From Anaerolinea sp. (lineage in GTDB: Bacteria > Chloroflexota > Anaerolineae > Anaerolineales > Villigracilaceae), in the NCBI GenBank assembly GCA_020723805.1, contig DYID01000005.1:1-64000 (forward strand): a stretch of 64,000 nt of DNA, written 5' to 3'. Shown in pieces: positions 1 to 64,000 of this stretch. Position 1 is the stretch's first letter, and each line of letters starts with the position of its first letter. The notes under the pieces are model-generated. The model saw only the letters and a program-made list of their open reading frames with translations, searched no databases and was not told the origin of the DNA. A program made the translations under genes and the position numbers.

Positions 1-2
1 AG

Positions 3-560
3 AACGCGGTTGCGGTAGGACAGCGCCTGCTCAACACATTCGGCGGTTTGACGGGACTGCACCGCGCGCCTTTCGCGGAACTCAAAAAACAGCACGGACT
101 CGGCGATGCCAAAGCCGCTCAAATCAAAGCCGCCATCGAACTGGGACGACGCCTGACGCTGGAATCGCCCGAAGAACGCCCTGCCATCAACTCCCCCGCC
201 GACGCCGCTGCGCTGGTTTCCTACGAAATGTCCGCGCTAGAGCAGGAACACTTGCGGGTCATCCTGCTCGATAGAAGAAATCGGGTTTTGGAAACGGTGG
301 AGGTGTACAAGGGCTCAGTCAATTCTTCGCAGGTGAGGGTGGGTGAAATCTTCAAAGAGGCGATTCGCAAGAACGCCTCGGCGGTCATCGTCATCCACAA
401 TCACCCCAGCGGCGACCCGACCCCCAGCCCGGATGACGTGGCTGTCACCCGCGCCATCGTCCAAGCGGGGAAGTTACTTGATGTGGACGTGCTCGATCAC
501 CTCGTCATCGGTCAGGGCAAGTGGGTGTCGTTGAAAGAACGAGGACTGGGGTTTGTGTAG
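3..560 (+). CDS. radC: RadC-family JAB/MPN domain protein (5' truncated)
   Basis: The reading frame is open to the left edge, so the N-terminus is missing. The visible part begins in a helix-hairpin-helix-like stretch (residues about 20-45, with [19 protein letters not shown]) followed by the RadC/JAB metalloprotease-like domain. The JAMM-type metal motif [14 protein letters not shown] is intact. RadC proteins were named for DNA repair, but their real role is not settled and is often linked to horizontal transfer. No partner gene is visible because the gene is at the edge. Family assignment is secure; function is not. Confidence 0.93.
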
Positions 561-629
561 GTCCCAACTTCGCAACTTTTTGTCCCTTTCTGCGTAAACT
601 TCGGCAATACCTGATTTACGGAGAAGATC

Positions 630-1604
630 ATGAAAGCCGTCGTTTACGCTGAATACGGTTCACCCGATGCTCTCAAGCTCGAAGAAATCGAGAAGCCAAC
701 CCCGAAAGACAACGAAGTCTTGGTAAAAATCCATGCCGCTTCGGTAAATGCTGCCGACTGGTATTTCCTAAAAGGCGAGCCGTTTCTCGTGCGGCTGTCA
801 AGCGGGTTATTCGGACCCAAAAACAAGATACTTGGGTTTGACATTGCGGGGCGGGTCGAAGCAGTCGGGAAAAACGCATCACAATTCAAACCCGGCGATG
901 AGGTGTTCGGAGATATTTCCGGGTGTGGCGGAGGCGGTTTTGCCGAGTACGTCGCCGTTCCCGAAAGCGCGCTGGCTTTGAAGCCGGTCAACCTCACATT
1001 TGAGGAAGCGGCGGCAGTCCCGATGGCTGGTGTAACTGCCCTGCAGGGCATCCGCGATCACGGGCAGCTCACACCCGGACAGAAAGTCTTGATCAACGGC
1101 GCGTCCGGCGGAGTGGGGACGTTCGCCGTGCAGATCGCCAAATCGTTCGGGGCAGAGGTCACTGCTGTGTGCAGTACCGTGAAAATGGACATGGCACGTG
1201 CGATCGGCGCGGATCACGTGATTGACTACACCAAAGAGGATTTCACCCAAAACGGAAAGCGATACGACCTGATCCTCGGAGTGAACGGGCATCACTCGCT
1301 TTCGGGTTACAAGCGCGCATTAACTCGCGGTGGAAGATATATTTGCGTGGGAGGCAAAATGACACAAATCTTCGGCGCGATGCTTTTCGGTCCTTTGATG
1401 TCTATGACGGGGAACAAAACATTGAAAGGAATGGGACCGGCACAGCCCAATCAAAAAGACTTGCAGGCGATGAAAAGGCTGGTTGAAGGAGGGACGGTCG
1501 TCCCTGTGGTCGAGAAGCGTTATTCATTGACCGAAGTCCCTGAAGCCCTGCGGCATCTTGGCAGAGGTCGCGCGATGGGAAAGATAGTCATCAACATACA
1601 ATGA
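630..1604 (+). CDS. Zinc-independent MDR family NAD(P)-dependent oxidoreductase (quinone oxidoreductase-like)
   Basis: This 324-residue protein is a full-length medium-chain dehydrogenase/reductase. An N-terminal GroES-like domain (about 1-125) is followed by a Rossmann domain with the nucleotide motif INGASGGVGTFAVQIAKSFG near residue 155. The cysteines of the structural zinc lobe of classical alcohol dehydrogenases are absent, which points to the quinone oxidoreductase/enoyl reductase branch using NADPH. A GGAG ribosome site lies just upstream of the ATG. It stands alone between radC and a repeat-bearing gap, so the substrate cannot be inferred from context. Confidence 0.9.
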   Translation: MKAVVYAEYGSPDALKLEEIEKPTPKDNEVLVKIHAASVNAADWYFLKGEPFLVRLSSGLFGPKNKILGFDIAGRVEAVGKNASQFKPGDEVFGDISGCGGGGFAEYVAVPESALALKPVNLTFEEAAAVPMAGVTALQGIRDHGQLTPGQKVLINGASGGVGTFAVQIAKSFGAEVTAVCSTVKMDMARAIGADHVIDYTKEDFTQNGKRYDLILGVNGHHSLSGYKRALTRGGRYICVGGKMTQIFGAMLFGPLMSMTGNKTLKGMGPAQPNQKDLQAMKRLVEGGTVVPVVEKRYSLTEVPEALRHLGRGRAMGKIVINIQ

Positions 1605-1633
1605 GGAGGACGTGAGTTCGGGTTAGTGAATTA

Positions 1634-1705
1634 GGACGCAGATAAACGCTGATTGCGCTGATTCAAAAGAAAGAAAATCTGCGTTTTCAGCGTGAATCAG
1701 CGTCC
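1634..1705. repeat. Imperfect inverted repeat, GGACGC...GCGTCC type
   Basis: The left arm begins GGACGCAGATAAACGCTGATT and the right arm, read on the other strand, begins GGACGCTGATTCACGCTGA. The ends GGACGC/GCGTCC are perfect and the interior is partly complementary. It fills most of the gap between two plus-strand genes. A related sequence with a different motif lies at 17731-17791. It looks like a short dispersed palindromic repeat rather than a terminator because there is no T-run. Confidence 0.6.
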
Positions 1706-1751
1706 AAGTTGATGTGCTAGCCTATATCCCATGATGTGAGGAGATTGAATC

Positions 1752-2120
1752 ATGGAAGCGATACAAATCAAACTTTCAGGGCTGTGGGTTGCGGTGATGC
1801 TGACCTTTCTGCTGGGAGACGTGCTGCGGATCTACAGCGGCGACTTTAACACACCGGGGATGTTCAGCGGCACGAAAGTGACTCAACCGATGTGGCTGGG
1901 AATCGCAATTCTGATGGTGATGCCAATCGTCATGGTCGTGTTGTCTTTGCTGCTGCCGTATTCCGCAAACCGCTGGGCAAACATCGTCGTCGCGGTTTTC
2001 TTCTTCCTGTTCAACGCCGTCAGCATACCCACCTATCCTTCGGCGTATGATAAATTCCTGCTCTTCGTGAGTCTGATATTCAACGCGCTGACGGTTTGGT
2101 ATGCATGGACATGGGTATGA
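1752..2120 (+). CDS. Small membrane protein, DUF6326-like
   Basis: The 122-residue product has four hydrophobic segments (about 10-28, 50-72, 78-96 and 100-120) and almost no soluble part. Its N-terminal layout (LSGLWVAVMLTFLLGDVLRI) and length match the DUF6326 family of uncharacterised four-helix membrane proteins. A strong GAGGAG ribosome site lies 8 bases before the ATG. It converges with the acylphosphatase gene with one base between the stops and no visible terminator. No function is known. Confidence 0.75.
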   Translation: MEAIQIKLSGLWVAVMLTFLLGDVLRIYSGDFNTPGMFSGTKVTQPMWLGIAILMVMPIVMVVLSLLLPYSANRWANIVVAVFFFLFNAVSIPTYPSAYDKFLLFVSLIFNALTVWYAWTWV

Positions 2121-2121
2121 A

Positions 2122-2418
2122 TCACCCGCTCCTCCTCACCCCAAACTCGCGAAACTCCCCTGTCGGGTTTTCCCACTCCACCCTTGACTCGTCCACCCGC
2201 GCCATGCGCGGACCCTCCTTCATCATCTCGATGAAGCGTTCCACTTTGGCGCGCTCCCCCTCCGCTACTGCCTCGACCGTGTCATAGCCTACATTTCTCA
2301 CCCAGCCTGTCACGCCGATTTGCCGCGCATAAAACTCCACGTGGGCGCGAAAACCCACGCCCTGCACGCGTCCTTTCACCCACACGTGCGCCCGCACCAG
2401 TTCAGGTTGAACGTCCAT
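2122..2418 (-). CDS. acyP: Acylphosphatase
   Basis: The 98-residue product hydrolyses acyl phosphates in the cytoplasm. The family motif GRVQGVGFRAHVE carries the phosphate-binding loop and catalytic arginine, and the second motif GWVRNVGYDTVEAVAEG carries the catalytic asparagine. The ATG at 2418 was chosen over an upstream extension because the domain begins there and AAAGGA sits 7 bases before it. The start lies inside the 3' end of the upstream peptidase gene (17-base overlap), so the two are translationally coupled. Length fits the family. Confidence 0.93.
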   Translation of the reverse strand: MDVQPELVRAHVWVKGRVQGVGFRAHVEFYARQIGVTGWVRNVGYDTVEAVAEGERAKVERFIEMMKEGPRMARVDESRVEWENPTGEFREFGVRRSG

Positions 2419-3607
2419 GAGCAGTTCCTTTCTTTCGCAAGGTACTGAGAATGCCAAGCAAGGGGAAAAGCACAACCACACACAACAATACCAGATACGG
2501 TAAAAACGTTTCAAGCGTGGAGACAAGACTCTCCTGCCCCAAGGCATTCACCCGCCAGTCGCGTTCCAGTTTGACAAACGTCACCCCAAAGGCACGCTCG
2601 GGTCCGCGCTCGCAGGTCACGCCGCCGGCATAGGCGCGGGCGAGAGTCAACAAGCCGTCGGCGCCAAACTGTCCGTGCAGGTAGGTGACAAAGGACCGGG
2701 ATTGAGCATAGGCTAGAAACGCTGAGTCAAGTTGCGGGGAGAAAGAGGCGCACAAGTCCCGCATGGGAATCAAGGCATCGCGTGCGGCGGCGTCCAGCAG
2801 AACCCTGTCGTAATCGGGATTCGGATAGACTTCCGCCAGCGCCGCCATGCCCTCCCTCAGCCAGGCAGGGAGGCTGCGATAGCCCGCGCCGATTTGACGG
2901 GCAAGCAGGACGTGCATGAGTTCGTGAGGGATGCGCTGCTCAAGTTGGACGTTCTGGTCAGCGCCCGCCTCCATCGTGACCGTGATCACGCCTGCCCCCG
3001 AATCGGCATGACCCACCGCCCAAGCCTCTGCGCCGGGGAGCGCGCCGCGCAGGTCGCTTTCGCTGGCGTAGAGGTAAATGTCAATGGGCTGGGAGAGGTC
3101 GGGAGCGAAAAAACCGCCGATTTTTTGAAGCCCCGCCTGTGCGGCGTTCAACGCGGCGAGACCGACCGAGTCGCCGGCGTTGTACCAGTGGATGCGGAGC
3201 GCACCCGATTCCAGGGTCTGCCAGGCGAAGCGGGTGTCGTCGTAGCGGACGGAGCCAGCGGGGCTTTGGATGACGCTCCCGTCGGCGAGGGTCAGGTCGT
3301 AGCGCCAGAGCAGGGTGGTGAACGGACGCAGAGCACTTTGCCGCACGTCGAAGCGGAATTCAGAAACGCCGTTCGCATCGAAGGTCACAGGCTGGGAGTA
3401 GGTGATGCCCTGCAGAGTGTCGTGGATGAAGAGGGAGGCGCCTTGGATGGGAAGCGGCGCTTTCAGTCTTGCGATGAATGTAATCCCCTCCCCGAATTGG
3501 ACGGAGGCGGCAAGTTCCATGTCAACGCCTGCCTGGGCTTGCGCCGGCTTCACGCCCCACCATGAGAGAACAAGCAGAAACGCCAAAAGCAAATTGACTG
3601 CGCGCAT
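2402..3607 (-). CDS. Secreted/membrane-anchored gluzincin peptidase (peptidase MA-like)
   Basis: The 401-residue protein begins with a signal peptide (LLLAFLLVLSWWGVKPAQAQA) and ends with a membrane helix (about 370-390) followed by basic residues. Residues 30-125 resemble a beta-rich domain; the middle holds the zinc motif HELMHVLLARQ (H228, E229, H232) and a downstream LREGMAALAE that can supply the third ligand. This is the arrangement of peptidase MA/M1-like gluzincins. It probably acts outside the cytoplasmic membrane. It is one base downstream of the AEC transporter gene and overlaps the acylphosphatase, so the three form one transcription unit. Substrate is unknown. Confidence 0.82.
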   Translation of the reverse strand: MRAVNLLLAFLLVLSWWGVKPAQAQAGVDMELAASVQFGEGITFIARLKAPLPIQGASLFIHDTLQGITYSQPVTFDANGVSEFRFDVRQSALRPFTTLLWRYDLTLADGSVIQSPAGSVRYDDTRFAWQTLESGALRIHWYNAGDSVGLAALNAAQAGLQKIGGFFAPDLSQPIDIYLYASESDLRGALPGAEAWAVGHADSGAGVITVTMEAGADQNVQLEQRIPHELMHVLLARQIGAGYRSLPAWLREGMAALAEVYPNPDYDRVLLDAAARDALIPMRDLCASFSPQLDSAFLAYAQSRSFVTYLHGQFGADGLLTLARAYAGGVTCERGPERAFGVTFVKLERDWRVNALGQESLVSTLETFLPYLVLLCVVVLFPLLGILSTLRKKGTAHGRST

Positions 3608-3608
3608 G

Positions 3609-4526
3609 TCAACTTCCCAGAAACACTAGCAGCAGCGTCAATGTGAGCGGGCTGAGCAGTGTGCTGACGAACACCACCGCCGCGATGAGTTTGGAATCGA
3701 GGTGATATTCCGCCGCCAGCACCGTGGCGCTGACCATGCTCGGCATGGAGGCTTGCGTCACGGCTCCCTGCCGGGCACTCCCCTGAATGCCGTACAGCGC
3801 GGCAAGCCCCAGACCGATGAGCGGCGCGGCGAACAGACGCAAGCCCACGCTGAGCGACAGGGCGCGGCGGTTGCCCGTCAGGACAACGTCTGTCATCTGC
3901 ACGCCCAGCAGGACGAGCATGAGCGGGATGGTCCCACCGGCGGCGAGGTCCACGGCGCGGCTGAGGGGCGCGGGAAGGGTAATGCCGAACTCGATGACCA
4001 GGGCGGCAATCAGCACGGCGTAGAGCGTGGGAAGTTTCAACAGTCCCAGCACGGCTTCCTTGAGGTTCATGTGTCCCAGCGAGGCGATGACAACGCCGAC
4101 TGTGTAAAACATAAAGGTGGTGGTGATGAAATACACGCCGGCATACGAGAGCGCTTTCTCACCGAAGGCAAATGCCACCAGCGGAAGCCCATAGTTGCCG
4201 GTGTTGGCGAACATGGTGGTGATGACGATGGCAATCAGGGCGGGACGTTCCAGTTTGAGGAGACTGCCCAAAAGAAACGCCAGCGCTCCCATGAGCAGCA
4301 CAATCGTGACAGTGAAGCCGATGACCGAGGCGGCTTCGCTCCATTTGAGTTGGTTCTTGACGAGCAGGTCGAAGATCAGCACGGGGCTGAAGACGTAGAA
4401 AACCACCCGCCCCAGGCTGCGAGGTTCAACGTGCATAAGTTTGCCGAGCGCAAAGCCCGCGCCGCCGAGCAGGAGGATGGGAAGGATGTTGTTGGCAAAT
4501 GTGTTTGCAAGAACGGAAAGTGACAT
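3609..4526 (-). CDS. AEC (auxin efflux carrier) family transporter
   Basis: The 305-residue protein consists almost wholly of membrane segments arranged as two groups of five, typical of the auxin efflux carrier/malonate transporter family. The conserved mid-protein stretch FANTGNYGLPLVAFAFG, with the helix-breaking Asn-Gly-Pro residues, is a family hallmark. Such carriers export or exchange organic anions; the substrate cannot be told from sequence. It is the first gene of a three-gene minus-strand unit with the MA-like peptidase and acylphosphatase. Confidence 0.9.
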   Translation of the reverse strand: MSLSVLANTFANNILPILLLGGAGFALGKLMHVEPRSLGRVVFYVFSPVLIFDLLVKNQLKWSEAASVIGFTVTIVLLMGALAFLLGSLLKLERPALIAIVITTMFANTGNYGLPLVAFAFGEKALSYAGVYFITTTFMFYTVGVVIASLGHMNLKEAVLGLLKLPTLYAVLIAALVIEFGITLPAPLSRAVDLAAGGTIPLMLVLLGVQMTDVVLTGNRRALSLSVGLRLFAAPLIGLGLAALYGIQGSARQGAVTQASMPSMVSATVLAAEYHLDSKLIAAVVFVSTLLSPLTLTLLLVFLGS

Positions 4527-4545
4527 TGGTTGACCGCCAAAAGAA

Positions 4546-4577
4546 AAATCACGGAGATTATAACTTCTCCGTGATTT
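4546..4577 (-). terminator. Intrinsic terminator of the M50-HEAT operon
   Basis: AAATCACGGAGA and TCTCCGTGATTT form a perfect 12-bp stem with an 8-base loop. Read on the minus strand it is followed by TTC and a short T-run. It lies directly after the HEAT-repeat gene and just before the AEC transporter start. Confidence 0.85.
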
Positions 4578-4612
4578 CGAGGTTTAAGCGCTTTGTCAGG
4601 CGAACAGCCCAA

Positions 4613-5620
4613 CTACTTCTTCCCCTCGTCTTCCTCGTCGTCTTCGTCAATTTCATCGAAGGGTTCCAGGTCATCGGGGTTGAACGCCATCAGGTCGAAA
4701 CGGTCAAGGTCTTCGGTGAAGGCGAGGTTGTCGAGCGCGTCTTCGAGGAACTCGATCAGGTCTTCGTCCTCCGCCTGGTCGAGCAGGGTTTCGAGGTAGG
4801 TTTGCACATCCTCGCCGCCAATCTGCGAAAGCGACCAAATGACGGCAGTCATGACCTCGCCGTCCTCCTCGCTTTCCAGCATCCGCAGGAGCGGCAGGCG
4901 CGCCGATTTCAACGCCAGCATGCCAGCGCTCTGCACGGCGGCTTTGCGAACTCGCACATTGTCGTCGAGCAGGGAGCGCAAAACGCGGTCTTCCCAGCGG
5001 TCATCGGCAGAGCGCCCCATGGCGGTGAGGGCGCTGACTTTCCAGTCAATGCTGCCATCGAAGGCGGATTCGATCAACTCGACGACAGCGGGATTGGACG
5101 ACCAGCCCAGCGCTTCGAGGGCGTTGCGGCGGACTTTCGCTTCATCCGTACCTCGGGCTGATGCGAGCAAAGCGGCATGGACCTCCCCGTAGGTTTCCTC
5201 GGGAATCTCCTCCAGTTCACCGAGGTCCACGAACAGGTTAAGGGCATTCGCCGCCTCTGCCCGGACGCCGGCATCCGGGTCGTGTTTGAGCAGTTCGATG
5301 TAGGCGGGGACAAGCCGGAGGTCTTCGCATTCGTCGAGCAGGCGGATGGCTTGCACGCGGACGGAGGCATCCGGGTCGTGCAGGATGGCGCGGGCGAAGT
5401 CATCGTAGTTGACGAGGGTGTCGCTGTCAGCCGAGGCTCTCAGCCCTTTGAGCAGGGACAGTTTCCGGTCCGGTTTGACGCGGGACCAGACATCCAGCAG
5501 AGTCTTCAGTTCGAGAGGTCCGATGTCGGAGAAATATTGCAGGTAGCGGCGCGGGAAGTCTTTGCCCGCGTCGAGCAGGGAGTCGAGAACGGTTTGAAAG
5601 GAGGTGGTCTGTTTGTTCAT
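4613..5620 (-). CDS. HEAT-repeat protein
   Basis: The 335-residue product is an array of about six helical repeats of HEAT/PBS type, with recurring D-x-x-x-x-V-R-x-x-A units such as HDPDASVRVQAIRLL and HDPDAGVRAEAANAL. It ends in a long acidic tail rich in Asp and Glu from about residue 310. No enzyme motif is seen, so a scaffold or binding role is likely. Its ATG abuts the stop codon of the site-2 protease gene with no intervening base, which suggests that the two proteins act together or are made in fixed ratio. Confidence 0.88.
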   Translation of the reverse strand: MNKQTTSFQTVLDSLLDAGKDFPRRYLQYFSDIGPLELKTLLDVWSRVKPDRKLSLLKGLRASADSDTLVNYDDFARAILHDPDASVRVQAIRLLDECEDLRLVPAYIELLKHDPDAGVRAEAANALNLFVDLGELEEIPEETYGEVHAALLASARGTDEAKVRRNALEALGWSSNPAVVELIESAFDGSIDWKVSALTAMGRSADDRWEDRVLRSLLDDNVRVRKAAVQSAGMLALKSARLPLLRMLESEEDGEVMTAVIWSLSQIGGEDVQTYLETLLDQAEDEDLIEFLEDALDNLAFTEDLDRFDLMAFNPDDLEPFDEIDEDDEEDEGKK

Positions 5621-7027
5621 TTACGGAATCACGGGGTCAATGAAATCGCGCACGTTGACATAAATCATCAGGATGAGCAGGAGCGCCATGCCAATGCCAT
5701 GCACGAGGTTTTCGAGTTTGTGCGGAACGCGGCGGCGGAAGATGAGTTCGGGCAGGACGAAGAGGATGCGTCCGCCGTCGAGGGCGGGGAAGGGAAAGAG
5801 GTTGAAGATGCCGAGGCTGATGGACAGCAGGGCAATGATGGAAAGAGTCTGCACGGGGGCGTTGGGGTTGGGCGCGGAGGATGAGGCGGGAGGCTGTGTC
5901 TGCGCGGCTTCCACGTCGTTGGAGACGCTTTGCGACATGATGTCGAAGATGCCTTTCAAGCCGATGAGGCGTCCCTGTTCGGGAGCAATACTGCCGCGCA
6001 CAAGGCGGATGGGAAGCGTAACGAGGGCGTAAATCTGTGCGCCGGTAACTTGCAGACTCAAGCCGAGGGTTTCGGTGAGGGAGGTGATCGGCTTGAATTC
6101 ACAGCCGGGGCAGTAGCCGATGCCGATTTTGGGTCTGCCTGCCTGTTCGTCCATGCGCGGGGTGACGGTGAGTTCGAGGGTCTCGCTGCCGCGCCGGACT
6201 TCAAAGTGAATAGGCATACCGGGATTGGCTTGAATGATTTCGCTGAGGCGTTCGGCGGTGGTGAGCGGCTCGCCATTGGCGGTGAGCAGGATGTCGCCTA
6301 CTCGAATGCCGCCCAGTTCAGCCGGGCTGCCGGCAATCACCTCGGTAATGAGCATTTGTTGAGGCGCGGTGGAATCGGGCGGAGGCGAAACGATGATGCC
6401 GCCCACCTGATGGATGATGAGGCTGATGACCAGCACGGCAGTGAGCAGGTTCATGAAGGGACCGGCGCTCAACACGAACAGCCGTTTCCACGGGGAGGCG
6501 GCGGCGAGACCGCCGGGAACCTCCGGGTCGTTTTCGCCTTTCGGGCGGACGAAACCGCCGATGGGAAGCCAGTTGAGGGTGAAGCGGGTGCCGGGGTGAA
6601 CTTCGCTGATGACATCCGTCCATTCCGCGCCGCCCTCGGCTTTGCCGGCTTTGACCAGCCGTTTGGCGGGGGCTTCTGTTTTGGAATCGGGCGTCTTTTC
6701 CTCCGCGAGGACTGCTTCAATGGCTTGCAGGATGAACCTGCCGTTCTCCTCCCGAACCGAGAGTGTGACTTCGTGATTCACCAAGTCGCTCCACCAGACG
6801 GGCATACGGAAGTTGCGCGGAATGTCCACGCGCTTGCCGCTGCGCAGGAAGAAATAGCCCGGCGAAATCCAGAAGGTCACCGCGCCCGGTGTGGGGAAGC
6901 CGATGCCGAATTCCTCCACTTCCACTTTGACAAGGCGCGAGGCGAGGAAATGTCCCAGTTCGTGTACGACCACCATCCCGCCAAAGGCGAGGATGAAAAT
7001 AATCCAAGTCAGTGCTGTTTCGTTCAT
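5621..7027 (-). CDS. M50 site-2 protease with PDZ domain (RseP-like)
   Basis: The 468-residue membrane metalloprotease has the zinc motif HELGH (H22, E23, H26) in its first helix and the distal motif FPALDGGRILFVLPE near the C-terminus, which supplies the third ligand. A PDZ domain (about 225-290, with GGIRVGDILLTANGE) lies between membrane segments. Residues 60-160 form an extra soluble insert absent from E. coli RseP. Such enzymes cut membrane-spanning anti-sigma factors or signal peptides inside the bilayer. No sigma/anti-sigma pair is adjacent; its only operon partner is the HEAT protein. Confidence 0.92.
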   Translation of the reverse strand: MNETALTWIIFILAFGGMVVVHELGHFLASRLVKVEVEEFGIGFPTPGAVTFWISPGYFFLRSGKRVDIPRNFRMPVWWSDLVNHEVTLSVREENGRFILQAIEAVLAEEKTPDSKTEAPAKRLVKAGKAEGGAEWTDVISEVHPGTRFTLNWLPIGGFVRPKGENDPEVPGGLAAASPWKRLFVLSAGPFMNLLTAVLVISLIIHQVGGIIVSPPPDSTAPQQMLITEVIAGSPAELGGIRVGDILLTANGEPLTTAERLSEIIQANPGMPIHFEVRRGSETLELTVTPRMDEQAGRPKIGIGYCPGCEFKPITSLTETLGLSLQVTGAQIYALVTLPIRLVRGSIAPEQGRLIGLKGIFDIMSQSVSNDVEAAQTQPPASSSAPNPNAPVQTLSIIALLSISLGIFNLFPFPALDGGRILFVLPELIFRRRVPHKLENLVHGIGMALLLILMIYVNVRDFIDPVIP

Positions 7028-7183
7028 ACGTATGATCCTTCGATGGCATTATATCGCCTTTTGGATGGACAACGCGGAAAGGTAAGATATTTCTAACACT
7101 CTGCGGGGAATGCAGGTAAAATGCGCTTCGATTGTGCTGAAAACCTGCCTCTCCATCCCAGCCTTTTGAGGAGCAAAGCCGCC

Positions 7184-7531
7184 ATGACCGATCACTGCAT
7201 CTTCTGCAAGATTATCGCCCGCGAAGCCCGCGCCGACATCGTCTATCACGACGAACAGGTAACCGCCTTTCGAGACATCCACCCGGTCGCCCCGACCCAT
7301 ATCCTGATCGTGCCAAACAAGCATATCGAGTCTGTGAACGCGGTCGCTCCCGAGGACGAGCCGCTGATGGGACATCTCTTCACGGTGGCGGGGAAACTCG
7401 CCCGTGAGGAGGGCATCCATCACAACGGCTACCGCCTCATCGTCAACACCGGCGCAGACGGCGGTCAGACCGTGTTTCACCTGCACCTGCACTTGATTGG
7501 GGGACAGCGGATGCAGCACCCGATGGGGTAG
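7184..7531 (+). CDS. HIT family nucleotide-binding hydrolase (Hint-like)
   Basis: The 115-residue protein carries the histidine triad HLHLHLIGG at its C-terminus and the N-terminal [19 protein letters not shown] typical of bacterial Hint proteins, which hydrolyse adenosine phosphoramidates and acyl-AMP. The ATG at 7184 is preferred over an in-frame upstream codon because GAGGAG lies 9 bases before it and the family starts at this point. It is monocistronic, closed by the terminator at 7551-7588. Confidence 0.95.
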
Positions 7532-7550
7532 AAATCAAAAAAAGAGGAAA

Positions 7551-7588
7551 GAAGAAAGAAGACCGCCGATGGGCGGTCTTCTTTCTTC
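7551..7588. terminator. Bidirectional intrinsic terminator
   Basis: GAAGAAAGAAGACCGCC and its exact complement form a 17-bp perfect stem closed by the 4-base loop GATG. The purine arm gives a T-rich 3' arm for plus-strand transcripts. It sits between the convergent HIT and LysM genes and overlaps the stop of the latter, so it can serve both. Confidence 0.93.
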
Positions 7589-8438
7589 ATCGCTTCAGGA
7601 GCGGACTGCCTTTGAGTTTGCTCTGCGGCCGGTTGGCGCGGTAGGCAAAGTATCCCAATCCCAACCCGCCCAGCAGGAGGAGCAATCCGAAGATGCCCAA
7701 GGCTGGAGAACGCCCTCCGCTTTGCTCCGCGGCTGGGTCTTGCAGGGTGACCGTCTTGGCTTGGGCGCCGAAGTCCACGGAGGCGCGGTCGCCGGCTTTG
7801 ACATCCAGAGTATAGGTCAGAGCCATGGTGGGGTTGTACCCGTCGGGGACTGCCATGCTGATGTTGTACCTGCCGGGCGGCACGTCGGTGAAGCAGGAAC
7901 GGACGGGTTCGAGCAGGTCGGGGTCCACGGCGGAGGAGGTGGTTTGGGTCTGGGAGTAGGAGCCGTTGACGTTGGTGAGGCTGACCGCGCCGCCCTCGAT
8001 GCCCAATTCGTCCGGTTGGCGCAGGGCGTCGCCGTTGAGGTCGTTGAAAAGCAGGATGCAGACTTCGGTGGTGCCTTCGAAGGGCGTGGGCGCGGCGGCG
8101 GGCGGCGTGGGTGTGGGCGTAACTGGAGCAGTGGGAGCGGTCACGGGGGCGGCAAGACCGACGATGAGTTGCTGTCCAATGGTGACGGTACAGTTTTCAT
8201 CCAGGCGGGTGTTGAACTGGCGCAGTTGGTCAACGGTGATGCCGTGTTTGAGGGCAATGCTCGAGCAATTGTCACCCTCGACCACCGTGTACAGAATGCG
8301 CCCGTCGGGACCGGGCGTGGCAGTGGCAAAGTCCTGCTGGCGCGGCGCGGCATCCACACGAAGGGACGGCAATGCGATGACAAGCAGCGCAAGGGTAAAA
8401 AGAAAAAAGCCGATGAGGGGTGTGTTCCAGTGTTTCAT
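7587..8438 (-). CDS. LysM/SdrD-B-domain membrane-anchored surface protein
   Basis: The 283-residue protein has a signal peptide/anchor (about 8-30), a LysM domain (about 48-92, from YTVVEGDNCSSIALKHG), a Thr/Pro-rich linker, a B-type surface-protein repeat (about 115-215, with a FNDLNGDALRQPDELG motif) and a C-terminal membrane helix (about 245-265) followed by basic residues. LysM binds peptidoglycan glycans, so the protein probably links the membrane to the cell wall. No enzyme domain is seen. It is expressed alone, ahead of the shared terminator. Confidence 0.88.
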   Translation of the reverse strand: MKHWNTPLIGFFLFTLALLVIALPSLRVDAAPRQQDFATATPGPDGRILYTVVEGDNCSSIALKHGITVDQLRQFNTRLDENCTVTIGQQLIVGLAAPVTAPTAPVTPTPTPPAAAPTPFEGTTEVCILLFNDLNGDALRQPDELGIEGGAVSLTNVNGSYSQTQTTSSAVDPDLLEPVRSCFTDVPPGRYNISMAVPDGYNPTMALTYTLDVKAGDRASVDFGAQAKTVTLQDPAAEQSGGRSPALGIFGLLLLLGGLGLGYFAYRANRPQSKLKGSPLLKR

Positions 8439-8471
8439 CGGCGCGGATTATAACATTCGGGGACGAGGCAG

Positions 8472-8732
8472 TCAGTACAGGATTTCGCGGGCTGCCTGCT
8501 CGATCTCTTCGTAGATTTTTTTGACTTCCTCTTTCATTTCGGCAGAAACCCCGGCAGTCTGCGGGATGAATTTGACCAAATCGCGCGCCTGCCGCAGCAA
8601 GTCTTTGACGGCGGCAATGTAGGAGAAATCGGATTTGCCAAGCCCGCCGGTTGGGACAGGCAGGTCGCGGGCTTGCTGAATCAGTTTGCGGGCACGCTGG
8701 ATGCGCTCAGCGGCAGGAATGAGTTTTGCCAT
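8472..8732 (-). CDS. Small helical protein downstream of MNT-HEPN pair
   Basis: The 86-residue product is predicted entirely helical, with a heptad-like N-terminus and a charged C-terminal helix (MKEEVKKIYEEIEQAAREIL). It has no recognised domain and no hydrophobic segment. It follows the HEPN gene by 13 bases on the same strand, so the three genes probably form one transcription unit. It may be a third component of the pair or an unrelated passenger. I do not recognise the family. Confidence 0.65.
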   Translation of the reverse strand: MAKLIPAAERIQRARKLIQQARDLPVPTGGLGKSDFSYIAAVKDLLRQARDLVKFIPQTAGVSAEMKEEVKKIYEEIEQAAREILY

Positions 8733-8745
8733 AGATCGCCGCCTT

Positions 8746-9138
8746 TCATTTTTTCTTCAAACCTAAAAAAGCACGGGCAAAACGGCGAACGATTAGTGCG
8801 ATTTCAAGCGCTTCTTTTGCTTCGTCGGGAGTTGGTTGATTTCCCGGATAGCGGGTGCGTACCGCATAGCCGGATAACCTGCCCAGGTCTTCCTTCGTAA
8901 AGCCTGTAAGAATCCCTGCATCAGTGCAAAGCGTATTGAGTATCAATAAATCGTGCGTTTTGGGAAACTCAATGTCTCGTGAGACAAGGATTGCTTTGAA
9001 GTATTTCTCGGCGCATTGCTGACTATGGAAACAGGCGCCAATTGGAAGCGGTTTGTTTCGCCGCAAAGCGCTTTTTGCCAGGATTAAATCTTCTTCAGCG
9101 TATTCCACCCACTTTAACGCCTCATCCGTTTCGATCAT
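8746..9138 (-). CDS. HEPN domain protein
   Basis: The 130-residue helical protein fits the HEPN family by its opening (ALKWVEYAEEDLILAKSALR), the FHSQQCAEKYFKAILVSR segment and the PKTHDLLIL motif. The compact R-x4-6-H ribonuclease motif of toxin-type HEPN proteins is not clear (the nearest is R followed by seven residues and His), so nuclease activity is doubtful. Its start overlaps the 3' end of the nucleotidyltransferase gene by 17 bases, the standard layout of MNT-HEPN modules. Confidence 0.88.
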   Translation of the reverse strand: MIETDEALKWVEYAEEDLILAKSALRRNKPLPIGACFHSQQCAEKYFKAILVSRDIEFPKTHDLLILNTLCTDAGILTGFTKEDLGRLSGYAVRTRYPGNQPTPDEAKEALEIALIVRRFARAFLGLKKK

Positions 9139-9505
9139 AGAGCACCTTCCCCTTTTTCAAAATTTCGCGCATGAAGAAGTTACCCTTTTTCCCGGCTTCC
9201 GCTTTGATTTCTTTGGGCGTTTTTACGAGAATATCCACCGGAAATTGGCGTGGATAGAGGATATTGGAAACAGCCACATACCTGTCAATCTCTTTGGCTC
9301 GGGTTTTCATAATTACAAGCAGGTCCACATCGCTATCCGGCGTGGGATTTCCATACGCATACGACCCAAACAGAATGATCTTCTCGGGTTTGAGTTCATC
9401 CACAATCCGCTTGACAGCCTTAGGCAGTGTTTTGCTAACGGGAGGAAAACCCACAGGCTGAACCTTGCTTTTTATGGAAACCTTTACCGTTTTCATAGTT
9501 TCCAT
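9122..9505 (-). CDS. MNT-type minimal nucleotidyltransferase
   Basis: The protein of about 127 residues carries the nucleotidyltransferase signature GSYAYGNPTPDSDVDLLVI, with the GS pair and the DxD metal residues intact. In HEPN-MNT modules the MNT partner usually acts as antitoxin, sometimes by adding nucleotides to the HEPN protein. The start is uncertain: ATG codons at 9505 and 9496 and a TTG at 9520 are in frame, and none has a strong ribosome site. The downstream HEPN gene overlaps it. Confidence 0.88.
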   Translation of the reverse strand: METMKTVKVSIKSKVQPVGFPPVSKTLPKAVKRIVDELKPEKIILFGSYAYGNPTPDSDVDLLVIMKTRAKEIDRYVAVSNILYPRQFPVDILVKTPKEIKAEAGKKGNFFMREILKKGKVLYDRNG

Positions 9506-9543
9506 TGTACCATTTGCCAAACACCAGAAGGTGACAACCGCAT

Positions 9544-9581
9544 TGAGCCATCCGAGGTCTTTATGGACCTCGGATGGCTCA
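9544..9581. terminator. Long hairpin after nrdJ, possible terminator
   Basis: TGAGCCATCCGAGGTC and its exact complement form a 16-bp perfect stem around the loop TTTATG, six bases after the nrdJ stop. On the minus strand there is no T-run after the stem, so it may act as an RNA 3' stabiliser or a weak terminator. It also separates nrdJ from the MNT gene. Confidence 0.7.
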
Positions 9582-9586
9582 GACTG

Positions 9587-12500
9587 CTAGCACTCGCTAA
9601 ACCCGCAGGCGTAGCACTTGCGGCAGCCCTCCTCGTTGACCACGGCGGCTTCGCCGCATTCGGGACACAGGTCGCCGATGCGCATTTTTTGCGATAAGAC
9701 TTCCTCTTCGATGGTATGACTGCCGCCGTTGGTCTTTCCCTCATCAGGGCTGCTTCGCTTGTCTTCCAAGGCAGGCAGGGCGCCAGCCTTCTCGCGCAGG
9801 TACATATCCAGCACCTGACCGATACCGTCGGGCAGGGAACGCACACGGTTGGGACCCAGCCCCAGCGAGCGCCCGCCGCCGATTCCGCTCAATTGGCGCA
9901 CCACTTCGCGCAGGCGGTCGGTGGGCTTGATGGGCGAGGTCATGCGCAGGATGTAGGAGATGAGCCGCCCGATTGCCTCGGAGACAGCGGCAGTTTCGGA
10001 GCCTGCCTTGGCGGTGTTGATGAACGCCTCGAAGGGCTGCGCGCCGCCGTTTTCGTTGATGGTCACGAAGGCTTTCCCGACGGGGGTTTCCACGCTGTAG
10101 GTCTTGCCGGGCAGGGCGCGAGGACGCGGCTTCTTGGGGTCGTGGAAGAAGGTCGGGGCGAGTTCAGGCTTGGGAGCAGAAGCAGGCTGCGGCGGAGTCG
10201 GAAGCGCAGCGCCGCCGTCTTTCTTTTCTGCGGTGGCTTTCGTCTCCAGCACTACTTTGTCGCGCGAGCCGGTCACGTACACGGTAATCCCTTTGCAGCC
10301 GAGTTCCCACGCGAGCAGGTAAGCGGTGGCAACATCTTCGACAGTGGCGCCTTCGGGGAAGTTGATGGTCTTCGAGAGCGAGTTGTCCACAAATGCCTGC
10401 AAGGCGGCTTGCATACGGACGTGTTCTTCGGCGGTCACGTCGCTGGAGACGACGAAGGTGTTGCGGATGTGCGGAGGCAGGTCGTGGATGTGCTGGCAGG
10501 TGCCTTCGCGCATCACCTGTTCGACGATTTCCTGGCGCTTCTCTTCGCCGAGACCAAGTTTTTTGAGCGCCTCGTCGAAGCGCGGGCTGGCGTAGGTGAG
10601 CGTCAGGTCTTTGCCGTTATCGTTGACGTGGCGGATGTAGGCGAGGGCGAAGACGGGTTCGCAGCCGTAGCCTTCACAGCCGGCGACGGTGGCGATGGTG
10701 CCGGTCGGCGCGACGGTGGTCTGCGCGGCGTTGCGGATGCCGTGCTTTTTGATGCCCTCCACCACCGCCTCCCACTGGACCTGGGGCCTGCCCCAGTTAT
10801 GCTGATAGGGAATCAACGGCTGAGGCGGAGTCCAGGTCATGTTGTCCATGTCGTAGATGGAGCCTTCGATGGCGGGGAACGCGCCGCGCTCTTTGGCGAG
10901 TTCGATGCTGGTAAGCATGGCGTGGTAGCGGACAAATTCCATCACCTGCGAACCGAACTCCTGCCCTTCGGGTGAGCCGTAGCGCACGCCAACGTGGTAC
11001 ATCAGGTCTGCCAAGCCCATGATGCCCAGCCCGATGCGGCGGGCGCGCATGGCGGATTCGCGCAATTGCGGCACAGCCGGGACGTAGGCGTTGGCTTCGA
11101 CCACGTCATCGAGGAAGCGGGTGGCGGTGACCACGCTCTGGCGCAGCAGTTCCCAATCCACCGTACCGTCGGGTCCGCAGTGTTCGTTGAGGTTGACCGA
11201 GCCGAGACAGCAGTTTTCGTAAGGTCCGAGCCATTGTTCGCCGCATGGATTGGTCGACTCCAGCGGGTACAGGTGCGGGACGGGATTGGAGCGGTTGGCG
11301 GCGTCGAGGAAAAGCACGCCCGGCTCGCCGTTGTGATGCGCCTGTTTGACGATCTTGTCGAAGATGTCGCGCGCCCGCACCTTGCCATAAGTGATGATTT
11401 TGACGCCGGCGGCTTCGGCTTGTTCGAGCGTGCCGTTGAAGCCTTTGGCTTTGGCGTCCTTCGGGTCGGGGAAACGCAGTTCCCATTCCTTGTCTTCCTT
11501 CACGGCGCGCATGAAGGCGTCGGTGATGCCGACGGAGATGTTGAAGTTGGTGATGGAGTTTTCGTCGGTTTTGCAGGTGATGAATTCTTCCACGTCCGGG
11601 TGATCCACGCGCAGGACAGCCATGTTGGCACCGCGGCGGGTGTTATGGGTTACCATGCCATAAGCCAGATAGGTATGATTATCAGAAACTTCCAGGTCAA
11701 GCGTAAGAGACCTGCCCGCCTCTTCAACACCGCCAACTTCCACAAACCAGAATCCTTCGACGGAAGGTGCACTTTCAAACATCTCTGGATGTTCGGCTTT
11801 CAACAAGTCGTAACCGGAACGGGTTAAATTGCGGTCGCCGCGCATATAACGCAAAATCTGCTTTCGCAAGTGCGGCTCTGTAGCGCGGAAGTTAATGTTC
11901 CTTCCGCGTCCTCTCTTATCCACTTGTTCCAGAGTAATGGCATCCAAAACGGGCTGCAGCCAATATTTCGGGCTTGGCAATACATAAGATGACTCCCGCC
12001 TCAAATCGCTTTCCCAGGCATAGGCAGCCACAAAGCGCGAGCGGTGGTCACAGCCAATTTTTTCACGCCATGCACGCAATCCAATATTGGATGTAATTCG
12101 GATTTGATAAGTTTCCGAATCTCCCCAACGATCCAAGCCGGCGGACACGGTGCGGATATGTACAGGGCAGCCAAGACCAATCAACAACGTCGAAACCTCG
12201 CGCGCCAGACGGGAGGACGAAGTCGTCAAGGTGGGATAGCCATGCGTCAAAGTACCGTCAGCTTCGAACAGCCCACGCAGATATGCGCCGACAATATTTG
12301 CGGGCGATTGTCGAATCAAACGCGGAACAGATACCTCGCGGCTGGATTTCTTGCCCAATCCATTCAGGTGCAAAAATTCCTTCACTGCTCGATTATCCAT
12401 CACAAATGTCACCGAGCGGTCATTTGGCTTTTGCATTCGGTGCACATTGATGCCGAAAAGCCGATTCAACATGGCTGGCATTTCTTCCATCAGATAGGAG

Positions 12501-13552
12501 GAATGCGCAACGCTTACTCCGACGCGTTGATCATCCTCACCCTGCGCTACAAACCCATCCCCAGCCAGGTAACCCAGGAAGAACGCCAGTTCTTCATCCA
12601 AAATGGAAGGCAGGTTTGGCATCACCTGATTGCCATGTTTTTGGGCAGGTTTTTTCAATACTTGCAGGGAACCGCTATGTTCGCCAAGCCGTACGACAAT
12701 CCAATCCCCTTTGACAAGGTCTTGAATTTCCTTCCATTGCGGACCTGCATCGGTCATCACTTTCACTTTGTGGTTGGGTGTGCCGGTAATGCTCAAACCT
12801 TCACGGGTATGGACGCGCAACACATCAGCAATGCCGTTATTGAATCCGCGCGGCGAAACTTTCGTGCCTTCATCCGTGGGAACGGAAAGCCGATGTTCCT
12901 GCCAGCCAGAGAGATTTGCATCTACGATTTCGTCCAACCGTAACAAGCCTTTATTTGTGAACACCAATGTTTCCGGCAACAGACAGCCGCCTTGCGCGAT
13001 CTCCCCGAAGGCGTGATCATAGACGCGCAGGAAGCCGACCGGTCCCGTTGCCTGACCGGCGGAAGTATGCACCATCGCGCCTTTGGGGCGCAGACGCGAA
13101 AAGGAAAAGCCGTTGCCGCCGCCCGTCTGTTGGATGAGCGCGGCGTCGCGCAATGTTTGAAAGATGCCGGCCGAGTCGCGTCCCATGTCGTCGGTGATGG
13201 GCAGGACAAAACAAGCCGCCAGCTGACCGAGCGGCGTGCCGGCGCCGGTAAAGGTGGGAGAGTTGGGGAAGAACTTCTTGCTGGAAAGCAGGTGATAGTA
13301 TTCGACGGCGCGCGCATGAACGTCATCTCCCCATTGTGCCTCCACCTTGGCAACATGCCAGGCAACACGCCAGAACATTTCTTCGACGGTTTCAACCGGC
13401 TTGCCATCCTCTCCGCGGCGGACGTAACGCCGCATCAGCACCTGACGGGCGTTTTCGGTCAGGTGCGCTTTGGGAAGCCCCGCCGGCAGGGGAGGCGTGG
13501 GAAGTAATCCGTGTTTTGATTGGTCGCTGGTGGTGACGGGTTTGTCTGCCAT
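9587..13552 (-). CDS. nrdJ: Adenosylcobalamin-dependent (class II) ribonucleotide reductase with intein
   Basis: The precursor is 1321 residues; removing the 448-residue intein leaves an 873-residue reductase, normal for the family. It makes deoxyribonucleotides from ribonucleotides with a B12-generated thiyl radical, independent of oxygen. The substrate-loop and active-site motifs are present, including STNPCGE (about spliced residues 318-324) and [12 protein letters not shown]. The C-terminus has zinc/redox cysteines ([18 protein letters not shown]). The ATG at 13552 has GAGGAG 8 bases upstream; a longer in-frame extension to 13711 is not family-like. The upstream gene is nrdR, its expected repressor. 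Confidence 0.96.
11642..12985 (-). mobile_element. LAGLIDADG intein in nrdJ (448 aa)
   Basis: The insert starts at Cys190 of the precursor ([15 protein letters not shown]) and ends GMVTHN, followed by Thr as the +1 residue. It splits the conserved stretch AQGG/TRRGANM. Splicing blocks are present: block A with Cys1, block B with TGTPNH (T69, H72 of the intein), and the C-terminal His-Asn. Two homing endonuclease motifs, [10 protein letters not shown] (135-144) and [10 protein letters not shown] (235-244), both keep their acidic residue. The element therefore looks able both to splice and to home. Confidence 0.96.
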
Positions 13553-13588
13553 GATTGATACTCCTCTAAGTGATTTTGAGACAAATAG

Positions 13589-13632
13589 CGGCAGTGACCT
13601 CCTCCCCGCCCTGGGAGGAAGATGCACTGCCG
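13589..13632. promoter_or_regulatory. Hairpin between nrdR and nrdJ
   Basis: CGGCAGTG and CACTGCCG form an 8-bp outer stem; inside it CCTCC and GGAGG can pair. It lies between the nrdR stop and the nrdJ start and ends about 37 bases before the nrdJ ATG. There is no T-run. It could attenuate, process or stabilise the mRNA. It is too small and lacks the conserved core for a cobalamin riboswitch. Confidence 0.5.
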
Positions 13633-13637
13633 GTGAA

Positions 13638-14087
13638 TTAGCCTTCGAGCAAACGGTTGATTTCGTCGCGCACGGAGTGGAGATCGTCCAGCCCCAGGTA
13701 CACGATGGCATAACGAATGTATGCCACCTGGTCGGTCTCTTTCAGGACCTGCATGACCAGGTCTCCCACCACGCGGGAGGAGACCTCCGCCTTGCCCATC
13801 TTCTGCAATTGCGCCTCGACCTGCCCGATCATGCGTTCGATGTCGGCGGCGGAGACGGGGCGTTTGGCGCAGGAAATGCGAATGCCCCGCGCCAGTTTTT
13901 CGCGGTCGAATTCCTCGCGCGAGCCGTCCTGTTTGATGATGAGCGGTGTTGCCAGGATGGGTCGCTCGTAGGTACTGAAGCGTTGACCGCAATTGAAGCA
14001 CTCGCGCCGCCGGCGGATTCCGCCGTGACTGTCGTGAGAGGTATCGAGCACTTTAGAGTCGTGATGCTGGCAGTAAGGGCATCGCAT
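13638..14087 (-). CDS. nrdR: Transcriptional repressor NrdR
   Basis: The 149-residue protein has the N-terminal zinc ribbon (MRCPYC...CFNCGQRF) and the ATP-cone domain (about 45-135) that senses ATP/dATP. NrdR represses ribonucleotide reductase genes when dATP is high. The ATG at 14087 is taken because the zinc ribbon begins there. It lies 85 bases upstream of nrdJ in the same direction. I did not find a convincing pair of NrdR boxes in 14088-14270. Confidence 0.96.
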
Positions 14088-14270
14088 TGGGAAAAGAGTC
14101 ACTCCATTTTTAGAACATTTGTGTCCGCCATCTGTGGGCGTTAGCGCACTGCATCCCCGTACATCTGGCTGTTGCAGGGGGCATTGTAGCACGGAGGCGC
14201 ACCTCCCTCAAGAGGACGCAAGGGGGATTTGTCTTAAAATATCCCAGCCATTTTTGCCGCCTCCTTATTT

Positions 14271-14290
14271 GGAACGTTAGAGAACGTCCC
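14271..14290. repeat. Short hairpin repeat, GTTAGAGAAC core (copy 1)
   Basis: GGAACGTTAGAGAACGTCCC is a near-perfect hairpin with core GTTAGAGAAC. The same core occurs at 39203-39224, 39245-39262 and 42862-42881. It lies in the gap upstream of nrdR. Confidence 0.6.
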
Positions 14291-14359
14291 TTACACGCGG
14301 CGGGACTGCTATGTACCAGCGAACGCCCAAACGTTCAGTTTCCAACCATTTTCTATTTT

Positions 14360-15196
14360 CTACGATTCCTGGTCGAGCCGGCGCAGGAAGTTCAAAACAA
14401 AGGCGTTGAATTCCTCTGCGTTCGATTGATGCGGCACGTGACCAGCGCGGAGGCTGACCCCTTCTGCGCGCGGCATGGCGTCCACCAGTTTGGGGAAGGA
14501 AGAGGGCGACAACGTCTGGTCACGGTCACCCCAAAGGACGAGGGTAGGCAACGAAATGGATGGTAAAAATTCCGTGAGGTCGGCAATGACGTTGGGGAGG
14601 TTATAGACGCCGGGCGCCGTGCGGGTGTAATCGAGGGCGGTCTGGGCGCGGATGTGTTCCGGCAAAGAATGCAGGGCGCCGGCGCTGTGTCCCATGGCGC
14701 GGCTGGTGATGTCTATGATGACGCGGAACATCCATTGCGGGGTGCGTTCGGCAATGACACCCCGCAGGTTGCGGTTGCTGTAGGAGCGGCGGAGAAGCGG
14801 GGGAAGTTGCAGGCGTGAGTAAAATGGACTGACGAGGACCAAGCCGCGGGTCCAGGCGGAGAAGCGGCGGGCATATTCCAGCGCGAGGTATCCGCCCAGG
14901 GAATGTCCGATGAGGATGGCGGGTTCGGTCAGGCGCAGGGAGGTGATCCAATGCAGGAAATGCTCGAACAGCCATTCGATGTGATAGGCGCGCGAGGGGG
15001 GCTTGGGACTGTCGCCGTGACCGAGCAGGTCGAGCGCATAAGAGGCGTAGCCGTTCTCGGTAAGTGCGGGGATGAGTTCATCCCAGTCATGCAGAGAGGC
15101 GGCAATGCCATGGATCATGACGATGGGCTTGCCGCTGCCCTGTTGGACGTAATTTGCAGTTGTGGGAATGATTATTTCATTTGTCGTACTTTTCAT
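14360..15196 (-). CDS. Alpha/beta hydrolase
   Basis: The 278-residue protein has a complete alpha/beta-hydrolase fold: oxyanion region MIHGIAASLHDW, nucleophile elbow GHSLGG (Ser99), acid in LWGDRDQTLSP and catalytic His in LRAGHVPHQSN. No signal peptide is present. Its start overlaps the 3' end of the upstream hydrolase/ligase fusion gene by 20 bases, so the two are cotranslated. An esterase or thioesterase acting with the ligase is likely, but the substrate is unknown. Confidence 0.9.
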   Translation of the reverse strand: MKSTTNEIIIPTTANYVQQGSGKPIVMIHGIAASLHDWDELIPALTENGYASYALDLLGHGDSPKPPSRAYHIEWLFEHFLHWITSLRLTEPAILIGHSLGGYLALEYARRFSAWTRGLVLVSPFYSRLQLPPLLRRSYSNRNLRGVIAERTPQWMFRVIIDITSRAMGHSAGALHSLPEHIRAQTALDYTRTAPGVYNLPNVIADLTEFLPSISLPTLVLWGDRDQTLSPSSFPKLVDAMPRAEGVSLRAGHVPHQSNAEEFNAFVLNFLRRLDQES

Positions 15197-17645
15197 ATCT
15201 TCTGACTAACTCTCTTCTCAAGACTTTGCCGATGAAGGTGCGCGGGAAATCGTCCAGGAAGAAGACGAAGCGCGGCACGAGGTAGGCGGGCAGACGCCGC
15301 TTGCAGTAGGCAATGACGGCGCTGGGCGAGGGGGCATCTTTGCCGGCGATGATGAAGGCAAAGGGATGCCCCGCCACGGCGGTGACCGCCACTTCCTTCA
15401 CCTGCGGAATTTCGTAGATGACCTCCTCCACGTCGCGCGGGAAGGCGGGCTTTTTGACTTTGTTGGGGTACCACATATCCGCCTTGCGGGCGATGATGCG
15501 GACGTAGCCGTCTTCGTCTGCCTGGGCAATGTCGCCGGTGAGGAGCCAGCCGTCGTCGGTGAGGACTTCAGCGGTGGCTTGCGGATTCCGCCAGTAACCC
15601 ATCATCACCTGCGGACCGCGCACCGCCAGTTCGCCAATCTGCCCCGGCTTGACATCCTTGCGGCGGTTGGTCAGGTCCACGATGCGGCTTTCGGTGGAGG
15701 GAAGGGGGATACCGATGGTGCCAACTTTGCGGTCTCCGTTGAGCGGGTTGGCATGTGTGACCGGCGAGGCTTCGGTCAGCCCGTAGCCTTCGACGAGTTT
15801 GCCGCGCGTCAATTTTTCGAACGCTTCCTGCACTTCGACCGGCAGCGGCGCAGACCCGCTGATGCAGGCTTTGATGGATTGAATGCCATACTTGCGCACG
15901 CCGCGGAAGTTGTTGATGGCAACAAACATGTTCGGCGAGCCGGGGAAAATGGTGGGCTTGTATTTTTTGATGGCTTTCAGCACGTCCAGCGTTTGAAACT
16001 GCGTCTTCAGAATCATCGCCGCGCCCACCGAAACCGGGACGTTCATGGCGGTCGTCAACCCGTAACTATGAAAGATAGGCACCACGCACAGGAAGCGCTC
16101 GCGTCCTTCCACTGCGCCCGGCAGCCAATGACGGGTTTGCAGGGCATTCGCCACCAGGTTGCGGTGCGAAAGCATCACACCCTTCGATTGGGCAGTCGTT
16201 CCGCCGGTGTATTGAATCACCGCCAAGTCCTCCGGCGTCACTTCCACCGTCGGCGATTTGGCGCTCTTGCCGCCCAAAAAGTCGCCCCAGCGGACGGCGT
16301 TGCGCAGTCCATAGGCGCGGTTGCGCCAATGCGAAATCAGATACTTGGGCAGAGAAAGGTACTCCGCCGGGTCGGTCAGGATGATATGCGGAATCCCGCA
16401 GGCTTCCTGAATTTGCTTTGCCAGCCCCGCCCACATCGAGAGCGTCACCAAGGCGCTGGCTTCCGCATCCCGCACCTGGCGCACGATTTCTTCCGGCTCG
16501 ATGACCGGCGGCACAAAGACCGCCGCCGCGCCGGCTTTCATCGTCCCAAAGAAACCAATCACCATTTGCGGGACATTCGGTAACAGCAACACCACCCGCG
16601 CCCCCTTCCCTACTCCCAGCGAGAGCAGGGCATTGGCAAAGCGGTTTGCTTCACGGTTCAGGCGGCGGTACGACATGCGGCTCCCCTCGAAATAAATCGC
16701 CGGGCGGGAGGAAAACCGCCGCACCGCCGAACGCAGCAGGTGATGCAGAGGGATGTTCGGCACGCCCACCGTGTACGGGACGCCGGGTTCGTAATGTTCC
16801 AGCCAGGGACGTTCCCGGCGCAGAGCGTCGCGCCCGCCTTTTTTCTTTTTGGAATCGCTGACCGATTCCCGCCACGAGCGTTGACCTTCGCCGGAGAGGA
16901 ATCGTGCGATGGAGCGATTCACCGCCTCCCGCCGCTCCAGCATGACCATGTGACCTGATACGCCGATATCAGCCTCTTCCGCCCCGGGAATGGATTCTGT
17001 CACCTTCTCGAACAGCGGACGCTCGAACACCAAGTCGCGGTGACCGCGGATGACCAGCGTCGGCACTTCGAGTTGGGTGAACCGTTCCCAGCCCCGCCAG
17101 CGCGACATATTCTCGTGATAGAACTTTTTCAGCGCGTGCGGCGGCGCATGAAGCCATGAACGCGTGAACGGACCGATCAGCCTCAACAACCAAACCGGCA
17201 AACTCAACCCCAGCCGAAAGAGCGGATTGAGTTTGAACTCGCCAGCCGTCGCAATCAGAATCAACCGTTCGATGCGGTCGGGATGTTTGAGGGCATATTC
17301 GGTGACAATCGCGCCGCCGAAGGAATGTCCCACCAGCACGATCTTCCCCTTGACCTTCAACAGCGTCAGCGCCGTTTCCAAATCCTCGACCATCTGAGGC
17401 ATCTCGTAGCCGCGCCCCGGTTTATCGGAAAGACCGTGTCCGCGCAGGTCGAGGGCAATGACGCGGTTTTCCACCGCGAACTCTTGCACCTGGTACTGCC
17501 ACTGCTCCGCCTTGCCGCCGAAGCCGTGAATGAAAACGAACGTCCGCTGGGGGTGGTCCGGCGAAACGTCAATCGCCGAAAGCCTCACCAGCGGGTTGGT
17601 CGAGACGCGCACTTCGTGACGGTAGAGGTCGAGGTCAATGTCCAT
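15177..17645 (-). CDS. Alpha/beta hydrolase-acyl-CoA ligase fusion
   Basis: The 822-residue protein joins two enzymes. Residues 1-260 form an alpha/beta hydrolase (VGHSFGG, Ser108; acid in IRGHRDLVFE; His in VSGHMVML). A basic linker (KKKKGGRD, about 265-285) leads to an AMP-forming acyl-CoA synthetase (about 300-822) with YTGGTTAQSKGVMLSH, EGYGLTEASP and WLLTGD, ending with the catalytic lysine region FIGKVLRREL. The usual ligase signature near the hinge is altered (RKADMWYPNKVKK). The protein could release an acyl chain and re-activate it as CoA ester. No ribosome site precedes the ATG; see the promoter at 17652-17680. Confidence 0.9.
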   Translation of the reverse strand: MDIDLDLYRHEVRVSTNPLVRLSAIDVSPDHPQRTFVFIHGFGGKAEQWQYQVQEFAVENRVIALDLRGHGLSDKPGRGYEMPQMVEDLETALTLLKVKGKIVLVGHSFGGAIVTEYALKHPDRIERLILIATAGEFKLNPLFRLGLSLPVWLLRLIGPFTRSWLHAPPHALKKFYHENMSRWRGWERFTQLEVPTLVIRGHRDLVFERPLFEKVTESIPGAEEADIGVSGHMVMLERREAVNRSIARFLSGEGQRSWRESVSDSKKKKGGRDALRRERPWLEHYEPGVPYTVGVPNIPLHHLLRSAVRRFSSRPAIYFEGSRMSYRRLNREANRFANALLSLGVGKGARVVLLLPNVPQMVIGFFGTMKAGAAAVFVPPVIEPEEIVRQVRDAEASALVTLSMWAGLAKQIQEACGIPHIILTDPAEYLSLPKYLISHWRNRAYGLRNAVRWGDFLGGKSAKSPTVEVTPEDLAVIQYTGGTTAQSKGVMLSHRNLVANALQTRHWLPGAVEGRERFLCVVPIFHSYGLTTAMNVPVSVGAAMILKTQFQTLDVLKAIKKYKPTIFPGSPNMFVAINNFRGVRKYGIQSIKACISGSAPLPVEVQEAFEKLTRGKLVEGYGLTEASPVTHANPLNGDRKVGTIGIPLPSTESRIVDLTNRRKDVKPGQIGELAVRGPQVMMGYWRNPQATAEVLTDDGWLLTGDIAQADEDGYVRIIARKADMWYPNKVKKPAFPRDVEEVIYEIPQVKEVAVTAVAGHPFAFIIAGKDAPSPSAVIAYCKRRLPAYLVPRFVFFLDDFPRTFIGKVLRRELVRRYEKYDK

Positions 17646-17651
17646 GCAAAG

Positions 17652-17680
17652 AGTGTACAGGAGGTGACATCAATTGTCAA
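17652..17680 (-). promoter_or_regulatory. Sigma70-type promoter, probably giving a leaderless mRNA
   Basis: On the minus strand TTGACA (17680-17675) and TACACT (17657-17652) are separated by 17 bases. Transcription would start 6-8 bases downstream, at or next to the ATG at 17645. The fusion gene has no Shine-Dalgarno sequence, which agrees with a leaderless transcript. Confidence 0.6.
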
Positions 17681-17730
17681 TTTTTGTCAACCGCCAAAAT
17701 CATGGGCAGCATGGTTTTCTCATTTTCAAC

Positions 17731-17791
17731 ACGGATGTCGCGGATTTAGCGGATTTCGCCGATGTTTTTCAAAAAAATCCGCGCCATCCGT
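17731..17791. repeat. Inverted repeat, ACGGATG...CATCCGT type
   Basis: ACGGATGTCGCGGATTT and AAATCCGCGCCATCCGT are inverted complements with one mismatch, separated by 27 bases. It resembles the GGACGC repeat at 1634-1705 in size and layout but not in exact sequence. It lies in the gene-free stretch 17646-18078. Confidence 0.65.
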
Positions 17792-17884
17792 CTAATCAAT
17801 ACTTTGCAGTCTGTTTTGCAATCTACGAGAGGATAAAATTTTTATAGATAACGTGTGTTCGGGACAATGGATGTGTTTACGTGT

Positions 17885-17915
17885 TTTCACGGAATCTTCC
17901 GTTCGTTCCGTGAAA
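17885..17915. repeat. Perfect hairpin in the 17646-18078 gap
   Basis: TTTCACGGAA and TTCCGTGAAA form a 10-bp perfect stem around an 11-base loop. No T-run follows directly. The rest of the 17646-18078 gap holds the promoter above, the inverted repeat at 17731-17791 and AT-rich sequence before the HTH gene; no ORF with gene-like features was found there. Confidence 0.55.
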
Positions 17916-18078
17916 CTTGTGCTGAGCTTATCGAGGCATCCGCGTTCCCAAATGTCTTTATCCCGAATTGACGTTAGATACGGACATTCGAGTATCTATG
18001 CCCGCCAGGTGATAACCCATTAACGAGAAAAATTCGATCGCCGGCCAATTCTCCATAGGATGCAAGAAAGGAAAAGAT

Positions 18079-18303
18079 ATGTTTACGAAAAAGAAGATAA
18101 ACGAATTGACCAGACGAGAATTGGAAATCTTGGGTCTGATTGCCCGAGGCTGGAGGAATCGTCAAATTGCCGAATATCTCCAAGTTAAAATTCGAACAGT
18201 AAAGTACCACACAACAAACATTTATTCCAAACTTGGGGTGAAATCACGTTCAGAGGCTATTGCATGGGCATGGAAACACGGTATTACTCAAGACAATCGC
18301 TGA
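18079..18303 (+). CDS. Stand-alone LuxR/GerE-type helix-turn-helix protein
   Basis: The 74-residue protein is a LuxR C-terminal DNA-binding domain with nothing attached: LTRRELEILGLIARGWRNRQIAEYLQVKIRTVKYH covers the four-helix bundle (split here: LTRRELEILGLIARG, NRQIAEYL, RTVKYHTTNIYSKLGV). AAGGA lies 6 bases before the ATG. Receiver or ligand domain is absent, as in GerE, so regulation would come from its own level. It is followed 105 bases later by the broken cysteine-rich peptide gene and may control it. The region is more AT-rich than its neighbours. Confidence 0.9.
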   Translation: MFTKKKINELTRRELEILGLIARGWRNRQIAEYLQVKIRTVKYHTTNIYSKLGVKSRSEAIAWAWKHGITQDNR

Positions 18304-18408
18304 CATAGAAATACTGTACCAAGGTACATTGAATCCTAATCGCCCCCGTGCCATTCTTGAAATGAGTATAGTAAATTAATTCATAATACATTGAGATCGG
18401 AGGTTGAA

Positions 18409-18826
18409 ATGAGAAACGTAAAACTCTTTGCATTTGTCAGCGTAGCGGCTTTACTAGCAATCTTTGCAATAAGTGATACGATGTCAAGCCTTTTTATCAG
18501 CGATCAAAGTATAGGGTTTCGCCTATGCAGCACCAATTCAGGAAAACATATCACTAGCGCCACTTAACTTTGGTGAGGAGGGACGATTTTCCAAGATTTA
18601 CAATGACACCAATACTGCTATTGCATCTAACTGCTGGGTTACCAGTTGTTGTAACAGCGACTGTTCGGTGGTGCGAGTCTGTTGCGTGTCACATTACTGC
18701 AAGCGTTTCACATGGCTGCCAATTTGCGTTACAGGTCCGCCATGTTGCCTTGAATGGGTAACACAATATTGGTGTCATTGTTTCCCGAAGAATGCCATTC
18801 CTTCTATCATAGACGAGGAGGAATAA
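18409..18826 (+). pseudogene. Cysteine-rich secreted peptide gene, interrupted by a one-base frameshift
   Basis: A CGGAGG ribosome site precedes ATG 18409. This frame encodes a signal-peptide-like start (MRNVKLFAFVSVAALLAIFA) but stops at about 52 codons. Removing one base of the GGG run at 18514-18516 joins it to an open frame (18515-18826) that continues GFAYAAPIQENISLAPL, giving an Ala-x-Ala cleavage site and a total of 138 residues. The last 65 residues hold 12 cysteines, several as CC pairs (SNCWVTSCCNSDC, RVCCVSHYC, GPPCCLEW, YWCHCF). The downstream lipoprotein ribosome site lies inside its last codons. I do not recognise the family. A sequencing error or programmed frameshift is equally possible. 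Confidence 0.6.
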
Positions 18827-18829
18827 AAT

Positions 18830-19654
18830 ATGTTTGGGGTAAGTGTATCTAATTTACGGCGACGGTTTGTTTTTCTTTCCTTACTGATTAGTTTCATCCT
18901 TTTTGGATGCCGCCCGCAAAAAACACCGTCTCCAATTGCCGAGCCTACTTTCACGGCATCCCCTACCCTTCAAGCAGAACAAATCCTGCACGAATATTGT
19001 TCTGCTTTGCAGGCAAGAGATTACGAAAAGGCGGCGTCTTTGTTTTCCACAAAAGTGGGAATAACCAGGAGTGAGTTGATCCGCCTATGGAAGGATAACG
19101 ACGCCAAGGGATGGAGGATGGTCAGTTGTGAAGTTACAAACAAAAAAATTTTCGATGAAAATCGGGTTGTATTCTGGGTTAATATAAAGCAGGAAGGTCT
19201 TGAACCAGCAGAGTATTCCACTGTGAATGTTTTGCATTTTGAAAGAGGTATGTGGCTTGTGGGCAACGCGACCCTCGACAAGTTTGGCTTGAATGTGAGA
19301 CCCAAAACGCAAAGTCAACTTGCTGTTTTCCCAAGTGTTATGTTGCGTTTGGTTTCAGGGATCGAGATTTGGGTCAACTTGACCAATGACAACGACCAGG
19401 CTGTTTTATGGGGAGCGGAAGGGAAAACTTGTGGAAAACTATTCTGGGAAGATTTTGCGCTGGACGCCCCCTGCCCATCGCCGGTCCTACGAATTGAGCC
19501 CGGTCAAACACACAATATCCCACTGATCTTTTCTCTCGATGCATTTACCCGACTCGATCTTCCAACACAGTTGGAGGTTCTGCTCTTTCGCTTGGAAACG
19601 AATACCACTGCTTCATGGAACTATCGTTTTGATTTAGTAACCGAATCGCCATAA
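18830..19654 (+). CDS. Lipoprotein with NTF2/DUF4878-like N-terminal domain
   Basis: The 274-residue protein begins with a lipoprotein signal (FLSLLISFILFGC, Cys27) and a short Pro/Thr-rich linker. Residues 45-150 resemble small NTF2-like domains of lipoproteins (EQILHEYCSALQARDYEKAASLFS). The C-terminal part (about 165-270) is beta-rich and resembles a domain found in other lipoproteins. It would sit on the outer face of the membrane. GAGGAGG inside the end of the cysteine-rich peptide frame serves as ribosome site, so the two are translationally coupled. Function unknown. Confidence 0.8.
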   Translation: MFGVSVSNLRRRFVFLSLLISFILFGCRPQKTPSPIAEPTFTASPTLQAEQILHEYCSALQARDYEKAASLFSTKVGITRSELIRLWKDNDAKGWRMVSCEVTNKKIFDENRVVFWVNIKQEGLEPAEYSTVNVLHFERGMWLVGNATLDKFGLNVRPKTQSQLAVFPSVMLRLVSGIEIWVNLTNDNDQAVLWGAEGKTCGKLFWEDFALDAPCPSPVLRIEPGQTHNIPLIFSLDAFTRLDLPTQLEVLLFRLETNTTASWNYRFDLVTESP

Positions 19655-19801
19655 GTAAATTACAGTGGATTTTCAGCAGATCACCAAAACATTGCGAATT
19701 TATACTCTCCAACCCAAATGTTCACCTTGAAGTAAAAAAAAACGAAATCCTGCTATCCTGTGATTCACAGCAATTCGTTATCGAAAAGTTCGGCGAACGA
19801 A

Positions 19802-20542
19802 ATGAGGAAAGTAAAACTTTGTTTCACACTCTTGGCAATGGCATGTAACGTAGTTGCATGCATTCCACCGTCAGATGCATCCACTCCGGTCATAAGTGAC
19901 ACACATCAGTTGTTTGCCACCTCTGCACTCTCCTCCCCCACCGCACTGTCAACCAAAACAGTGTCAAACACAAATCCGCGACCTACCCCAACATTAATAT
20001 CTACAGTTGCGATACCTACATCCAGTCTGATTGAAGGATGGCTGGTCTATCAGAATCCGACCTACAGGTACGAATTCAGTTATCCAATTGGCACGACTTT
20101 GAAGATAAGCAGTGTGGATGGCTTTCCAGGAGAAGTGCCAGCAGGCTTAACATTCGAGGAGTATCTACTTCAACTTCAAAACCAACTTGGTGACTTATGT
20201 GTCATTGCCACCTATCGCGAAGGGTTTGTACTCATTCAAGCACCCAACGCATGGGATTACGTCCTTTGTGGAGGTTTCGGAGTGGGCGCGGATGTTGTTG
20301 TTGAAAAATCAGAACAGGTTAGCATCAATGGCAAGATCTATCCAGCCCGCGGGTGGGAACTGTACAAGCAAGAAGGCGACAATACAATCCTTTATTCAGA
20401 ATTCTTCTTTGTTGATATTGAAGATGGCACTCACTTTGCCTACGGAGCAAATCTGCAAAGCGCCCCGGGAAAATTCGACGATTACCTTGCCGTCAAAGAA
20501 ATCTTACTTCGTATGCTGGCTTCCTACCGCACAATAGAATAG
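19802..20542 (+). CDS. Lipoprotein of unknown function
   Basis: The 246-residue product has a lipoprotein signal (CFTLLAMACNVVAC, lipobox Cys20), a Ser/Thr/Pro-rich linker to about residue 75, and a globular domain that opens with GWLVYQNPTYRYEFSYPIG, a phrase common in surface lipoproteins with a PsbP-like fold. ATG 19802 is chosen because the signal peptide starts there; a GTG at 19760 would add 14 polar residues. It follows the previous lipoprotein by 147 bases. Codon use is more AT-rich than in the flanking housekeeping genes. Confidence 0.75.
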   Translation: MRKVKLCFTLLAMACNVVACIPPSDASTPVISDTHQLFATSALSSPTALSTKTVSNTNPRPTPTLISTVAIPTSSLIEGWLVYQNPTYRYEFSYPIGTTLKISSVDGFPGEVPAGLTFEEYLLQLQNQLGDLCVIATYREGFVLIQAPNAWDYVLCGGFGVGADVVVEKSEQVSINGKIYPARGWELYKQEGDNTILYSEFFFVDIEDGTHFAYGANLQSAPGKFDDYLAVKEILLRMLASYRTIE

Positions 20543-20577
20543 TTCTGACCTTCCACAAATCAAACGCAGTTATTCAG

Positions 20578-20678
20578 TCACCTTACGCGGTAGCGCGAGA
20601 TTTATCTCGTGTTTTCAGGCGACATGAACCCCCATTCGGGGACAACGTGTTGCGCTACGAAGCAACTGCGTAAGGTGA
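20578..20678. repeat. Palindromic repeat family A (copy 1)
   Basis: The element begins TCACCTTACGCGGTAGCGCG and ends GCAACTGCGTAAGGTGA, so its termini are inverted repeats. Inside are the blocks CGCGAGAT..ATCTCG and TTTTCAGGCGACATGAA. The same order of blocks occurs at 39316-39387 (inverted) and 53562-53643. This copy has an extra insert around CCCCCATTCGGGG. Confidence 0.85.
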
Positions 20679-20704
20679 GTTATTCAGAAATTTCAGCCCA
20701 AAAG

Positions 20705-20718
20705 GCGACTAAAGTCGC
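20705..20718. repeat. Short palindrome GCGACT/AGTCGC
   Basis: GCGACTAAAGTCGC is a 14-base palindrome lying between the family A and family D repeats. It is seen once in this window. Confidence 0.45.
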
Positions 20719-20741
20719 TACTACGGATTATTCGAGTTTTG

Positions 20742-20883
20742 GGGAGTGTCTAAAAGGAAGGGCTAAAGAAATTCCACCACAGAGAACACGGAGTCCACGG
20801 AGATTTTTCAAAGAGATTTTCTCCGTGATTTTTATGCGCTCTGTGGTTAAATCTTTTGCAAGCCCGCGAGATTAGGCACTCCC
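20742..20883. repeat. MITE-like repeat family D (copy 1, 142 bp)
   Basis: Termini GGGAGTGTCTAA and TTAGGCACTCCC are 12-base inverted repeats with one mismatch. Inside, CCACAGAGAACACGGAG and CTCTGTGG form a second inverted pair. A related element with the same internal order lies at 26577-26692. It has no coding potential and no transposase. The gene-free stretch 20543-21036 consists mostly of this and the neighbouring repeats. Confidence 0.8.
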
Positions 20884-20928
20884 TAGTTTTGAAATCGTGA
20901 TTAGACTTTATCAGTATTTACGGAAAAA

Positions 20929-20982
20929 CGTCCCGAAGGCTGATATTTGCCCTTTGATTTGCCCAAAGAAACCTTCGGGACG
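20929..20982. repeat. Hairpin repeat family C (copy 1, 54 bp)
   Basis: CGTCCCGAAGG and CCTTCGGGACG are perfect 11-base inverted ends around a 32-base centre. An element with the same ends and the same total length lies at 53479-53532. Confidence 0.8.
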
Positions 20983-21036
20983 GTTATTTCAGATAATGTC
21001 TATTTGCTGCAACGATGGGACTGGTAAAATCAAAGG

Positions 21037-21366
21037 GTGAATTTCGATAAACTGGTCGAGTCGATCATTAAAGAGGCGATGGAGCGCGGGGAGTTCGACA
21101 ACCTGCCCGGCAAAGGCAAGCCGATTGACCTTTCGGCGTATTTCGACACGCCGGAAGACCTCCGCCTGGCGTATTCGGTGTTGAAAAATGCCGGGATGAC
21201 TTCACGTGAGGTGGAATTGCTCAGGGAGATTGCCGAACTCAAACAAATCCGCGCGGCAGCACGGGATGAGAAAAAGAAGAGAGAACTCCACACGGCAATC
21301 GAGAAGAAGCAAATCGAGTTCAGCCTGATGATGGAGAGGCAAAGGCGTCAGCGGAGGCAAAAGTAA
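21037..21366 (+). CDS. DUF1992 (DnaJ-C28 conserved domain) protein
   Basis: The 109-residue protein is a DUF1992 domain: FDKLVESIIKEAMERGEFD, NLPGKGKPIDLSAYFDTPED and LRLAYSVLKNAGM are its hallmarks, followed by a charged coiled-coil. The family is widespread and uncharacterised; it shares a domain with DNAJC28 of eukaryotes. Translation starts at GTG 21037 without a strong ribosome site. It is separated by 275 bases from the RNase J gene in the same direction; nothing else gene-like is seen in that gap. Confidence 0.88.
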   Translation: MNFDKLVESIIKEAMERGEFDNLPGKGKPIDLSAYFDTPEDLRLAYSVLKNAGMTSREVELLREIAELKQIRAAARDEKKKRELHTAIEKKQIEFSLMMERQRRQRRQK

Positions 21367-21641
21367 TTCGGACGGAAGCAGGCGGAGGCGGAGAGGGAGG
21401 CGTGCAGGTCGGACAGCAGAGCTATCCGAATCCATAATCCTCTGCTTTACAAATCCCCCCTGCCCTGCTATACTTTCGAGCGTTGAATTTGACTTTCGCG
21501 GCGCAAAGGCGTCGTTTGTTTGTAAACAGCAATCGCAATGGTACGGCAGGACCTTCGCGAGCAAGTCAGCGGAGGTCTTTTTATTAGACTTCAACCGCCC
21601 AAGGCGGATAACAATCTTTAACTAAAGGAACAAAAATATCC

Positions 21642-23285
21642 ATGAGTAAGCACGGAAAATTGAAAATCATTCCCCTGGGAGGGCTGGGGGAAGTAGGCAA
21701 GAACATGACCGCCTACGAATTCCAAAACCAGATTTTGGTGGTGGACGCGGGCATCATGTTCCCCCACAACGACATGATGGGGATTGATTACATCATCCCC
21801 GACTTCGAGTATCTGCTCGACAAAACCGACAAGGTGGTGGGCATCATCATCACGCACGGACATGAGGACCACATCGGGGCGATTCATCACCTCGTGCGCG
21901 AAGTCCCTGCGCCCATCTACGCCACGCCCCTGACCCGCGGCTTGATCGAGGTCAAACTGGCGCGTAACAACGCCTCAGGCTTGGTGCAACTGAACACCAT
22001 CGAAGCCGGCAAGTCGGCGAAGATTGGACCGTTCGAGGTGGAGTTCTTCCACATCTGCCACTCCATCCCCGACGCGGTGGGACTGGGCATCACCACGTCC
22101 GCCGGTCTCGTCGTCCACATGAGCGACTTCAAGTTCGATCAGACTCCGGTGGACGGCTGGCCCACCGACTTTGCCAAACTGGCGGAATTTTCGAAGCGCG
22201 GCGTGGACATCCTGCTCGCCGACTCGACCAACGCCGAACGCCCCGGCTGGACGCCTTCCGAGAAAATCATCGGTCCCGCCTTCGACAAGGTTTTCACCGA
22301 AGCGCCGGGGCGCGTCATCGTGGCGACGTTTGCGTCGCTGATTTCGCGCATCCAGCAGGTGGCAGATGCCACCGCCAGGCACGGGCGCAAGATGGCGCTG
22401 GCTGGCTCCAGCATGATTGACAACGTGAAAATCGCCCGCAAATTGGGCTACCTCGACATCCCCGACGAACTGCTCGTACCCATCGAGCAGGCGCTGCAGA
22501 TGCAGGATCACAAGGTCACCATCATGTGTACCGGCTCGCAGGGAGAGCCGTCGTCCATTGTGGGGCGGTTGTCGGCAGGGACAAACCGTCAGTTCGATTT
22601 GAAGCCAAACGATACGGTGGTGTTGTCTTCGCATCCCATCCCCGGCAACGAGGAGACCATCAGCAAGACCATCAACCGTCTCCTGCGGCGCGGCGCAAAC
22701 GTCATCTACGACGCCATCCTGCCGATTCACGTCTCAGGTCATGCCAGCCAGGAGGAATTGAAACTGCTGTTGAACATGGTCAAGCCCAAGTATTTCATCC
22801 CCATTCACGGCGAACTGCGGCAGTTGAAGCGTCACGGGCAGCTGGCGGTGGAGGTGGGCATCCCGAAGGAAAACGTCATCGTGGTCGAGAACGGGCAGAT
22901 TGTGGAACTCTCCGGCAAGAACATCCGGCTCGGCGAGCGCATCCCCGGCGGTTACGTGTTCGTGGACGGGCAATCCATCGGCGAGGTGGATTTCAGCGTG
23001 ATGCGCGAGCGCGAGCAGTTGGCGCGCAACGGCATCTTCCTGATTGACATCAGCGTGGATAAGTTCAACGGCAAGCTCCTGCACGAACCGGAGATCATCA
23101 CACGCGGCTTCGTCTCGCAGGAGGAAGCGGAGGAACTGCTGCCCGAAGTCCGCAAGCACATCATGGACGTGGTCAACGACGGCGGCTGGGATAGCGAAAA
23201 GGACATCGCCAACACGGTCAAGTCGTACCTCTACGAGTACACCAAACGCAGACCGATGGTGCTGGTCACGTTGAGCAAAAGTTGA
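21642..23285 (+). CDS. rnj: Ribonuclease J
   Basis: The 547-residue protein has a metallo-beta-lactamase core with HGHEDHIGA (H72, H74, D76, H77), a beta-CASP region (SGHASQEELKLLLNMVKP, PIHGELRQL) and a C-terminal domain (about 450-547). This is the RNase J architecture, a 5'-to-3' exonuclease and endonuclease used for mRNA decay and RNA maturation. Length matches the family. The start with AAAGGA upstream is secure, and a terminator follows at 23357-23394. Confidence 0.95.
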   Translation: MSKHGKLKIIPLGGLGEVGKNMTAYEFQNQILVVDAGIMFPHNDMMGIDYIIPDFEYLLDKTDKVVGIIITHGHEDHIGAIHHLVREVPAPIYATPLTRGLIEVKLARNNASGLVQLNTIEAGKSAKIGPFEVEFFHICHSIPDAVGLGITTSAGLVVHMSDFKFDQTPVDGWPTDFAKLAEFSKRGVDILLADSTNAERPGWTPSEKIIGPAFDKVFTEAPGRVIVATFASLISRIQQVADATARHGRKMALAGSSMIDNVKIARKLGYLDIPDELLVPIEQALQMQDHKVTIMCTGSQGEPSSIVGRLSAGTNRQFDLKPNDTVVLSSHPIPGNEETISKTINRLLRRGANVIYDAILPIHVSGHASQEELKLLLNMVKPKYFIPIHGELRQLKRHGQLAVEVGIPKENVIVVENGQIVELSGKNIRLGERIPGGYVFVDGQSIGEVDFSVMREREQLARNGIFLIDISVDKFNGKLLHEPEIITRGFVSQEEAEELLPEVRKHIMDVVNDGGWDSEKDIANTVKSYLYEYTKRRPMVLVTLSKS

Positions 23286-23356
23286 CGTGTAGTCGGTGTT
23301 CTCCCCTGGCGCCGCCCGCCAGAGCAGGTGTAACGCCGGCAAATACGACATCTCAA

Positions 23357-23394
23357 CAAAACATCCCACTCGTCAAGAGCGGGATGTTTTGTTT
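23357..23394 (+). terminator. Intrinsic terminator of rnj
   Basis: CAAAACATCCCACTC and GAGCGGGATGTTTTG form a 15-bp stem with one A-C mismatch and loop GTCAA, followed by TTT. Confidence 0.88.
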
Positions 23395-23408
23395 AATAGG
23401 AGGATTTT

Positions 23409-23475
23409 TCACCGCGAAGGACGCAAAGTACGCGAAGTTTTAAAGGCTTCCTTTGTGATCTTTGTGGTTGAAATC
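23409..23475. repeat. Degenerate inverted repeat (ACCGCGAAGGACGCAAAG type)
   Basis: The left arm CACCGCGAAGGACGCAAAG and the right arm CTTTGTGATCTTTGTGGTTG are imperfect inverted complements. Wording and size recall family D interior sequences. It lies between rnj and a convergent gene. Confidence 0.5.
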
Positions 23476-23498
23476 TTTTTGGTTTTGGCTTGCCGAAG

Positions 23499-24386
23499 TT
23501 AAGGAGTAATCGTCAAATCGAAGAACTCCGCATCCAACCGATTGGTGCCGATGACGCCTTGAAAACCGAGGAACAGCCACTTTTGGCTGGATTGAACGGG
23601 GACGTTGCTCGTGGCAAAGGCGTTCTTCATCACCACCGCCCGCACCGAAAGATTGTTGAACTCGAAGTGAACGCTGTAAATGGGCGGATTCTGCTGGAAG
23701 GTCACCGTATCCAACACCTTGACCGGTCCCGGCATATCCCACTGCACAAACGGACGCTTCTTCACATCGCCGGAGGGGATGGACAGCAACAATCCCTTCG
23801 CCGAAAGCGAAGGTTCGGAAAAAACACCCATCCACAAGTTGCCGTTCTTCAATTCGCGCAAATAAACCTGCAAATCCACCGTTCCGCTGGAGGGAAGCGG
23901 CGCAAACAAACCATGCACTTCCGCGCTCGAAAGCCTGCCATCATACAGGAAGGAGAGCCGTCCGTTATCCGCAAAGAACACATCCAGCGGCTGGGAATAA
24001 CACCCATCCCTAACTACCGTTTGGGCAGAGGCGGGATGCGGCACCCAAAGCGCGCTGATACAGTCATTCGCCCAGTCGAAACCGACCGGGATCGGCGTTG
24101 CAGTGGGGGGCACAGGCGTATCCGTCGGCGCAGGCGTGGAGGTCGGCTCACCGGGCGGTACGGTATCCGTGGGAACAGGCGTCGGCGTGACGGGAACATC
24201 GGTTGCAGTTGCCACGATCACAATCGGCGTTTGCGTGGGCTGTTCTGTAAGCCGTTTTTGAATAATCGGACCATAGACTGTGGCAAGCACTCCCAACACG
24301 CCAACCACAAAGGTAAGCAGGACCGAAATCAACTGGACGTTTGGACCTTTGTTTTCATCCGCTGCGGGTTTCTCTTTTTTAGCCAT
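23499..24386 (-). CDS. Membrane-anchored protein with Thr/Pro-rich stalk
   Basis: The 295-residue protein has a charged cytoplasmic N-terminus, one membrane helix (about 20-42), a Thr/Pro-rich stalk (about 50-100) and an external domain (about 102-295) of beta character beginning GFDWANDCISALWVPHP. There is no enzymatic motif. The stalk composition (TPTP, PTDT) is shared by other surface proteins in this window, such as the products at 43657 and 59106. It is likely a surface-exposed binding or structural protein. I do not recognise the external domain. Confidence 0.75.
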   Translation of the reverse strand: MAKKEKPAADENKGPNVQLISVLLTFVVGVLGVLATVYGPIIQKRLTEQPTQTPIVIVATATDVPVTPTPVPTDTVPPGEPTSTPAPTDTPVPPTATPIPVGFDWANDCISALWVPHPASAQTVVRDGCYSQPLDVFFADNGRLSFLYDGRLSSAEVHGLFAPLPSSGTVDLQVYLRELKNGNLWMGVFSEPSLSAKGLLLSIPSGDVKKRPFVQWDMPGPVKVLDTVTFQQNPPIYSVHFEFNNLSVRAVVMKNAFATSNVPVQSSQKWLFLGFQGVIGTNRLDAEFFDLTITP

Positions 24387-24448
24387 CGCCGTCGCCCTTT
24401 CTTACCGTTGCCAAATTTTTTCTATTCTACGCCAAAGCCCCTCCGTAC

Positions 24449-25504
24449 TCAAGTAGCAGTTTGTTGCAAAAGGGCGTTGGCAATCCAGCGGTCTATCTTC
24501 CCCATGGGATACTCGCCCAATTTTCCGATGGCGACCCATTGCAAAGCGGACACATCGGACATTTCGAGCAGGTCACACCGAAACGCATGGACGGTCGCCT
24601 TGAAGTGAGTGTAGGCGTGCTGGACAACCCCCAGCGCCTCTTTTCTCTGGACTTTGAGCCTGTACCCTGCCTCAAGGACCTGAGCCAACTCCCCGGCCGG
24701 ATCGCCCTCCACCCGCCCATTCGGGAACTCCCACATCCCCCCCAACAATCCTTTCGACGGTTTTTGCGCCAACAGCACCCTGCCTCGCCGCACGATCACC
24801 CCCGCCGCATGGACATGATGCGGCACAGACTTCCTCGGTTTCTTGACCGGGCGGAGTTCCTGCGTGCCGGTTGCCCGCGCCTTGCACAACTCCCGGAGCG
24901 GGCAAAGCAAACAACGCGGATTTTTAGGAAAGCAAAGCATCGCTCCCAAATCCATGAGCGCCTGATTGAAGTCGCCTGCTTTGCCCTTGGGGAGGTTTTG
25001 CCGGGCAATGTCCCACAGCATTTTTTCGCCCTGGGGAGAGTCGACCGGCTCGGTCACATCGAACAGGCGGGCGTAAACGCGTTTGATGTTTCCGTCGAGG
25101 GCGGGTTCGTCTGCGCCAAAGGCGATGGAGGCAATCGCGCCGGCGGTGTACCTGCCAATCCCTGGCAGTTTCAGGAGGTCGTCCACGCTGCGAGGCAGGG
25201 TCCCGCCATGCTCACGGGCGATGACCCTCGCCGCTTTGTGCAGGTTACGGGCGCGGCTGTAGTAGCCGAGTCCTTCCCAGGCGTTGAGCACGTCCCGCTC
25301 GGAGGCATCTGCCAGCGCCTGCACGGTGGGAAACCGCCGCATCCATTTTTTGAAGTAGGGGATGACCGTCTCCACGCGCGTTTGCTGAAGCATGATCTCG
25401 GAAACCCACACTGCGTAGGGGTCGGGGTGATCGCGCCAGGGGAGAGTCCGCTTGTTTTTGTGGTACCAGGCTAAAAGTCTGGTTTGAAGCGAGGAGGTCG
25501 GCAT
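24449..25504 (-). CDS. mutY: A/G-specific adenine glycosylase MutY
   Basis: The 351-residue enzyme removes adenine opposite 8-oxoguanine. The catalytic Glu36 lies in SEIMLQQTRVETV, the helix-hairpin-helix is LPGIGRYTAGAI, and the catalytic Asp137 in ALDGNIKRV. The iron-sulfur ligands C191, C198, C201 and C207 have the C-x6-C-x2-C-x5-C spacing. The C-terminal NUDIX-like domain that reads 8-oxoguanine is present (about 225-345). It lies downstream of the MBL-fold pair but behind their terminator. Confidence 0.97.
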   Translation of the reverse strand: MPTSSLQTRLLAWYHKNKRTLPWRDHPDPYAVWVSEIMLQQTRVETVIPYFKKWMRRFPTVQALADASERDVLNAWEGLGYYSRARNLHKAARVIAREHGGTLPRSVDDLLKLPGIGRYTAGAIASIAFGADEPALDGNIKRVYARLFDVTEPVDSPQGEKMLWDIARQNLPKGKAGDFNQALMDLGAMLCFPKNPRCLLCPLRELCKARATGTQELRPVKKPRKSVPHHVHAAGVIVRRGRVLLAQKPSKGLLGGMWEFPNGRVEGDPAGELAQVLEAGYRLKVQRKEALGVVQHAYTHFKATVHAFRCDLLEMSDVSALQWVAIGKLGEYPMGKIDRWIANALLQQTAT

Positions 25505-25511
25505 GAGTTAA

Positions 25512-25542
25512 ATAAAAACACGGAGACCTGTCCGGTCTCCGT
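25512..25542 (-). terminator. Intrinsic terminator of the MBL-hydrolase pair
   Basis: ACGGAGACC and GGTCTCCGT form a 9-bp stem with loop TGTCC. Read on the minus strand the stem is followed by GTTTTTATTT. It lies 11 bases after the 100-residue protein gene. Confidence 0.9.
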
Positions 25543-25552
25543 AATCCGTTCT

Positions 25553-25855
25553 TTAGAATTGAAATCCGCCGCGCGCTTTGACGACTTTATAGGAAAAGTT
25601 TTTGACGTAGTTGAAGAGGCGCTCCTGCAGGAGCAGCCAGTCTGCCGATTTGAGGATGCGATACGCCTCTTCGGCGTCTGCCGCGACCAGTCCCACCTGG
25701 ATTTGCGGGTAGGAGCCGTAAAGCGTTGCCCAGGCTTCAGCAGGCTGCAACCCCAGCCGCTGGACGCCGGGAATGAATTCTCCGATGACGAATTCGAAGT
25801 ATTCCTGATCGCGTTCGGCGGCGATGTCCCAGGTCATGAGGACTTTGACAGGCAT
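25553..25855 (-). CDS. Small conserved protein of unknown function
   Basis: The 100-residue product has an alternating alpha/beta pattern compatible with a ferredoxin-like fold (MPVKVLMTWDIAAERDQEYF, WATLYGSYPQIQVGLVAAD). ATG 25855 is chosen because it follows the previous stop by one base and the domain starts there. It is encoded directly after the MBL-fold hydrolase and ends at a terminator, so the two genes form a closed two-gene unit. I do not recognise a named family. Confidence 0.75.
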   Translation of the reverse strand: MPVKVLMTWDIAAERDQEYFEFVIGEFIPGVQRLGLQPAEAWATLYGSYPQIQVGLVAADAEEAYRILKSADWLLLQERLFNYVKNFSYKVVKARGGFQF

Positions 25856-25856
25856 A

Positions 25857-26513
25857 TTAACTCGCTTGATATTCGAGCACAACAACCTTGGTTTCTTCGG
25901 GCAGGCTGCTGCGCGCCACTTTCAAAGTAGGTTGGGTTTCGGGCTTCGAGAGACCCATTTCCTTGAGGAATTTGTTGAGGGAATCGAGCGGGACTTTCAC
26001 ATCGGGCGTGGCATAGTGCATGGGGATGACGATGTTCGGCTCGATCAGGCTGATGACTTCGGCGGCTTTGGCGGCGTTCAACCCGCCTCCCCCTCCCACC
26101 GGCACCAGCGCAACGTTGATTGTGCCAAGCGATTCGATTTCGGACTGTGTCGGCACTTGCTGAAGGTCGCCCAGATGCGCAACGGTGATGCCGTCGTAGT
26201 CGAAGACGTAGATGGTGTTGCGGCTCGAGGCTTCCTTGCGTTTTTTGCCGCCCGAATTGCCGTCGGTGGAGACGCCGGTGATGAAGACGCCGCCAATCTC
26301 GAACTCGCCCGCTCCATCAATGATGTGCGCAGCGCCCTTGACCGCCTCGGTGTAATTGTGACCGGGCGCGTCGTGGCTGACGGTCACAATATCTGCCTTG
26401 AGTTTGAGGGGGGAATATCCAATGGCTTTGTTGTCGAAAGGGTCCGTGACCACCGTGGCGTAACTGCGCTCGGTGAGACGGAAGCAGGAATGTCCGTACC
26501 AGGTAATTTCCAT
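25857..26513 (-). CDS. MBL-fold metal-dependent hydrolase (UPF0173/YtkL-like)
   Basis: The 218-residue protein starts with the family hallmark ITWYGHSCFRLTE and carries metal ligands in VSHDAPGHNY, VAHLGDL and VIPMHYATPD, a reduced form of the metallo-beta-lactamase site. Proteins of this group are annotated as L-ascorbate-6-phosphate lactonase-like, but few have been tested. GGAGG lies 9 bases before the ATG, and a TATAAT box lies at 26542-26537 on the same strand. Confidence 0.88.
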   Translation of the reverse strand: MEITWYGHSCFRLTERSYATVVTDPFDNKAIGYSPLKLKADIVTVSHDAPGHNYTEAVKGAAHIIDGAGEFEIGGVFITGVSTDGNSGGKKRKEASSRNTIYVFDYDGITVAHLGDLQQVPTQSEIESLGTINVALVPVGGGGGLNAAKAAEVISLIEPNIVIPMHYATPDVKVPLDSLNKFLKEMGLSKPETQPTLKVARSSLPEETKVVVLEYQAS

Positions 26514-26576
26514 GAAGCGTAAACCTCCGGGGGAGTATTATACACGGAACGCCGTTTCGAGAAATTGGCAGTTGAG

Positions 26577-26692
26577 AGAGTGCTAAAAGAATGGGTTAAA
26601 GATTTTTCTGCCACAGAGCTCACAGAGATCTCTGAGAAAAATCTCAAAATCTCTGCGCTCTCTGTGGCTAAGCCCATGACATTGGACACTCG
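26577..26692. repeat. MITE-like repeat family D (copy 2, 116 bp)
   Basis: Termini begin GAGAGTGCTAAAAG and end TTGGACACTC; inside, GCCACAGAG and CTCTGTGGC are perfect inverted repeats. Block order matches 20742-20883 (AGTG-CTAA, GGGTTAAAGA, CCACAGAG, CTCTGTGG, CACTC). It occupies half of the gap between the divergent hydrolase and DMT transporter genes. Confidence 0.75.
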
Positions 26693-26749
26693 CGGCAGTT
26701 GAAAGTGGATTGTGGATTTATAATGTGCCGACTGCCCAGGAGAAAAACC

Positions 26750-27631
26750 GTGACAAAATCAAAAACCGTTCCCTATCTGGAAGCCCTCTTTGCCGTCGTG
26801 GTGTGGGGGGCGTCGTTCATCGCCACCAAAGTCGCTTTGCAGGATGTCTCCCCCGTTACCGTGGTGTGGCTCCGTTTTTCGATGGGCGTGCTCATCCTCG
26901 GCGCGGCGGTTGCCATGCGCGGTGAGTTTGCGCTTCCCAGGAGGAGCGAATGGGCGTATTTTGCCCTGCTCGGTTTTTTGGGGATTACCTTTCACCAGTG
27001 GCTGCAATCGAACGGATTGCAGACTTCGGAAGCGGGAACCACCGCCTGGATCGTTGCCACTACGCCGGTCTTCATGGCAATGCTCGGACGCTTCATTCTC
27101 AAGGAACGGCTGGACTGGCTCAAAACCCTGGGCATTTTCCTCGCCTTTGCCGGGGTGCTGCTGGTCGTCTCCAAAGGCAACCTGTCTTCCGTTTCGGTGG
27201 GCAGGTTTGGCGCACCCGGCGACAAGTTGATTCTGGTCAGCGCCGTCAACTGGGCGGTGTTCTCGGTCCTTTCGCGGCGCGGACTGAAAGCATACCCGGC
27301 CGGCTTGATGATGTTCTACGTGATGACGCTGGGCTGGCTGTTCACTTCCCTGCTGTTCTTTGCCGGGGGGAACATTGCCGAAGTAAGCGGTCTGACTTTC
27401 AACGGCTGGCTGGGCATCGCCTTTCTCGGCGTGTTCTGTTCGGGGCTGGCATACATCGCATGGTACGACGCTTTGCAGGCGCTCTCTGCGGCGCAGACGG
27501 GGGTGTTTTTATACATCGAGCCGCTGGTGGCGGTGGTGGTGGCGTTCTTTGTGCTGGGAGAGCCAGTCACGCTCGTTTCGCTTCTTGGGGGCGGGGTCAT
27601 CCTGTTTGGGGTGTGGCTGGTGAACCGGTAA
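26750..27631 (+). CDS. DMT superfamily (EamA) transporter
   Basis: The 293-residue protein has ten hydrophobic segments in two EamA repeats, with the family opening LEALFAVVVWGASFIATKVAL and the mid-protein phrase GVLLVVSKG. GTG 26750 is chosen because AGGAG lies 7 bases before it; an in-frame TTG at 26699 would add 17 residues of poor quality. EamA carriers move amino acids, metabolites or drugs; the substrate is unknown. It is not clearly linked to the malK gene that follows. Confidence 0.92.
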   Translation: MTKSKTVPYLEALFAVVVWGASFIATKVALQDVSPVTVVWLRFSMGVLILGAAVAMRGEFALPRRSEWAYFALLGFLGITFHQWLQSNGLQTSEAGTTAWIVATTPVFMAMLGRFILKERLDWLKTLGIFLAFAGVLLVVSKGNLSSVSVGRFGAPGDKLILVSAVNWAVFSVLSRRGLKAYPAGLMMFYVMTLGWLFTSLLFFAGGNIAEVSGLTFNGWLGIAFLGVFCSGLAYIAWYDALQALSAAQTGVFLYIEPLVAVVVAFFVLGEPVTLVSLLGGGVILFGVWLVNR

Positions 27632-27732
27632 AAACTCGCGGGGAGAAAAGGCTGTGGAAGGCAGGGCAGGCACGGGCGGAGTCGGGGGCGGGTCTTCGTC
27701 TCCCCAAATTCATTCCGTTGCGAAAAAGGCGG

Positions 27733-27756
27733 GAGTATAATGCAGTCACTATACTC
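27733..27756. promoter_or_regulatory. Interrupted palindrome over the putative malK -10 box
   Basis: GAGTATA and TATACTC are perfect inverted repeats 10 bases apart. The left arm includes TATAAT (27736-27741), a good -10 hexamer for malK, which starts at 27779. A suitable -35 is weak. The palindrome is a fair operator candidate for the ROK regulator encoded downstream or another repressor. Confidence 0.5.
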
Positions 27757-27778
27757 TCACGAAACGGAGGAATGACCC

Positions 27779-28879
27779 ATGGCTAGTGTTACGTTCAGAA
27801 ACGTCTACAAGCGGTTTGGAGACGTGATTGCCGTCAACAATCTGAACATCGAAGTTGGCGACAAGGAATTTCTGGTGCTTGTCGGTCCTTCGGGGTGCGG
27901 CAAGACGACCGCCCTGCGCTGTCTGGCGGGTTTGGAGGAAATCAGCGAGGGCGAGATTTTGATTGGCGACCGGGTGGTAAACGATGTTCCGCCCAAAGAC
28001 CGTGACATTGCCATGGTCTTCCAGTCCTATGCGTTGTATCCCCATCTGTCGGTGTATGACAATATGGCGTTCGGTTTGAAACTGCGCAAAGTGCCGAAGG
28101 AGGAAATCAAACGCCGCGTGTATGAAGCGGCAGACATCCTCGGCATCCGCGATTTGTTGGATCGCAAGCCGCGCCAGCTTTCGGGCGGTCAGCGTCAGCG
28201 TGTGGCGGTGGGACGCGCCATCGTGCGCGAGCCGAAGGTCTTCCTGTTCGACGAGCCGCTCTCAAACCTGGACGCCAAACTGCGCGTGGCGATGCGCGCC
28301 GAAATCAGCAAACTGCATCAGCGCCTGCAAACGACCTTTATTTACGTCACCCACGACCAGACGGAAGCCATGACCATGGCGACCCGCATTGCGGTCATCA
28401 ACAAGGGCATTTTGCAGCAGCTCGACACGCCGCAGAATCTTTACGATAAACCCAACAACTTGTTCGTGGCTGGCTTCATCGGCTCGCCTGCCATGAACTT
28501 CTTCCCCGGCAAACTGCGCAAGCAGGACGGAAAACTGCTGGTAGATACCGGCGACTTTGCAGTAACGATCCCGCCCAGCCGCGCCCAGCCCTACGAAGCG
28601 CACGTCGGCAAGGACATCATTTTTGGCATCCGCCCCGAAAACGTCCACGATGTGGACTTTACGCCGCCGAACATTGACGCAGAGAGAGTCACGGTGAAGG
28701 TGGATGTGACCGAGTTGATGGGCAACGAAATCTTCCTGTACCTCGTCAGCGGAAGGAACACGTTTGTCGCCCGCGTGGATCCGCGCTCGAAACTGCGCAT
28801 CGGGCAGGAAGCGCAGGTGGCGTTCGACATGGATAACTTCCACATTTTCGACGCCGCAACCGAGCAAGCCATTCGGTAG
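27779..28879 (+). CDS. malK: Sugar ABC transporter ATPase, MalK/UgpC type
   Basis: The 366-residue ATPase has Walker A GPSGCGKTT, signature LSGGQRQRVAVGRA, Walker B VFLFDEPLSNLD and the switch histidine THDQTEAMTMA. The C-terminal third is the TOBE/OB regulatory domain with GIRPENVHDVD, which marks the MalK/UgpC/MsmK class. GGAGG lies 9 bases before the ATG. The binding protein and permeases are 1.5-6.7 kb downstream, past the ROK gene; the ATPase may serve several sugar transporters, as MsmK does. Confidence 0.94.
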   Translation: MASVTFRNVYKRFGDVIAVNNLNIEVGDKEFLVLVGPSGCGKTTALRCLAGLEEISEGEILIGDRVVNDVPPKDRDIAMVFQSYALYPHLSVYDNMAFGLKLRKVPKEEIKRRVYEAADILGIRDLLDRKPRQLSGGQRQRVAVGRAIVREPKVFLFDEPLSNLDAKLRVAMRAEISKLHQRLQTTFIYVTHDQTEAMTMATRIAVINKGILQQLDTPQNLYDKPNNLFVAGFIGSPAMNFFPGKLRKQDGKLLVDTGDFAVTIPPSRAQPYEAHVGKDIIFGIRPENVHDVDFTPPNIDAERVTVKVDVTELMGNEIFLYLVSGRNTFVARVDPRSKLRIGQEAQVAFDMDNFHIFDAATEQAIR

Positions 28880-28900
28880 GGTTCGTCTTCTGCTTTCCAG

Positions 28901-28929
28901 TCGGCATCCGCAAGGGTGCCGATTTTTTT
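28901..28929 (+). terminator. Intrinsic terminator of malK
   Basis: TCGGCATCC and GGGTGCCGA form a 9-bp stem with one G-U pair, closed by the GCAA tetraloop and followed by seven Ts. Confidence 0.94.
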
Positions 28930-28951
28930 ATGGTTGAATTTGTTAAAATGC

Positions 28952-28980
28952 TTGAAAAAACAAAGAGGGTATGCTATTAT
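28952..28980 (+). promoter_or_regulatory. Promoter of the ROK regulator gene
   Basis: TTGAAA (28952-28957) and TATTAT (28975-28980) are 17 bases apart. A start near 28987 gives a leader of about 25 bases before ATG 29012. This also rules out the longer in-frame start at 28916. Confidence 0.7.
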
Positions 28981-29011
28981 CTGCTCAGTTTCTCGATACG
29001 ATAATGCCGTT

Positions 29012-30280
29012 ATGAGTACATTTTTCTGGCTCCCCGCCGACTACAATGTCAAGAGTTTTAACAAACATGCGGCTCTTGATTTGATTCGCTTTTCGGGGGC
29101 AGGGATGTCGAGGACGGAACTGGCAGAGCAAATGGGATTGACGCGCGCCGCTGTCAGTTTGATTGTGAACGATTTGCTCGAAAGCGGGGTGGTCATGGAG
29201 GCAGAGAGCCGCTCGGCGCCCAGCGGACGCCCGCCGATTGTCCTCGAAATCAACCCGGAACGGGGCTTGGTCGGCGCAATAGACATGGGGGCGACTCACA
29301 TGAGCATCGCCGTGGCGGATTTTGCCGCCCGCATTCATCAGGAAACGGAAATTTCTCTCGATATCAAAGACGGACCCGAAGTTTGCCTTGCCCAAGCAGA
29401 CAAACTGCTGAAACAGCTCCTTGCCGACAAGGGCTTGCCTGTTTCAGATCTTGCCGCCATTGGCGTGGGCGTGCCGGGACCGGTCATCACCGAAGCGGGT
29501 ACGGTGGTGGCGCCCCCCATCATGCCCGGCTGGGACCGCTATCCCATTCGGGCAAGCCTCGAAAAGAGTTGGGGGTGCCCCGTCACCCTCAACAACGACG
29601 CGGAGTTGGGCGCGCTGGGCGAATGGGCATACGGCGCAGGACGCGGCGAAAAGAACATCGCCTATATCAAAGTGGGAAGCGGCATTGGCGCAGGTTTAAT
29701 CCTCAACAAACAAATCTACGGCGGGACGACCGGCGCAGCAGGCGAAATCGGTCACCTGACCATTGACGAGAACGGTCCGTTGTGCAACTGCGGCAACCAT
29801 GGCTGCTTGGAGGCGTTTGCCGGCGGTCACGCCATTGCGCTTCAGGGACGGGCGCTGGCAAAATCAGGCAAACGGACACTGCTTGCCAGCCTGCCCGTGG
29901 AAAGCATTACGGCGCGGGAAGTGGCAGAAGCCGCCCGCCGCGGAGACCTGTATGCGCAGGAAATCATCCATCGCGCCGGCACCTACATTGGCATTGCCAT
30001 TGCCGGCTTGATCAATCTCTTCAACCCCAGCGTAGTCATCATCGGCGGCGGGGTGGCGGAGGTGGGCGATATGCTTACCACGCCCATCCGCCAGGCGGTT
30101 CGTGAGCGGGCAATGCGCGCCTCCGAACAGGGTGTGCGCATCACCACCGCCATGCTCGGACGCCGTTCCGTGTTGATTGGCGCCATCGTTCAGGCGGTAA
30201 ACGTCGCCATTCATGCCGCCGCTGAAAACAGAAATTCCACTTCAAAAGCCGTTTTCATGGAACCAGTCGAAGTGAATTAA
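29012..30280 (+). CDS. ROK family transcriptional regulator
   Basis: The 422-residue protein has an N-terminal winged helix-turn-helix (about 20-75, MSRTELAEQMGLTRAAVSL) and a ROK sugar-kinase-like domain with the phosphate loop GAIDMGATHMSIAV and zinc motif CNCGNHGCLEAFAGG. This is the NagC/XylR architecture: a sugar-responsive repressor. It is transcribed from its own promoter between malK and the binding-protein gene, so the maltodextrin locus is its most likely target. The kinase-domain residues look complete enough that sugar binding is expected; catalysis is not assured. Confidence 0.94.
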   Translation: MSTFFWLPADYNVKSFNKHAALDLIRFSGAGMSRTELAEQMGLTRAAVSLIVNDLLESGVVMEAESRSAPSGRPPIVLEINPERGLVGAIDMGATHMSIAVADFAARIHQETEISLDIKDGPEVCLAQADKLLKQLLADKGLPVSDLAAIGVGVPGPVITEAGTVVAPPIMPGWDRYPIRASLEKSWGCPVTLNNDAELGALGEWAYGAGRGEKNIAYIKVGSGIGAGLILNKQIYGGTTGAAGEIGHLTIDENGPLCNCGNHGCLEAFAGGHAIALQGRALAKSGKRTLLASLPVESITAREVAEAARRGDLYAQEIIHRAGTYIGIAIAGLINLFNPSVVIIGGGVAEVGDMLTTPIRQAVRERAMRASEQGVRITTAMLGRRSVLIGAIVQAVNVAIHAAAENRNSTSKAVFMEPVEVN

Positions 30281-30379
30281 TCCCGGGATAAGGAGGTGAT
30301 GCCTTTATAATCAACGAAATTACTGTCACGAGATAAACACTTCAAATTAACCCCTAAAATCCTACAAGGAGAAGAAGTA

Positions 30380-31951
30380 ATGAAAACCAAATTCAGTCTG
30401 TTGCTCAGCCTTTTGCTGATCTCAGCCTTCGTGCTTGCCGCCTGCGGCGGTGGAGCCACCGAAGCCCCCACCGAAGAACCGGCTCCTGCACCTACCGAAG
30501 CCCCAGCCGAACCGACTGCCGCTCCGGAACCCACTGCTGCCGCACCTGCCGGCACCCTGCGCATCTGGGCAGATGACACCCGCGCCCCCATCCTCCAAGA
30601 CTTGGCGGATGAAGTGCTCGCCGCCTACAACCTCGAACTCGTCGTCGAACTGAAGTCTGCCATCCGCGATGACTTTCAGGTTGCCGCTCCCCTCGGCGAA
30701 GGTCCCGACATCATCGTGATCCCTCACGACCAGGCTGGCACCCTCGTTGCCAATGGTCTGCTCGCTGAGGTGGATCTGGGCGACAAAGCCGCCGATTTCG
30801 CCCCTGTGGCGCTGCAAGCTTGTACCTTCGACGGCAAACTGTACTGCATGCCCTACGCCACCGAGAACCTGGCTTTCTTCTACAACAAAGACCTGGTTCA
30901 GACTCCTCCCACCACCTGGGATGAAGTCCTCGAAATGGGACGCGCCCTCAAGGCGGAAGGCAAAGTGGAATATGTGATGGCGGTGACCGGCACCACCTAC
31001 GATGTGTACCCGCTTTACACCTCCTTTGGCGGCTACATCTTCGGCAAACTCCCCAACGGCGACTGGAATCCTGAAGACCTCGGCGTGGACAGCCCCGGCA
31101 TGATCGAAGGCGTCAAGTGGCTTGCCGACGGCGTCAAAAACGGTGACCTGCCCGCCGATTGGGATTGGGCGAACAACCACGCTCTGTTCGAAACCGGCAA
31201 AGCGCCGTTCATCATGGCTGGACCGTGGGCTTTGAGCCGCATTCGCGAATCGGGCGTTCCCTACGCCATCACCAACTTCCCCAGCGGCGGTTATCCGTTC
31301 GCCGGCACGCAGGGCTTCTTCATCAATGCCCAGAGCGAAAACGTTCTGCTCGCTCAGGCGTTCCTGAACGAGTTCATTGCGACCGAAGATGTCATGCTCA
31401 AACTCTACGAAGTCGGTCAGCGCGCGCCTGCCTACCTGCCCGCTCTGGAAAAGGTTGACGATCCCGACCTGAAGGCGTTTGCCGAGGCTGGGAAAAACGC
31501 CACCATGATGCCCGCCATCCCCGCCATGGGTTCGGTGTGGGGCAACTGGAATGACGGCGTCGTCCTCGCCCGCGACGGCAAACAGGATCCCGAAACCGCC
31601 ATGAAGGAAGCTGCCGCCAAGATCCGCGCCCTGATTGCCAACCCGCTGACCGGCATGGTCAACATCCCCGGCTCGTATCAGGACGAAGCAGGCTGCTCCG
31701 GCGACTGGCAGCCCGACTGCGCCGCCACTGCCATGACCAAAGGCGACGACGGCAAATACTACAGTGGTCCGTTCACACTGCCTGCCGGCGACTATGAATA
31801 CAAGGTCGCTTTGGACGGGTCGTGGACGGTCAACTACGGCTCCGATGGCGCTCAGGATGGTCCCAATTACAAACTGAGCCTCACCGCCGAATCCAAAGTT
31901 TCCTTCATTTACGACCCCGCGACCAAGCTCGTCGAGGTCAAAGTTGAGTAA
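30380..31951 (+). CDS. malE: Maltodextrin-type solute-binding lipoprotein with C-terminal X25 module
   Basis: The 523-residue protein has a lipoprotein signal (LLISAFVLAACGGG, Cys22), a Pro/Glu/Ala/Thr linker (25-55) and a family 1 extracellular binding domain (about 57-430) with the family phrases LYCMPYATENLAFFYNKDL and GPWALSRI. Unusually, residues about 432-523 match the X25 module of amylopullulanases (GCSGDWQPDCAATAM, LPAGDYEYKVALDGSW). That module could help hold starch or glycogen chains. AAGGAG lies 10 bases before the ATG. A strong terminator follows, which would give more binding protein than permease. Confidence 0.93.
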   Translation: MKTKFSLLLSLLLISAFVLAACGGGATEAPTEEPAPAPTEAPAEPTAAPEPTAAAPAGTLRIWADDTRAPILQDLADEVLAAYNLELVVELKSAIRDDFQVAAPLGEGPDIIVIPHDQAGTLVANGLLAEVDLGDKAADFAPVALQACTFDGKLYCMPYATENLAFFYNKDLVQTPPTTWDEVLEMGRALKAEGKVEYVMAVTGTTYDVYPLYTSFGGYIFGKLPNGDWNPEDLGVDSPGMIEGVKWLADGVKNGDLPADWDWANNHALFETGKAPFIMAGPWALSRIRESGVPYAITNFPSGGYPFAGTQGFFINAQSENVLLAQAFLNEFIATEDVMLKLYEVGQRAPAYLPALEKVDDPDLKAFAEAGKNATMMPAIPAMGSVWGNWNDGVVLARDGKQDPETAMKEAAAKIRALIANPLTGMVNIPGSYQDEAGCSGDWQPDCAATAMTKGDDGKYYSGPFTLPAGDYEYKVALDGSWTVNYGSDGAQDGPNYKLSLTAESKVSFIYDPATKLVEVKVE

Positions 31952-31959
31952 GTAAGTTG

Positions 31960-31997
31960 AAAGAGGCTGAGGAACGCTGTTCCTCAGCCTCTTTTGT
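31960..31997 (+). terminator. Intrinsic terminator/attenuator between malE and malF
   Basis: AAAGAGGCTGAGGAAC and its exact complement form a 16-bp stem with loop GCT, ending in TTTT and followed by G. It lies 8 bases after the malE stop and 39 before malF, so partial read-through would set the ratio of binding protein to permease. Confidence 0.88.
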
Positions 31998-32035
31998 CTA
32001 TTCCCTACTCCACGCTTCTCCATCGAGGAGGTCCC

Positions 32036-33637
32036 ATGAGCCAAGCCCTGCCGGAAAAGCCAAAGAAAAGGTCCGGGATGACCGAAGAATCCTTCTTGTC
32101 GAGATTGATGCGGATCATCCTGCTGATCGTGTTCGACGCCGGAGCCGTCTGGTTCATCCAAAACGCCCTCTCCAAAGGCTTCGATCAACTGGCAATTGTC
32201 ATCGGCGTGATTGCCGTCATGTTCAACCTCATTTTCCTGCTCCCGCAGGCATATCCGCTGCGGTGGATGGCGTTCGGGCTGGGGTTCCTGATTCTGTTCA
32301 CCATTTACCCCATCATCTTTACGGTCTATGTGGCGTTTACGAACTATGGCGACGGGCACCTGCTCACCAAGGAGCAGGCAATTCCGCTCATCGAAAAGCA
32401 GGTTTATCTGCCCGAAGGAGGACGCTCCTATTCATGGACAGCCTACCGCAACGAGGCGGGCGAGTATGCGCTGTGGCTGATCAGTCCCGAAGGTGAGACC
32501 TTTCTGGCGAAACCCGGCGAGGAAATTCTGCCCGCCAAGCCCGGCGACCCCGGCATCGGCGAAGCGGACAGCAAGGGCATTCCCCTCTCCATCGAAGGCT
32601 ACCAGCGTCTCAACACTCTGCTTGCCGCCGCAGACAAGAATCTCCCCAACATCAAGTTTGGCTTGGAAGGCGATCAGGTCATTCAGATTCGCAACCCAAG
32701 CGAAGCCGCCGAATTACAGAGCCGCTTCAAATACGACGAAGCGACCGACACGGTGGTGGATCAGTCGAACGGCGAAATCTATTACAACGTGGACGGCACC
32801 TTCACTTCACGAACAGGGAAAACCATCTCGCCCGGCTTCCGCACCGTGGTGGGGCTGAAAAACTTCAGGGACTTCCTGACCAGCCCGGCGCTGCGTGGAC
32901 CGCTGGTTCAAATCGTCACCTGGAACTTCATCTTCCCGACGGTCAGCGTCGTTTCCACATTTGCGCTGGGGCTGGCAATCGCCATCATGTTCAACGACCC
33001 CGATTTCCCGTTCAAGAAATTAATCCGCTCCCTGCTCATCATTCCCTACACCATCCCCGGTTTGATCAGCATCATCATCTGGCGCGGCTTGCTGAACTCG
33101 GAATTCGGCATCGTCAACAAAATTCTGAACGACCTCATCGGCACCGCGCCGCGCTGGACGACGGAACCGTTCTGGGCGCAGGTGGCGATTCTGCTCGTGA
33201 ACTTATGGCTGGGTTACCCCTACATGATGCTGGTCAGCAGCGGCGCACTGCAATCCATCCCCTCCGACATCTATGAAGCGGCGATGATTGACGGGGCAAC
33301 TCCCTGGCAGCGATTTCGCCGCATCACCCTGCCCCTGCTGTTGATTGCCGTGGGTCCCCTGCTCATTGCTTCCTACGTCTTCAACTTCAACAACTTCAAC
33401 CTGATCTACCTGTTCATCGCCGGCGGTCCGCCCATCCCCAATGCGGCGACGCAGGCAGGCTATACCGACATCCTCATCAGTTACGTCTATAAACTCGCGT
33501 TCGAGAGCGGCGGGCGGGGCGTGCAATACGGTCTGGCGTCTGCCATCTCCATCGTGGTCTTCTTCATCGTAGGCGCGATTACCCTGTTCCAATACCGCTT
33601 CACCAATATGTGGGAGGAGGCAAGCGAAAATGTCTAA
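32036..33637 (+). CDS. malF: Maltose/maltodextrin ABC transporter permease MalF
   Basis: The 533-residue permease has three N-terminal membrane helices, a large external domain between about residues 105 and 285 as in E. coli MalF, and a permease core with the EAA loop EAAMIDGATPWQRFRRITLP near residue 420. ATG 32036 is used because GAGGAGGT lies 6 bases upstream; an in-frame start 14 codons earlier lies inside the terminator region. The external loop would contact the binding protein. It overlaps malG by 8 bases. Confidence 0.94.
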   Translation: MSQALPEKPKKRSGMTEESFLSRLMRIILLIVFDAGAVWFIQNALSKGFDQLAIVIGVIAVMFNLIFLLPQAYPLRWMAFGLGFLILFTIYPIIFTVYVAFTNYGDGHLLTKEQAIPLIEKQVYLPEGGRSYSWTAYRNEAGEYALWLISPEGETFLAKPGEEILPAKPGDPGIGEADSKGIPLSIEGYQRLNTLLAAADKNLPNIKFGLEGDQVIQIRNPSEAAELQSRFKYDEATDTVVDQSNGEIYYNVDGTFTSRTGKTISPGFRTVVGLKNFRDFLTSPALRGPLVQIVTWNFIFPTVSVVSTFALGLAIAIMFNDPDFPFKKLIRSLLIIPYTIPGLISIIIWRGLLNSEFGIVNKILNDLIGTAPRWTTEPFWAQVAILLVNLWLGYPYMMLVSSGALQSIPSDIYEAAMIDGATPWQRFRRITLPLLLIAVGPLLIASYVFNFNNFNLIYLFIAGGPPIPNAATQAGYTDILISYVYKLAFESGGRGVQYGLASAISIVVFFIVGAITLFQYRFTNMWEEASENV

Positions 33638-34547
33638 CCTCACTCGAACCTTCGGCGCCTTGCGTTCCTCGCAGAAATTCCAAAAACGCTTCAGCATCGC
33701 CATGCGGCTGGTCATTGCGGTGTTCCTGATTGCCTTCTCCATTTTCCCGGTGTTGTGGATCGTTTCCGCCTCTTTCGACCCGTCGCAATCACTCGCCACA
33801 CAGGAATCCATCATCCCGCGTAACGCCAGTCTGCAAAACTACCTGAGACTATTCGACAAGGACCCCAACTACAAGTTCGGCGACCTGGTCTTCCAAAAGT
33901 GGATTTTGAACTCCGTCAAAGTTTCGGGCATCTCCACCCTCCTCAGCCTGACCATCACCACCATGGCGGCGTATGCCTTCTCGCGTATGCGCTTCAAGGG
34001 ACGCGTCACCATGCTCAAGGGCATCCTGCTGATTCAGGTCTTCCCCAACCTGCTGGCGTTGGTCGCCATTTATGTGATCATCTTCCAGTTCGGCGAAATC
34101 ATCCCTGCACTGGGACTGAACACCCACGCCGGCCTGATCATGGTGTACCTCGGCGGTTCGATGGGCATGAACATCTGGCTGATGAAAGGCTTCCTCGACA
34201 CCATCCCGCGCGACATTGACGAATCGGGCATGGTGGACGGCGCCTCGCACTTCCAGATTTTCTGGCATCTCATCCTGCCGCTTCTGCGCCCCATCCTGGT
34301 GGTCATCGGCATCCTCTCCTTCATCGGCACCTACGGCGACTTCGTCCTCGCCCGCATTCTGCTCAACGACGTGAACCAGTACACCCTCATGGTGGGACTG
34401 CAAATCTTCACCGCCGGTCAATTCGACCAGAAATGGGGCGTCTTTGCCGCCGGCGCGTTGATTGGCGCACTGCCCATCATGCTCATTTATCTCGCCCTGC
34501 AAGACCAAATCGTCGGCGGGTTGACTCAGGGAGCGGTCAAAGGATAG
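33630..34547 (+). CDS. malG: Maltose/maltodextrin ABC transporter permease MalG
   Basis: The 305-residue permease has six membrane segments and the EAA-type loop DESGMVDGASHFQIFWHLILP that contacts the ATPase. The N-terminal part (SILDPSQ-like VSASFDPSQS) and the C-terminal tail after the last helix are typical for MalG. It starts within the last codons of malF and ends one base before the FG-GAP/peroxidase fusion gene. Confidence 0.94.
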   Translation: MSNLTRTFGALRSSQKFQKRFSIAMRLVIAVFLIAFSIFPVLWIVSASFDPSQSLATQESIIPRNASLQNYLRLFDKDPNYKFGDLVFQKWILNSVKVSGISTLLSLTITTMAAYAFSRMRFKGRVTMLKGILLIQVFPNLLALVAIYVIIFQFGEIIPALGLNTHAGLIMVYLGGSMGMNIWLMKGFLDTIPRDIDESGMVDGASHFQIFWHLILPLLRPILVVIGILSFIGTYGDFVLARILLNDVNQYTLMVGLQIFTAGQFDQKWGVFAAGALIGALPIMLIYLALQDQIVGGLTQGAVKG

Positions 34548-34548
34548 G

Positions 34549-37512
34549 ATGCGCCGCGTCATTGTCGTTTCGATTCTGGCAGTCATCGCGATAGCCCTGT
34601 TCCTCGCACAGGGCTATCTGCGCTATGCCGCTCAACATCCTGTCGAAGAACCGCCCATCTTTGCGGATGTCAGCCGGCGGGCGGGTATTGTGAATAACCG
34701 CGTTGCAGGCATCGAAATGTCGGCGGGCATCGCCTGGGGTGATTACGACAACGACGGCTGGATTGACCTCTACGTCACCGACCCCATCGGCAAAAACACG
34801 CTCTACCGCAACAACGGCGACGGCACGTTCAGCCTCTCGCCCCTCGCCGATCAAGTTGCCCTCTTCAACACCTACTCGCAAGGCGCAACTTTCGCCGACT
34901 ATGACAACGACGGCTGGAAAGACCTGCTCGTCGTCAACTGGGGGCAGGATCACCTCTTCCACAACGAGCAGGGCAAAGGCTTCGTGGAGGTCTCCCGCCG
35001 GGCGGGCATCGTGGATGACCGCAACAGCAAATCCGCCTCGTGGGGCGACTACGACAACGACGGCTTCCTCGACCTCTACATCGCCAACTGGTCCTGTTAT
35101 CCCAAATGCGGACGTCAGTTCGACGGCGAGCCGGACCGCCTCTATCACAACAACGGCGACGGCACGTTCACCGAAGTCACCCATCTGCTCAACGGCGGCG
35201 TGAGCGGCGCGGGCTTCATCGCCTCTTTCACCGACTACGATAACGACGGCGACCTCGACATTTACCTCGTCAACGACGAATTCATCAACCCCATCGGCAA
35301 CAAACTCTGGCGCAACGACGGCGCCGGCTGCGGCGGCTGGTGCTTCACGCAGGTTGCCAAAGAAGCAAACGCCGATTCCAAAGTCTTCGGCATGGGGCTC
35401 GCCCCCGGCGATTACGACAACGATGGCGACGTGGACTTCTACTACTCCAACGTCGGTCCCATGGAACTGCTTCAGAATCAAGGCGATGGCACGTTCAAGA
35501 ACGTTGCCAAAGAAGCCGGCGTGAATTTCCCGATGGGCATCGGCTGGGGCGCAGTCTTCCTCGACTACGACAACGACGGCTGGCGCGACCTTTACCTCGC
35601 CGTCGCCGACACCGCCGACCACAAGGACGTCGGCGCCAACCAACTCTTCCACAATAACGCCGACGGCACGTTCACCCCCGTCGCCTGCAACAACGAGTCA
35701 ACCGACATCCGCATGAGCATCGGCGTTGCCTACGCCGACTACGACCACGACGGCTGGGTGGACCTCGTCGTCGGCAACCTCGACGAAGGTTACCGCCTCT
35801 ACAAAAACCAGCAGGGACAAACCTCCGGCAACCACTGGCTTGCCATCGAACTCCTCGGCGCAGGACCCGTCAACCGCGACGCCGTCGGGACGCGCGTCTA
35901 CGTCACCGCGGGCGGCGTGACGCAAATGCAGGAAGTCATCCTCGGTTCGAGCGTCATGGCAGGTAACGACCTCGCGCAGTACTTCGGTCTCGGCAAGGAG
36001 CGAAGCGCACAGGTCCGCATCCGCTGGAGCGACGGCACGGAACAGGTCATCCAAAACGTCGAAGCCGACCGGCGCTACAAAATCCAATACGGCGAAAGGG
36101 CGTTACAGCCCCTGCCCGCGACTCCCGTCGTAAAAATCGCCAAGCCATCCTTCCTCGCCTACCTCCGCACCCTTACCAATTACCAATTACCATTTACCAC
36201 CAACCCCGACTCCCAACTCTCCCGCCTCATGGCTCAGGCAAACGTCGCACCGCCCACCAACCCGCCTCCGCCTTCGCCCGCGCTCGTCAAACTCGGTGAA
36301 GCGCTCTTTTGGGACCCCATCCTGAGCGGCAACCGAGACATTTCCTGCGCCACCTGCCACCACCCGAACCTCGGCACAGGCGATAACCTCTCCGTCTCCA
36401 TCGGCACAAATGGCTTCGGTCTTGGCAAGAACCGCCAATTCGGGAACGCCCGCGAACTCGTCCCGCGTAACGCCACTCCGCTCTACAATCTCGGATATCA
36501 AGAATGGCGCGTCATCTTCTGGGACGGGCGCGTCTCTGCGGACCCTGAAACTGGATTCCACACCCCAGCCTCCGACCGCCTCCCCGGCGGACTCGACAGC
36601 GTCCTCGCCGCGCAAGCCATGTTCCCCGTCACCTCGCGCGACGAAATGCGCGGCTACCGCGGCGACGTGGACATCTTCGGTCAGCCCAACGAACTCGCGG
36701 TCATCGTGGATTACAAGGCGCGTCCCGTTTGGGAAGCATTGATGGCGCGCCTGCTGGCGATCCCCGGCTATGTGGACTTGTTCCGCGCCGCCTACCCCGA
36801 CGTGCCGCTCGACCAACTCGGCTTTCAGCACGCGGCGAATGCGATGGCGGCGTATGAGATTGCCGTCTTCACTTTCGAAGACTCCCCCTTCGACCGGTAC
36901 CTTCGCGGCGACCCATCTGCACTTTCGGAAGAAGCCAAACAGGGCGCGTTGTTATTCTACGGGGAGGCGGGCTGCGCCTCCTGTCACTCCACCGGTCTGC
37001 TCACCGACCAAAAATTCTACAACCTCGCCGTTCCGCAAATCGGCGACGGCAAGGGACGCGAACAACCCCTCGACCTCGGGCGCGCCCGCGAAACCGGCAG
37101 CGACTGCGACCGTTTTGCCTTCCGCACCCCGCCGCTTCGCAACGTCGCCATTACGGGACCCTGGATGCACAACGGCGCGTTCACCACGCTCGAGGCAGCC
37201 GTCCGCCACCACCTCGACCCGAAGACCAGCCTGCAAAATTACGACCCCAGCCAGTTGAGCGAACTGCTCAAAGATACCTGTCAGGATCAGCCCGAAACCC
37301 TCGCCGCCATCCTCAAGTGGTACACGCCTAAAAACGCCAGCGAGGGCGTGACCCTCACGGACGAGGAGATGCGCCTCCTGCTCGTCTTCCTCGAGTCGCT
37401 CACCTCCCCCTCTGCCCTCGACCTCAGCCACACCATCCCCGCCTCTGTCCCCAGCGGACTTCCCGTCGGGGGGAATATCCAGAATATCGAAACAGGTTCA
37501 GCCGTCCCGTAG
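34549..37512 (+). CDS. FG-GAP/UnbV propeller fused to di-haem cytochrome c peroxidase
   Basis: This 987-residue protein has an N-terminal helix (about 4-22; signal or anchor), seven FG-GAP/VCBS repeats with calcium-type motifs such as DYDNDGWIDLYV (about 60-425), an ASPIC/UnbV domain (about 440-515, HWLAIELLGAGPVNRDAVGT, WSDGTEQVIQNV), a short linker and a MauG/cytochrome c peroxidase-like domain (about 570-960). Haem motifs CATCH (600-604) and CASCH (809-813) are intact. It would be exported and hold two c-type haems. The ATG lies one base after the malG stop, so it is coupled to the transporter genes. A role in oxidising a carbohydrate or protecting the operon proteins from peroxide is speculation. 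Confidence 0.92.
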   Translation: MRRVIVVSILAVIAIALFLAQGYLRYAAQHPVEEPPIFADVSRRAGIVNNRVAGIEMSAGIAWGDYDNDGWIDLYVTDPIGKNTLYRNNGDGTFSLSPLADQVALFNTYSQGATFADYDNDGWKDLLVVNWGQDHLFHNEQGKGFVEVSRRAGIVDDRNSKSASWGDYDNDGFLDLYIANWSCYPKCGRQFDGEPDRLYHNNGDGTFTEVTHLLNGGVSGAGFIASFTDYDNDGDLDIYLVNDEFINPIGNKLWRNDGAGCGGWCFTQVAKEANADSKVFGMGLAPGDYDNDGDVDFYYSNVGPMELLQNQGDGTFKNVAKEAGVNFPMGIGWGAVFLDYDNDGWRDLYLAVADTADHKDVGANQLFHNNADGTFTPVACNNESTDIRMSIGVAYADYDHDGWVDLVVGNLDEGYRLYKNQQGQTSGNHWLAIELLGAGPVNRDAVGTRVYVTAGGVTQMQEVILGSSVMAGNDLAQYFGLGKERSAQVRIRWSDGTEQVIQNVEADRRYKIQYGERALQPLPATPVVKIAKPSFLAYLRTLTNYQLPFTTNPDSQLSRLMAQANVAPPTNPPPPSPALVKLGEALFWDPILSGNRDISCATCHHPNLGTGDNLSVSIGTNGFGLGKNRQFGNARELVPRNATPLYNLGYQEWRVIFWDGRVSADPETGFHTPASDRLPGGLDSVLAAQAMFPVTSRDEMRGYRGDVDIFGQPNELAVIVDYKARPVWEALMARLLAIPGYVDLFRAAYPDVPLDQLGFQHAANAMAAYEIAVFTFEDSPFDRYLRGDPSALSEEAKQGALLFYGEAGCASCHSTGLLTDQKFYNLAVPQIGDGKGREQPLDLGRARETGSDCDRFAFRTPPLRNVAITGPWMHNGAFTTLEAAVRHHLDPKTSLQNYDPSQLSELLKDTCQDQPETLAAILKWYTPKNASEGVTLTDEEMRLLLVFLESLTSPSALDLSHTIPASVPSGLPVGGNIQNIETGSAVP

Positions 37513-37555
37513 GTTTGAAGCGCGGACGGTTTGAATACAGAAAAGGTTCACACGG

Positions 37556-39196
37556 ATGAAGATTTTATCCAGGCTTGTCCCCTTCTTCCTGCTCGTCATC
37601 CTGTTGATGGGATGCGCCTCGCCCACACCGACAGCGCCGCCTCCCACCCTCACCCCCACCCCCCCGCCCGACCCCTACGCCGGCACCGACGGTTTCCCCT
37701 GGTGGAACGACACCGTCTTCTATGAGATTTTCGTCCGCTCGTTCTACGACAGCAACGGCGACGGCATCGGCGACTTCAACGGCATCACCGCAAAACTCGA
37801 CTACCTCCAAGGCTTGGGCATCAAGGGCATCTGGCTCATGCCCATTCACCCCTCGCCCTCCTATCACGGCTACGACGTGACCGACTATTACGCCGTCAAC
37901 CCCGATTACGGCACGCTGGAGGATTTCAAACGCCTGCTCGCAGAGGCGCACCAGCGCGGCATCAAAATCATCATTGACTTCGTGATGAACCATACCTCCG
38001 CCAGGCATCCCTGGTTTCAGCAGGCGCTCACACCGGGCAGTCCGTATCACGACTGGTATGTTTGGAGCGAAACCGACCCCGGCACGCTCGGTCCATGGGG
38101 CGCCAAAGCCTGGCACCGCGCCAGCAACGGACAATACTACTACGCCATCTTCTGGGACCAAATGCCCGACCTCAACTACGAAAACCCCGCCGTGCGCGAA
38201 GAGATGAAAAAGGTCACCTCTTTCTGGCTCGAAGAAGTCGGCGTGGACGGCTTTCGCCTCGACGCAGTGCGCTATCTTGTCGAAGGCGACCAACTGGCGG
38301 ATTCCAAAGCCAACCACGCTTTCCTCGAAGAATGGGGGCAGTATTACCGCAGTCTCAACCCGCGGGCGTTCACCGTCGGCGAAGCATGGACCGACAACGC
38401 CAACGTCAAGAAATACACGGACACCAATCGCGAACTCGACTCCGCCTTCAACTTCGACCTTTCTGACGCCATGCTCAAACTCAACGAAGGCAGTGTCACC
38501 AGCCTGCGCTTCGTCCTGCAAACCACCCTGCGCGACTTCCCCGAACAGGACAACGCCAACTTCATCACCAACCACGACATGCCGCGCGTCATGAGTCAAT
38601 TGGGAGCGGATAAAGAACAGCGGGCGAAACTCGCCGCGGGCATCCTGCTCACCGCGCCGGGTATTCCCTTCATCTACTACGGCGAAGAGATTGGCATGAG
38701 CGGCACCAAGCCCGACGAACTCATCCGCACGCCCATGCAATGGGACAACTCGCCCAACGCCGGCTTCACCAGCGGCAGCCCCTGGCAGGCGGTCAACTCC
38801 GATTTCCCCTTTGTCAACGTTGCCAGCCAGCAGGGCGCAAGCAATTCCCTGCTCGAACATTACCGCACGCTCATCCAACTCCGCAACGCCCACTCCGCCC
38901 TGCGCATCGGCAAGACCTACGTGGCGGAATCCAACTCCAACAAAATCCTCTCCTACCTGCGCGTCAGCAGTGACGAGACGATGCTCATCCTCATCAACAT
39001 TGACGACCAACCCTTGAACAACTACACCCTCGACCTCTCCAGCGGTCCGCTGGCGGGTCAATACACCGCCGCGTCCCTGCTCGATTCTTCCGCGCCCGCC
39101 CCGCTCACCGCGAACGATAAAGGCGGCTTCGACGGCTACGCCCCGTTCCCCGAACTCCCGCCGTACAGCATGTTTGTCATTCAACTCACGCCATAG
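37556..39196 (+). CDS. Lipoprotein alpha-amylase family (GH13) glycosidase
   Basis: The 546-residue enzyme has a lipoprotein signal ([11 protein letters not shown], Cys20), a Thr/Pro linker and a complete GH13 barrel. The catalytic residues are Asp236 in [11 protein letters not shown], Glu276 in TVGEAWTD and Asp341 in ITNHDMPRV. The N-terminal phrase [19 protein letters not shown] is like alpha-glucosidase/trehalose-type GH13 members. A C-terminal beta domain follows (about 465-546). It should act outside the membrane on starch-like glucans and feed oligosaccharides to MalE. It lies 43 bases after the peroxidase fusion gene. Confidence 0.93.
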
Positions 39197-39202
39197 CGTA
39201 TT

Positions 39203-39224
39203 GGGAACGTTAGAGAACGTTCCC
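39203..39224. repeat. Short hairpin repeat, GTTAGAGAAC core (copy 2)
   Basis: GGGAACGTTAGAGAACGTTCCC is a perfect hairpin with a 9-bp stem and loop AGAG. Confidence 0.65.
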
Positions 39225-39244
39225 TACGCATAACATGGCGTACT

Positions 39245-39262
39245 CGGCGTTCTCTAACGCCG
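39245..39262. repeat. Short hairpin repeat, GTTAGAGAAC core (copy 3, inverted)
   Basis: CGGCGTTCTCTAACGCCG is a perfect hairpin with 7-bp stem and loop CTCT, the reverse orientation of copy 2. A further hairpin TTTGCGCTAGAGAGCGCAAA follows at 39264-39283. Together they form a tight hairpin cluster between two GH13 genes. Confidence 0.65.
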
Positions 39263-39315
39263 CTTTGCGCTAGAGAGCGCAAACTACACAACCGACAACC
39301 ACTTAAAAACTCATC

Positions 39316-39387
39316 TTACGCAGTTTCTTCGTAGCGCGACATTGATGTCGCCTGAAAATGCGAGATTAATCTCGCGCTACCGCGTAA
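39316..39387. repeat. Palindromic repeat family A (copy 2, inverted)
   Basis: TTACGCAGTTTCTTCGTAGC at one end and GCGCTACCGCGTAA at the other match the reverse complement of the copy at 20578-20678. The internal GATGTCGCCTGAAAA and CGAGATTAATCTCG blocks are conserved. This copy lacks the insert of copy 1. Confidence 0.85.
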
Positions 39388-39414
39388 CACAAGTTAAAAA
39401 TTCAAGGACACCTC

Positions 39415-41184
39415 ATGGAAGACTTCATCTTCGGAACCCTCGCCACTGACGAATCACGCCTCCGCCATCTGCGCGAAACCCTCGGCGGCGTGACCCACGC
39501 CCACAAACGCCTCCCGCGCGACCCTCAGCCGGGTCAGCCCGTCCAAATCTTTCTCACCCTCGGACCCGACCACCCTCACCCCCGCGCCTGGGTCTATTGG
39601 ACGAATGACGGCACCGACCCCGCCGGCGCAAACGGACGCGCCTCCAACGGCTATGCTGTGCCGCTCGAACCCATCGCCTCCGAATGGAACACCTTCCTGT
39701 GGGGCTACGTCCGCACCTTTCGCGGCGAGATTCCTCCACAGCAGGCAGGGACGGTTGTCCGTTACCGCGTGTCGGCGGGAGGAAACGGCGAAGAAACCTT
39801 CGCTGACAATGACGCGTACTACGCTTTCTATGTGGACAACGACCCGCCTCCCGCTTGGACGAAAGACGCCGTCATCTACCAAATCTTTGCCGACCGCTTC
39901 TTCAATTCCGCAGGCGATTTTCCTAAACTAGAGCCAAAGCCCTCTCTCAAATGCAATGGCACGCTCACCGGCGTTATCGAGAAATTGGACTATCTCGTCG
40001 AACTCGGCGTCAACTGTCTGTGGCTCACGCCCATCTTTCCCAGTCCAAGTTATCATGGCTACGACGCGACCAACTTCTTCGCGATCAATCCGCGTCTCGG
40101 CGACGCGGAGGATTTCAGGGAACTTATCGAGCAGGCGCACAGTCGCGGCATCCGCATCCTGATGGATTTCGTCCCCAATCACTGGTCGAATCAGCATCCC
40201 ACGTTTATCGAAGCCACGCAGAATCCCAACAGCGAATACGTGAAGTGGTACACGTTTGAGCAGTATCCCGAAAAGTACAAAACCTTCTTCGGCGTGAAGA
40301 CCCTGCCGCAAATCAACCTGCGCTACGCCCCCGCACGCCAGCATGTGCTGGATGCCGCCAAATACTGGCTGGAGTTCGGCGTGGACGGTTTCCGTGTGGA
40401 CTATTGCATCGGTCCCACGCCCGATTTTTACGCCGACTTTCGCCGCGTCACGCGCACGACCAAACCCGATTCCTGGACCTTCGGCGAAGCCGTGGACCCA
40501 CCCGACTCGCAACTGACCTTCGAGGGCGGCATGGATGGCGCACTCGATTTCATGCTCCTCGAAGCCTTGCGCAAGACCTTCGCTTTCGGCAAGTGGAACG
40601 CCAAACAGTTCGCCGACTTCCTCGACCGTCACGAAGCATACTTCCCCGCATCCTTCTCGCGCCCGTCGTTCCTCGACAACCACGACATGAACCGCTTCCT
40701 GTGGGCGGCGCACAACGACATACAGAAACTCAAACTGGCGGCGATGTGTCAGTTCACACTGGCCGGCGCACCCATCATCTACTACGGCACGGAGGTGGGA
40801 CTCTCCCAGCCCGCCGACGTGATGCAGCACGGACGCGCCATCCACGAAGAGGCGCGTATGCCCATGCTCTGGGGAGATGACCAAAACAGAGACCTGTTCG
40901 AGTTCTATCGTCAACTCATTCAAATCCGAAAGAACGAAACTGCTTTGCGATATGGGACGCGTGAAACCATCCTTGCCGCCGAGGAAATCCTCGTCTATCG
41001 CCGCGCCGACGGGAACGGAAGTCTCCTGTGTGCGCTGAACATTTCGGAGAAGGCAATCGAATTCGAGGTGGAGGCTGCCGAGTCCAGCCCCAGGCTGAAG
41101 ACCAGCCCCGCTTGCAGGATTCAGGCTGAGGGTGGAAAGAAGCGTTTCTTCCTTCCGCCGTTCAGCGGGATGATCGTCAAATAA
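39415..41184 (+). CDS. GH13 glycosidase with N-terminal beta domain (neopullulanase/maltogenic amylase-like)
   Basis: The 589-residue enzyme has an N-terminal Ig/CBM34-like domain (about 1-145), a GH13 barrel and a C-terminal beta domain. Catalytic residues are Asp329 (DGFRVDYCIG), Glu358 (WTFGEAVD) and Asp424 (FLDNHDMNRF). There is no signal peptide, so it should act in the cytoplasm on imported dextrins. The N-terminal domain plus barrel suggest a neopullulanase/cyclodextrinase-like role. The preceding gap is filled by hairpin repeats, so it may have its own promoter. Confidence 0.92.
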   Translation: MEDFIFGTLATDESRLRHLRETLGGVTHAHKRLPRDPQPGQPVQIFLTLGPDHPHPRAWVYWTNDGTDPAGANGRASNGYAVPLEPIASEWNTFLWGYVRTFRGEIPPQQAGTVVRYRVSAGGNGEETFADNDAYYAFYVDNDPPPAWTKDAVIYQIFADRFFNSAGDFPKLEPKPSLKCNGTLTGVIEKLDYLVELGVNCLWLTPIFPSPSYHGYDATNFFAINPRLGDAEDFRELIEQAHSRGIRILMDFVPNHWSNQHPTFIEATQNPNSEYVKWYTFEQYPEKYKTFFGVKTLPQINLRYAPARQHVLDAAKYWLEFGVDGFRVDYCIGPTPDFYADFRRVTRTTKPDSWTFGEAVDPPDSQLTFEGGMDGALDFMLLEALRKTFAFGKWNAKQFADFLDRHEAYFPASFSRPSFLDNHDMNRFLWAAHNDIQKLKLAAMCQFTLAGAPIIYYGTEVGLSQPADVMQHGRAIHEEARMPMLWGDDQNRDLFEFYRQLIQIRKNETALRYGTRETILAAEEILVYRRADGNGSLLCALNISEKAIEFEVEAAESSPRLKTSPACRIQAEGGKKRFFLPPFSGMIVK

Positions 41185-41213
41185 ACAACGCAGGCGCACC
41201 TTTGATTAGGCAA

Positions 41214-41241
41214 GGTAGCGCGACATTAATGTCGCGCTACC
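41214..41241. repeat. Family A core palindrome (copy 4)
   Basis: GGTAGCGCGACATT and AATGTCGCGCTACC form a 28-base perfect palindrome that equals the central arms of the longer family A copies. Confidence 0.8.
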
Positions 41242-41355
41242 GCTAAGTCGGCAGTTATTGGAAAAGCGCAAATTGAAAAACCTTATTTAACAACGCCTGC
41301 CAAGATCTCCGAAACAAGATAGAATCATTATCCATTCCAACTTCGAGGTTACTCC

Positions 41356-42861
41356 ATGACCATCACCGCACCCGACTGGGTACAAGACGCCGTCTTTTAC
41401 CAGATTTTCCCCGACCGCTTCGCCCGCAGCGAACGCAACCCCGCCCGCACTCTGCCCTTCGAGCCGTGGGATTCGCCCCCCACTCCACACGGCTTCAAGG
41501 GCGGCGACTTGTACGGAGTCGCCGAAAAACTGGATTATCTGAAGGACTTGGGAATCACGGCTCTTTACCTGAACCCGATTTTTGCCTCCGCTTCGAATCA
41601 CCGCTACCACGCCTACGACTATTACACGGTGGACCCGCTCCTCGGCGGCAACGACGCCTTCCGCCATTTGCTGGACAAGGCGCACAAGAAGGACATCCGC
41701 ATCGTGCTGGACGGTGTCTTCAACCACGCCTCGCGCGGCTTCTGGCAGTTCCATCACGTGCTCGAATGCGGCGACGGCTCGCCCTACAAAGACTGGTTCC
41801 ACTTCGACCCCGACCGCCTGACCCGCAAAAAGCACTGGGGCGCATACCCCGGTCCGCAGGAACAGAAGGCGTTGAGTCACGGGGAGCCGAGTCTCACTGC
41901 CATCGGCTATGGCGCGTGGTGGAATTTGCCCGCCCTGCCCAAGTTCAACACCCGCACCCCTGCCGTGCGCGAGTTCCTCTTCGGCGTCGCCGAACATTGG
42001 ATTCGCTTCGGCGCAGACGGCTGGCGGCTGGACGTGCCGACCGAAATTGACGACGACTCGTTCTGGCAGGAGTTCCGCCGCCGCGTGCGGAAGATCAACC
42101 CCGAGGCGTACATCGTCGGCGAAATTTGGCACGAGTCACAGCGCTGGCTGCAGGGCGATCAGTTCGACGCCGTCATGAACTACGAGGTGACCAAGCCGGT
42201 CATCGCCTTTTTCTCGAACGGTCACCTCGACCTGAAGGTCTTGCATCAGCAAAGCAACTATCACGGCATTCAGCACTCGATTGATGCCCACGAATTCGCC
42301 GACCGCATTGACCATAACCTGGGGCTGTATAAAAAGGACATCACCTACGCCCAGTTGAATCTGCTCGACAGCCATGACACGCCGCGCTTCCTCTCCTGCG
42401 TGGGCGGCGACAAGGCTTCGCTCAAACTGGCATGGCTGTTCCTGTTCGCCTATCCCGGCGCGCCGTGCATCTACTACGGCGATGAAATCGGCATGGAAGG
42501 TCAGCACGACCCGGACTGCCGCCGCTCCTTCCCTTGGGACGAGAACAAGTGGGATCACAGTCTGCGCGAGTATGTCAAAGAACTCATCGCCCTGCGCAAA
42601 AAGAATCCCGCCCTGCGGCGCGGCGACTACAGGAGGCTGTGGTCGGCGAACGGGACGTATGTGTTCTCGCGCTCGCTCGAGGGAAAGACGTTTGTGGTGG
42701 GGTTGAATGTGTCGGAGACGCCTCAGCAGGTTCACGTCACGTATGAGGCGGGGAAGGTCCCCAAGCCTGTGTTTGGAGAGGCGTCCGAGATTTCCATCCG
42801 CGAAGGGCGGCTGTGGTTCACCATCCCGCCGCGCAGCGGTGTGGTGCTCAAGAGTGCGTAG
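41356..42861 (+). CDS. GH13 glycosidase (neopullulanase/cyclomaltodextrinase-like, no N-terminal domain)
   Basis: The 501-residue enzyme begins directly with the barrel (PDWVQDAVFYQIFPDRFARS). Catalytic residues are Asp226 (DGWRLDVPTE), Glu256 (YIVGEIWHES) and Asp341 (LLDSHDTPRF). The motif around Asp226 is the one of neopullulanase, cyclomaltodextrinase and maltogenic amylase; the CBM34 domain of these enzymes is missing. No export signal is seen. It is the last gene of the alpha-glucan block and is closed by the terminator at 42893-42927. Confidence 0.93.
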   Translation: MTITAPDWVQDAVFYQIFPDRFARSERNPARTLPFEPWDSPPTPHGFKGGDLYGVAEKLDYLKDLGITALYLNPIFASASNHRYHAYDYYTVDPLLGGNDAFRHLLDKAHKKDIRIVLDGVFNHASRGFWQFHHVLECGDGSPYKDWFHFDPDRLTRKKHWGAYPGPQEQKALSHGEPSLTAIGYGAWWNLPALPKFNTRTPAVREFLFGVAEHWIRFGADGWRLDVPTEIDDDSFWQEFRRRVRKINPEAYIVGEIWHESQRWLQGDQFDAVMNYEVTKPVIAFFSNGHLDLKVLHQQSNYHGIQHSIDAHEFADRIDHNLGLYKKDITYAQLNLLDSHDTPRFLSCVGGDKASLKLAWLFLFAYPGAPCIYYGDEIGMEGQHDPDCRRSFPWDENKWDHSLREYVKELIALRKKNPALRRGDYRRLWSANGTYVFSRSLEGKTFVVGLNVSETPQQVHVTYEAGKVPKPVFGEASEISIREGRLWFTIPPRSGVVLKSA

Positions 42862-42881
42862 AATGCGTTCTCTAACGCATT
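42862..42881. repeat. Short hairpin repeat, GTTAGAGAAC core (copy 4, inverted)
   Basis: AATGCGTTCTCTAACGCATT is a perfect hairpin with 8-bp stem and loop CTCT, right after the GH13 stop codon. Confidence 0.65.
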
Positions 42882-42892
42882 ACGGAGGAACG

Positions 42893-42927
42893 AAAACAGC
42901 GCTGGGCAAATGCCTTGCGCTGTTTTT
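42893..42927. terminator. Intrinsic terminator between GH13 and sirtuin genes
   Basis: AAAACAGCGC and GCGCTGTTTT form a 10-bp stem with a 14-base loop, followed by T on the plus strand. It overlaps the sirtuin stop codon and can serve both convergent genes. Confidence 0.8.
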
Positions 42928-43660
42928 ATCCCCACACCGCCTTGACCAGCGCGGGCAAAATCTCCCCCGATTTGCCCTGCAGGAAGAAATCGGCTTTGGG
43001 CGTGAGCGGCGTCGGCTCGAGGTTGACCTCGACGACGACTGCGCCGCGGTTGCGGGCGGCATACGCCAGCGAGGCGGCTGGCTGGACGACGCCCGATGTG
43101 CCAATCGAAAAGAAGACATCGCACGTCCGCGCCGCCTCCACCGCCGCCTCGAGTTGCTCGCGCGGCAGCGCCTCGCCAAACCAGACGACATCCGGGCGGA
43201 GCAGACCGCCGCATATCTCGCACCTCGGCACGGACTCGCCGTCGTCGCCCCAGGTTTCGGCAAAGGCGTAACACTCCGAACAACGCACGCGCTGGATGTT
43301 GCCATGCAGCTCCAGCACGTTGCGGCTTCCCGCCATGCGGTGCAGACCGTCCACGTTTTGGGTGATGAGGGTGAAGTGCGGAACGCGCTTTTCGATTTCC
43401 ACCAGCGCGTAATGACCGGGGTTGGGGCGCACGGCTTTGACGGCTTCGCGCCGCCAGGCATACCAATCCCAAACGAGTTTGGGGTCGCGGGCAAAGGCTT
43501 CGGGGGAGGCGAGGTCTTCGGGGCGGTATTGCGCCCACAGGCCGCTCTGCGCGTCGCGGAAGGTGCGCAGTCCGCTTTCCTGTGAGACGCCGGCGCCGGT
43601 CAGCGCGGCAAGTTTGGAGGTCCGAAGAAGAAGCGTGAGGAGGTCAGCGGGGAAGGTCAC
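42926..43660 (-). CDS. Sir2 family NAD-dependent protein deacylase
   Basis: The 244-residue protein has the sirtuin motifs [30 protein letters not shown], the catalytic His in [11 protein letters not shown] and a zinc site CSEC...CEIC. It removes acyl groups from protein lysines using NAD. GTG 43660 is chosen: it overlaps the stop of the preceding lipoprotein gene as GTGA, and the family begins with such a stretch. The Ala-Tyr/Arg pattern of sirtuin class III (Sir2 desuccinylase) is partly seen ([11 protein letters not shown]). Confidence 0.94.
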
Positions 43661-44349
43661 AGTCCGCACTTTACGAGGGAAAGGATGCGGTCGTAGAGTT
43701 GGGTGCGTCCGAGGATCTCGTTCTTTTCGTTGACCGAGACGAACTGGTATTCGATCCAGGCGTTTTTGTAGTAGAAGTAGCGGCGCAGGTGGCGGGGTTC
43801 GATGTTGTAGTTGAACGTGCCGTCTTCCAGTTTGATCATCTCGGCGCCGGCGCTCCATTCGCTGACGTTGAGAGTGTTCTGCTTGTCGCGCAGGCGCAGG
43901 AACATGTAAACGCGGTCGGTGCGGGCGGGGTCTTCGACGAAGACGGTCATTTTGATGCTGCGGGTGGTGCAGGCGCCGTCGCCCCAATAGAGGGTGGGCG
44001 CGGAAAACAGAACGCCCCTGAACCCAACGTTCTGCTCGAAGAAGGTGATTTTGCTCATGTCGTTGATGAATTCTTCGGAGAAGGTGGGCAGGGGCACCAG
44101 CGTTTGAGTGGGAGGCAGTTGGGGGGTGGTAAACGGTTCGCCGCCGGGGGTAAAGGTGACCGGCGTGGCGGTGGGGACGGCGAAAAAGTCAACGGTGGGA
44201 ATCAGGGTGACGGTCGGTTGAGGCGTGGGAGTGTCGGCAAGGACGGTGGGGGTGGGCGTCGCCAAGAATTGGGTCAGGTCCGGGAGTTCAAAGCCGGCGC
44301 AACCGGCAAGGAAAGCAATCAGCAGGAGGAAGGGAAGGGTTTTTTTCAT
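43657..44349 (-). CDS. Lipoprotein, paralogue of the upstream lipoprotein
   Basis: The 230-residue product has a lipoprotein signal (FLLLIAFLAGC, Cys17), a Thr/Pro-rich stalk (about 30-85) and a C-terminal domain (about 95-230) with YWGDGACTTRSIKMTVFVED and LFRLRDKQ-like (FLRLRDKQNTL) sequence. The next gene upstream encodes the same layout and conserved phrases (LLFFRLQDKYSG, YQLVAS/YQFVSV, LGRT), so the two arose by duplication. ATG 44349 is preferred because AGGA precedes it; ATG 44364 in an ATGA overlap is also possible. Function unknown. Confidence 0.8.
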   Translation of the reverse strand: MKKTLPFLLLIAFLAGCAGFELPDLTQFLATPTPTVLADTPTPQPTVTLIPTVDFFAVPTATPVTFTPGGEPFTTPQLPPTQTLVPLPTFSEEFINDMSKITFFEQNVGFRGVLFSAPTLYWGDGACTTRSIKMTVFVEDPARTDRVYMFLRLRDKQNTLNVSEWSAGAEMIKLEDGTFNYNIEPRHLRRYFYYKNAWIEYQFVSVNEKNEILGRTQLYDRILSLVKCGL

Positions 44350-44360
44350 GGCGGGTCCTG

Positions 44361-45053
44361 TCATGGCAAGGCGCTGCAGTGTGTGACGGAGACGCTGGTA
44401 CGGTCCACCACCGTGCGCCCCAGCACAGAGAGACCGGCGGTGGAGGCAACCAACTGGTATTGCAGCCAGGCATCCTGGAACTGGTCGTAATCCTGAATCT
44501 GGTCGAGTTCGAGTTTGTAGAAGTAGGTGCCCTGGTCGTTGTCTTTCATGATGGCGCCGCCGCCCCAGTCGGTGCCGCGCCCGCTGTATTTATCCTGCAA
44601 ACGGAAGAAGAGCAGCACATACTTGAGCCGGCGCACGCGGTTGACGGTGGCGGTGAACAGGATGGAACGGTCGCCCTGGCAATTGCCTCCCCACACCAGT
44701 TGACTGGTGGAACGCTGAACGAATTGAAAGATGGGAGGCGAAGGAGTGTTCAGGTTGGGAGGGAGAGTTTCGAGGGTGATGGTCGGGCGGGGAGTGCGGG
44801 TGAGGGTGGGCGTGCGGGAGGGCAGGACGCCGGCCGGCAGCGTGGCAGGCGGCTCGGTGGGCGCTTGCGTGTTGAGCGCAAATGGGTCGCGTGTGGAGGT
44901 GGGCGAAGGGAAGCGGGTGACGGTCGGGGCGGGGGTGTCGGTGGGTGCGGGCGTGGCGGAAGCGGAAAACGCAAAATCAAAAGGGATGGCGGAACATCCG
45001 CTGAGCGCAACGATGAGAAGAATGACGACGGTTTTCACGAAAGGGCTGTGCAT
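44361..45053 (-). CDS. Lipoprotein, first of a tandem pair
   Basis: The 230-residue product has a lipoprotein signal (VVILLIVALSGC, Cys20), a Thr/Pro-rich stalk (about 33-100) and a C-terminal domain (about 105-230) homologous to that of the next gene: both share a conserved Trp-Gly-x-x-Cys start (VWGGNCQGD, YWGDGACTT), an R-L-x-D-K phrase and a LGRT motif near the end, and each domain has a cysteine at both ends that could form a disulfide. The two genes overlap and are followed by the sirtuin gene. Surface exposed; role unknown. Confidence 0.8.
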   Translation of the reverse strand: MHSPFVKTVVILLIVALSGCSAIPFDFAFSASATPAPTDTPAPTVTRFPSPTSTRDPFALNTQAPTEPPATLPAGVLPSRTPTLTRTPRPTITLETLPPNLNTPSPPIFQFVQRSTSQLVWGGNCQGDRSILFTATVNRVRRLKYVLLFFRLQDKYSGRGTDWGGGAIMKDNDQGTYFYKLELDQIQDYDQFQDAWLQYQLVASTAGLSVLGRTVVDRTSVSVTHCSALP

Positions 45054-45222
45054 GGCTTCCTCGAACGAATCGGCGGGACGATATGCCTATTGTATCCTGT
45101 TTGAGAGGGATTGACCGCCCATTGACCTTTCTTCCTTGTTGGGACATACGCTTCACACCGCCCCGATAACTGAATCGGCAAATGAGCCTTGCCTCACCTG
45201 AAATTTATCCGCTGCCCGCCTG

Positions 45223-46233
45223 TCACGGCTCCCATTGCGGCTGCCAGTCGGGTTCGGGGTTGTCGGTGATCTGACGGAGGTCCGAACCGTCGGCGCGCAT
45301 GACGAACAGGTCTGCCTGGTCGTTGTTGCGCTGGGAGTTGAAGGCAATCCACTGCCCATCGGGAGAGTAGGAGGCGGCGGCGTTGTTTCCGCCGTCGGTG
45401 AGTTGGGAGGCGGTCTGCGCTTCCACATCTATGCGGAAGATGTCCTTGTCGCCGGGCGGACCGGCGTGGATGAGCAGGAAGCGTCCATCCGGCGACCAGT
45501 CGAGGCTGCCGCCAATGCCTTCCAGTCCCCGCGTCAGTTGGCGGATGTTTGTAGCGTCGGGGTTCATGAGGAAAACTTCGTGAGAGCCGGGACGGTCGGT
45601 TGCCATGGCAAAGGCGATGGTGCTGCCGTCGGGCGACCAGTCTGCGGCGACGATGTCGGCGGGACCCGTGTAGAGCAGTTTGGGATTCTTGCCGGTCACA
45701 TCCACCGTCCACAGGGAGGTGGGTCCGTCGCCGGCGCGGTTGGCGAAGAGGATGATCTGACCATCGGGGGAGAAACTGGGAGAGATGACGTTGCCGATGC
45801 GTTCGGTGAGGCGGAGGAGGCGCGAACCCTCGAAGATGAAGAGGAAGAGGTCGAAATATCCGCCGTTCTGGTTGGAGGCATAGACGATGGAACCTCCCAG
45901 CGGGGAATAGACGGGGTAGTAGTTGTGCGCCTGCACGTTGGTGATTTGACGGTAATCGCTGCCGTCGGCGTTGACCATGCACAACTGGTTGAAGTCGCCG
46001 CGCGTGCAGGTGAAGATGAGCCGTCCGATGTGCGGACGGGTGGGGAGCGGAAGAGGGGTAAAGGTGGGCAGAGCAGTTGGCAGGTCGGAGGAGGAGGCGC
46101 TGAATTCCCCCAGGGTGATGTTGACGGAAGGAACGAGCAGGCATAGTCCAAGCGCGGTTAGGACGAGGAGCCAGCCGATAGGCAGGCGGGAGCGGGAGGA
46201 GCGTCGTCGCGAAAAGATGCGCCGCTGGTGCAT
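45223..46233 (-). CDS. TolB-like beta-propeller membrane protein (PD40 repeats)
   Basis: The 336-residue protein has a basic N-terminus, one membrane helix (about 18-40), a Pro/Thr-rich stretch and a propeller made of about six PD40-type blades marked by SPDG turns (FSPDGQIILFA, WSPDGSTIAFA, WSPDGRFLLIH, YSPDGQWIAFN). Such propellers bind partners or substrates and are not enzymes by themselves. It is on the minus strand ahead of the lipoprotein pair but 169 bases from it; nothing distinctive is seen in that gap. No peptidase domain is attached. Confidence 0.88.
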   Translation of the reverse strand: MHQRRIFSRRRSSRSRLPIGWLLVLTALGLCLLVPSVNITLGEFSASSSDLPTALPTFTPLPLPTRPHIGRLIFTCTRGDFNQLCMVNADGSDYRQITNVQAHNYYPVYSPLGGSIVYASNQNGGYFDLFLFIFEGSRLLRLTERIGNVISPSFSPDGQIILFANRAGDGPTSLWTVDVTGKNPKLLYTGPADIVAADWSPDGSTIAFAMATDRPGSHEVFLMNPDATNIRQLTRGLEGIGGSLDWSPDGRFLLIHAGPPGDKDIFRIDVEAQTASQLTDGGNNAAASYSPDGQWIAFNSQRNNDQADLFVMRADGSDLRQITDNPEPDWQPQWEP

Positions 46234-46287
46234 GAGGTAAATTTTACCCCCACCCTTCCAGTCATGTTTCTCCTTTTGGATGCTGCT

Positions 46288-48348
46288 TCAGCCCAGCAAC
46301 CTGTTCAACTCGTCTGCCGGTATCGGAGGGCTGAGCAGGAAGCCCTGGACGTTGTCACAGGCGAGGGAGCGCAGGAAGGTGAGTTGTTCGTCGGTTTCCA
46401 CGCCTTCGGCAATCACCTCGAGGCGGAGAGAGCGCGCCATGGCAAGAATCGCTGTGACAAGGGATTGGGTGTTTTGACCGGGCTGAATGTCGCGGATGAA
46501 GGAACGGTCAATTTTGAGCGCCCGGAAGGGGAATTGTTTCAGGTAACTGAGGGAAGAGTAGCCGGTGCCAAAATCGTCCAACGTGGATTCCACCCCCAGG
46601 GCTTTCAAGTCGTTGATGAGTTTCATGGTGTGGCTGACATCCCGCATGGCAAGGCTTTCGGTGATTTCCAAACGCAAGCCGGCGGCAGGCAAGCCTGTTT
46701 CGGAAAGAATTTGAGAAACTTGTTCAACCAGGATTTTTTCCTGAAACTGGCGCGGTGAAATGTTGACCGAGACCCAAAGATAAGGTCTTCCCGTTTCGCG
46801 CCAGAGTCTGGCTTGCCGGCAGGCTGTCCGCAGAATGTATTCGCCTATCGGCAGGATGAGACCGGTGTCCTCCGCCACTTGAATGAATTCTTTGGGGGCG
46901 AGAAGTCCTCGTTGTGGATGCTGCCAGCGGATCAGGGCTTCCATGCCCACCGGCTTGCCGGTCGTCAGGGAAATGATTGGCTGGTAGTAAATCAGCCATT
47001 CCTCGCGCTCCACCGCGCGCTTGAGTTCGCCCTCCAGGCGAATCAAATCCACTGCGCTGATGTGCATGGAATCGTCGAAGACTTGATGTTGATTGCCGCC
47101 GAGCGCCTTCGCCCGGTACATCGCGGCATCGGCATCGCGCAGAAGTTCGCCGGCGGATGTATAACGCGGATTGGAAAGGACAATGCCCATGCTGGCAGTG
47201 GTGGCACGTTCGACATTTCCCAGCAGGGTGGTGGTCATCAGCCGCCCTTTGATACGGTCGGCAACCTGGCGGGCATCGGTAACATCGCGCACGGTATCAA
47301 CCAGAATCGCAAATTCATCTCCGCCCAGCCGTGAGACGGTATCTTCGGGACGCAAACAGCGCTTCAAGCGGTTTGCCACGGTGACAAGCAGTTCGTCGCC
47401 GACGGCGTGACCCAGGCTGTCGTTGACCACCTTGAACCGGTCGAGGTCGAGGAACATGACTGCAAACAGATCGTTGGGATTACGCCTGGTTCGTTCGATG
47501 CGGTTTTGCAGGCGGTCGAGGAAAAGCACGCGGTTGGGCAAGCCTGTCAGCGCATCATGGACGGCGTCGTGCGCCAGCTGTTCCTCCGCAAGTTTGCGGG
47601 CGGTAATGTCCGATTGCGCCCCCGCCATGCGGTATGCCGCTCCTTTCGAGTCTCGCACAGCCAGTCCGCGCGTAAGCACCCACAAGTAAGAACCGTTGGC
47701 ATGTTGAATGCGGTATTCGTACTGAAATTGTGGCGAGATACCCTTGATATGTGCAACGAGATTTGCCTGCACCTGCTCTTGATCATCGGGGTGGATGCGC
47801 CGGAACCATTCTTCGGGAGAGGTCCCGATCTCATCGTCCCTGTAACCGAGCATCTCCTTCCAACGCGGGGAGTAGTAGATTTCGTTCGTTTTGAGATTCC
47901 AGTCCCAAATGCCGTCGTTGGCGGCACGCACTGCCAGGGCATAACGCTCCTCGCTTTCACGCAATTTACGTTCCATGCTGTGCTTGTAGAGCGTCATGGC
48001 AATGTGAAATTTCAGTTCGCGCGTATCGAAAGGCGTAAACAGCACACCATAGGCGCGCGCCAGCATGGCGGTTTGCATGGTGAGGGTATCGGCTTGTGTG
48101 CTGATGAAAAGGACGGGAATGTCGAAATCGGTATGAATTTTTCGAGCGGCTTCCACCCCATTCATCCGCCCGCGCAGGCGCATTTCCATCAAGACCAGGT
48201 CCGGGCGCAATGCCTCGACCATTTGCACGGTGGTTTCGCCATGCTCCGCTTGCCCGGCAACAAGGTAACCCGCCCGTTCCAGCGCAGCGGCGACCTCCCG
48301 CGCGATGGATGGATCGTGTTCAGCAATGAAAATTTTTTCTTTTGACAT
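46288..48348 (-). CDS. Degenerate receiver-PAS-GGDEF-EAL protein
   Basis: The 686-residue protein has a response-regulator receiver (about 5-120), a PAS domain (about 130-245), GGDEF (about 262-425, motif RLGGDEFAIL intact) and EAL (about 435-686, MEALIRW, DDFGTGYSSLSYL, KIDRSFI intact). It could make and degrade cyclic di-GMP. In the receiver the phospho-acceptor is Glu55 (LVLMEMRL) rather than Asp, the acidic pair reads EH, and the conserved Lys is Thr (VLFTPFD). The receiver is therefore probably not phosphorylated. ATG 48348 starts the receiver domain. Confidence 0.94.
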   Translation of the reverse strand: MSKEKIFIAEHDPSIAREVAAALERAGYLVAGQAEHGETTVQMVEALRPDLVLMEMRLRGRMNGVEAARKIHTDFDIPVLFISTQADTLTMQTAMLARAYGVLFTPFDTRELKFHIAMTLYKHSMERKLRESEERYALAVRAANDGIWDWNLKTNEIYYSPRWKEMLGYRDDEIGTSPEEWFRRIHPDDQEQVQANLVAHIKGISPQFQYEYRIQHANGSYLWVLTRGLAVRDSKGAAYRMAGAQSDITARKLAEEQLAHDAVHDALTGLPNRVLFLDRLQNRIERTRRNPNDLFAVMFLDLDRFKVVNDSLGHAVGDELLVTVANRLKRCLRPEDTVSRLGGDEFAILVDTVRDVTDARQVADRIKGRLMTTTLLGNVERATTASMGIVLSNPRYTSAGELLRDADAAMYRAKALGGNQHQVFDDSMHISAVDLIRLEGELKRAVEREEWLIYYQPIISLTTGKPVGMEALIRWQHPQRGLLAPKEFIQVAEDTGLILPIGEYILRTACRQARLWRETGRPYLWVSVNISPRQFQEKILVEQVSQILSETGLPAAGLRLEITESLAMRDVSHTMKLINDLKALGVESTLDDFGTGYSSLSYLKQFPFRALKIDRSFIRDIQPGQNTQSLVTAILAMARSLRLEVIAEGVETDEQLTFLRSLACDNVQGFLLSPPIPADELNRLLG

Positions 48349-48664
48349 GGCGCCTGTCTGTCGGATTTTGTCACTGCATTTATGCAGAGAACAACGACTT
48401 ATTGATGTTTGACAAAATAATGTCAGCAAGAACAGCCCAATTTCAGTCTAGAATCGGTGCCTTTTGTAGTGACATTGATTAATCAAAGATCAATACATTT
48501 CCCTTCCCGGCTGCATCATCAGTCTCAATAACGTGCCTGAGCAGCAGTGTATCAAACTTCGCGCGCAAAGATGTTTTCAACTTTGCAAGCAACGGACTTG
48601 TAATATTTTGCGGCGTCGCAGAAACACCAGGCGGGGGCGTCCCGCCGGCGTGCTAAAATTAGTT
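48349..48664. other. Intergenic region between divergent genes
   Basis: This 316-base stretch separates the cyclic-di-GMP gene (minus) and the ABC ATPase gene (plus). It has a 14-base palindrome CTGCATTTATGCAG (48374-48387) and AT-rich segments that could hold both promoters, but I cannot pick a convincing -35/-10 pair. The in-frame extension of the ABC gene to 48533 is rejected because it encodes a basic, Cys-rich non-family stretch. Confidence 0.5.
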
Positions 48665-49657
48665 ATGTCCTCCATCGAAGTTCACAATCTCCGCAAGACC
48701 TTTCAGACCAAGCGCAAAGCCGGCGGGCTGGGCGGCTCGGTGCGGTCGCTGTTTCAGCCGCAGTACAGCGTCATCGAAGCGGTGCGCGGCATCACGTTCC
48801 AGATGGAAGCGGGCGAGTTACTCGGCTTCATCGGTCCCAACGGCGCGGGCAAATCCACCACCATCAAAATGCTGACGGGCATCCTGCATCCCAGCGGCGG
48901 CGAGGCGCGGGTGTTGGGCTTCGTCCCCTGGAAGGAACGGCAAAAACTCGCCTATCACATCGGCACGGTGTTCGGTCAGCGCCCGCAACTGTGGTATCAC
49001 CTGCCCGCCATAGACACGTTCCGCCTCTTCGGCAAAATCTTCGAGATGGACGACAGCGAGACGAAGAAACGCATCGCCTTTCTCGCCGAAGCCTTCGAGA
49101 TTGGCGACCTGCTGGAGACCCCCGTCCGCAAACTTTCACTCGGACAGCGGATGCGCTGCGAAGTAGCCGCCTCGCTTCTGCACCGCCCCAAACTGCTCCT
49201 GCTCGATGAGCCGTCCATCGGCTTGGACGTGGTCGCCAAAGGTCGCATCCGCGACGCCATCCGCGAGATGGCGAACATCGAAAAAGTGGGCGTTCTGCTC
49301 ACCTCGCACGACGCCGGTGACCTCGAGGCGCTGTGCAAACGGGTCATCATCATCAATCACGGACAGATCGTGTATGAGGACAAAGTCTCGAACCTCAAAC
49401 GCCGCTTCCTAACCTCCAAACTCGTCGAAGTGCGTTACGCCGAGCAGGTTTCCAAATCCTTTCAGGTGGAAGGCGCAGAGGTGTTGAAGGTTGGCACGTA
49501 TGGCGTGAAACTGCGCTTCGACACGCGCACGACGCCTGTGGATAAGGTGCTTGCCCACCTCACAGAGGCGGGCAGCGTGGCAGACATCACCATCTCCGAC
49601 CCGCCGCTCGAAGAGGTGATTGCCAACATCTACCAGACGCAAGCCGCCCCTGCTTGA
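48665..49657 (+). CDS. ABC-2 type transporter ATPase (no permease adjacent)
   Basis: The 330-residue ATPase has Walker A GPNGAGKSTT, signature LSLGQRMRCEVA, Walker B LLLLDEPSIGLD and the switch His (LTSHDAGDLEAL). The N-terminal insert before Walker A (VRSLFQPQYSVIEAVRG) is typical for the ABC-2 drug/YhaQ-like subfamily that works with an ABC-2 or DUF990-type (ABC-2 family) permease. No such permease lies on either side: the next gene is oligopeptidase B. The permease must be elsewhere or the gene is a remnant. Confidence 0.9.
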   Translation: MSSIEVHNLRKTFQTKRKAGGLGGSVRSLFQPQYSVIEAVRGITFQMEAGELLGFIGPNGAGKSTTIKMLTGILHPSGGEARVLGFVPWKERQKLAYHIGTVFGQRPQLWYHLPAIDTFRLFGKIFEMDDSETKKRIAFLAEAFEIGDLLETPVRKLSLGQRMRCEVAASLLHRPKLLLLDEPSIGLDVVAKGRIRDAIREMANIEKVGVLLTSHDAGDLEALCKRVIIINHGQIVYEDKVSNLKRRFLTSKLVEVRYAEQVSKSFQVEGAEVLKVGTYGVKLRFDTRTTPVDKVLAHLTEAGSVADITISDPPLEEVIANIYQTQAAPA

Positions 49658-49760
49658 AAGCCTCCGCAAGCCCGATGAACTGCAAGGCAAGCCGCCGGCG
49701 TATCGCATCACCGGCATTTGAACACGCTTCCAAAATCCCAATCATCAGAAAATAGAAACT

Positions 49761-51812
49761 ATGAAACCTGCCGCCCCCAAAAAACCTCACGTCATCACCC
49801 AGCACGGCATCACCCGCGTGGACGAGTATCACTGGCTCCGCAACCGCGAAGACCCGGACACCCTGAAATACCTTCGGGAGGAAATGTCCCATTTCGAGCA
49901 GGTCATGAGCCATACCCAACCTTTGCAGGAAGCGCTCTTCTCCGAGATGAAGGGAAGGATTCAGGAAACCGATTCCACCGTCCCTGAGAAGAGAGGCGGG
50001 TATTGGTACTATCAAAGGACGGAGGCGGGCAGACAGTATCCGATTTTCTGCCGCCGAAAGGACGCGTCGGACGCGCCCGAAGAAATCCTGCTCAACCAAA
50101 ACCGCCTGGCAGAAGGCAAATCCTTTTGCAGTGTCAGCGCGTTCGCCGTCAGCCCCGACGGGAACAAACTCGCCTACGCCGTGGACTACGAAGGCAGCGA
50201 GACGTACACCATCCACGTTCTCGATTTGAAAAGCGGACAGCCCTACCCCGAAATCATTCGCAACACCTATGGCAGTGTGTACTTTCATACGGGCGTCGAA
50301 TGGGCAAATGACAGCGAGACGTTTTTCTACCTGACGCTGGATGCGGCGAAGCGCCCCCATCAACTTCACCGTCACAGGCTTGGCACCGACCCAGCCAGCG
50401 ACGCCCTGCTCTTCACCGAAGAAGACGAGACCTTCTTCCTGTTTCTGCACAAGACGCGCGATGACCTCTACCTCCTCACCGAACATCACAGCACGACGAC
50501 CTCCGAGATGCGTTACCTCCCCGCCGACCAGCCCGACGGGGAGTTGAAGGTCATTACGCCGCGCCGGCGCGGCATCGAGTATTACGCCGCCCATCACAAG
50601 GGAACCTTCTTCATCCTCACCAACGAAAACGCCAAAAATTTCAAGTTGATGAAGGCGCCGGTCGGCGAAACCGATCCGTCGCGCTGGCAGGAGGTCATTC
50701 CCCACCGCCCGCAGACGCTGCTCAGCGGCATCGAGACGTTCGAGAATCATCTCGTGCTATATGAATACCGCGACGGTCTGCCACACATCCGCATCAGCCG
50801 CGCGGATGGTGTAAGCGATGTCCATTACGTCCATTTCCCCGAGCCTGCCTATCACTTCGAAACAGAGCGCAACCCCGATTTCAAAGCGAACAAACTGCGC
50901 ATCAAATACTCCTCCCTCGTCACCCCCCACACCATCGTGGACATCCATCTCGACAGCGGCGAATGGGAGGTCAAAAAGGAGGAGGCGGTCATCGGCTACG
51001 ACAAGTCGCAATACGTCTGCGACCAAATCCATGCCACAGCGCCGGACGGCAAGCGCATCCCCATCTCCATCGCCTACAAAAAAGACATCCAGCGGGACGG
51101 CAGTCACCCGGCTCTGTTACATGGCTATGGCGCCTACGGCGCAAATCTCGAAGCGGAGTTCAACGCCAACCGCATCAGCCTGCTGGAGCGCGGCTTCGTC
51201 TATGCCATCGCGCACGTTCGCGGTTCATCGGTGCTGGGACGCGAATGGTACGAGGACGGAAAACTGCTCCGCAAGAAGAACTCCTTCACCGATTTCATCG
51301 CCTGCGCCGAACATCTCATCAACGAAGGGTTCACGTCCAAAGAGCGGCTTGCCATCCTGGGCGTTTCGGCGGGCGGTCTGCTCGTCACCGCCTGCATGAC
51401 GATGCGCCTGGATCTGTTCAAGGCGGTCATCGCCAAAGTCCCCTTCGTGGACGTTATCAACTCGATGAGCGACCCGTCCATTCCGCTGACCACGCACGAA
51501 TACGACGAATGGGGCAACCCTGCCATCCGCGAACAATTCGAGTACATGCTTTCCTATTCCCCCTACGACAATCTCAAAGCCGCCGCCTATCCCCATCTGC
51601 TCCTCACCGCCGGCTTCAACGATCCGCGCGTGGGTTACTGGGAGCCTGCCAAATTCGCCGCCAGACTGCGCGAGCTCAAAACCGACGACAACCTGCTCCT
51701 GCTCAAGGTCAACTTTCACGCCGGGCACGCCGGTGCATCGGGGCGGTATGACTCTCTGAAAGAAGTCGCCGTCGAATATGCCTTTCTGCTCGAAACAGTG
51801 AGTAGGAGATAA
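49761..51812 (+). CDS. ptrB: Oligopeptidase B (S9A prolyl oligopeptidase family)
   Basis: The 683-residue serine peptidase has an N-terminal propeller (about 70-400) and a C-terminal hydrolase domain. The catalytic residues are Ser536 in LGVSAGGLL, Asp621 in AGFNDPRVGYWEP and His656 in FHAGHAGASG. The family opening KPHVITQHGITRVDEYHWLR is clear. It cuts short peptides after Arg or Lys in the cytoplasm. No signal peptide is present. It stands alone downstream of the ABC ATPase gene with 103 bases between them. Confidence 0.95.
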   Translation: MKPAAPKKPHVITQHGITRVDEYHWLRNREDPDTLKYLREEMSHFEQVMSHTQPLQEALFSEMKGRIQETDSTVPEKRGGYWYYQRTEAGRQYPIFCRRKDASDAPEEILLNQNRLAEGKSFCSVSAFAVSPDGNKLAYAVDYEGSETYTIHVLDLKSGQPYPEIIRNTYGSVYFHTGVEWANDSETFFYLTLDAAKRPHQLHRHRLGTDPASDALLFTEEDETFFLFLHKTRDDLYLLTEHHSTTTSEMRYLPADQPDGELKVITPRRRGIEYYAAHHKGTFFILTNENAKNFKLMKAPVGETDPSRWQEVIPHRPQTLLSGIETFENHLVLYEYRDGLPHIRISRADGVSDVHYVHFPEPAYHFETERNPDFKANKLRIKYSSLVTPHTIVDIHLDSGEWEVKKEEAVIGYDKSQYVCDQIHATAPDGKRIPISIAYKKDIQRDGSHPALLHGYGAYGANLEAEFNANRISLLERGFVYAIAHVRGSSVLGREWYEDGKLLRKKNSFTDFIACAEHLINEGFTSKERLAILGVSAGGLLVTACMTMRLDLFKAVIAKVPFVDVINSMSDPSIPLTTHEYDEWGNPAIREQFEYMLSYSPYDNLKAAAYPHLLLTAGFNDPRVGYWEPAKFAARLRELKTDDNLLLLKVNFHAGHAGASGRYDSLKEVAVEYAFLLETVSRR

Positions 51813-51837
51813 AAAAAGACGCCCTTTTGAGCGCCCG

Positions 51838-51990
51838 TTACGATTTCATAAACATGGATAAGATTTGATATAACAAGCGGACAAAATACGATCGCCGCAC
51901 GGAAAACAAAGTATCCGGATAATCGCTTTCATACGCTTTGAGTTGCAAAAGCAGTCGGATGACTGCCATGTTCCGATTGGTACGATACAT
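51838..51990 (-). CDS. Possible small protein of 50 residues
   Basis: An ATG at 51990 opens a 50-codon frame ending at TAA 51840-51838. The product is basic and amphipathic (VIRLLLQLKAYESDYP, RRSYFVRLLYQILSMF), with a pattern YP-x-x-LF-x-x-RR that recalls short regions of chloroflexal membrane-associated proteins; this comparison is from memory only. A weak ribosome site AGGTGAG lies 12 bases upstream. It occupies the otherwise empty stretch 51813-52058. It may be real or a chance ORF. Confidence 0.35.
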   Translation of the reverse strand: MYRTNRNMAVIRLLLQLKAYESDYPDTLFSVRRSYFVRLLYQILSMFMKS

Positions 51991-52058
51991 CCGCCGTCCA
52001 CTCACCTTCTGTTTGGGTCATTTCAAAACCATGACGATGAACTTGTTACGAAGGTTAC

Positions 52059-52096
52059 AAAAAGACCGTCCCATTCTGCTGTGGAATGGGACGGTC
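52059..52096 (-). terminator. Intrinsic terminator of the FabH-like gene
   Basis: GACCGTCCCATTC and GAATGGGACGGTC form a perfect 13-bp stem with a 7-base loop. On the minus strand it is followed by TTTTT. It lies 44 bases after the stop codon. Confidence 0.92.
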
Positions 52097-52140
52097 CGCT
52101 TCACACTTCGGGACGGCTGATACCGTTTCGAAAATTTTCC

Positions 52141-53400
52141 CTACCCTCCGAGTTCCACCGCCAGCGCGTCGTAGTAGGTTCCCGCGCCGAAACCGTCAAT
52201 CAGAATATGATCGAACGGCTTCATGTTGGGAAGTTCGCGCAGGAAGGCAATCATATTCGAGGCGGCGCTCACGTTGCCAAACTCGCTCAACAGCCAGGGC
52301 ATGTGCAGAGTGATGCCTTCGTTTTGCAGATGCTTTTCCTTCAACTTGTTGATCTTGTAATTGGCGTGATGCACAATCGCCACCGCCAGCGACTTGCCCG
52401 CCATGCCCAGTTCGCTCAGGCGAGCCTGATAAGCGGCATACACATCCCGCACCACCTGCACGCCCGTGCGCACGAACAACTTGACCATGCCCATCGGTCC
52501 CGCCATGGCAATGGACGAGCCGTCGCTTGGTTCGTGCATCAACCCTGCCACGCGGATGTTGTTTTCGAAAGGCTGGGTCACATCCACGTTCGTCCCTTTG
52601 CTGGAGTTGCGCGAATGCGGGTAATACATGGCAACCTGCAGAACGCCGTCGTCATCGAACACTTCATGCGATTTGCCTGCCAGGAACTTCATCGTCTTGC
52701 CGGGAATGACGCCAATCACTCCAGCCGCATTCCCAAACAATTGCAGTGCATTGGAATCGCGCGAGGAGCCGACGAAGCGGCTCAACCCTTCGATGCCGCC
52801 GACCAGCACTTTTTTTCCGCGCAGGGACTCGGCGATGTTGCTGCCCAACTGCTGATTTTCGGGCAGGTCGGGGTTCAGCGCCAGGTGCAGACTGCTCGTC
52901 GAGCCGTCGCAGGCTTTGTGGATGGCAATTTTCAGGGCGCTTTCGGGAATCCCTGCCGCTTTTGTGATGCGGTTGAGGTAATCCTCAGCCAGCGGGGCGC
53001 TCATGCCAATCAGCACTGCGTCCACTTCGGAGGGCTTCCAGCCGCAGGCGTTTATCGCCTCGACAAGAAACCGCCTCCCTACCTCCACCTCCAGGCGGGT
53101 GTGTTCCTCCTGGGTCAGGTGCAGGGGAAGATGCTGTCGGTTCAGAAAACCCAATTCGGACAGATTCAGCCTCTCGTTGGGAGGCAGCGGATGTCCAAGT
53201 CGTTGTTCGAGAAACTGGGGCAGGGTCTCGTTATCGTAACTGGTTCCCCAAGTCCCATACACGCCTCCAATGCCGACCGAGGGGTTGGTCACACGTTCCA
53301 TGCCGAAGGGAATACCCTCTGCAATCGGCAGGATGTCCTTTACCACGCCGGGGCGGTCATAGAAGGATGTGGTGGCGGAAATGGTTGTATCAGTAGTCAT
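52141..53400 (-). CDS. 3-oxoacyl-ACP synthase III-like (FabH-type thiolase fold) enzyme
   Basis: The 419-residue protein has the FabH triad: Cys164 in IHKACDGSTSSLH, His344 in AIVHHANYKINK and Asn376 in EFGNVSAASNM. It is longer than FabH of about 320 residues, with extra sequence at the N-terminus (about 1-60) and between blocks. It could condense acyl-CoA with malonyl-ACP or make a related acyl product. No acyl carrier or fatty acid genes are near, so its pathway is not defined by context. It ends at a strong terminator and stands alone. Confidence 0.85.
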   Translation of the reverse strand: MTTDTTISATTSFYDRPGVVKDILPIAEGIPFGMERVTNPSVGIGGVYGTWGTSYDNETLPQFLEQRLGHPLPPNERLNLSELGFLNRQHLPLHLTQEEHTRLEVEVGRRFLVEAINACGWKPSEVDAVLIGMSAPLAEDYLNRITKAAGIPESALKIAIHKACDGSTSSLHLALNPDLPENQQLGSNIAESLRGKKVLVGGIEGLSRFVGSSRDSNALQLFGNAAGVIGVIPGKTMKFLAGKSHEVFDDDGVLQVAMYYPHSRNSSKGTNVDVTQPFENNIRVAGLMHEPSDGSSIAMAGPMGMVKLFVRTGVQVVRDVYAAYQARLSELGMAGKSLAVAIVHHANYKINKLKEKHLQNEGITLHMPWLLSEFGNVSAASNMIAFLRELPNMKPFDHILIDGFGAGTYYDALAVELGG

Positions 53401-53478
53401 ACGTACTCCTTGTAAGTCATGACCGCTACAACACCGGGGCTATCCGATAGTTTCGGCTTAATCACTGATGTTACGCAC

Positions 53479-53532
53479 CGTCCCGAAGGTTTGGCTGGAA
53501 AATAGGCGCAATTAGCGAGAACCTTCGGGACG
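53479..53532. repeat. Hairpin repeat family C (copy 2, 54 bp)
   Basis: CGTCCCGAAGGTTT and AGAACCTTCGGGACG give perfect inverted ends identical to those at 20929-20982, with the same total length. The intergenic stretch 53401-53651 consists mainly of this and the following repeat. Confidence 0.82.
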
Positions 53533-53561
53533 TTTCGCGTAAGGTGAGTTAATCACTCATG

Positions 53562-53643
53562 TTACGCGGTAACGCGAGATTTGTCTCGCGTTTTCAGGCG
53601 ACATGAATGTCGCGCTACGAAAAAAAAAACTGCATAAGGTGAG
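53562..53643. repeat. Palindromic repeat family A (copy 3)
   Basis: TTACGCGGTAACGCGAGATT, TTTTCAGGCGACATGAA and TGTCGCGCTACGA follow the order of the copy at 20578-20678. The end reads TGCATAAGGTGA (one change from GCGTAAGGTGA). A run of ten As at 53620-53629 is notable. Confidence 0.85.
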
Positions 53644-53651
53644 TTAATCAT

Positions 53652-55899
<2,248 letters not shown>

Positions 55900-55987
55900 T
55901 GGATCTGCCTTGAGAATAGGATGTTTGTTTTCAACCCGTATATTATACGGTCAGCGCCTCCCAAAAAGCCATAGCGTATAACGCAAA

Positions 55988-56009
55988 CTCGGCGGTCGTT
56001 ACCGCCGAG
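55988..56009. repeat. Hairpin CTCGGCGGT/ACCGCCGAG
   Basis: A perfect 9-bp stem closed by loop CGTT lies between the mutarotase-like gene and the end of the membrane protein gene. No T-run follows; it may be a repeat or weak terminator. Confidence 0.55.
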
Positions 56010-56025
56010 TGCGCTCTTATAGTTA

Positions 56026-56053
56026 GTGTAGCGCGACATTAATGTCGCGCCAC
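56026..56053. repeat. Family A core palindrome (copy 5)
   Basis: GTGTAGCGCGACATT and AATGTCGCGCCAC are inverted complements with one mismatch and match the core of copy 4 at 41214-41241. It overlaps the last codons and stop of the membrane protein gene 56039-57076. Confidence 0.75.
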
Positions 56054-57076
56054 GGAATGACGCTGCGGCAACAAATTGAGCAGGAACGGAAGCGACATAA
56101 TCGCCGCCAGCCAGAGCCAGGTCTTCAGCGTGAAGACCAGTTCACCCTTCACCGTAAAATCAAGCACCTGGGAGCGGGACCATAGTATCAAAGCCGCCTT
56201 GCCCGCCGCCGCAACGAACATGGATAAAGCCAGCCCAATCTGCAATGACGCAAATCGTTTCATCGGCGCATCGTTTCGCAGATAGAACCAGCCGCCAAGC
56301 GCAAGCACCAAGAGGGACAGGGCAACAACAGGTTCCTCATCCGCGTACTCATCGAAGATAAGCAAGAGGATAAACGGACCCGTTCCATATAACAAAAAGG
56401 AAAGGAGCGTCCAATCGTCCCGCAGCCGCTGGTAAAAGGGATGAAACCTCGGAACCACTCTCGATGCGGCAAGCAAAAGGAACACCAGAAGGAGCAGCCC
56501 TATCCATAAGAAGTTTCCAAAGTTGAAAACGCTCTCCAACCCCGATGACCTGTACCACCAAACATCCAGCCTCAAATCTACAAGGAAGTTGAAGAGGAAA
56601 AGGGAAGCAATTGCCAACAGCACTCCCAAATACGGCAGGAACCAGCGCGGCAAGCCTTTGGCGGAGCCAAGCAGGAACAAACCAAGCACCGCAGCCCAAA
56701 AGAGAATGACAAAGGCGATTGGCGCCCAGATGGGAGCGATCCAATACCTGCCAAGGTAACCAAACAAAACCATTACCATGCTGAACAGGAAAGGCGTCAG
56801 CGCGGCAAAGGTCTCTTTGCCCGAACCCGGCTCAAAGTCGAAACGTGAAGCGAATTTCCTGCTCATGTTTCGTTTTCTCCTCTCCCGCAGGTGCGCATTG
56901 AGCGCCGCATACGGCAATCCTTTCAATTCGCGCAGGAGCACGCTCAATGCTTCAAAAATCCCTGTTGCCAGCGCATCGTCCATTGACGAATTGAAGACCG
57001 CCTGCAATTCCTCGCCGTATTCCTCCCGATACGTCCTCGGGAACAAATACAGGAGCCAGGCATACAAATCTTTCAT
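56039..57076 (-). CDS. Multi-spanning membrane protein, PadR-associated
   Basis: The 345-residue protein starts with the short cytoplasmic prefix common to PadR-linked permeases (DLYAWLLYLFPRTYREEYGEEL) and continues with about eight to nine hydrophobic segments from residue 90. No transport motif is recognised. The first codon overlaps the padR stop as ATGA, so it is coupled to the repressor. The last codons and TAA are supplied by a family A palindrome. The prefix normally precedes ABC-2-type permeases; here the following part is not clearly one. Confidence 0.82.
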   Translation of the reverse strand: MKDLYAWLLYLFPRTYREEYGEELQAVFNSSMDDALATGIFEALSVLLRELKGLPYAALNAHLRERRKRNMSRKFASRFDFEPGSGKETFAALTPFLFSMVMVLFGYLGRYWIAPIWAPIAFVILFWAAVLGLFLLGSAKGLPRWFLPYLGVLLAIASLFLFNFLVDLRLDVWWYRSSGLESVFNFGNFLWIGLLLLVFLLLAASRVVPRFHPFYQRLRDDWTLLSFLLYGTGPFILLLIFDEYADEEPVVALSLLVLALGGWFYLRNDAPMKRFASLQIGLALSMFVAAAGKAALILWSRSQVLDFTVKGELVFTLKTWLWLAAIMSLPFLLNLLPQRHSVARH

Positions 57077-57420
57077 GTCCCACCTTCCCGTAAACGCAGG
57101 CGTGCCTCGCGGAGCATCCCTTGCAAGCGGACGGTCTCCGCTTCGAGCACGCGCCGCCCCATATCCGTGAGCGCATAGAACTTGCGCGGCAAACCCGGAC
57201 CTCCTCCCTGCTCCTCCGAAAGGCGTTCGATCAACTCCTGCTCCAGCAGACGCCCGAGCGCCGTATAGAGCGTGCTGGTGCTCAATCGAACGCGCCCTCC
57301 GCTCAAAGCGCGGACATCTTTCATGATGGCATAGCCGTGTTTTTTGCCGGGCGCCAGGCTGAGCAGAATGTAAAACGTAGGTTCAGTCAGCGGGAGGTAA
57401 GCGAGGTGGTCGGCGCTCAT
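57073..57420 (-). CDS. PadR family transcriptional regulator
   Basis: The 115-residue protein is a PadR winged helix: LTEPTFYILLSLAPGKKHGYAI (start), STSTLYTALGRLLEQELIE (recognition helix) and a basic helical tail. PadR proteins repress a nearby membrane protein or drug-efflux gene until a ligand binds. AGGA precedes the ATG by 8 bases. Its promoter and a 13-bp palindrome are clear just upstream, which fits autoregulation. The downstream gene overlaps by 4 bases. Confidence 0.93.
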   Translation of the reverse strand: MSADHLAYLPLTEPTFYILLSLAPGKKHGYAIMKDVRALSGGRVRLSTSTLYTALGRLLEQELIERLSEEQGGGPGLPRKFYALTDMGRRVLEAETVRLQGMLREARLRLREGGT

Positions 57421-57449
57421 GACGTTTTCCTAAAATCAGTATATATCGT

Positions 57450-57462
57450 TATATGACATATA
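57450..57462. promoter_or_regulatory. Perfect palindrome, probable PadR operator
   Basis: TATATGACATATA is a perfect 13-base dyad (TATATG-A-CATATA). It spans the region from the -10 box to the transcription start of padR, where a repressor would block the polymerase. Confidence 0.6.
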
Positions 57463-57488
57463 ATACATCCTACTGGAAACACTGTCAA
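57460..57488 (-). promoter_or_regulatory. Promoter of padR
   Basis: On the minus strand TTGACA (57488-57483) and TATTAT (57465-57460) are 17 bases apart, a close match to the sigma70 consensus. Start of transcription would be near 57453, giving a leader of about 33 bases. Confidence 0.75.
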
Positions 57489-57510
57489 TAGTTATGGTAT
57501 CCTCCCGCAC

Positions 57511-58452
57511 ATGAACCCCATCGCCTCCATTCTGAACCATTATCCCGTTCTCGTCATAGACGGCGCGCTCGCCACCGAGTTGGAACGCCGCGGTTACAAC
57601 CTGAAGGATGAGTTGTGGTCGGCAAAGGTGCTGTTGGAAGAACCCGCAGCCATCAAGCAGCTGCACTACGACTATTTCAAAGCCGGGGCAGACTGCGCCA
57701 TCACCGCCAGTTACCAAGCCACCCTCGAGGGCTTCATGAAGCGCGGACTGAACGCCGAGCAAGCCTACGCCTTGCTCCAAAAATCCGTCAAACTCGCGGT
57801 CGAAGCGCGGGATGAATTCTGGGCTGATGAAAAGAACCGCGCCGGACGGGCAAAGCCGTTCGTCGCCGCCTCCATCGGACCCTATGGCGCGTATCTGGCA
57901 GACGGCTCGGAATATCGCGGGGACTACGGTCTGACCGAGGAGCAATTGATCGAGTTCCACCGTCCGCGCATGAAAGCCTTGATTGAAGCCGGCGCGGAAT
58001 TACTGGCTTGCGAGACGATTCCCTCCCCCCTCGAGGCGCGGGCGCTGGTCAAACTCCTGGGCGAGTTCCCCGGCGTGAGCGCGTGGATCAGTTTCAGTTG
58101 TAAGGATGAAGCGCATGTCTGCGAGGGGGAACGGCTCGAAGTGTGTATCCGCCAAGTCGAGGTGAGTCCGCAAGTGGCGGCGGTCGGAGTCAACTGCACT
58201 TCGCCGAGGTTCATCCCAGCGCTCATCCGCGAGGCGAAAAAAGCGACCGCCAAACCTATTCTGGTCTATCCCAATTCGGGCGAGACCTACGACGCCTCGA
58301 AAAACGACTGGGACGGGCATCCGGTCTATGCGTCGTTTGGCGAGGAGGCAAAGGTCTGGTATGAGACGGGGGCGCGGCTGATTGGCGGATGCTGCCGCAC
58401 CTCGCCCGAAGACATTCAGGTCATCGCAGGCTGGGCACGACCCAAGCCGTGA
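57511..58452 (+). CDS. mmuM: Homocysteine S-methyltransferase
   Basis: The 313-residue protein is a single-domain, B12-free methyltransferase. The zinc cysteines are in VGVNCTSP and GGCCRTSPED; LVIDGALATELERRG is the N-terminal hallmark. It transfers the methyl group of S-methylmethionine or S-adenosylmethionine to homocysteine to make methionine. Length matches E. coli MmuM. It begins a plus-strand run in which the next gene follows by 7 bases. Confidence 0.94.
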   Translation: MNPIASILNHYPVLVIDGALATELERRGYNLKDELWSAKVLLEEPAAIKQLHYDYFKAGADCAITASYQATLEGFMKRGLNAEQAYALLQKSVKLAVEARDEFWADEKNRAGRAKPFVAASIGPYGAYLADGSEYRGDYGLTEEQLIEFHRPRMKALIEAGAELLACETIPSPLEARALVKLLGEFPGVSAWISFSCKDEAHVCEGERLEVCIRQVEVSPQVAAVGVNCTSPRFIPALIREAKKATAKPILVYPNSGETYDASKNDWDGHPVYASFGEEAKVWYETGARLIGGCCRTSPEDIQVIAGWARPKP

Positions 58453-58459
58453 GGAAGCC

Positions 58460-59080
58460 ATGAAAGCGCCGCTCAAGCGACGGATGCTCCTGATGCTGTG
58501 GGTGCTGCTCATCCAAGCCATTTACACCCCCACCAGCCTGTGGATGGAGGGCGGCATCGCACCCAAACTGCCGATTGACGTTTTCCCGCTGTGGACGGTT
58601 TGGGTGATTCCGTATGTGCTGTGCTACCCACTTTGGATCGGGGCGCTGGTCTGGCTGGTGTGGAAGGCAGATGATGACCAGTTCCACACCGCTATCGCCG
58701 CATTGTTCTTCACCTGTTCGCTAGGTGTGTCGGTGTACCTGCTCTTCCCGACGTATGTCATCCTGCCCGAACTGCATGGAACCGACCTGCTCACCAATTT
58801 GCTGAGAGCCATCCAGGCGGCAGGCGGCGACCACGATGCCCTGCCCAGCGCCCATGTATACATCACGGTTGTGCTTGCTCTGCTGTACCGCGGCTGGTAT
58901 CCGCAATATGGGAGGCTGTGGACGGGGATTGTTTTCATCGTGGCGCTCTCCACATTGTTCACCCAGCAGCACTATATTGCCGACGTACTTGCCGGCGCTC
59001 TGACCGGCTGGCTCGGCTACCGCTTTGGGCTGTGGTGGAGCGTCACACACCGCAGGGTTCAGGGCATGGCGCACGTCTGA
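58460..59080 (+). CDS. PAP2-family membrane phosphatase
   Basis: The 206-residue protein has about six membrane segments. The phosphatase motifs are LPSAHVYITVVLALLYR (second motif) and QQHYIADVLAG (third motif with the nucleophilic His). The first motif (K-x6-R-P) is not evident, so catalytic competence is uncertain. ATG 58460 has GAGGAA 7 bases upstream and follows the methyltransferase stop closely. The family removes phosphate from lipids such as undecaprenyl diphosphate. Confidence 0.85.
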   Translation: MKAPLKRRMLLMLWVLLIQAIYTPTSLWMEGGIAPKLPIDVFPLWTVWVIPYVLCYPLWIGALVWLVWKADDDQFHTAIAALFFTCSLGVSVYLLFPTYVILPELHGTDLLTNLLRAIQAAGGDHDALPSAHVYITVVLALLYRGWYPQYGRLWTGIVFIVALSTLFTQQHYIADVLAGALTGWLGYRFGLWWSVTHRRVQGMAHV

Positions 59081-59105
59081 ACCGCGGTTGGGTTAGAATC
59101 ATTCC

Positions 59106-60185
59106 GTGCCGACCAAACTTATTCTTTCCCTTCTGGCAGTAAGTCTGCTGACCGCCGGATGCAGTATCACCATTCAGACCGAACTGCCGACCGCCATCCC
59201 AACGACTTTCATCACCGCGACGCTCCCGCCCTCCCTCACCCCTCCCCCCTCGGCGACATCCACTCCGCCTCCCCCCACACCGACGGCTGCTCCTGTTCCC
59301 GGCACCACATCCACACAAGTGAACGTCCGCGCGGAACCATCCACGGCGGGTGAAGTGCTGGGCATCCTTGCGGCGAATGTCAGCGTGCAAATTGTCGGGC
59401 GGGACCCGGGCGGGAACTGGTGGCAAATCCTTTACGAGGCGGGACCCGCGGGAAAAGGCTGGGTGACGGCGCAATACATTCGGACGGCGACCCAGCCCGA
59501 GGTCCCGCTGATTGGAGGCGGAGAGGCAGGGTCTGCGCCCAGCGCGGTGGTCATCCAGCAGTTGAACGTCCGCAGTGGACCGGGCACCGGCTTCAACTCC
59601 ATCGGCATCCTCAATGCGAATGATGTCGTCCGCCTGACGGGTAAAAACCGCGAGGGCGCCTGGCTACAAATCGAATTTGCCGGTGGCGCCGATGGAAAAG
59701 GCTGGGTCAATGCCGCCTTCGTCCGGGCGGAGGGGGTGGATGTCCTGCCCATCGTCGCGGACACGGGCGAGGTGGTGGGCACCGGCACCCCGGCGAACAC
59801 CCCGCCTCCTCCCACGCCGACCGTTGTCCCTGCGCCGATGGACCTCGACTCCCCCGACGCCCCGCTAAAAACCATCCTTTTTGAGCGTGCCGGCACGCAC
59901 GCCCTGATATACAATGGCGAAGTTTCCACTCCGCAGGGCGACCCCGAGGACTGGATTGCCTTTACGCCGTATGGCAGTTTTGTCTTTGTGAGCCTGCAAT
60001 GCACGGGCAACGGCTCGCTCCGCGCGGAAATTGCCGCCAGCGGGCTGACCTTTGCCTGCAACGAGGCGGAAAGAGTCGTTCCCGTCACTCCCGGCGCGGC
60101 GCAACTCATCCACATCGAGGCGGTCCCTACCTCCGGCGCCCTGCAAGCCGTCACCTACACTCTGACCATCCAAGCGAGACCCTGA
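59106..60185 (+). CDS. Lipoprotein with two SH3b domains
   Basis: The 359-residue protein starts at GTG with a lipoprotein signal (LLAVSLLTAGC, Cys19) and a Pro/Thr-rich stalk (about 30-72). Two bacterial SH3 domains follow (about 75-125 with TQVNVRAEPSTAGEVLGILA, and about 150-205 with QLNVRSGPGTGFNSIGILN), then a second Pro/Thr linker and a beta domain (about 245-359). SH3b domains bind cell-wall peptides, so the protein should lie between membrane and wall. It is followed by a membrane protein gene after four bases. Confidence 0.88.
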   Translation: MPTKLILSLLAVSLLTAGCSITIQTELPTAIPTTFITATLPPSLTPPPSATSTPPPPTPTAAPVPGTTSTQVNVRAEPSTAGEVLGILAANVSVQIVGRDPGGNWWQILYEAGPAGKGWVTAQYIRTATQPEVPLIGGGEAGSAPSAVVIQQLNVRSGPGTGFNSIGILNANDVVRLTGKNREGAWLQIEFAGGADGKGWVNAAFVRAEGVDVLPIVADTGEVVGTGTPANTPPPPTPTVVPAPMDLDSPDAPLKTILFERAGTHALIYNGEVSTPQGDPEDWIAFTPYGSFVFVSLQCTGNGSLRAEIAASGLTFACNEAERVVPVTPGAAQLIHIEAVPTSGALQAVTYTLTIQARP

Positions 60186-60189
60186 AGCC

Positions 60190-61050
60190 ATGAAACTCCC
60201 ACCGCTGAACCCGCACTTACAACGAACCGATGTTTTGAAGGAAAAATACCGCTACGGTATCTGGTATGGGCTGGTTTTGGGGTTTGGGTTTGCCGTCTTT
60301 ACCTGGGGGGTGGATGCCTACTTTCTGAGCGTTCATCATGGTCTGCTCCCGTGGCTCAAGTTCGTCATCGGCGCGGTGATTTGCATGGCGGTGGGAGCGG
60401 CGGCAGGCTGGGCGGCGGCGCTTTCGGGCAAATCGCTGGCGGCAATGCTGGTCTGGCTGATTACCGGTTCGGTGTTTGCGTGGCTGGCGGTTCACCTGCC
60501 GCTCACGCTCCTGCCGAGGGCAATGTCGCTGCTTGAGCCAGCGCTCCGCGAACTGCTTCACTACGAGTATTTCGCAAATTTCCCGCAGATCGTTGGAGTG
60601 GCATATCTCTGGCTGGGCATTTTCCTGGCGGTGGCGGGAATCCTACAGGTCCCGCTGAGCGACTCGGCGGTATTCTCCACTTCGATTTTCGGGAAACTGG
60701 GACCGCTTCTCGTTGTCCTGATTTTGATGAGCATCGCCGGTTCCATCCTGGACAACGGGCTGTTCAACCAGCCCCTGCGCGACTCCACGCTGGCAGTGGA
60801 CAGCACCCTGCAGTTCATTTTGGAGCACCGCGGTCAGGAGGTGGATGCGGCGGAGGCGCGGAGAATGCACACCGGGGCGTTCCGCGCGGTGGATGCGTCC
60901 GTGACACCGGATTACCGTCTGTTCGTGAGCGGGTATGACAGCGAATTTATCGAGATACATGTTTTGGCAAAGTTCGAGAGGGATTGGGTGGAATGTCAGG
61001 TGGTGTATAACCAGCCGATTTCATGCAAGGTGGTGGGGAACGCCCCATAA
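60190..61050 (+). CDS. Membrane protein of unknown function
   Basis: The 286-residue protein has about six membrane segments in its first 190 residues and a soluble C-terminal domain (about 205-286) with VDSTLQFILEHRGQEVD and YRLFVSGYDSEFIEIHV. No known family is recognised. It lies four bases after the SH3b lipoprotein gene and may act with it. A separate transcript for rex probably begins in the 155-base gap downstream. Confidence 0.75.
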   Translation: MKLPPLNPHLQRTDVLKEKYRYGIWYGLVLGFGFAVFTWGVDAYFLSVHHGLLPWLKFVIGAVICMAVGAAAGWAAALSGKSLAAMLVWLITGSVFAWLAVHLPLTLLPRAMSLLEPALRELLHYEYFANFPQIVGVAYLWLGIFLAVAGILQVPLSDSAVFSTSIFGKLGPLLVVLILMSIAGSILDNGLFNQPLRDSTLAVDSTLQFILEHRGQEVDAAEARRMHTGAFRAVDASVTPDYRLFVSGYDSEFIEIHVLAKFERDWVECQVVYNQPISCKVVGNAP

Positions 61051-61117
61051 GAAAAGGCTTGCCGCAGGAAAATCGCTTTTTGAATGGGATCAGGCAGAAG
61101 TCCGGTGCGACACGGTG

Positions 61118-61134
61118 ACAAATATCCCATTTGT
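61118..61134. promoter_or_regulatory. Palindrome upstream of rex, possible autoregulatory site
   Basis: ACAAAT and ATTTGT are perfect inverted repeats 5 bases apart in GACAAATATCCCATTTGTG. Known Rex sites are TTGTGA-N6-8-TCACAA; the match is partial, so this is a weak assignment. Confidence 0.3.
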
Positions 61135-61205
61135 GCCTGATTGTACAAAATATCCATTTATGGTAGAGTTAATGCGAAATTTCACACCGGCGAGGGTAAT
61201 CCTGC

Positions 61206-61823
61206 ATGAACGCTGAAAAAATCCCCGACATCATCATAGGAAGACTGCCCATTTATCTGCGTGCGCTCCAGCGCCTGGCAGAGAAGGGTGTTCACAATAC
61301 CTCTTCGCAGGAACTGGGCGAGATGATTGGCATTTCCGCCGCCCAAATCCGCAAGGATATTTCGCAGTTTGGCGAGTTTGGCAAGCAGGGAACGGGGTAT
61401 TCGGTTCCGTTCCTGATCGAGCGTCTGCAGGATATTTTGAAGGTTAATCGCGTGTGGGATGTGATCATCGTAGGCATGGGCGATATGGGTCACGCGCTTG
61501 CCCGTTACAATGGCTTTGTCAACCGCGGCTATCAGGTGACGATGCTGTTCGACAATGACCCCGCCAAGATCGGGCAGAAAGTCAACAACCTCGAAATCTT
61601 CAGCACCGATGTGCTGGTGGAAAAAGTAAAGCAAAACAAAATCAAGATCGCCATGCTGACCGTCCCCGCCTCTGCGGCGCAGGAAGTGGCGGACTTACTG
61701 GTAAAGGCGGGCATCAAGGCGATTTTGAACTATGCGCCAATCCATTTGAACGTGCCAAAGGACGTGCAAGTGCAGCATATTGATCCTGCCGCACATTTAC
61801 AAAGAATGACTTACTATTTATAG
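61206..61823 (+). CDS. rex: Redox-sensing transcriptional repressor Rex
   Basis: The 205-residue protein has an N-terminal winged helix (about 1-80, SSQELGEMIGISAAQIRKD, QFGEFGKQGTGY) and a Rossmann domain with VGMGDMGHALA and a C-terminal swap helix. Rex senses the NADH/NAD ratio and represses fermentation and respiration genes. Length and motifs match the family. It is monocistronic, followed by a hairpin at 61840. Confidence 0.95.
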   Translation: MNAEKIPDIIIGRLPIYLRALQRLAEKGVHNTSSQELGEMIGISAAQIRKDISQFGEFGKQGTGYSVPFLIERLQDILKVNRVWDVIIVGMGDMGHALARYNGFVNRGYQVTMLFDNDPAKIGQKVNNLEIFSTDVLVEKVKQNKIKIAMLTVPASAAQEVADLLVKAGIKAILNYAPIHLNVPKDVQVQHIDPAAHLQRMTYYL

Positions 61824-61839
61824 CAGTCTGGCAACGGTT

Positions 61840-61884
61840 CGCCGCCTGATGTCTCCAACGGAATGTCAGGCGGCGATTGTCTTA
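61840..61884 (+). terminator. Probable terminator of rex
   Basis: CGCCGCCTGA and TCAGGCGGCG form a perfect 10-bp stem with a 16-base loop, followed by ATTGTCTTATC, a weak T-run. Confidence 0.7.
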
Positions 61885-61956
61885 TCAGTCGCTGCGCCGA
61901 TGATGCACACTCCCCCCCATCGGGCTGCAACCAATTTTCATCGAAGGAGATATGGA

Positions 61957-63234
61957 ATGGCAACCAAGACCTGCTTTTTGATTTGCCCGATTGGCGAGGA
62001 AGGCTCGGAGATCCGCAAGGCATCCGACGACCTCATGGATTTGATCATCATCCCGGCGCTCGAAAAATTCGACTTCGATGTCGTCCGGGCAGATCGCATC
62101 CCCAGACCCTCGGTCATCACCACCGACATCATCCAACTGGTGCAAAACGCCGAGTTGTGCATCATTGACTTGACCGGCAGCAACCCCAACGTTTTCTACG
62201 AATGCGGAAGAAGGCACGAGACCGGCAAGCCTTTCATCCAACTCATCAGGAAGGGGGAGAAGATGCCGTTCGATGTTTCCGGCATCCGAACGATCATCTA
62301 CGACCTTTCCACCGTTCGGACGGCGCACGAAGCCATCAAGGAAATACAGAATTACGTCGCCGAGTTGTCCACATCCGATTTTTCGCCCCGAACCGCAGGC
62401 GAGTCGCTGTCTTCGCTGGCAAGCGCCATTCGGCGCATCGAACGAAAACTGGACGGCATTTCAACTGGAGAAGCCGGCGCACATAAAGACAGGGACCAAA
62501 AGGAATTCCTCGATAAAATCCGCATCGAAGCCAATCCCAAGAGGGCTTTCAATCAGGCGCTCGACGCGGAGGAACTCGACAAAGCCAGAGACATTTTGCC
62601 CATTTTGCACGCCAAACTCGGCAATACCAACGATGTATTGCTGGCAGCCATGATCTTTGCCAACGCTGGCGATACCGCCGCCAAAGAGATTTGCGTCAGG
62701 ATTTTGGATGCGCCGGCAGAACCGCTGGATATCGAAGTGGTCAGGAATGCCGTCATTGCGCTGAGCAGTTACTACGACATTGTAGATGGAGAAAAAGAGG
62801 GCGCCAAGGTCCTCGATCCCATCATCCATGCTCAGGTAAAGCGCGACGACATTGACGACGTCACCAAAGCCTATCTCCTGAACCGCCTGCAAATGCTGCT
62901 CTACGCCAGCGGACACTACGAGCGCGCCCTGACCATCATCGAGCAGGTGATCGAACTCGCCCCCAAGGAAGTCTATATCTACAACATGGGACTCATCCAT
63001 GACAAGTTGGGCATGAAGACCAAAGCCGCGGAGGATATGGACAAGTTCCTGACAGCGGTGGGAGCGGAGTATGGAGAGTTCATTGACTTGGCGCGTATCG
63101 CGGTCATCTACGAAAAGGCAGACCGCAAAGACGACGCCAGGAAAGTGCTGGTGAAGATGAGCGGCATTGATCCGCGCCGCACCGCGGAGTTTATAGAGAG
63201 CAGGGCAGAATTGAGAACGCTGATGCTAAACTAA
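61957..63234 (+). CDS. Rossmannoid NDT/TIR-like domain with TPR-type C-terminus
   Basis: The 425-residue protein begins with a domain (about 1-140) of the nucleoside 2-deoxyribosyltransferase/TIR-like type: CFLICPIGEEGSEIRKASDD, ELCIIDLTGSNPNVFYECG (with a Glu at the usual catalytic place) and GKPFIQLI. A linker follows and then about six TPR-like helical pairs (about 190-420, e.g. YLLNRLQMLLYASGHYERAL). The protein may cleave or bind a nucleotide such as NAD. ATG 61957 has AAGGAGA 6 bases before it. It stands alone after rex. A defence or signalling role is suggested by architecture only. Confidence 0.75.
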   Translation: MATKTCFLICPIGEEGSEIRKASDDLMDLIIIPALEKFDFDVVRADRIPRPSVITTDIIQLVQNAELCIIDLTGSNPNVFYECGRRHETGKPFIQLIRKGEKMPFDVSGIRTIIYDLSTVRTAHEAIKEIQNYVAELSTSDFSPRTAGESLSSLASAIRRIERKLDGISTGEAGAHKDRDQKEFLDKIRIEANPKRAFNQALDAEELDKARDILPILHAKLGNTNDVLLAAMIFANAGDTAAKEICVRILDAPAEPLDIEVVRNAVIALSSYYDIVDGEKEGAKVLDPIIHAQVKRDDIDDVTKAYLLNRLQMLLYASGHYERALTIIEQVIELAPKEVYIYNMGLIHDKLGMKTKAAEDMDKFLTAVGAEYGEFIDLARIAVIYEKADRKDDARKVLVKMSGIDPRRTAEFIESRAELRTLMLN

Positions 63235-63260
63235 AACCGCTTGAAAGCGCTCCAACAAAA

Positions 63261-63288
63261 AAGCGGTCACGCAGTTGCGTGACCGCTT
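63261..63288. terminator. Bidirectional intrinsic terminator
   Basis: AAGCGGTCACGC and GCGTGACCGCTT form a 12-bp perfect stem with loop AGTT. On the minus strand it is followed by TTTTTT for mreB; on the plus strand by CGCTTTT for the TPR protein gene. Confidence 0.92.
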
Positions 63289-63293
63289 CGCTT

Positions 63294-64000
63294 TTACACC
63301 TGCGGCAGGTTGCGCCGCAAAATATTGTACATGGGGATCGCCTTGACTGCCCCCTCTGCCACGCAGGTAGTGGGGTTATCTACCAGGTAGGCAGGCACAC
63401 CGAGGGATTTGGTCAGCAGTTTGTCAATGCCGCGCAAGAGCGCGCCGCCCCCGCACAACGCCACACCGCGGTCAATGATGTCGGAGACGAGTTCGGGCGG
63501 CGTCTTTTCGAGCACGCGGCGGCCGGTCTCGATGACCGCTTTGAGCGGCTCCTGCAGCGCCTCAACGATTTCACCCGTCGTCAGCGTGACCGGGCGCGGC
63601 AGACCGGTGACCTGATCCTGCCCCTGCACTTCCATGCTGTTTTCCACGTCCTGCGGAACGGCGGCTCCGATTTTGATTTTCAACTGTTCCGCCGTCACCT
63701 GACCGATTACCACGCCGTACTTTCTGCGCACATAGTTGATAATGGCTTCGTCGAGTTCCAAGCCGCCGGCGCGCAACGTCTCTGCCGAGACGATGCCATA
63801 CATCGCCATGACAGCCGCTTCGGTGCATCCGCCGCCCAGGCAAATGACCATGTTTCCGGAGGGGGAATTAATCGGCAGGTCCACGCCCAGAGCCGCCGCC
63901 AGCGGCTGCTGGATGAGGGAGGCGTCGCGGCTTCCCGCTTCCAACACTGCTTCATACACCGCGCGTCGTTCCACGCTGGTCACGCCGTACGGCACGGAAA
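63294..64000 (-). CDS. mreB: Rod shape-determining protein MreB (5' part outside window)
   Basis: The C-terminal two thirds of MreB are visible: PYGVTSVERRAVYEAVLEAG is the adenosine-binding region start, LGGGCTEAAVMAMYGIVS the second phosphate segment, and ALCGGGALLRGIDKLLTK the adenosine motif. MreB is the actin-like filament that guides cell-wall synthesis in rods. The frame is open through the right edge (the coding strand enters at 64000). It ends at the terminator 63261-63288. Confidence 0.95.
   Translation of the reverse strand, partial: SVPYGVTSVERRAVYEAVLEAGSRDASLIQQPLAAALGVDLPINSPSGNMVICLGGGCTEAAVMAMYGIVSAETLRAGGLELDEAIINYVRRKYGVVIGQVTAEQLKIKIGAAVPQDVENSMEVQGQDQVTGLPRPVTLTTGEIVEALQEPLKAVIETGRRVLEKTPPELVSDIIDRGVALCGGGALLRGIDKLLTKSLGVPAYLVDNPTTCVAEGAVKAIPMYNILRRNLPQV

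Follow-up and report, generated by a model that had tools for sequence, protein, structure and literature searches.

The bacterial cytochrome c peroxidases (bCCP), MauG and BthA belong to one superfamily (PF03150), whose members share two CxxCH haem motifs, a Trp residue and a distal Gln/Pro/Glu pocket. In canonical bCCP, the low-potential haem carries a distal His ligand before activation; in hydrazine synthase gamma, haem gammaI is held by a third Cys bond. As far as the accessible portion of one report goes (PMC6405878), the second axial ligand of haem 2 is Met in bCCP and Tyr in MauG and BthA; when this Tyr is exchanged for His, neither MauG (Y294H) nor BthA (Y463H) has the bis-Fe(IV) feature, and Y463H BthA keeps its peroxidase turnover. 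For hydrazine synthase (HZS) beta-gamma, and likewise for its fused form in Scalindua japonica, the available excerpts of two further papers describe a propeller combined with a di-haem CCP-like part whose second haem is bis-His, and HZS beta-gamma homologues of some clades adjoin CRTAC1 and ABC binding-protein genes (PMC12758564, PMC12607021).

CRTAC1 (cartilage acidic protein 1) and the bacterial FG-GAP/UnbV proteins combine a propeller with an UnbV fold, and MalEFGK maltodextrin importer operons contain malK, ROK, malE, malF, malG and GH13 genes. To our knowledge, no sugar importer carries a haem enzyme. Among the open-licence papers listed, judged by titles and the beginnings of abstracts, there was no account of a fusion like the one described here.

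A propeller/di-haem gene in a maltodextrin operon

The window, i.e. the whole stretch of 64,000 nucleotides that was analysed, holds a binding protein, two permeases, an ATPase and alpha-glucan hydrolases in one gene run, the gene content of a MalEFG operon with predicted maltodextrin transport (Table 1). It differs from the described MalEFGK operons in an additional gene straight after malG. ORF coordinates bore out the position given by the sequence-only reading: one base separates the malG stop from the ATG of the fusion gene, and 43 bases lie between the end of this gene and the lipoprotein amylase. A pattern scan of positions 27600-43000 returned 3 promoter-like sites (4.3 expected) and 22 terminator-like sites (18.5 expected), with one of the promoter-like sites on the malG/fusion border (34521-34550). 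These counts make no case for separate transcription of the fusion gene. No electron-donor gene was found among the nine operon proteins scanned with Pfam.

Table 1. Coordinates of the operon genes and of the parts of the fusion protein in the window
Feature	Positions	Strand	Basis or remark
MalK-like ABC ATPase	27779..28879	+	Pfam ABC_tran/OB_MalK
ROK-family regulator	28916..30280	+	Pfam ROK
MalE-like binding protein, C-terminal X25 module	30380..31951	+	Pfam SBP_bac_8 with X25
MalF-like permease	31994..33637	+	Pfam BPD_transp_1
MalG-like permease	33630..34547	+	Pfam BPD_transp_1
FG-GAP/UnbV (CRTAC1-type) propeller and di-haem CCP/MauG-type domain fusion	34549..37512	+	ATG start, 987 aa
Hydrophobic N-terminal stretch (residues 4-22), either signal or membrane anchor	34558..34614	+	Hydropathy scan; helix 2-29 in model
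Seven-loop FG-GAP propeller, residues about 35-428	34651..35832	+	
UnbV/ASPIC domain, residues 445-510	35881..36078	+	Pfam
Linker, residues about 521-560	36109..36228	+	Short in window protein
Haem 1 motif CATCH, residues 600-604	36346..36360	+	Predicted open, active haem
Trp658 (MauG Trp93 equivalent)	36520..36522	+	Alignment
Distal pocket Gln689, Pro693, Glu699 (MauG Gln103, Pro107, Glu113 equivalents)	36613..36645	+	Alignment
Haem 2 motif CASCH, residues 809-813	36973..36987	+	
His888, at MauG axial Tyr294 position	37210..37212	+	HMMER alignment to MauG chains
Lipoprotein GH13 amylase	37556..39196	+	Pfam GH13
GH13 protein	39415..41184	+	Pfam
GH13 protein	41356..42861	+	Pfam

The proposed domain make-up was confirmed by Pfam and by the CATCH and CASCH motifs. 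FG-GAP_3 (155.8 bits) and UnbV_ASPIC (59.2 bits) both scored above their curated cut-offs, and this order of an FG-GAP propeller and then an UnbV domain is that of the CRTAC1/FG-GAP-UnbV family. CCP_MauG matched residues 578-788 with 137.2 bits (cut-off 25.6), which together with the two CxxCH motifs places the haem part in the superfamily. Seven Dx[DN]xDG loops, at residues 65, 117, 167, 229, 288, 339, and 397, correspond to the seven calcium-type repeats noticed earlier, and the N-terminal hydrophobic segment agrees with the idea that the protein is probably exported or anchored. In most other close relatives (the mal-type fusions described below) the linker holds a transmembrane segment or hairpin. 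The propeller with its UnbV domain (residues 34-516) superposed on CRTAC1 (9etn) with Z 44.0 over 453 aligned residues (2.4 A, 22% identity), and Foldseek also matched the propeller fold to the sugar-binding lectins 2bwr and 4tqm and to aldos-2-ulose dehydratase 4a7k. Unlike CRTAC1 and the bacterial FG-GAP/UnbV proteins, the window protein carries a di-haem domain and sits in an ABC uptake operon.

A search of the own genome at E≤0.001 matched the fusion once and returned no second copy. Genome G014 contains a 92% identical copy in the same operon, and dN/dS between the two was 0.12 for the whole fusion, 0.09 for the propeller and 0.11 for the haem part, with 0.07 for malG. Given this copy and the low dN/dS, the fusion is not an assembly artefact.

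Haem pocket and family placement

In the AlphaFold model of the whole protein the haem part was poor and haem geometry was not taken from it, so the assignment of haem ligands rests on sequence alignment. Across 47 relatives, Glu699 and Pro693 were present in all, Gln689 in 46 and Trp658 in 43. All 14 mal-type fusions keep both CxxCH motifs, Gln689, Pro693, Glu699, and His888, and 13 of them Trp658, which is Leu in G603. By this alignment the haem pocket is intact in the fusion. His at position 620, which aligns with the MacA His, occurred in 0/47 relatives, and the distal His of canonical bCCP is therefore not seen here. Neither is the Met-His second haem of canonical bCCP nor the axial Tyr294 of MauG: residue 888 of the window protein is His (by alignment only), and among the 47 relatives this position is occupied by His (44), Met (2) or Gln (1) and never by Tyr. 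Compared with bCCP, MauG and BthA, the fusion thus differs in a predicted His as second axial ligand of haem 2 and in its propeller partner.

The three best NCBIfam models for the fusion were all MauG-like and all remained below their cut-offs: the nearest, TIGR03981 (His-Xaa-Ser system-associated MauG-like), gave 275.3 bits over residues 552-951 against a cut-off of 340, followed by TIGR03791 (MauG; 136.2 versus 443.85) and TIGR04039 (MbnH; 125.6 versus 362.85). A His-Xaa-Ser partnership of the fusion was not supported, as TIGR03978, which we take to be the HxsB-type radical SAM maturase of this system, exceeded its cut-off in 0/15 genomes and gave weaker matches in every one of them as well as in each of the 14 controls; the fusion is unlike TIGR03981 proteins in both respects. 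Its architecture and predicted bis-His haem 2 resemble HZS beta-gamma as the accessible excerpts portray it. The two differ in propeller type, which is FG-GAP/UnbV in the fusion, and in score, the fusion reaching 21 bits with the hydrazine_gamma model NF052341, whose cut-off is 625. Families for cytochrome c assembly and COX1 exceeded their cut-offs in 15/15 genomes tested and do not discriminate, being present also in both genomes that have a propeller without the haem domain (see below).

Distribution and importer neighbourhoods

Fourteen close fusions (mal-type) form one clade with support 100/97. The claimed coupling to malEFG held: malG lies upstream in 12/12 other mal-type fusions with readable upstream DNA, and fusions never found near sugar transporters, the pattern expected had the claim been wrong, were not what emerged. 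The place after malG is conserved. Protein distances of malE correlated with those of the propeller (Spearman 0.79) and of the haem part (0.74) in 11 genomes, versus -0.26 for malE and amy2 in 10 genomes; divergence of the fusion is correlated with that of malEFG.

The mal operons of G054 and G041 carry in the same slot a propeller with a C-terminal hydrophobic segment and no haem domain, and that of G023 has only a remnant; the haem part is therefore dispensable. DNA past the stop in G054 and G041, read in three frames, contained no recognisable haem-domain remnant. The fusion occurs in 2/18 genomes of its own genus (the own genome and G014), and any part of it was matched at E≤1e-60 in 16/400 genomes of the order and 8/400 of the phylum. 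MalG relatives without a fusion were found in G028, G016, and at two places of G055; the G028 and G016 loci look like galactan operons, judging by sequence. Three haem matches at contig edges (G1100:C501, G916:C310, and G1084:C309) were not counted as fusions. The first two of these adjoin amylases.

Further fusions, in both domain orders, adjoin GDPD/CUT1-, CUT2-, and nucleoside-type importers. The neighbourhoods examined comprised 40 places, 20 more and four others out of 92 listed rows. Among loci no shorter than 14 kb, a cut set after the first set was known, an importer permease lay near 21/22 fusions (16/16 in the first set and 5/6 in the held-out set, the exception being the 14.6-kb locus L290), compared with 5/16 haem-only genes and 4/40 background windows. 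When MalF and MalG of the window served as the only reference, the counts were 13/16, 5/6, 5/16, and 2/40, respectively. For haem-only genes (5/28 overall), linkage at the same length cut was not clearly above background (p 0.10). Long-type haem genes without an UnbV propeller had a permease nearby in 0/8 cases, versus 12/19 for the long fusions, and GDPD adjoins 6/13 held-out long fusions, 1/40 background windows and 0/12 mal-type loci. No permease was found at the first-set fusion loci L191, L192, L199, L218, and L219 (4-12 kb), at the held-out loci L287, L290, L291, L296, and L297 (6.4-14.6 kb), or near any of the 72 CRTAC1-like loci from other phyla.

The N-terminal parts of two long fusions (L215 and L222) gave weak matches only, to soluble quinoprotein glucose dehydrogenase, gluconolactonase-type proteins, a putative oxidoreductase and unrelated chains, with one NHL match just below the cut-off in L222. 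We claim nothing for them beyond a possible propeller.

Possible roles of the fusion

The reading that we favour, with a probability of roughly 0.4, makes the fusion an extracytoplasmic accessory of ABC uptake, tethered to the membrane, in which the predicted di-haem domain would reduce peroxide or some similar oxidant. Loaded with calcium, the CRTAC1-like propeller would serve together with the UnbV domain as the platform on which the binding protein, permease, hydrolase or glucan docks. Haem 1, held by His604 and with an open distal side bearing Gln689 and Glu699, would bind and reduce H2O2 or a similar small oxidant, and haem 2, with predicted bis-His ligation by His813 and His888, would relay electrons supplied by a respiratory donor. 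Oxidant would be cleared locally where importer and hydrolases act, leaving the sugar itself unchanged. The conserved place after malG, the divergence correlated with malEFG, the linkage to several importer types, the intact pocket, and the peroxidase turnover kept by Y463H BthA, which has the equivalent exchange, speak for this reading. Weighing against it are the mal operons that do without the haem part, the presence in 2/18 genomes of the genus, the lack of an electron-donor gene among the nine operon proteins scanned, and the ten fusion loci with no permease. Of the two chemistries proposed by the sequence-only reading, the conserved pocket and the predicted His in place of the MauG axial Tyr favour peroxide removal over oxidation of a partner.

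The closest competitor assigns the peroxide another use, a MauG-type maturase modifying residues of a partner, for instance the binding protein, an amylase or its own propeller. The CCP_MauG family, the MauG-like character of the top NCBIfam models and the conserved Trp658 and distal pocket speak for it. That all three models stay below their cut-offs, that TIGR03978 does so in every genome tested, and that the Tyr294 position is never Tyr argue against maturation; the Tyr-to-His variants of MauG and BthA lack bis-Fe(IV) in the accessible portion of PMC6405878. We regard it as unlikely. An oxidase acting on glucan bound by the propeller would suit both the amylase/maltodextrin operon and the fold matches to lectins and 4a7k, and is nonetheless quite improbable, since related fusions adjoin importers for other substrates and some mal operons have the propeller only. 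We also know of no precedent for sugar oxidation in the CCP/MauG superfamily. The propeller-only proteins in G054 and G041, together with the missing permease linkage of long-type haem genes lacking the UnbV propeller, could mean that the propeller is the working part, for binding or as a scaffold, and the haem domain optional or vestigial. Against this stand the low dN/dS of the haem domain and its motifs kept throughout the mal-type fusions (save one Trp658), which make such a role doubtful, to the same degree as sugar oxidation.

By analogy with HZS gamma, in which a bis-His haem gammaII is partnered by the propeller of beta, the fusion might reduce a small nitrogen compound. The likeness in architecture and the CRTAC1 and binding-protein neighbours of some HZS beta-gamma homologues, both drawn from the excerpts available, invite the comparison; we consider it highly improbable, since NF052341 scores very low and the neighbours scanned in the window include no alpha-type protein. 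The gene might also travel with malEFG through shared transfer, a mosaicism of the operon that would have no functional meaning; this would fit the patchy distribution and the small number of fusion lineages, because of which the fusion loci are not independent. Several lineages with differing domain orders and importers nevertheless show the same link, which recurs in held-out loci over a background of 4/40, so that mosaicism seems distinctly unlikely.

Returning to the favoured accessory role, a redox branch specific to alpha-glucan use, as first suggested, proved too narrow in the face of the GDPD/CUT1-, CUT2- and nucleoside-type neighbours and the two propeller-only mal operons. The linkage suggests that nutrient uptake has a redox accessory which has so far gone unrecognised, and not that starch is used by a special route. 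With odds somewhat short of even, the Anaerolineae CRTAC1-type propeller and di-haem proteins may be a recurrent accessory of this kind for ABC nutrient importers, their domains joined several times and in both orders, with uptake and an extracytoplasmic haem reductase forming one unit. As part of the same tentative proposal, the lineages would differ by importer, with a matching hydrolase in two of them (amylases with MalEFG and GDPD with CUT1) and the others being nucleoside-type and CUT2.

The fusion adds one more pairing of a propeller with a di-haem CCP-like part, besides HZS beta-gamma and its homologues. If the link is functional, outer redox chemistry would be tied to nutrient uptake in Anaerolineae, and bacterial CRTAC1-type propellers would gain a role.

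Place of the fusion gene in the mal operon

The fusion gene lies 1 base downstream of malG, and a gene for a lipoprotein GH13 amylase begins 43 bases downstream of it. Pfam places FG-GAP repeats, UnbV/ASPIC (residues 445-510) and CCP_MauG (578-788) in the encoded protein, in which the Dx[DN]xDG loop occurs seven times and the CxxCH motif twice; its operon neighbours are MalK-like, ROK, MalE-like (with an X25 module), MalF, MalG and three GH13 proteins. The closest curated haem model, TIGR03981, scored 275 bits, below its cut-off of 340, and the fusion found a single match in its own genome.

Any part of the fusion protein (E<=1e-60) was matched in 16 of 400 genomes of the order and 8 of 400 of the phylum, and the haem domain (E<=1e-40) in 65 of 396 of the class. 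The related loci are the best 80 of at least 567 relatives, with L031/G744, L033/G932 and L035/G974 treated as same-record pairs and counted once each. In the haem tree, 14 close propeller-haem fusions, including that of the window, form one clade (support 100/97). Upstream DNA was readable for 12 of the 13 other mal-type fusions (the close propeller-haem fusions of this clade), the thirteenth, G1092, starting at a contig edge. The sequence-only reading had set an FG-GAP/UnbV and di-haem gene inside a sugar-uptake operon and proposed looking for it beside malEFG in relatives; the place is real and conserved, with malG upstream in all 12 (in L031 as a fragment of 109 aa at the contig edge). It directly precedes the fusion in 11, an amylase gene intervening in L032. 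The next large gene encodes a GH13 protein in 12 of the 13 others; at L033/G932 no GH13 gene was found downstream up to the contig end.

Protein distances among 11 genomes correlated between malE and the propeller (0.79) and between malE and the haem domain (0.74) but not between malE and amy2 (-0.26; 10 genomes for amy2, whose rows may mix paralogues), so that malEFG and the fusion seem to be passed on as one unit while the amylases vary.

Coordinates of the fusion and related features
Feature	Location	Coordinates	Strand	Observation
Fusion ORF	window	34549-37512	+	intact, ATG start
UnbV-haem linker	window	36109-36228		no transmembrane segment or hairpin (hydropathy scan)
MalE-like protein	window	30380-31951		X25 (pullulanase-type) module at C-terminal residues 427-516
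1281-aa protein	locus L112	1647-5492		three stretches resembling the C-terminus of window MalE
GH31-type protein	locus L185 (G1076)	12114-14882		inside the mal operon
53-aa ORF	locus L238 (G023)	8788-8949		between malG and amylase gene; matches fusion residues 5-47
Unfused pair	locus L143 (G526)	1-1810		UnbV-ending gene 46 bases upstream of separate haem gene
Unfused pair	locus L294 (G845)	1-4250		separate propeller gene 55 bases downstream of haem gene

Loss and partial forms

A MalG search of 61 relatives (E<=1e-80) gave ten places in nine genomes: the fusion was present in three, the propeller alone in two (G054, G041) and a short ORF, which is a remnant of the fusion gene, in one (G023), while the fusion was absent from four (G028, G016 and, twice, G055). 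The fusion, and its haem part above all, is therefore dispensable.

For 10 of the 14 mal-type fusions, a hydropathy scan predicted a transmembrane segment or hairpin between UnbV and the haem domain; those of the window, G014 and L031 lack it, and the G850 linker is likewise hydrophobic. In the same scan, a single hydrophobic segment ends the propeller-only proteins of G054, G041, G136 and L034, though not that of L036. The fusion may have arisen when a membrane-anchored propeller joined a haem protein bearing its own N-terminal anchor.

Importers beside the fusion types

Haem-first/propeller-second proteins of ~1000 aa form a separate clade (5 rows, 100/98), and longer fusions of ~1300-1500 aa comprise an N-terminal part, a haem domain and a propeller. 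On the propeller tree, with some rows on long branches, the propeller-first type cannot be explained by fewer than three changes. The L196 fusion adjoins a mal operon and that of L201 a CUT2-type importer; nucleoside-type BMP importer genes lie near the haem-first fusion of L202 and one such permease near that of L193. The importer genes neighbouring these two are of BMP/BPD_transp_2 type. Long fusions at L214, L215 and L216 adjoin CUT1 permeases, a binding protein and a hydrolase of glycerophosphodiester type (GDPD), and L223 likewise has CUT1 permeases and GDPD (by BLAST) near its long fusion, as do six held-out loci (L285, L288, L289, L293, L295, L298). This suggests a glycerophosphodiester uptake version of the fusion.

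Among the loci collected first, with the window left out, an importer permease lay near 20 of 26 fusion loci (21 counting the partial malG of L031), 5 of 28 haem-only loci, 1 of 7 propeller-only loci elsewhere in Chloroflexota and both propeller-only mal loci (2/2). None was found near haem genes with the N-terminal part but without UnbV (0/2) or near CRTAC1-like loci of other phyla (0/72). Restricted to loci >=14 kb, a cut-off set after a first look at the data, the counts were 16/16 for fusions, 5/16 for haem-only loci and 4/40 for background windows, which we placed ourselves. As a check we used 20 further, previously unexamined places from class-wide haem-domain matches: 13 long fusions, six haem genes with the N-terminal part without UnbV and one unfused propeller and haem pair (L294). 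A CUT1 permease lay near 8 of the 13 long fusions (5/6 at >=14 kb, L290 being the miss) and near the unfused pair, and no importer permease near the haem genes (0/6). GDPD was present at 6/13 held-out long-fusion loci, 1/40 background windows and 0/12 mal-type loci. With window MalF/MalG as the only reference, the counts at >=14 kb were 13/16 (first-set fusions), 5/6 (held-out), 5/16 (haem-only) and 2/40 (background); the three first-set fusions missed in this way were L193, L201 and L202, with importers of CUT2 or BMP type. The fusion loci are not independent, since the mal clade accounts for 8 of the first 16 at >=14 kb and every held-out fusion is a long one.

Haem site, fold and predicted role

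All 47 haem domains compared have Pro693, Glu699 and the Cys and His residues of the two CxxCH motifs; Gln689 is present in 46 of them and Trp658 in 43. Position 888, aligned by HMMER to MauG Tyr294, carries His in 44 domains, Met in two, Gln in one and Tyr in none, and the best-scoring chain, 3orv, has His there; position 620, aligned with the MacA distal His, is His in none of the 47. Excerpts of PMC6405878 describe Y294H MauG and Y463H BthA as lacking the bis-Fe(IV) feature and Y463H BthA as retaining peroxidase turnover. Together with His at 888, the behaviour of these variants, as excerpted, favours a predicted electron-fed peroxidase-like role over MauG-type maturation.

The structure model, built from 33 sequences (mean pLDDT 75.7), is good in the propeller and UnbV and poor in the haem part. 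Its top structural match, over modelled residues 34-516, is CRTAC1 9etn (Z 44.0), and propeller lectins, MacA and aldos-2-ulose dehydratase rank lower in Foldseek; such matches are no evidence of sugar binding. In excerpts of PMC12607021 and PMC12758564, HZS gamma pairs with a propeller and its haem gammaII is bis-His, a likeness to the fusion that is structural only.

The chemistry predicted as most likely for the fusion is reduction of peroxide or a similar oxidant. Of the redox branch of alpha-glucan use first proposed, the redox link stands as a prediction, whereas the limit to alpha-glucans is not supported, with fusions beside GDPD/CUT1, CUT2 and BMP importers. The reading should be widened beyond alpha-glucan redox, to a putative redox accessory of ABC uptake operons.
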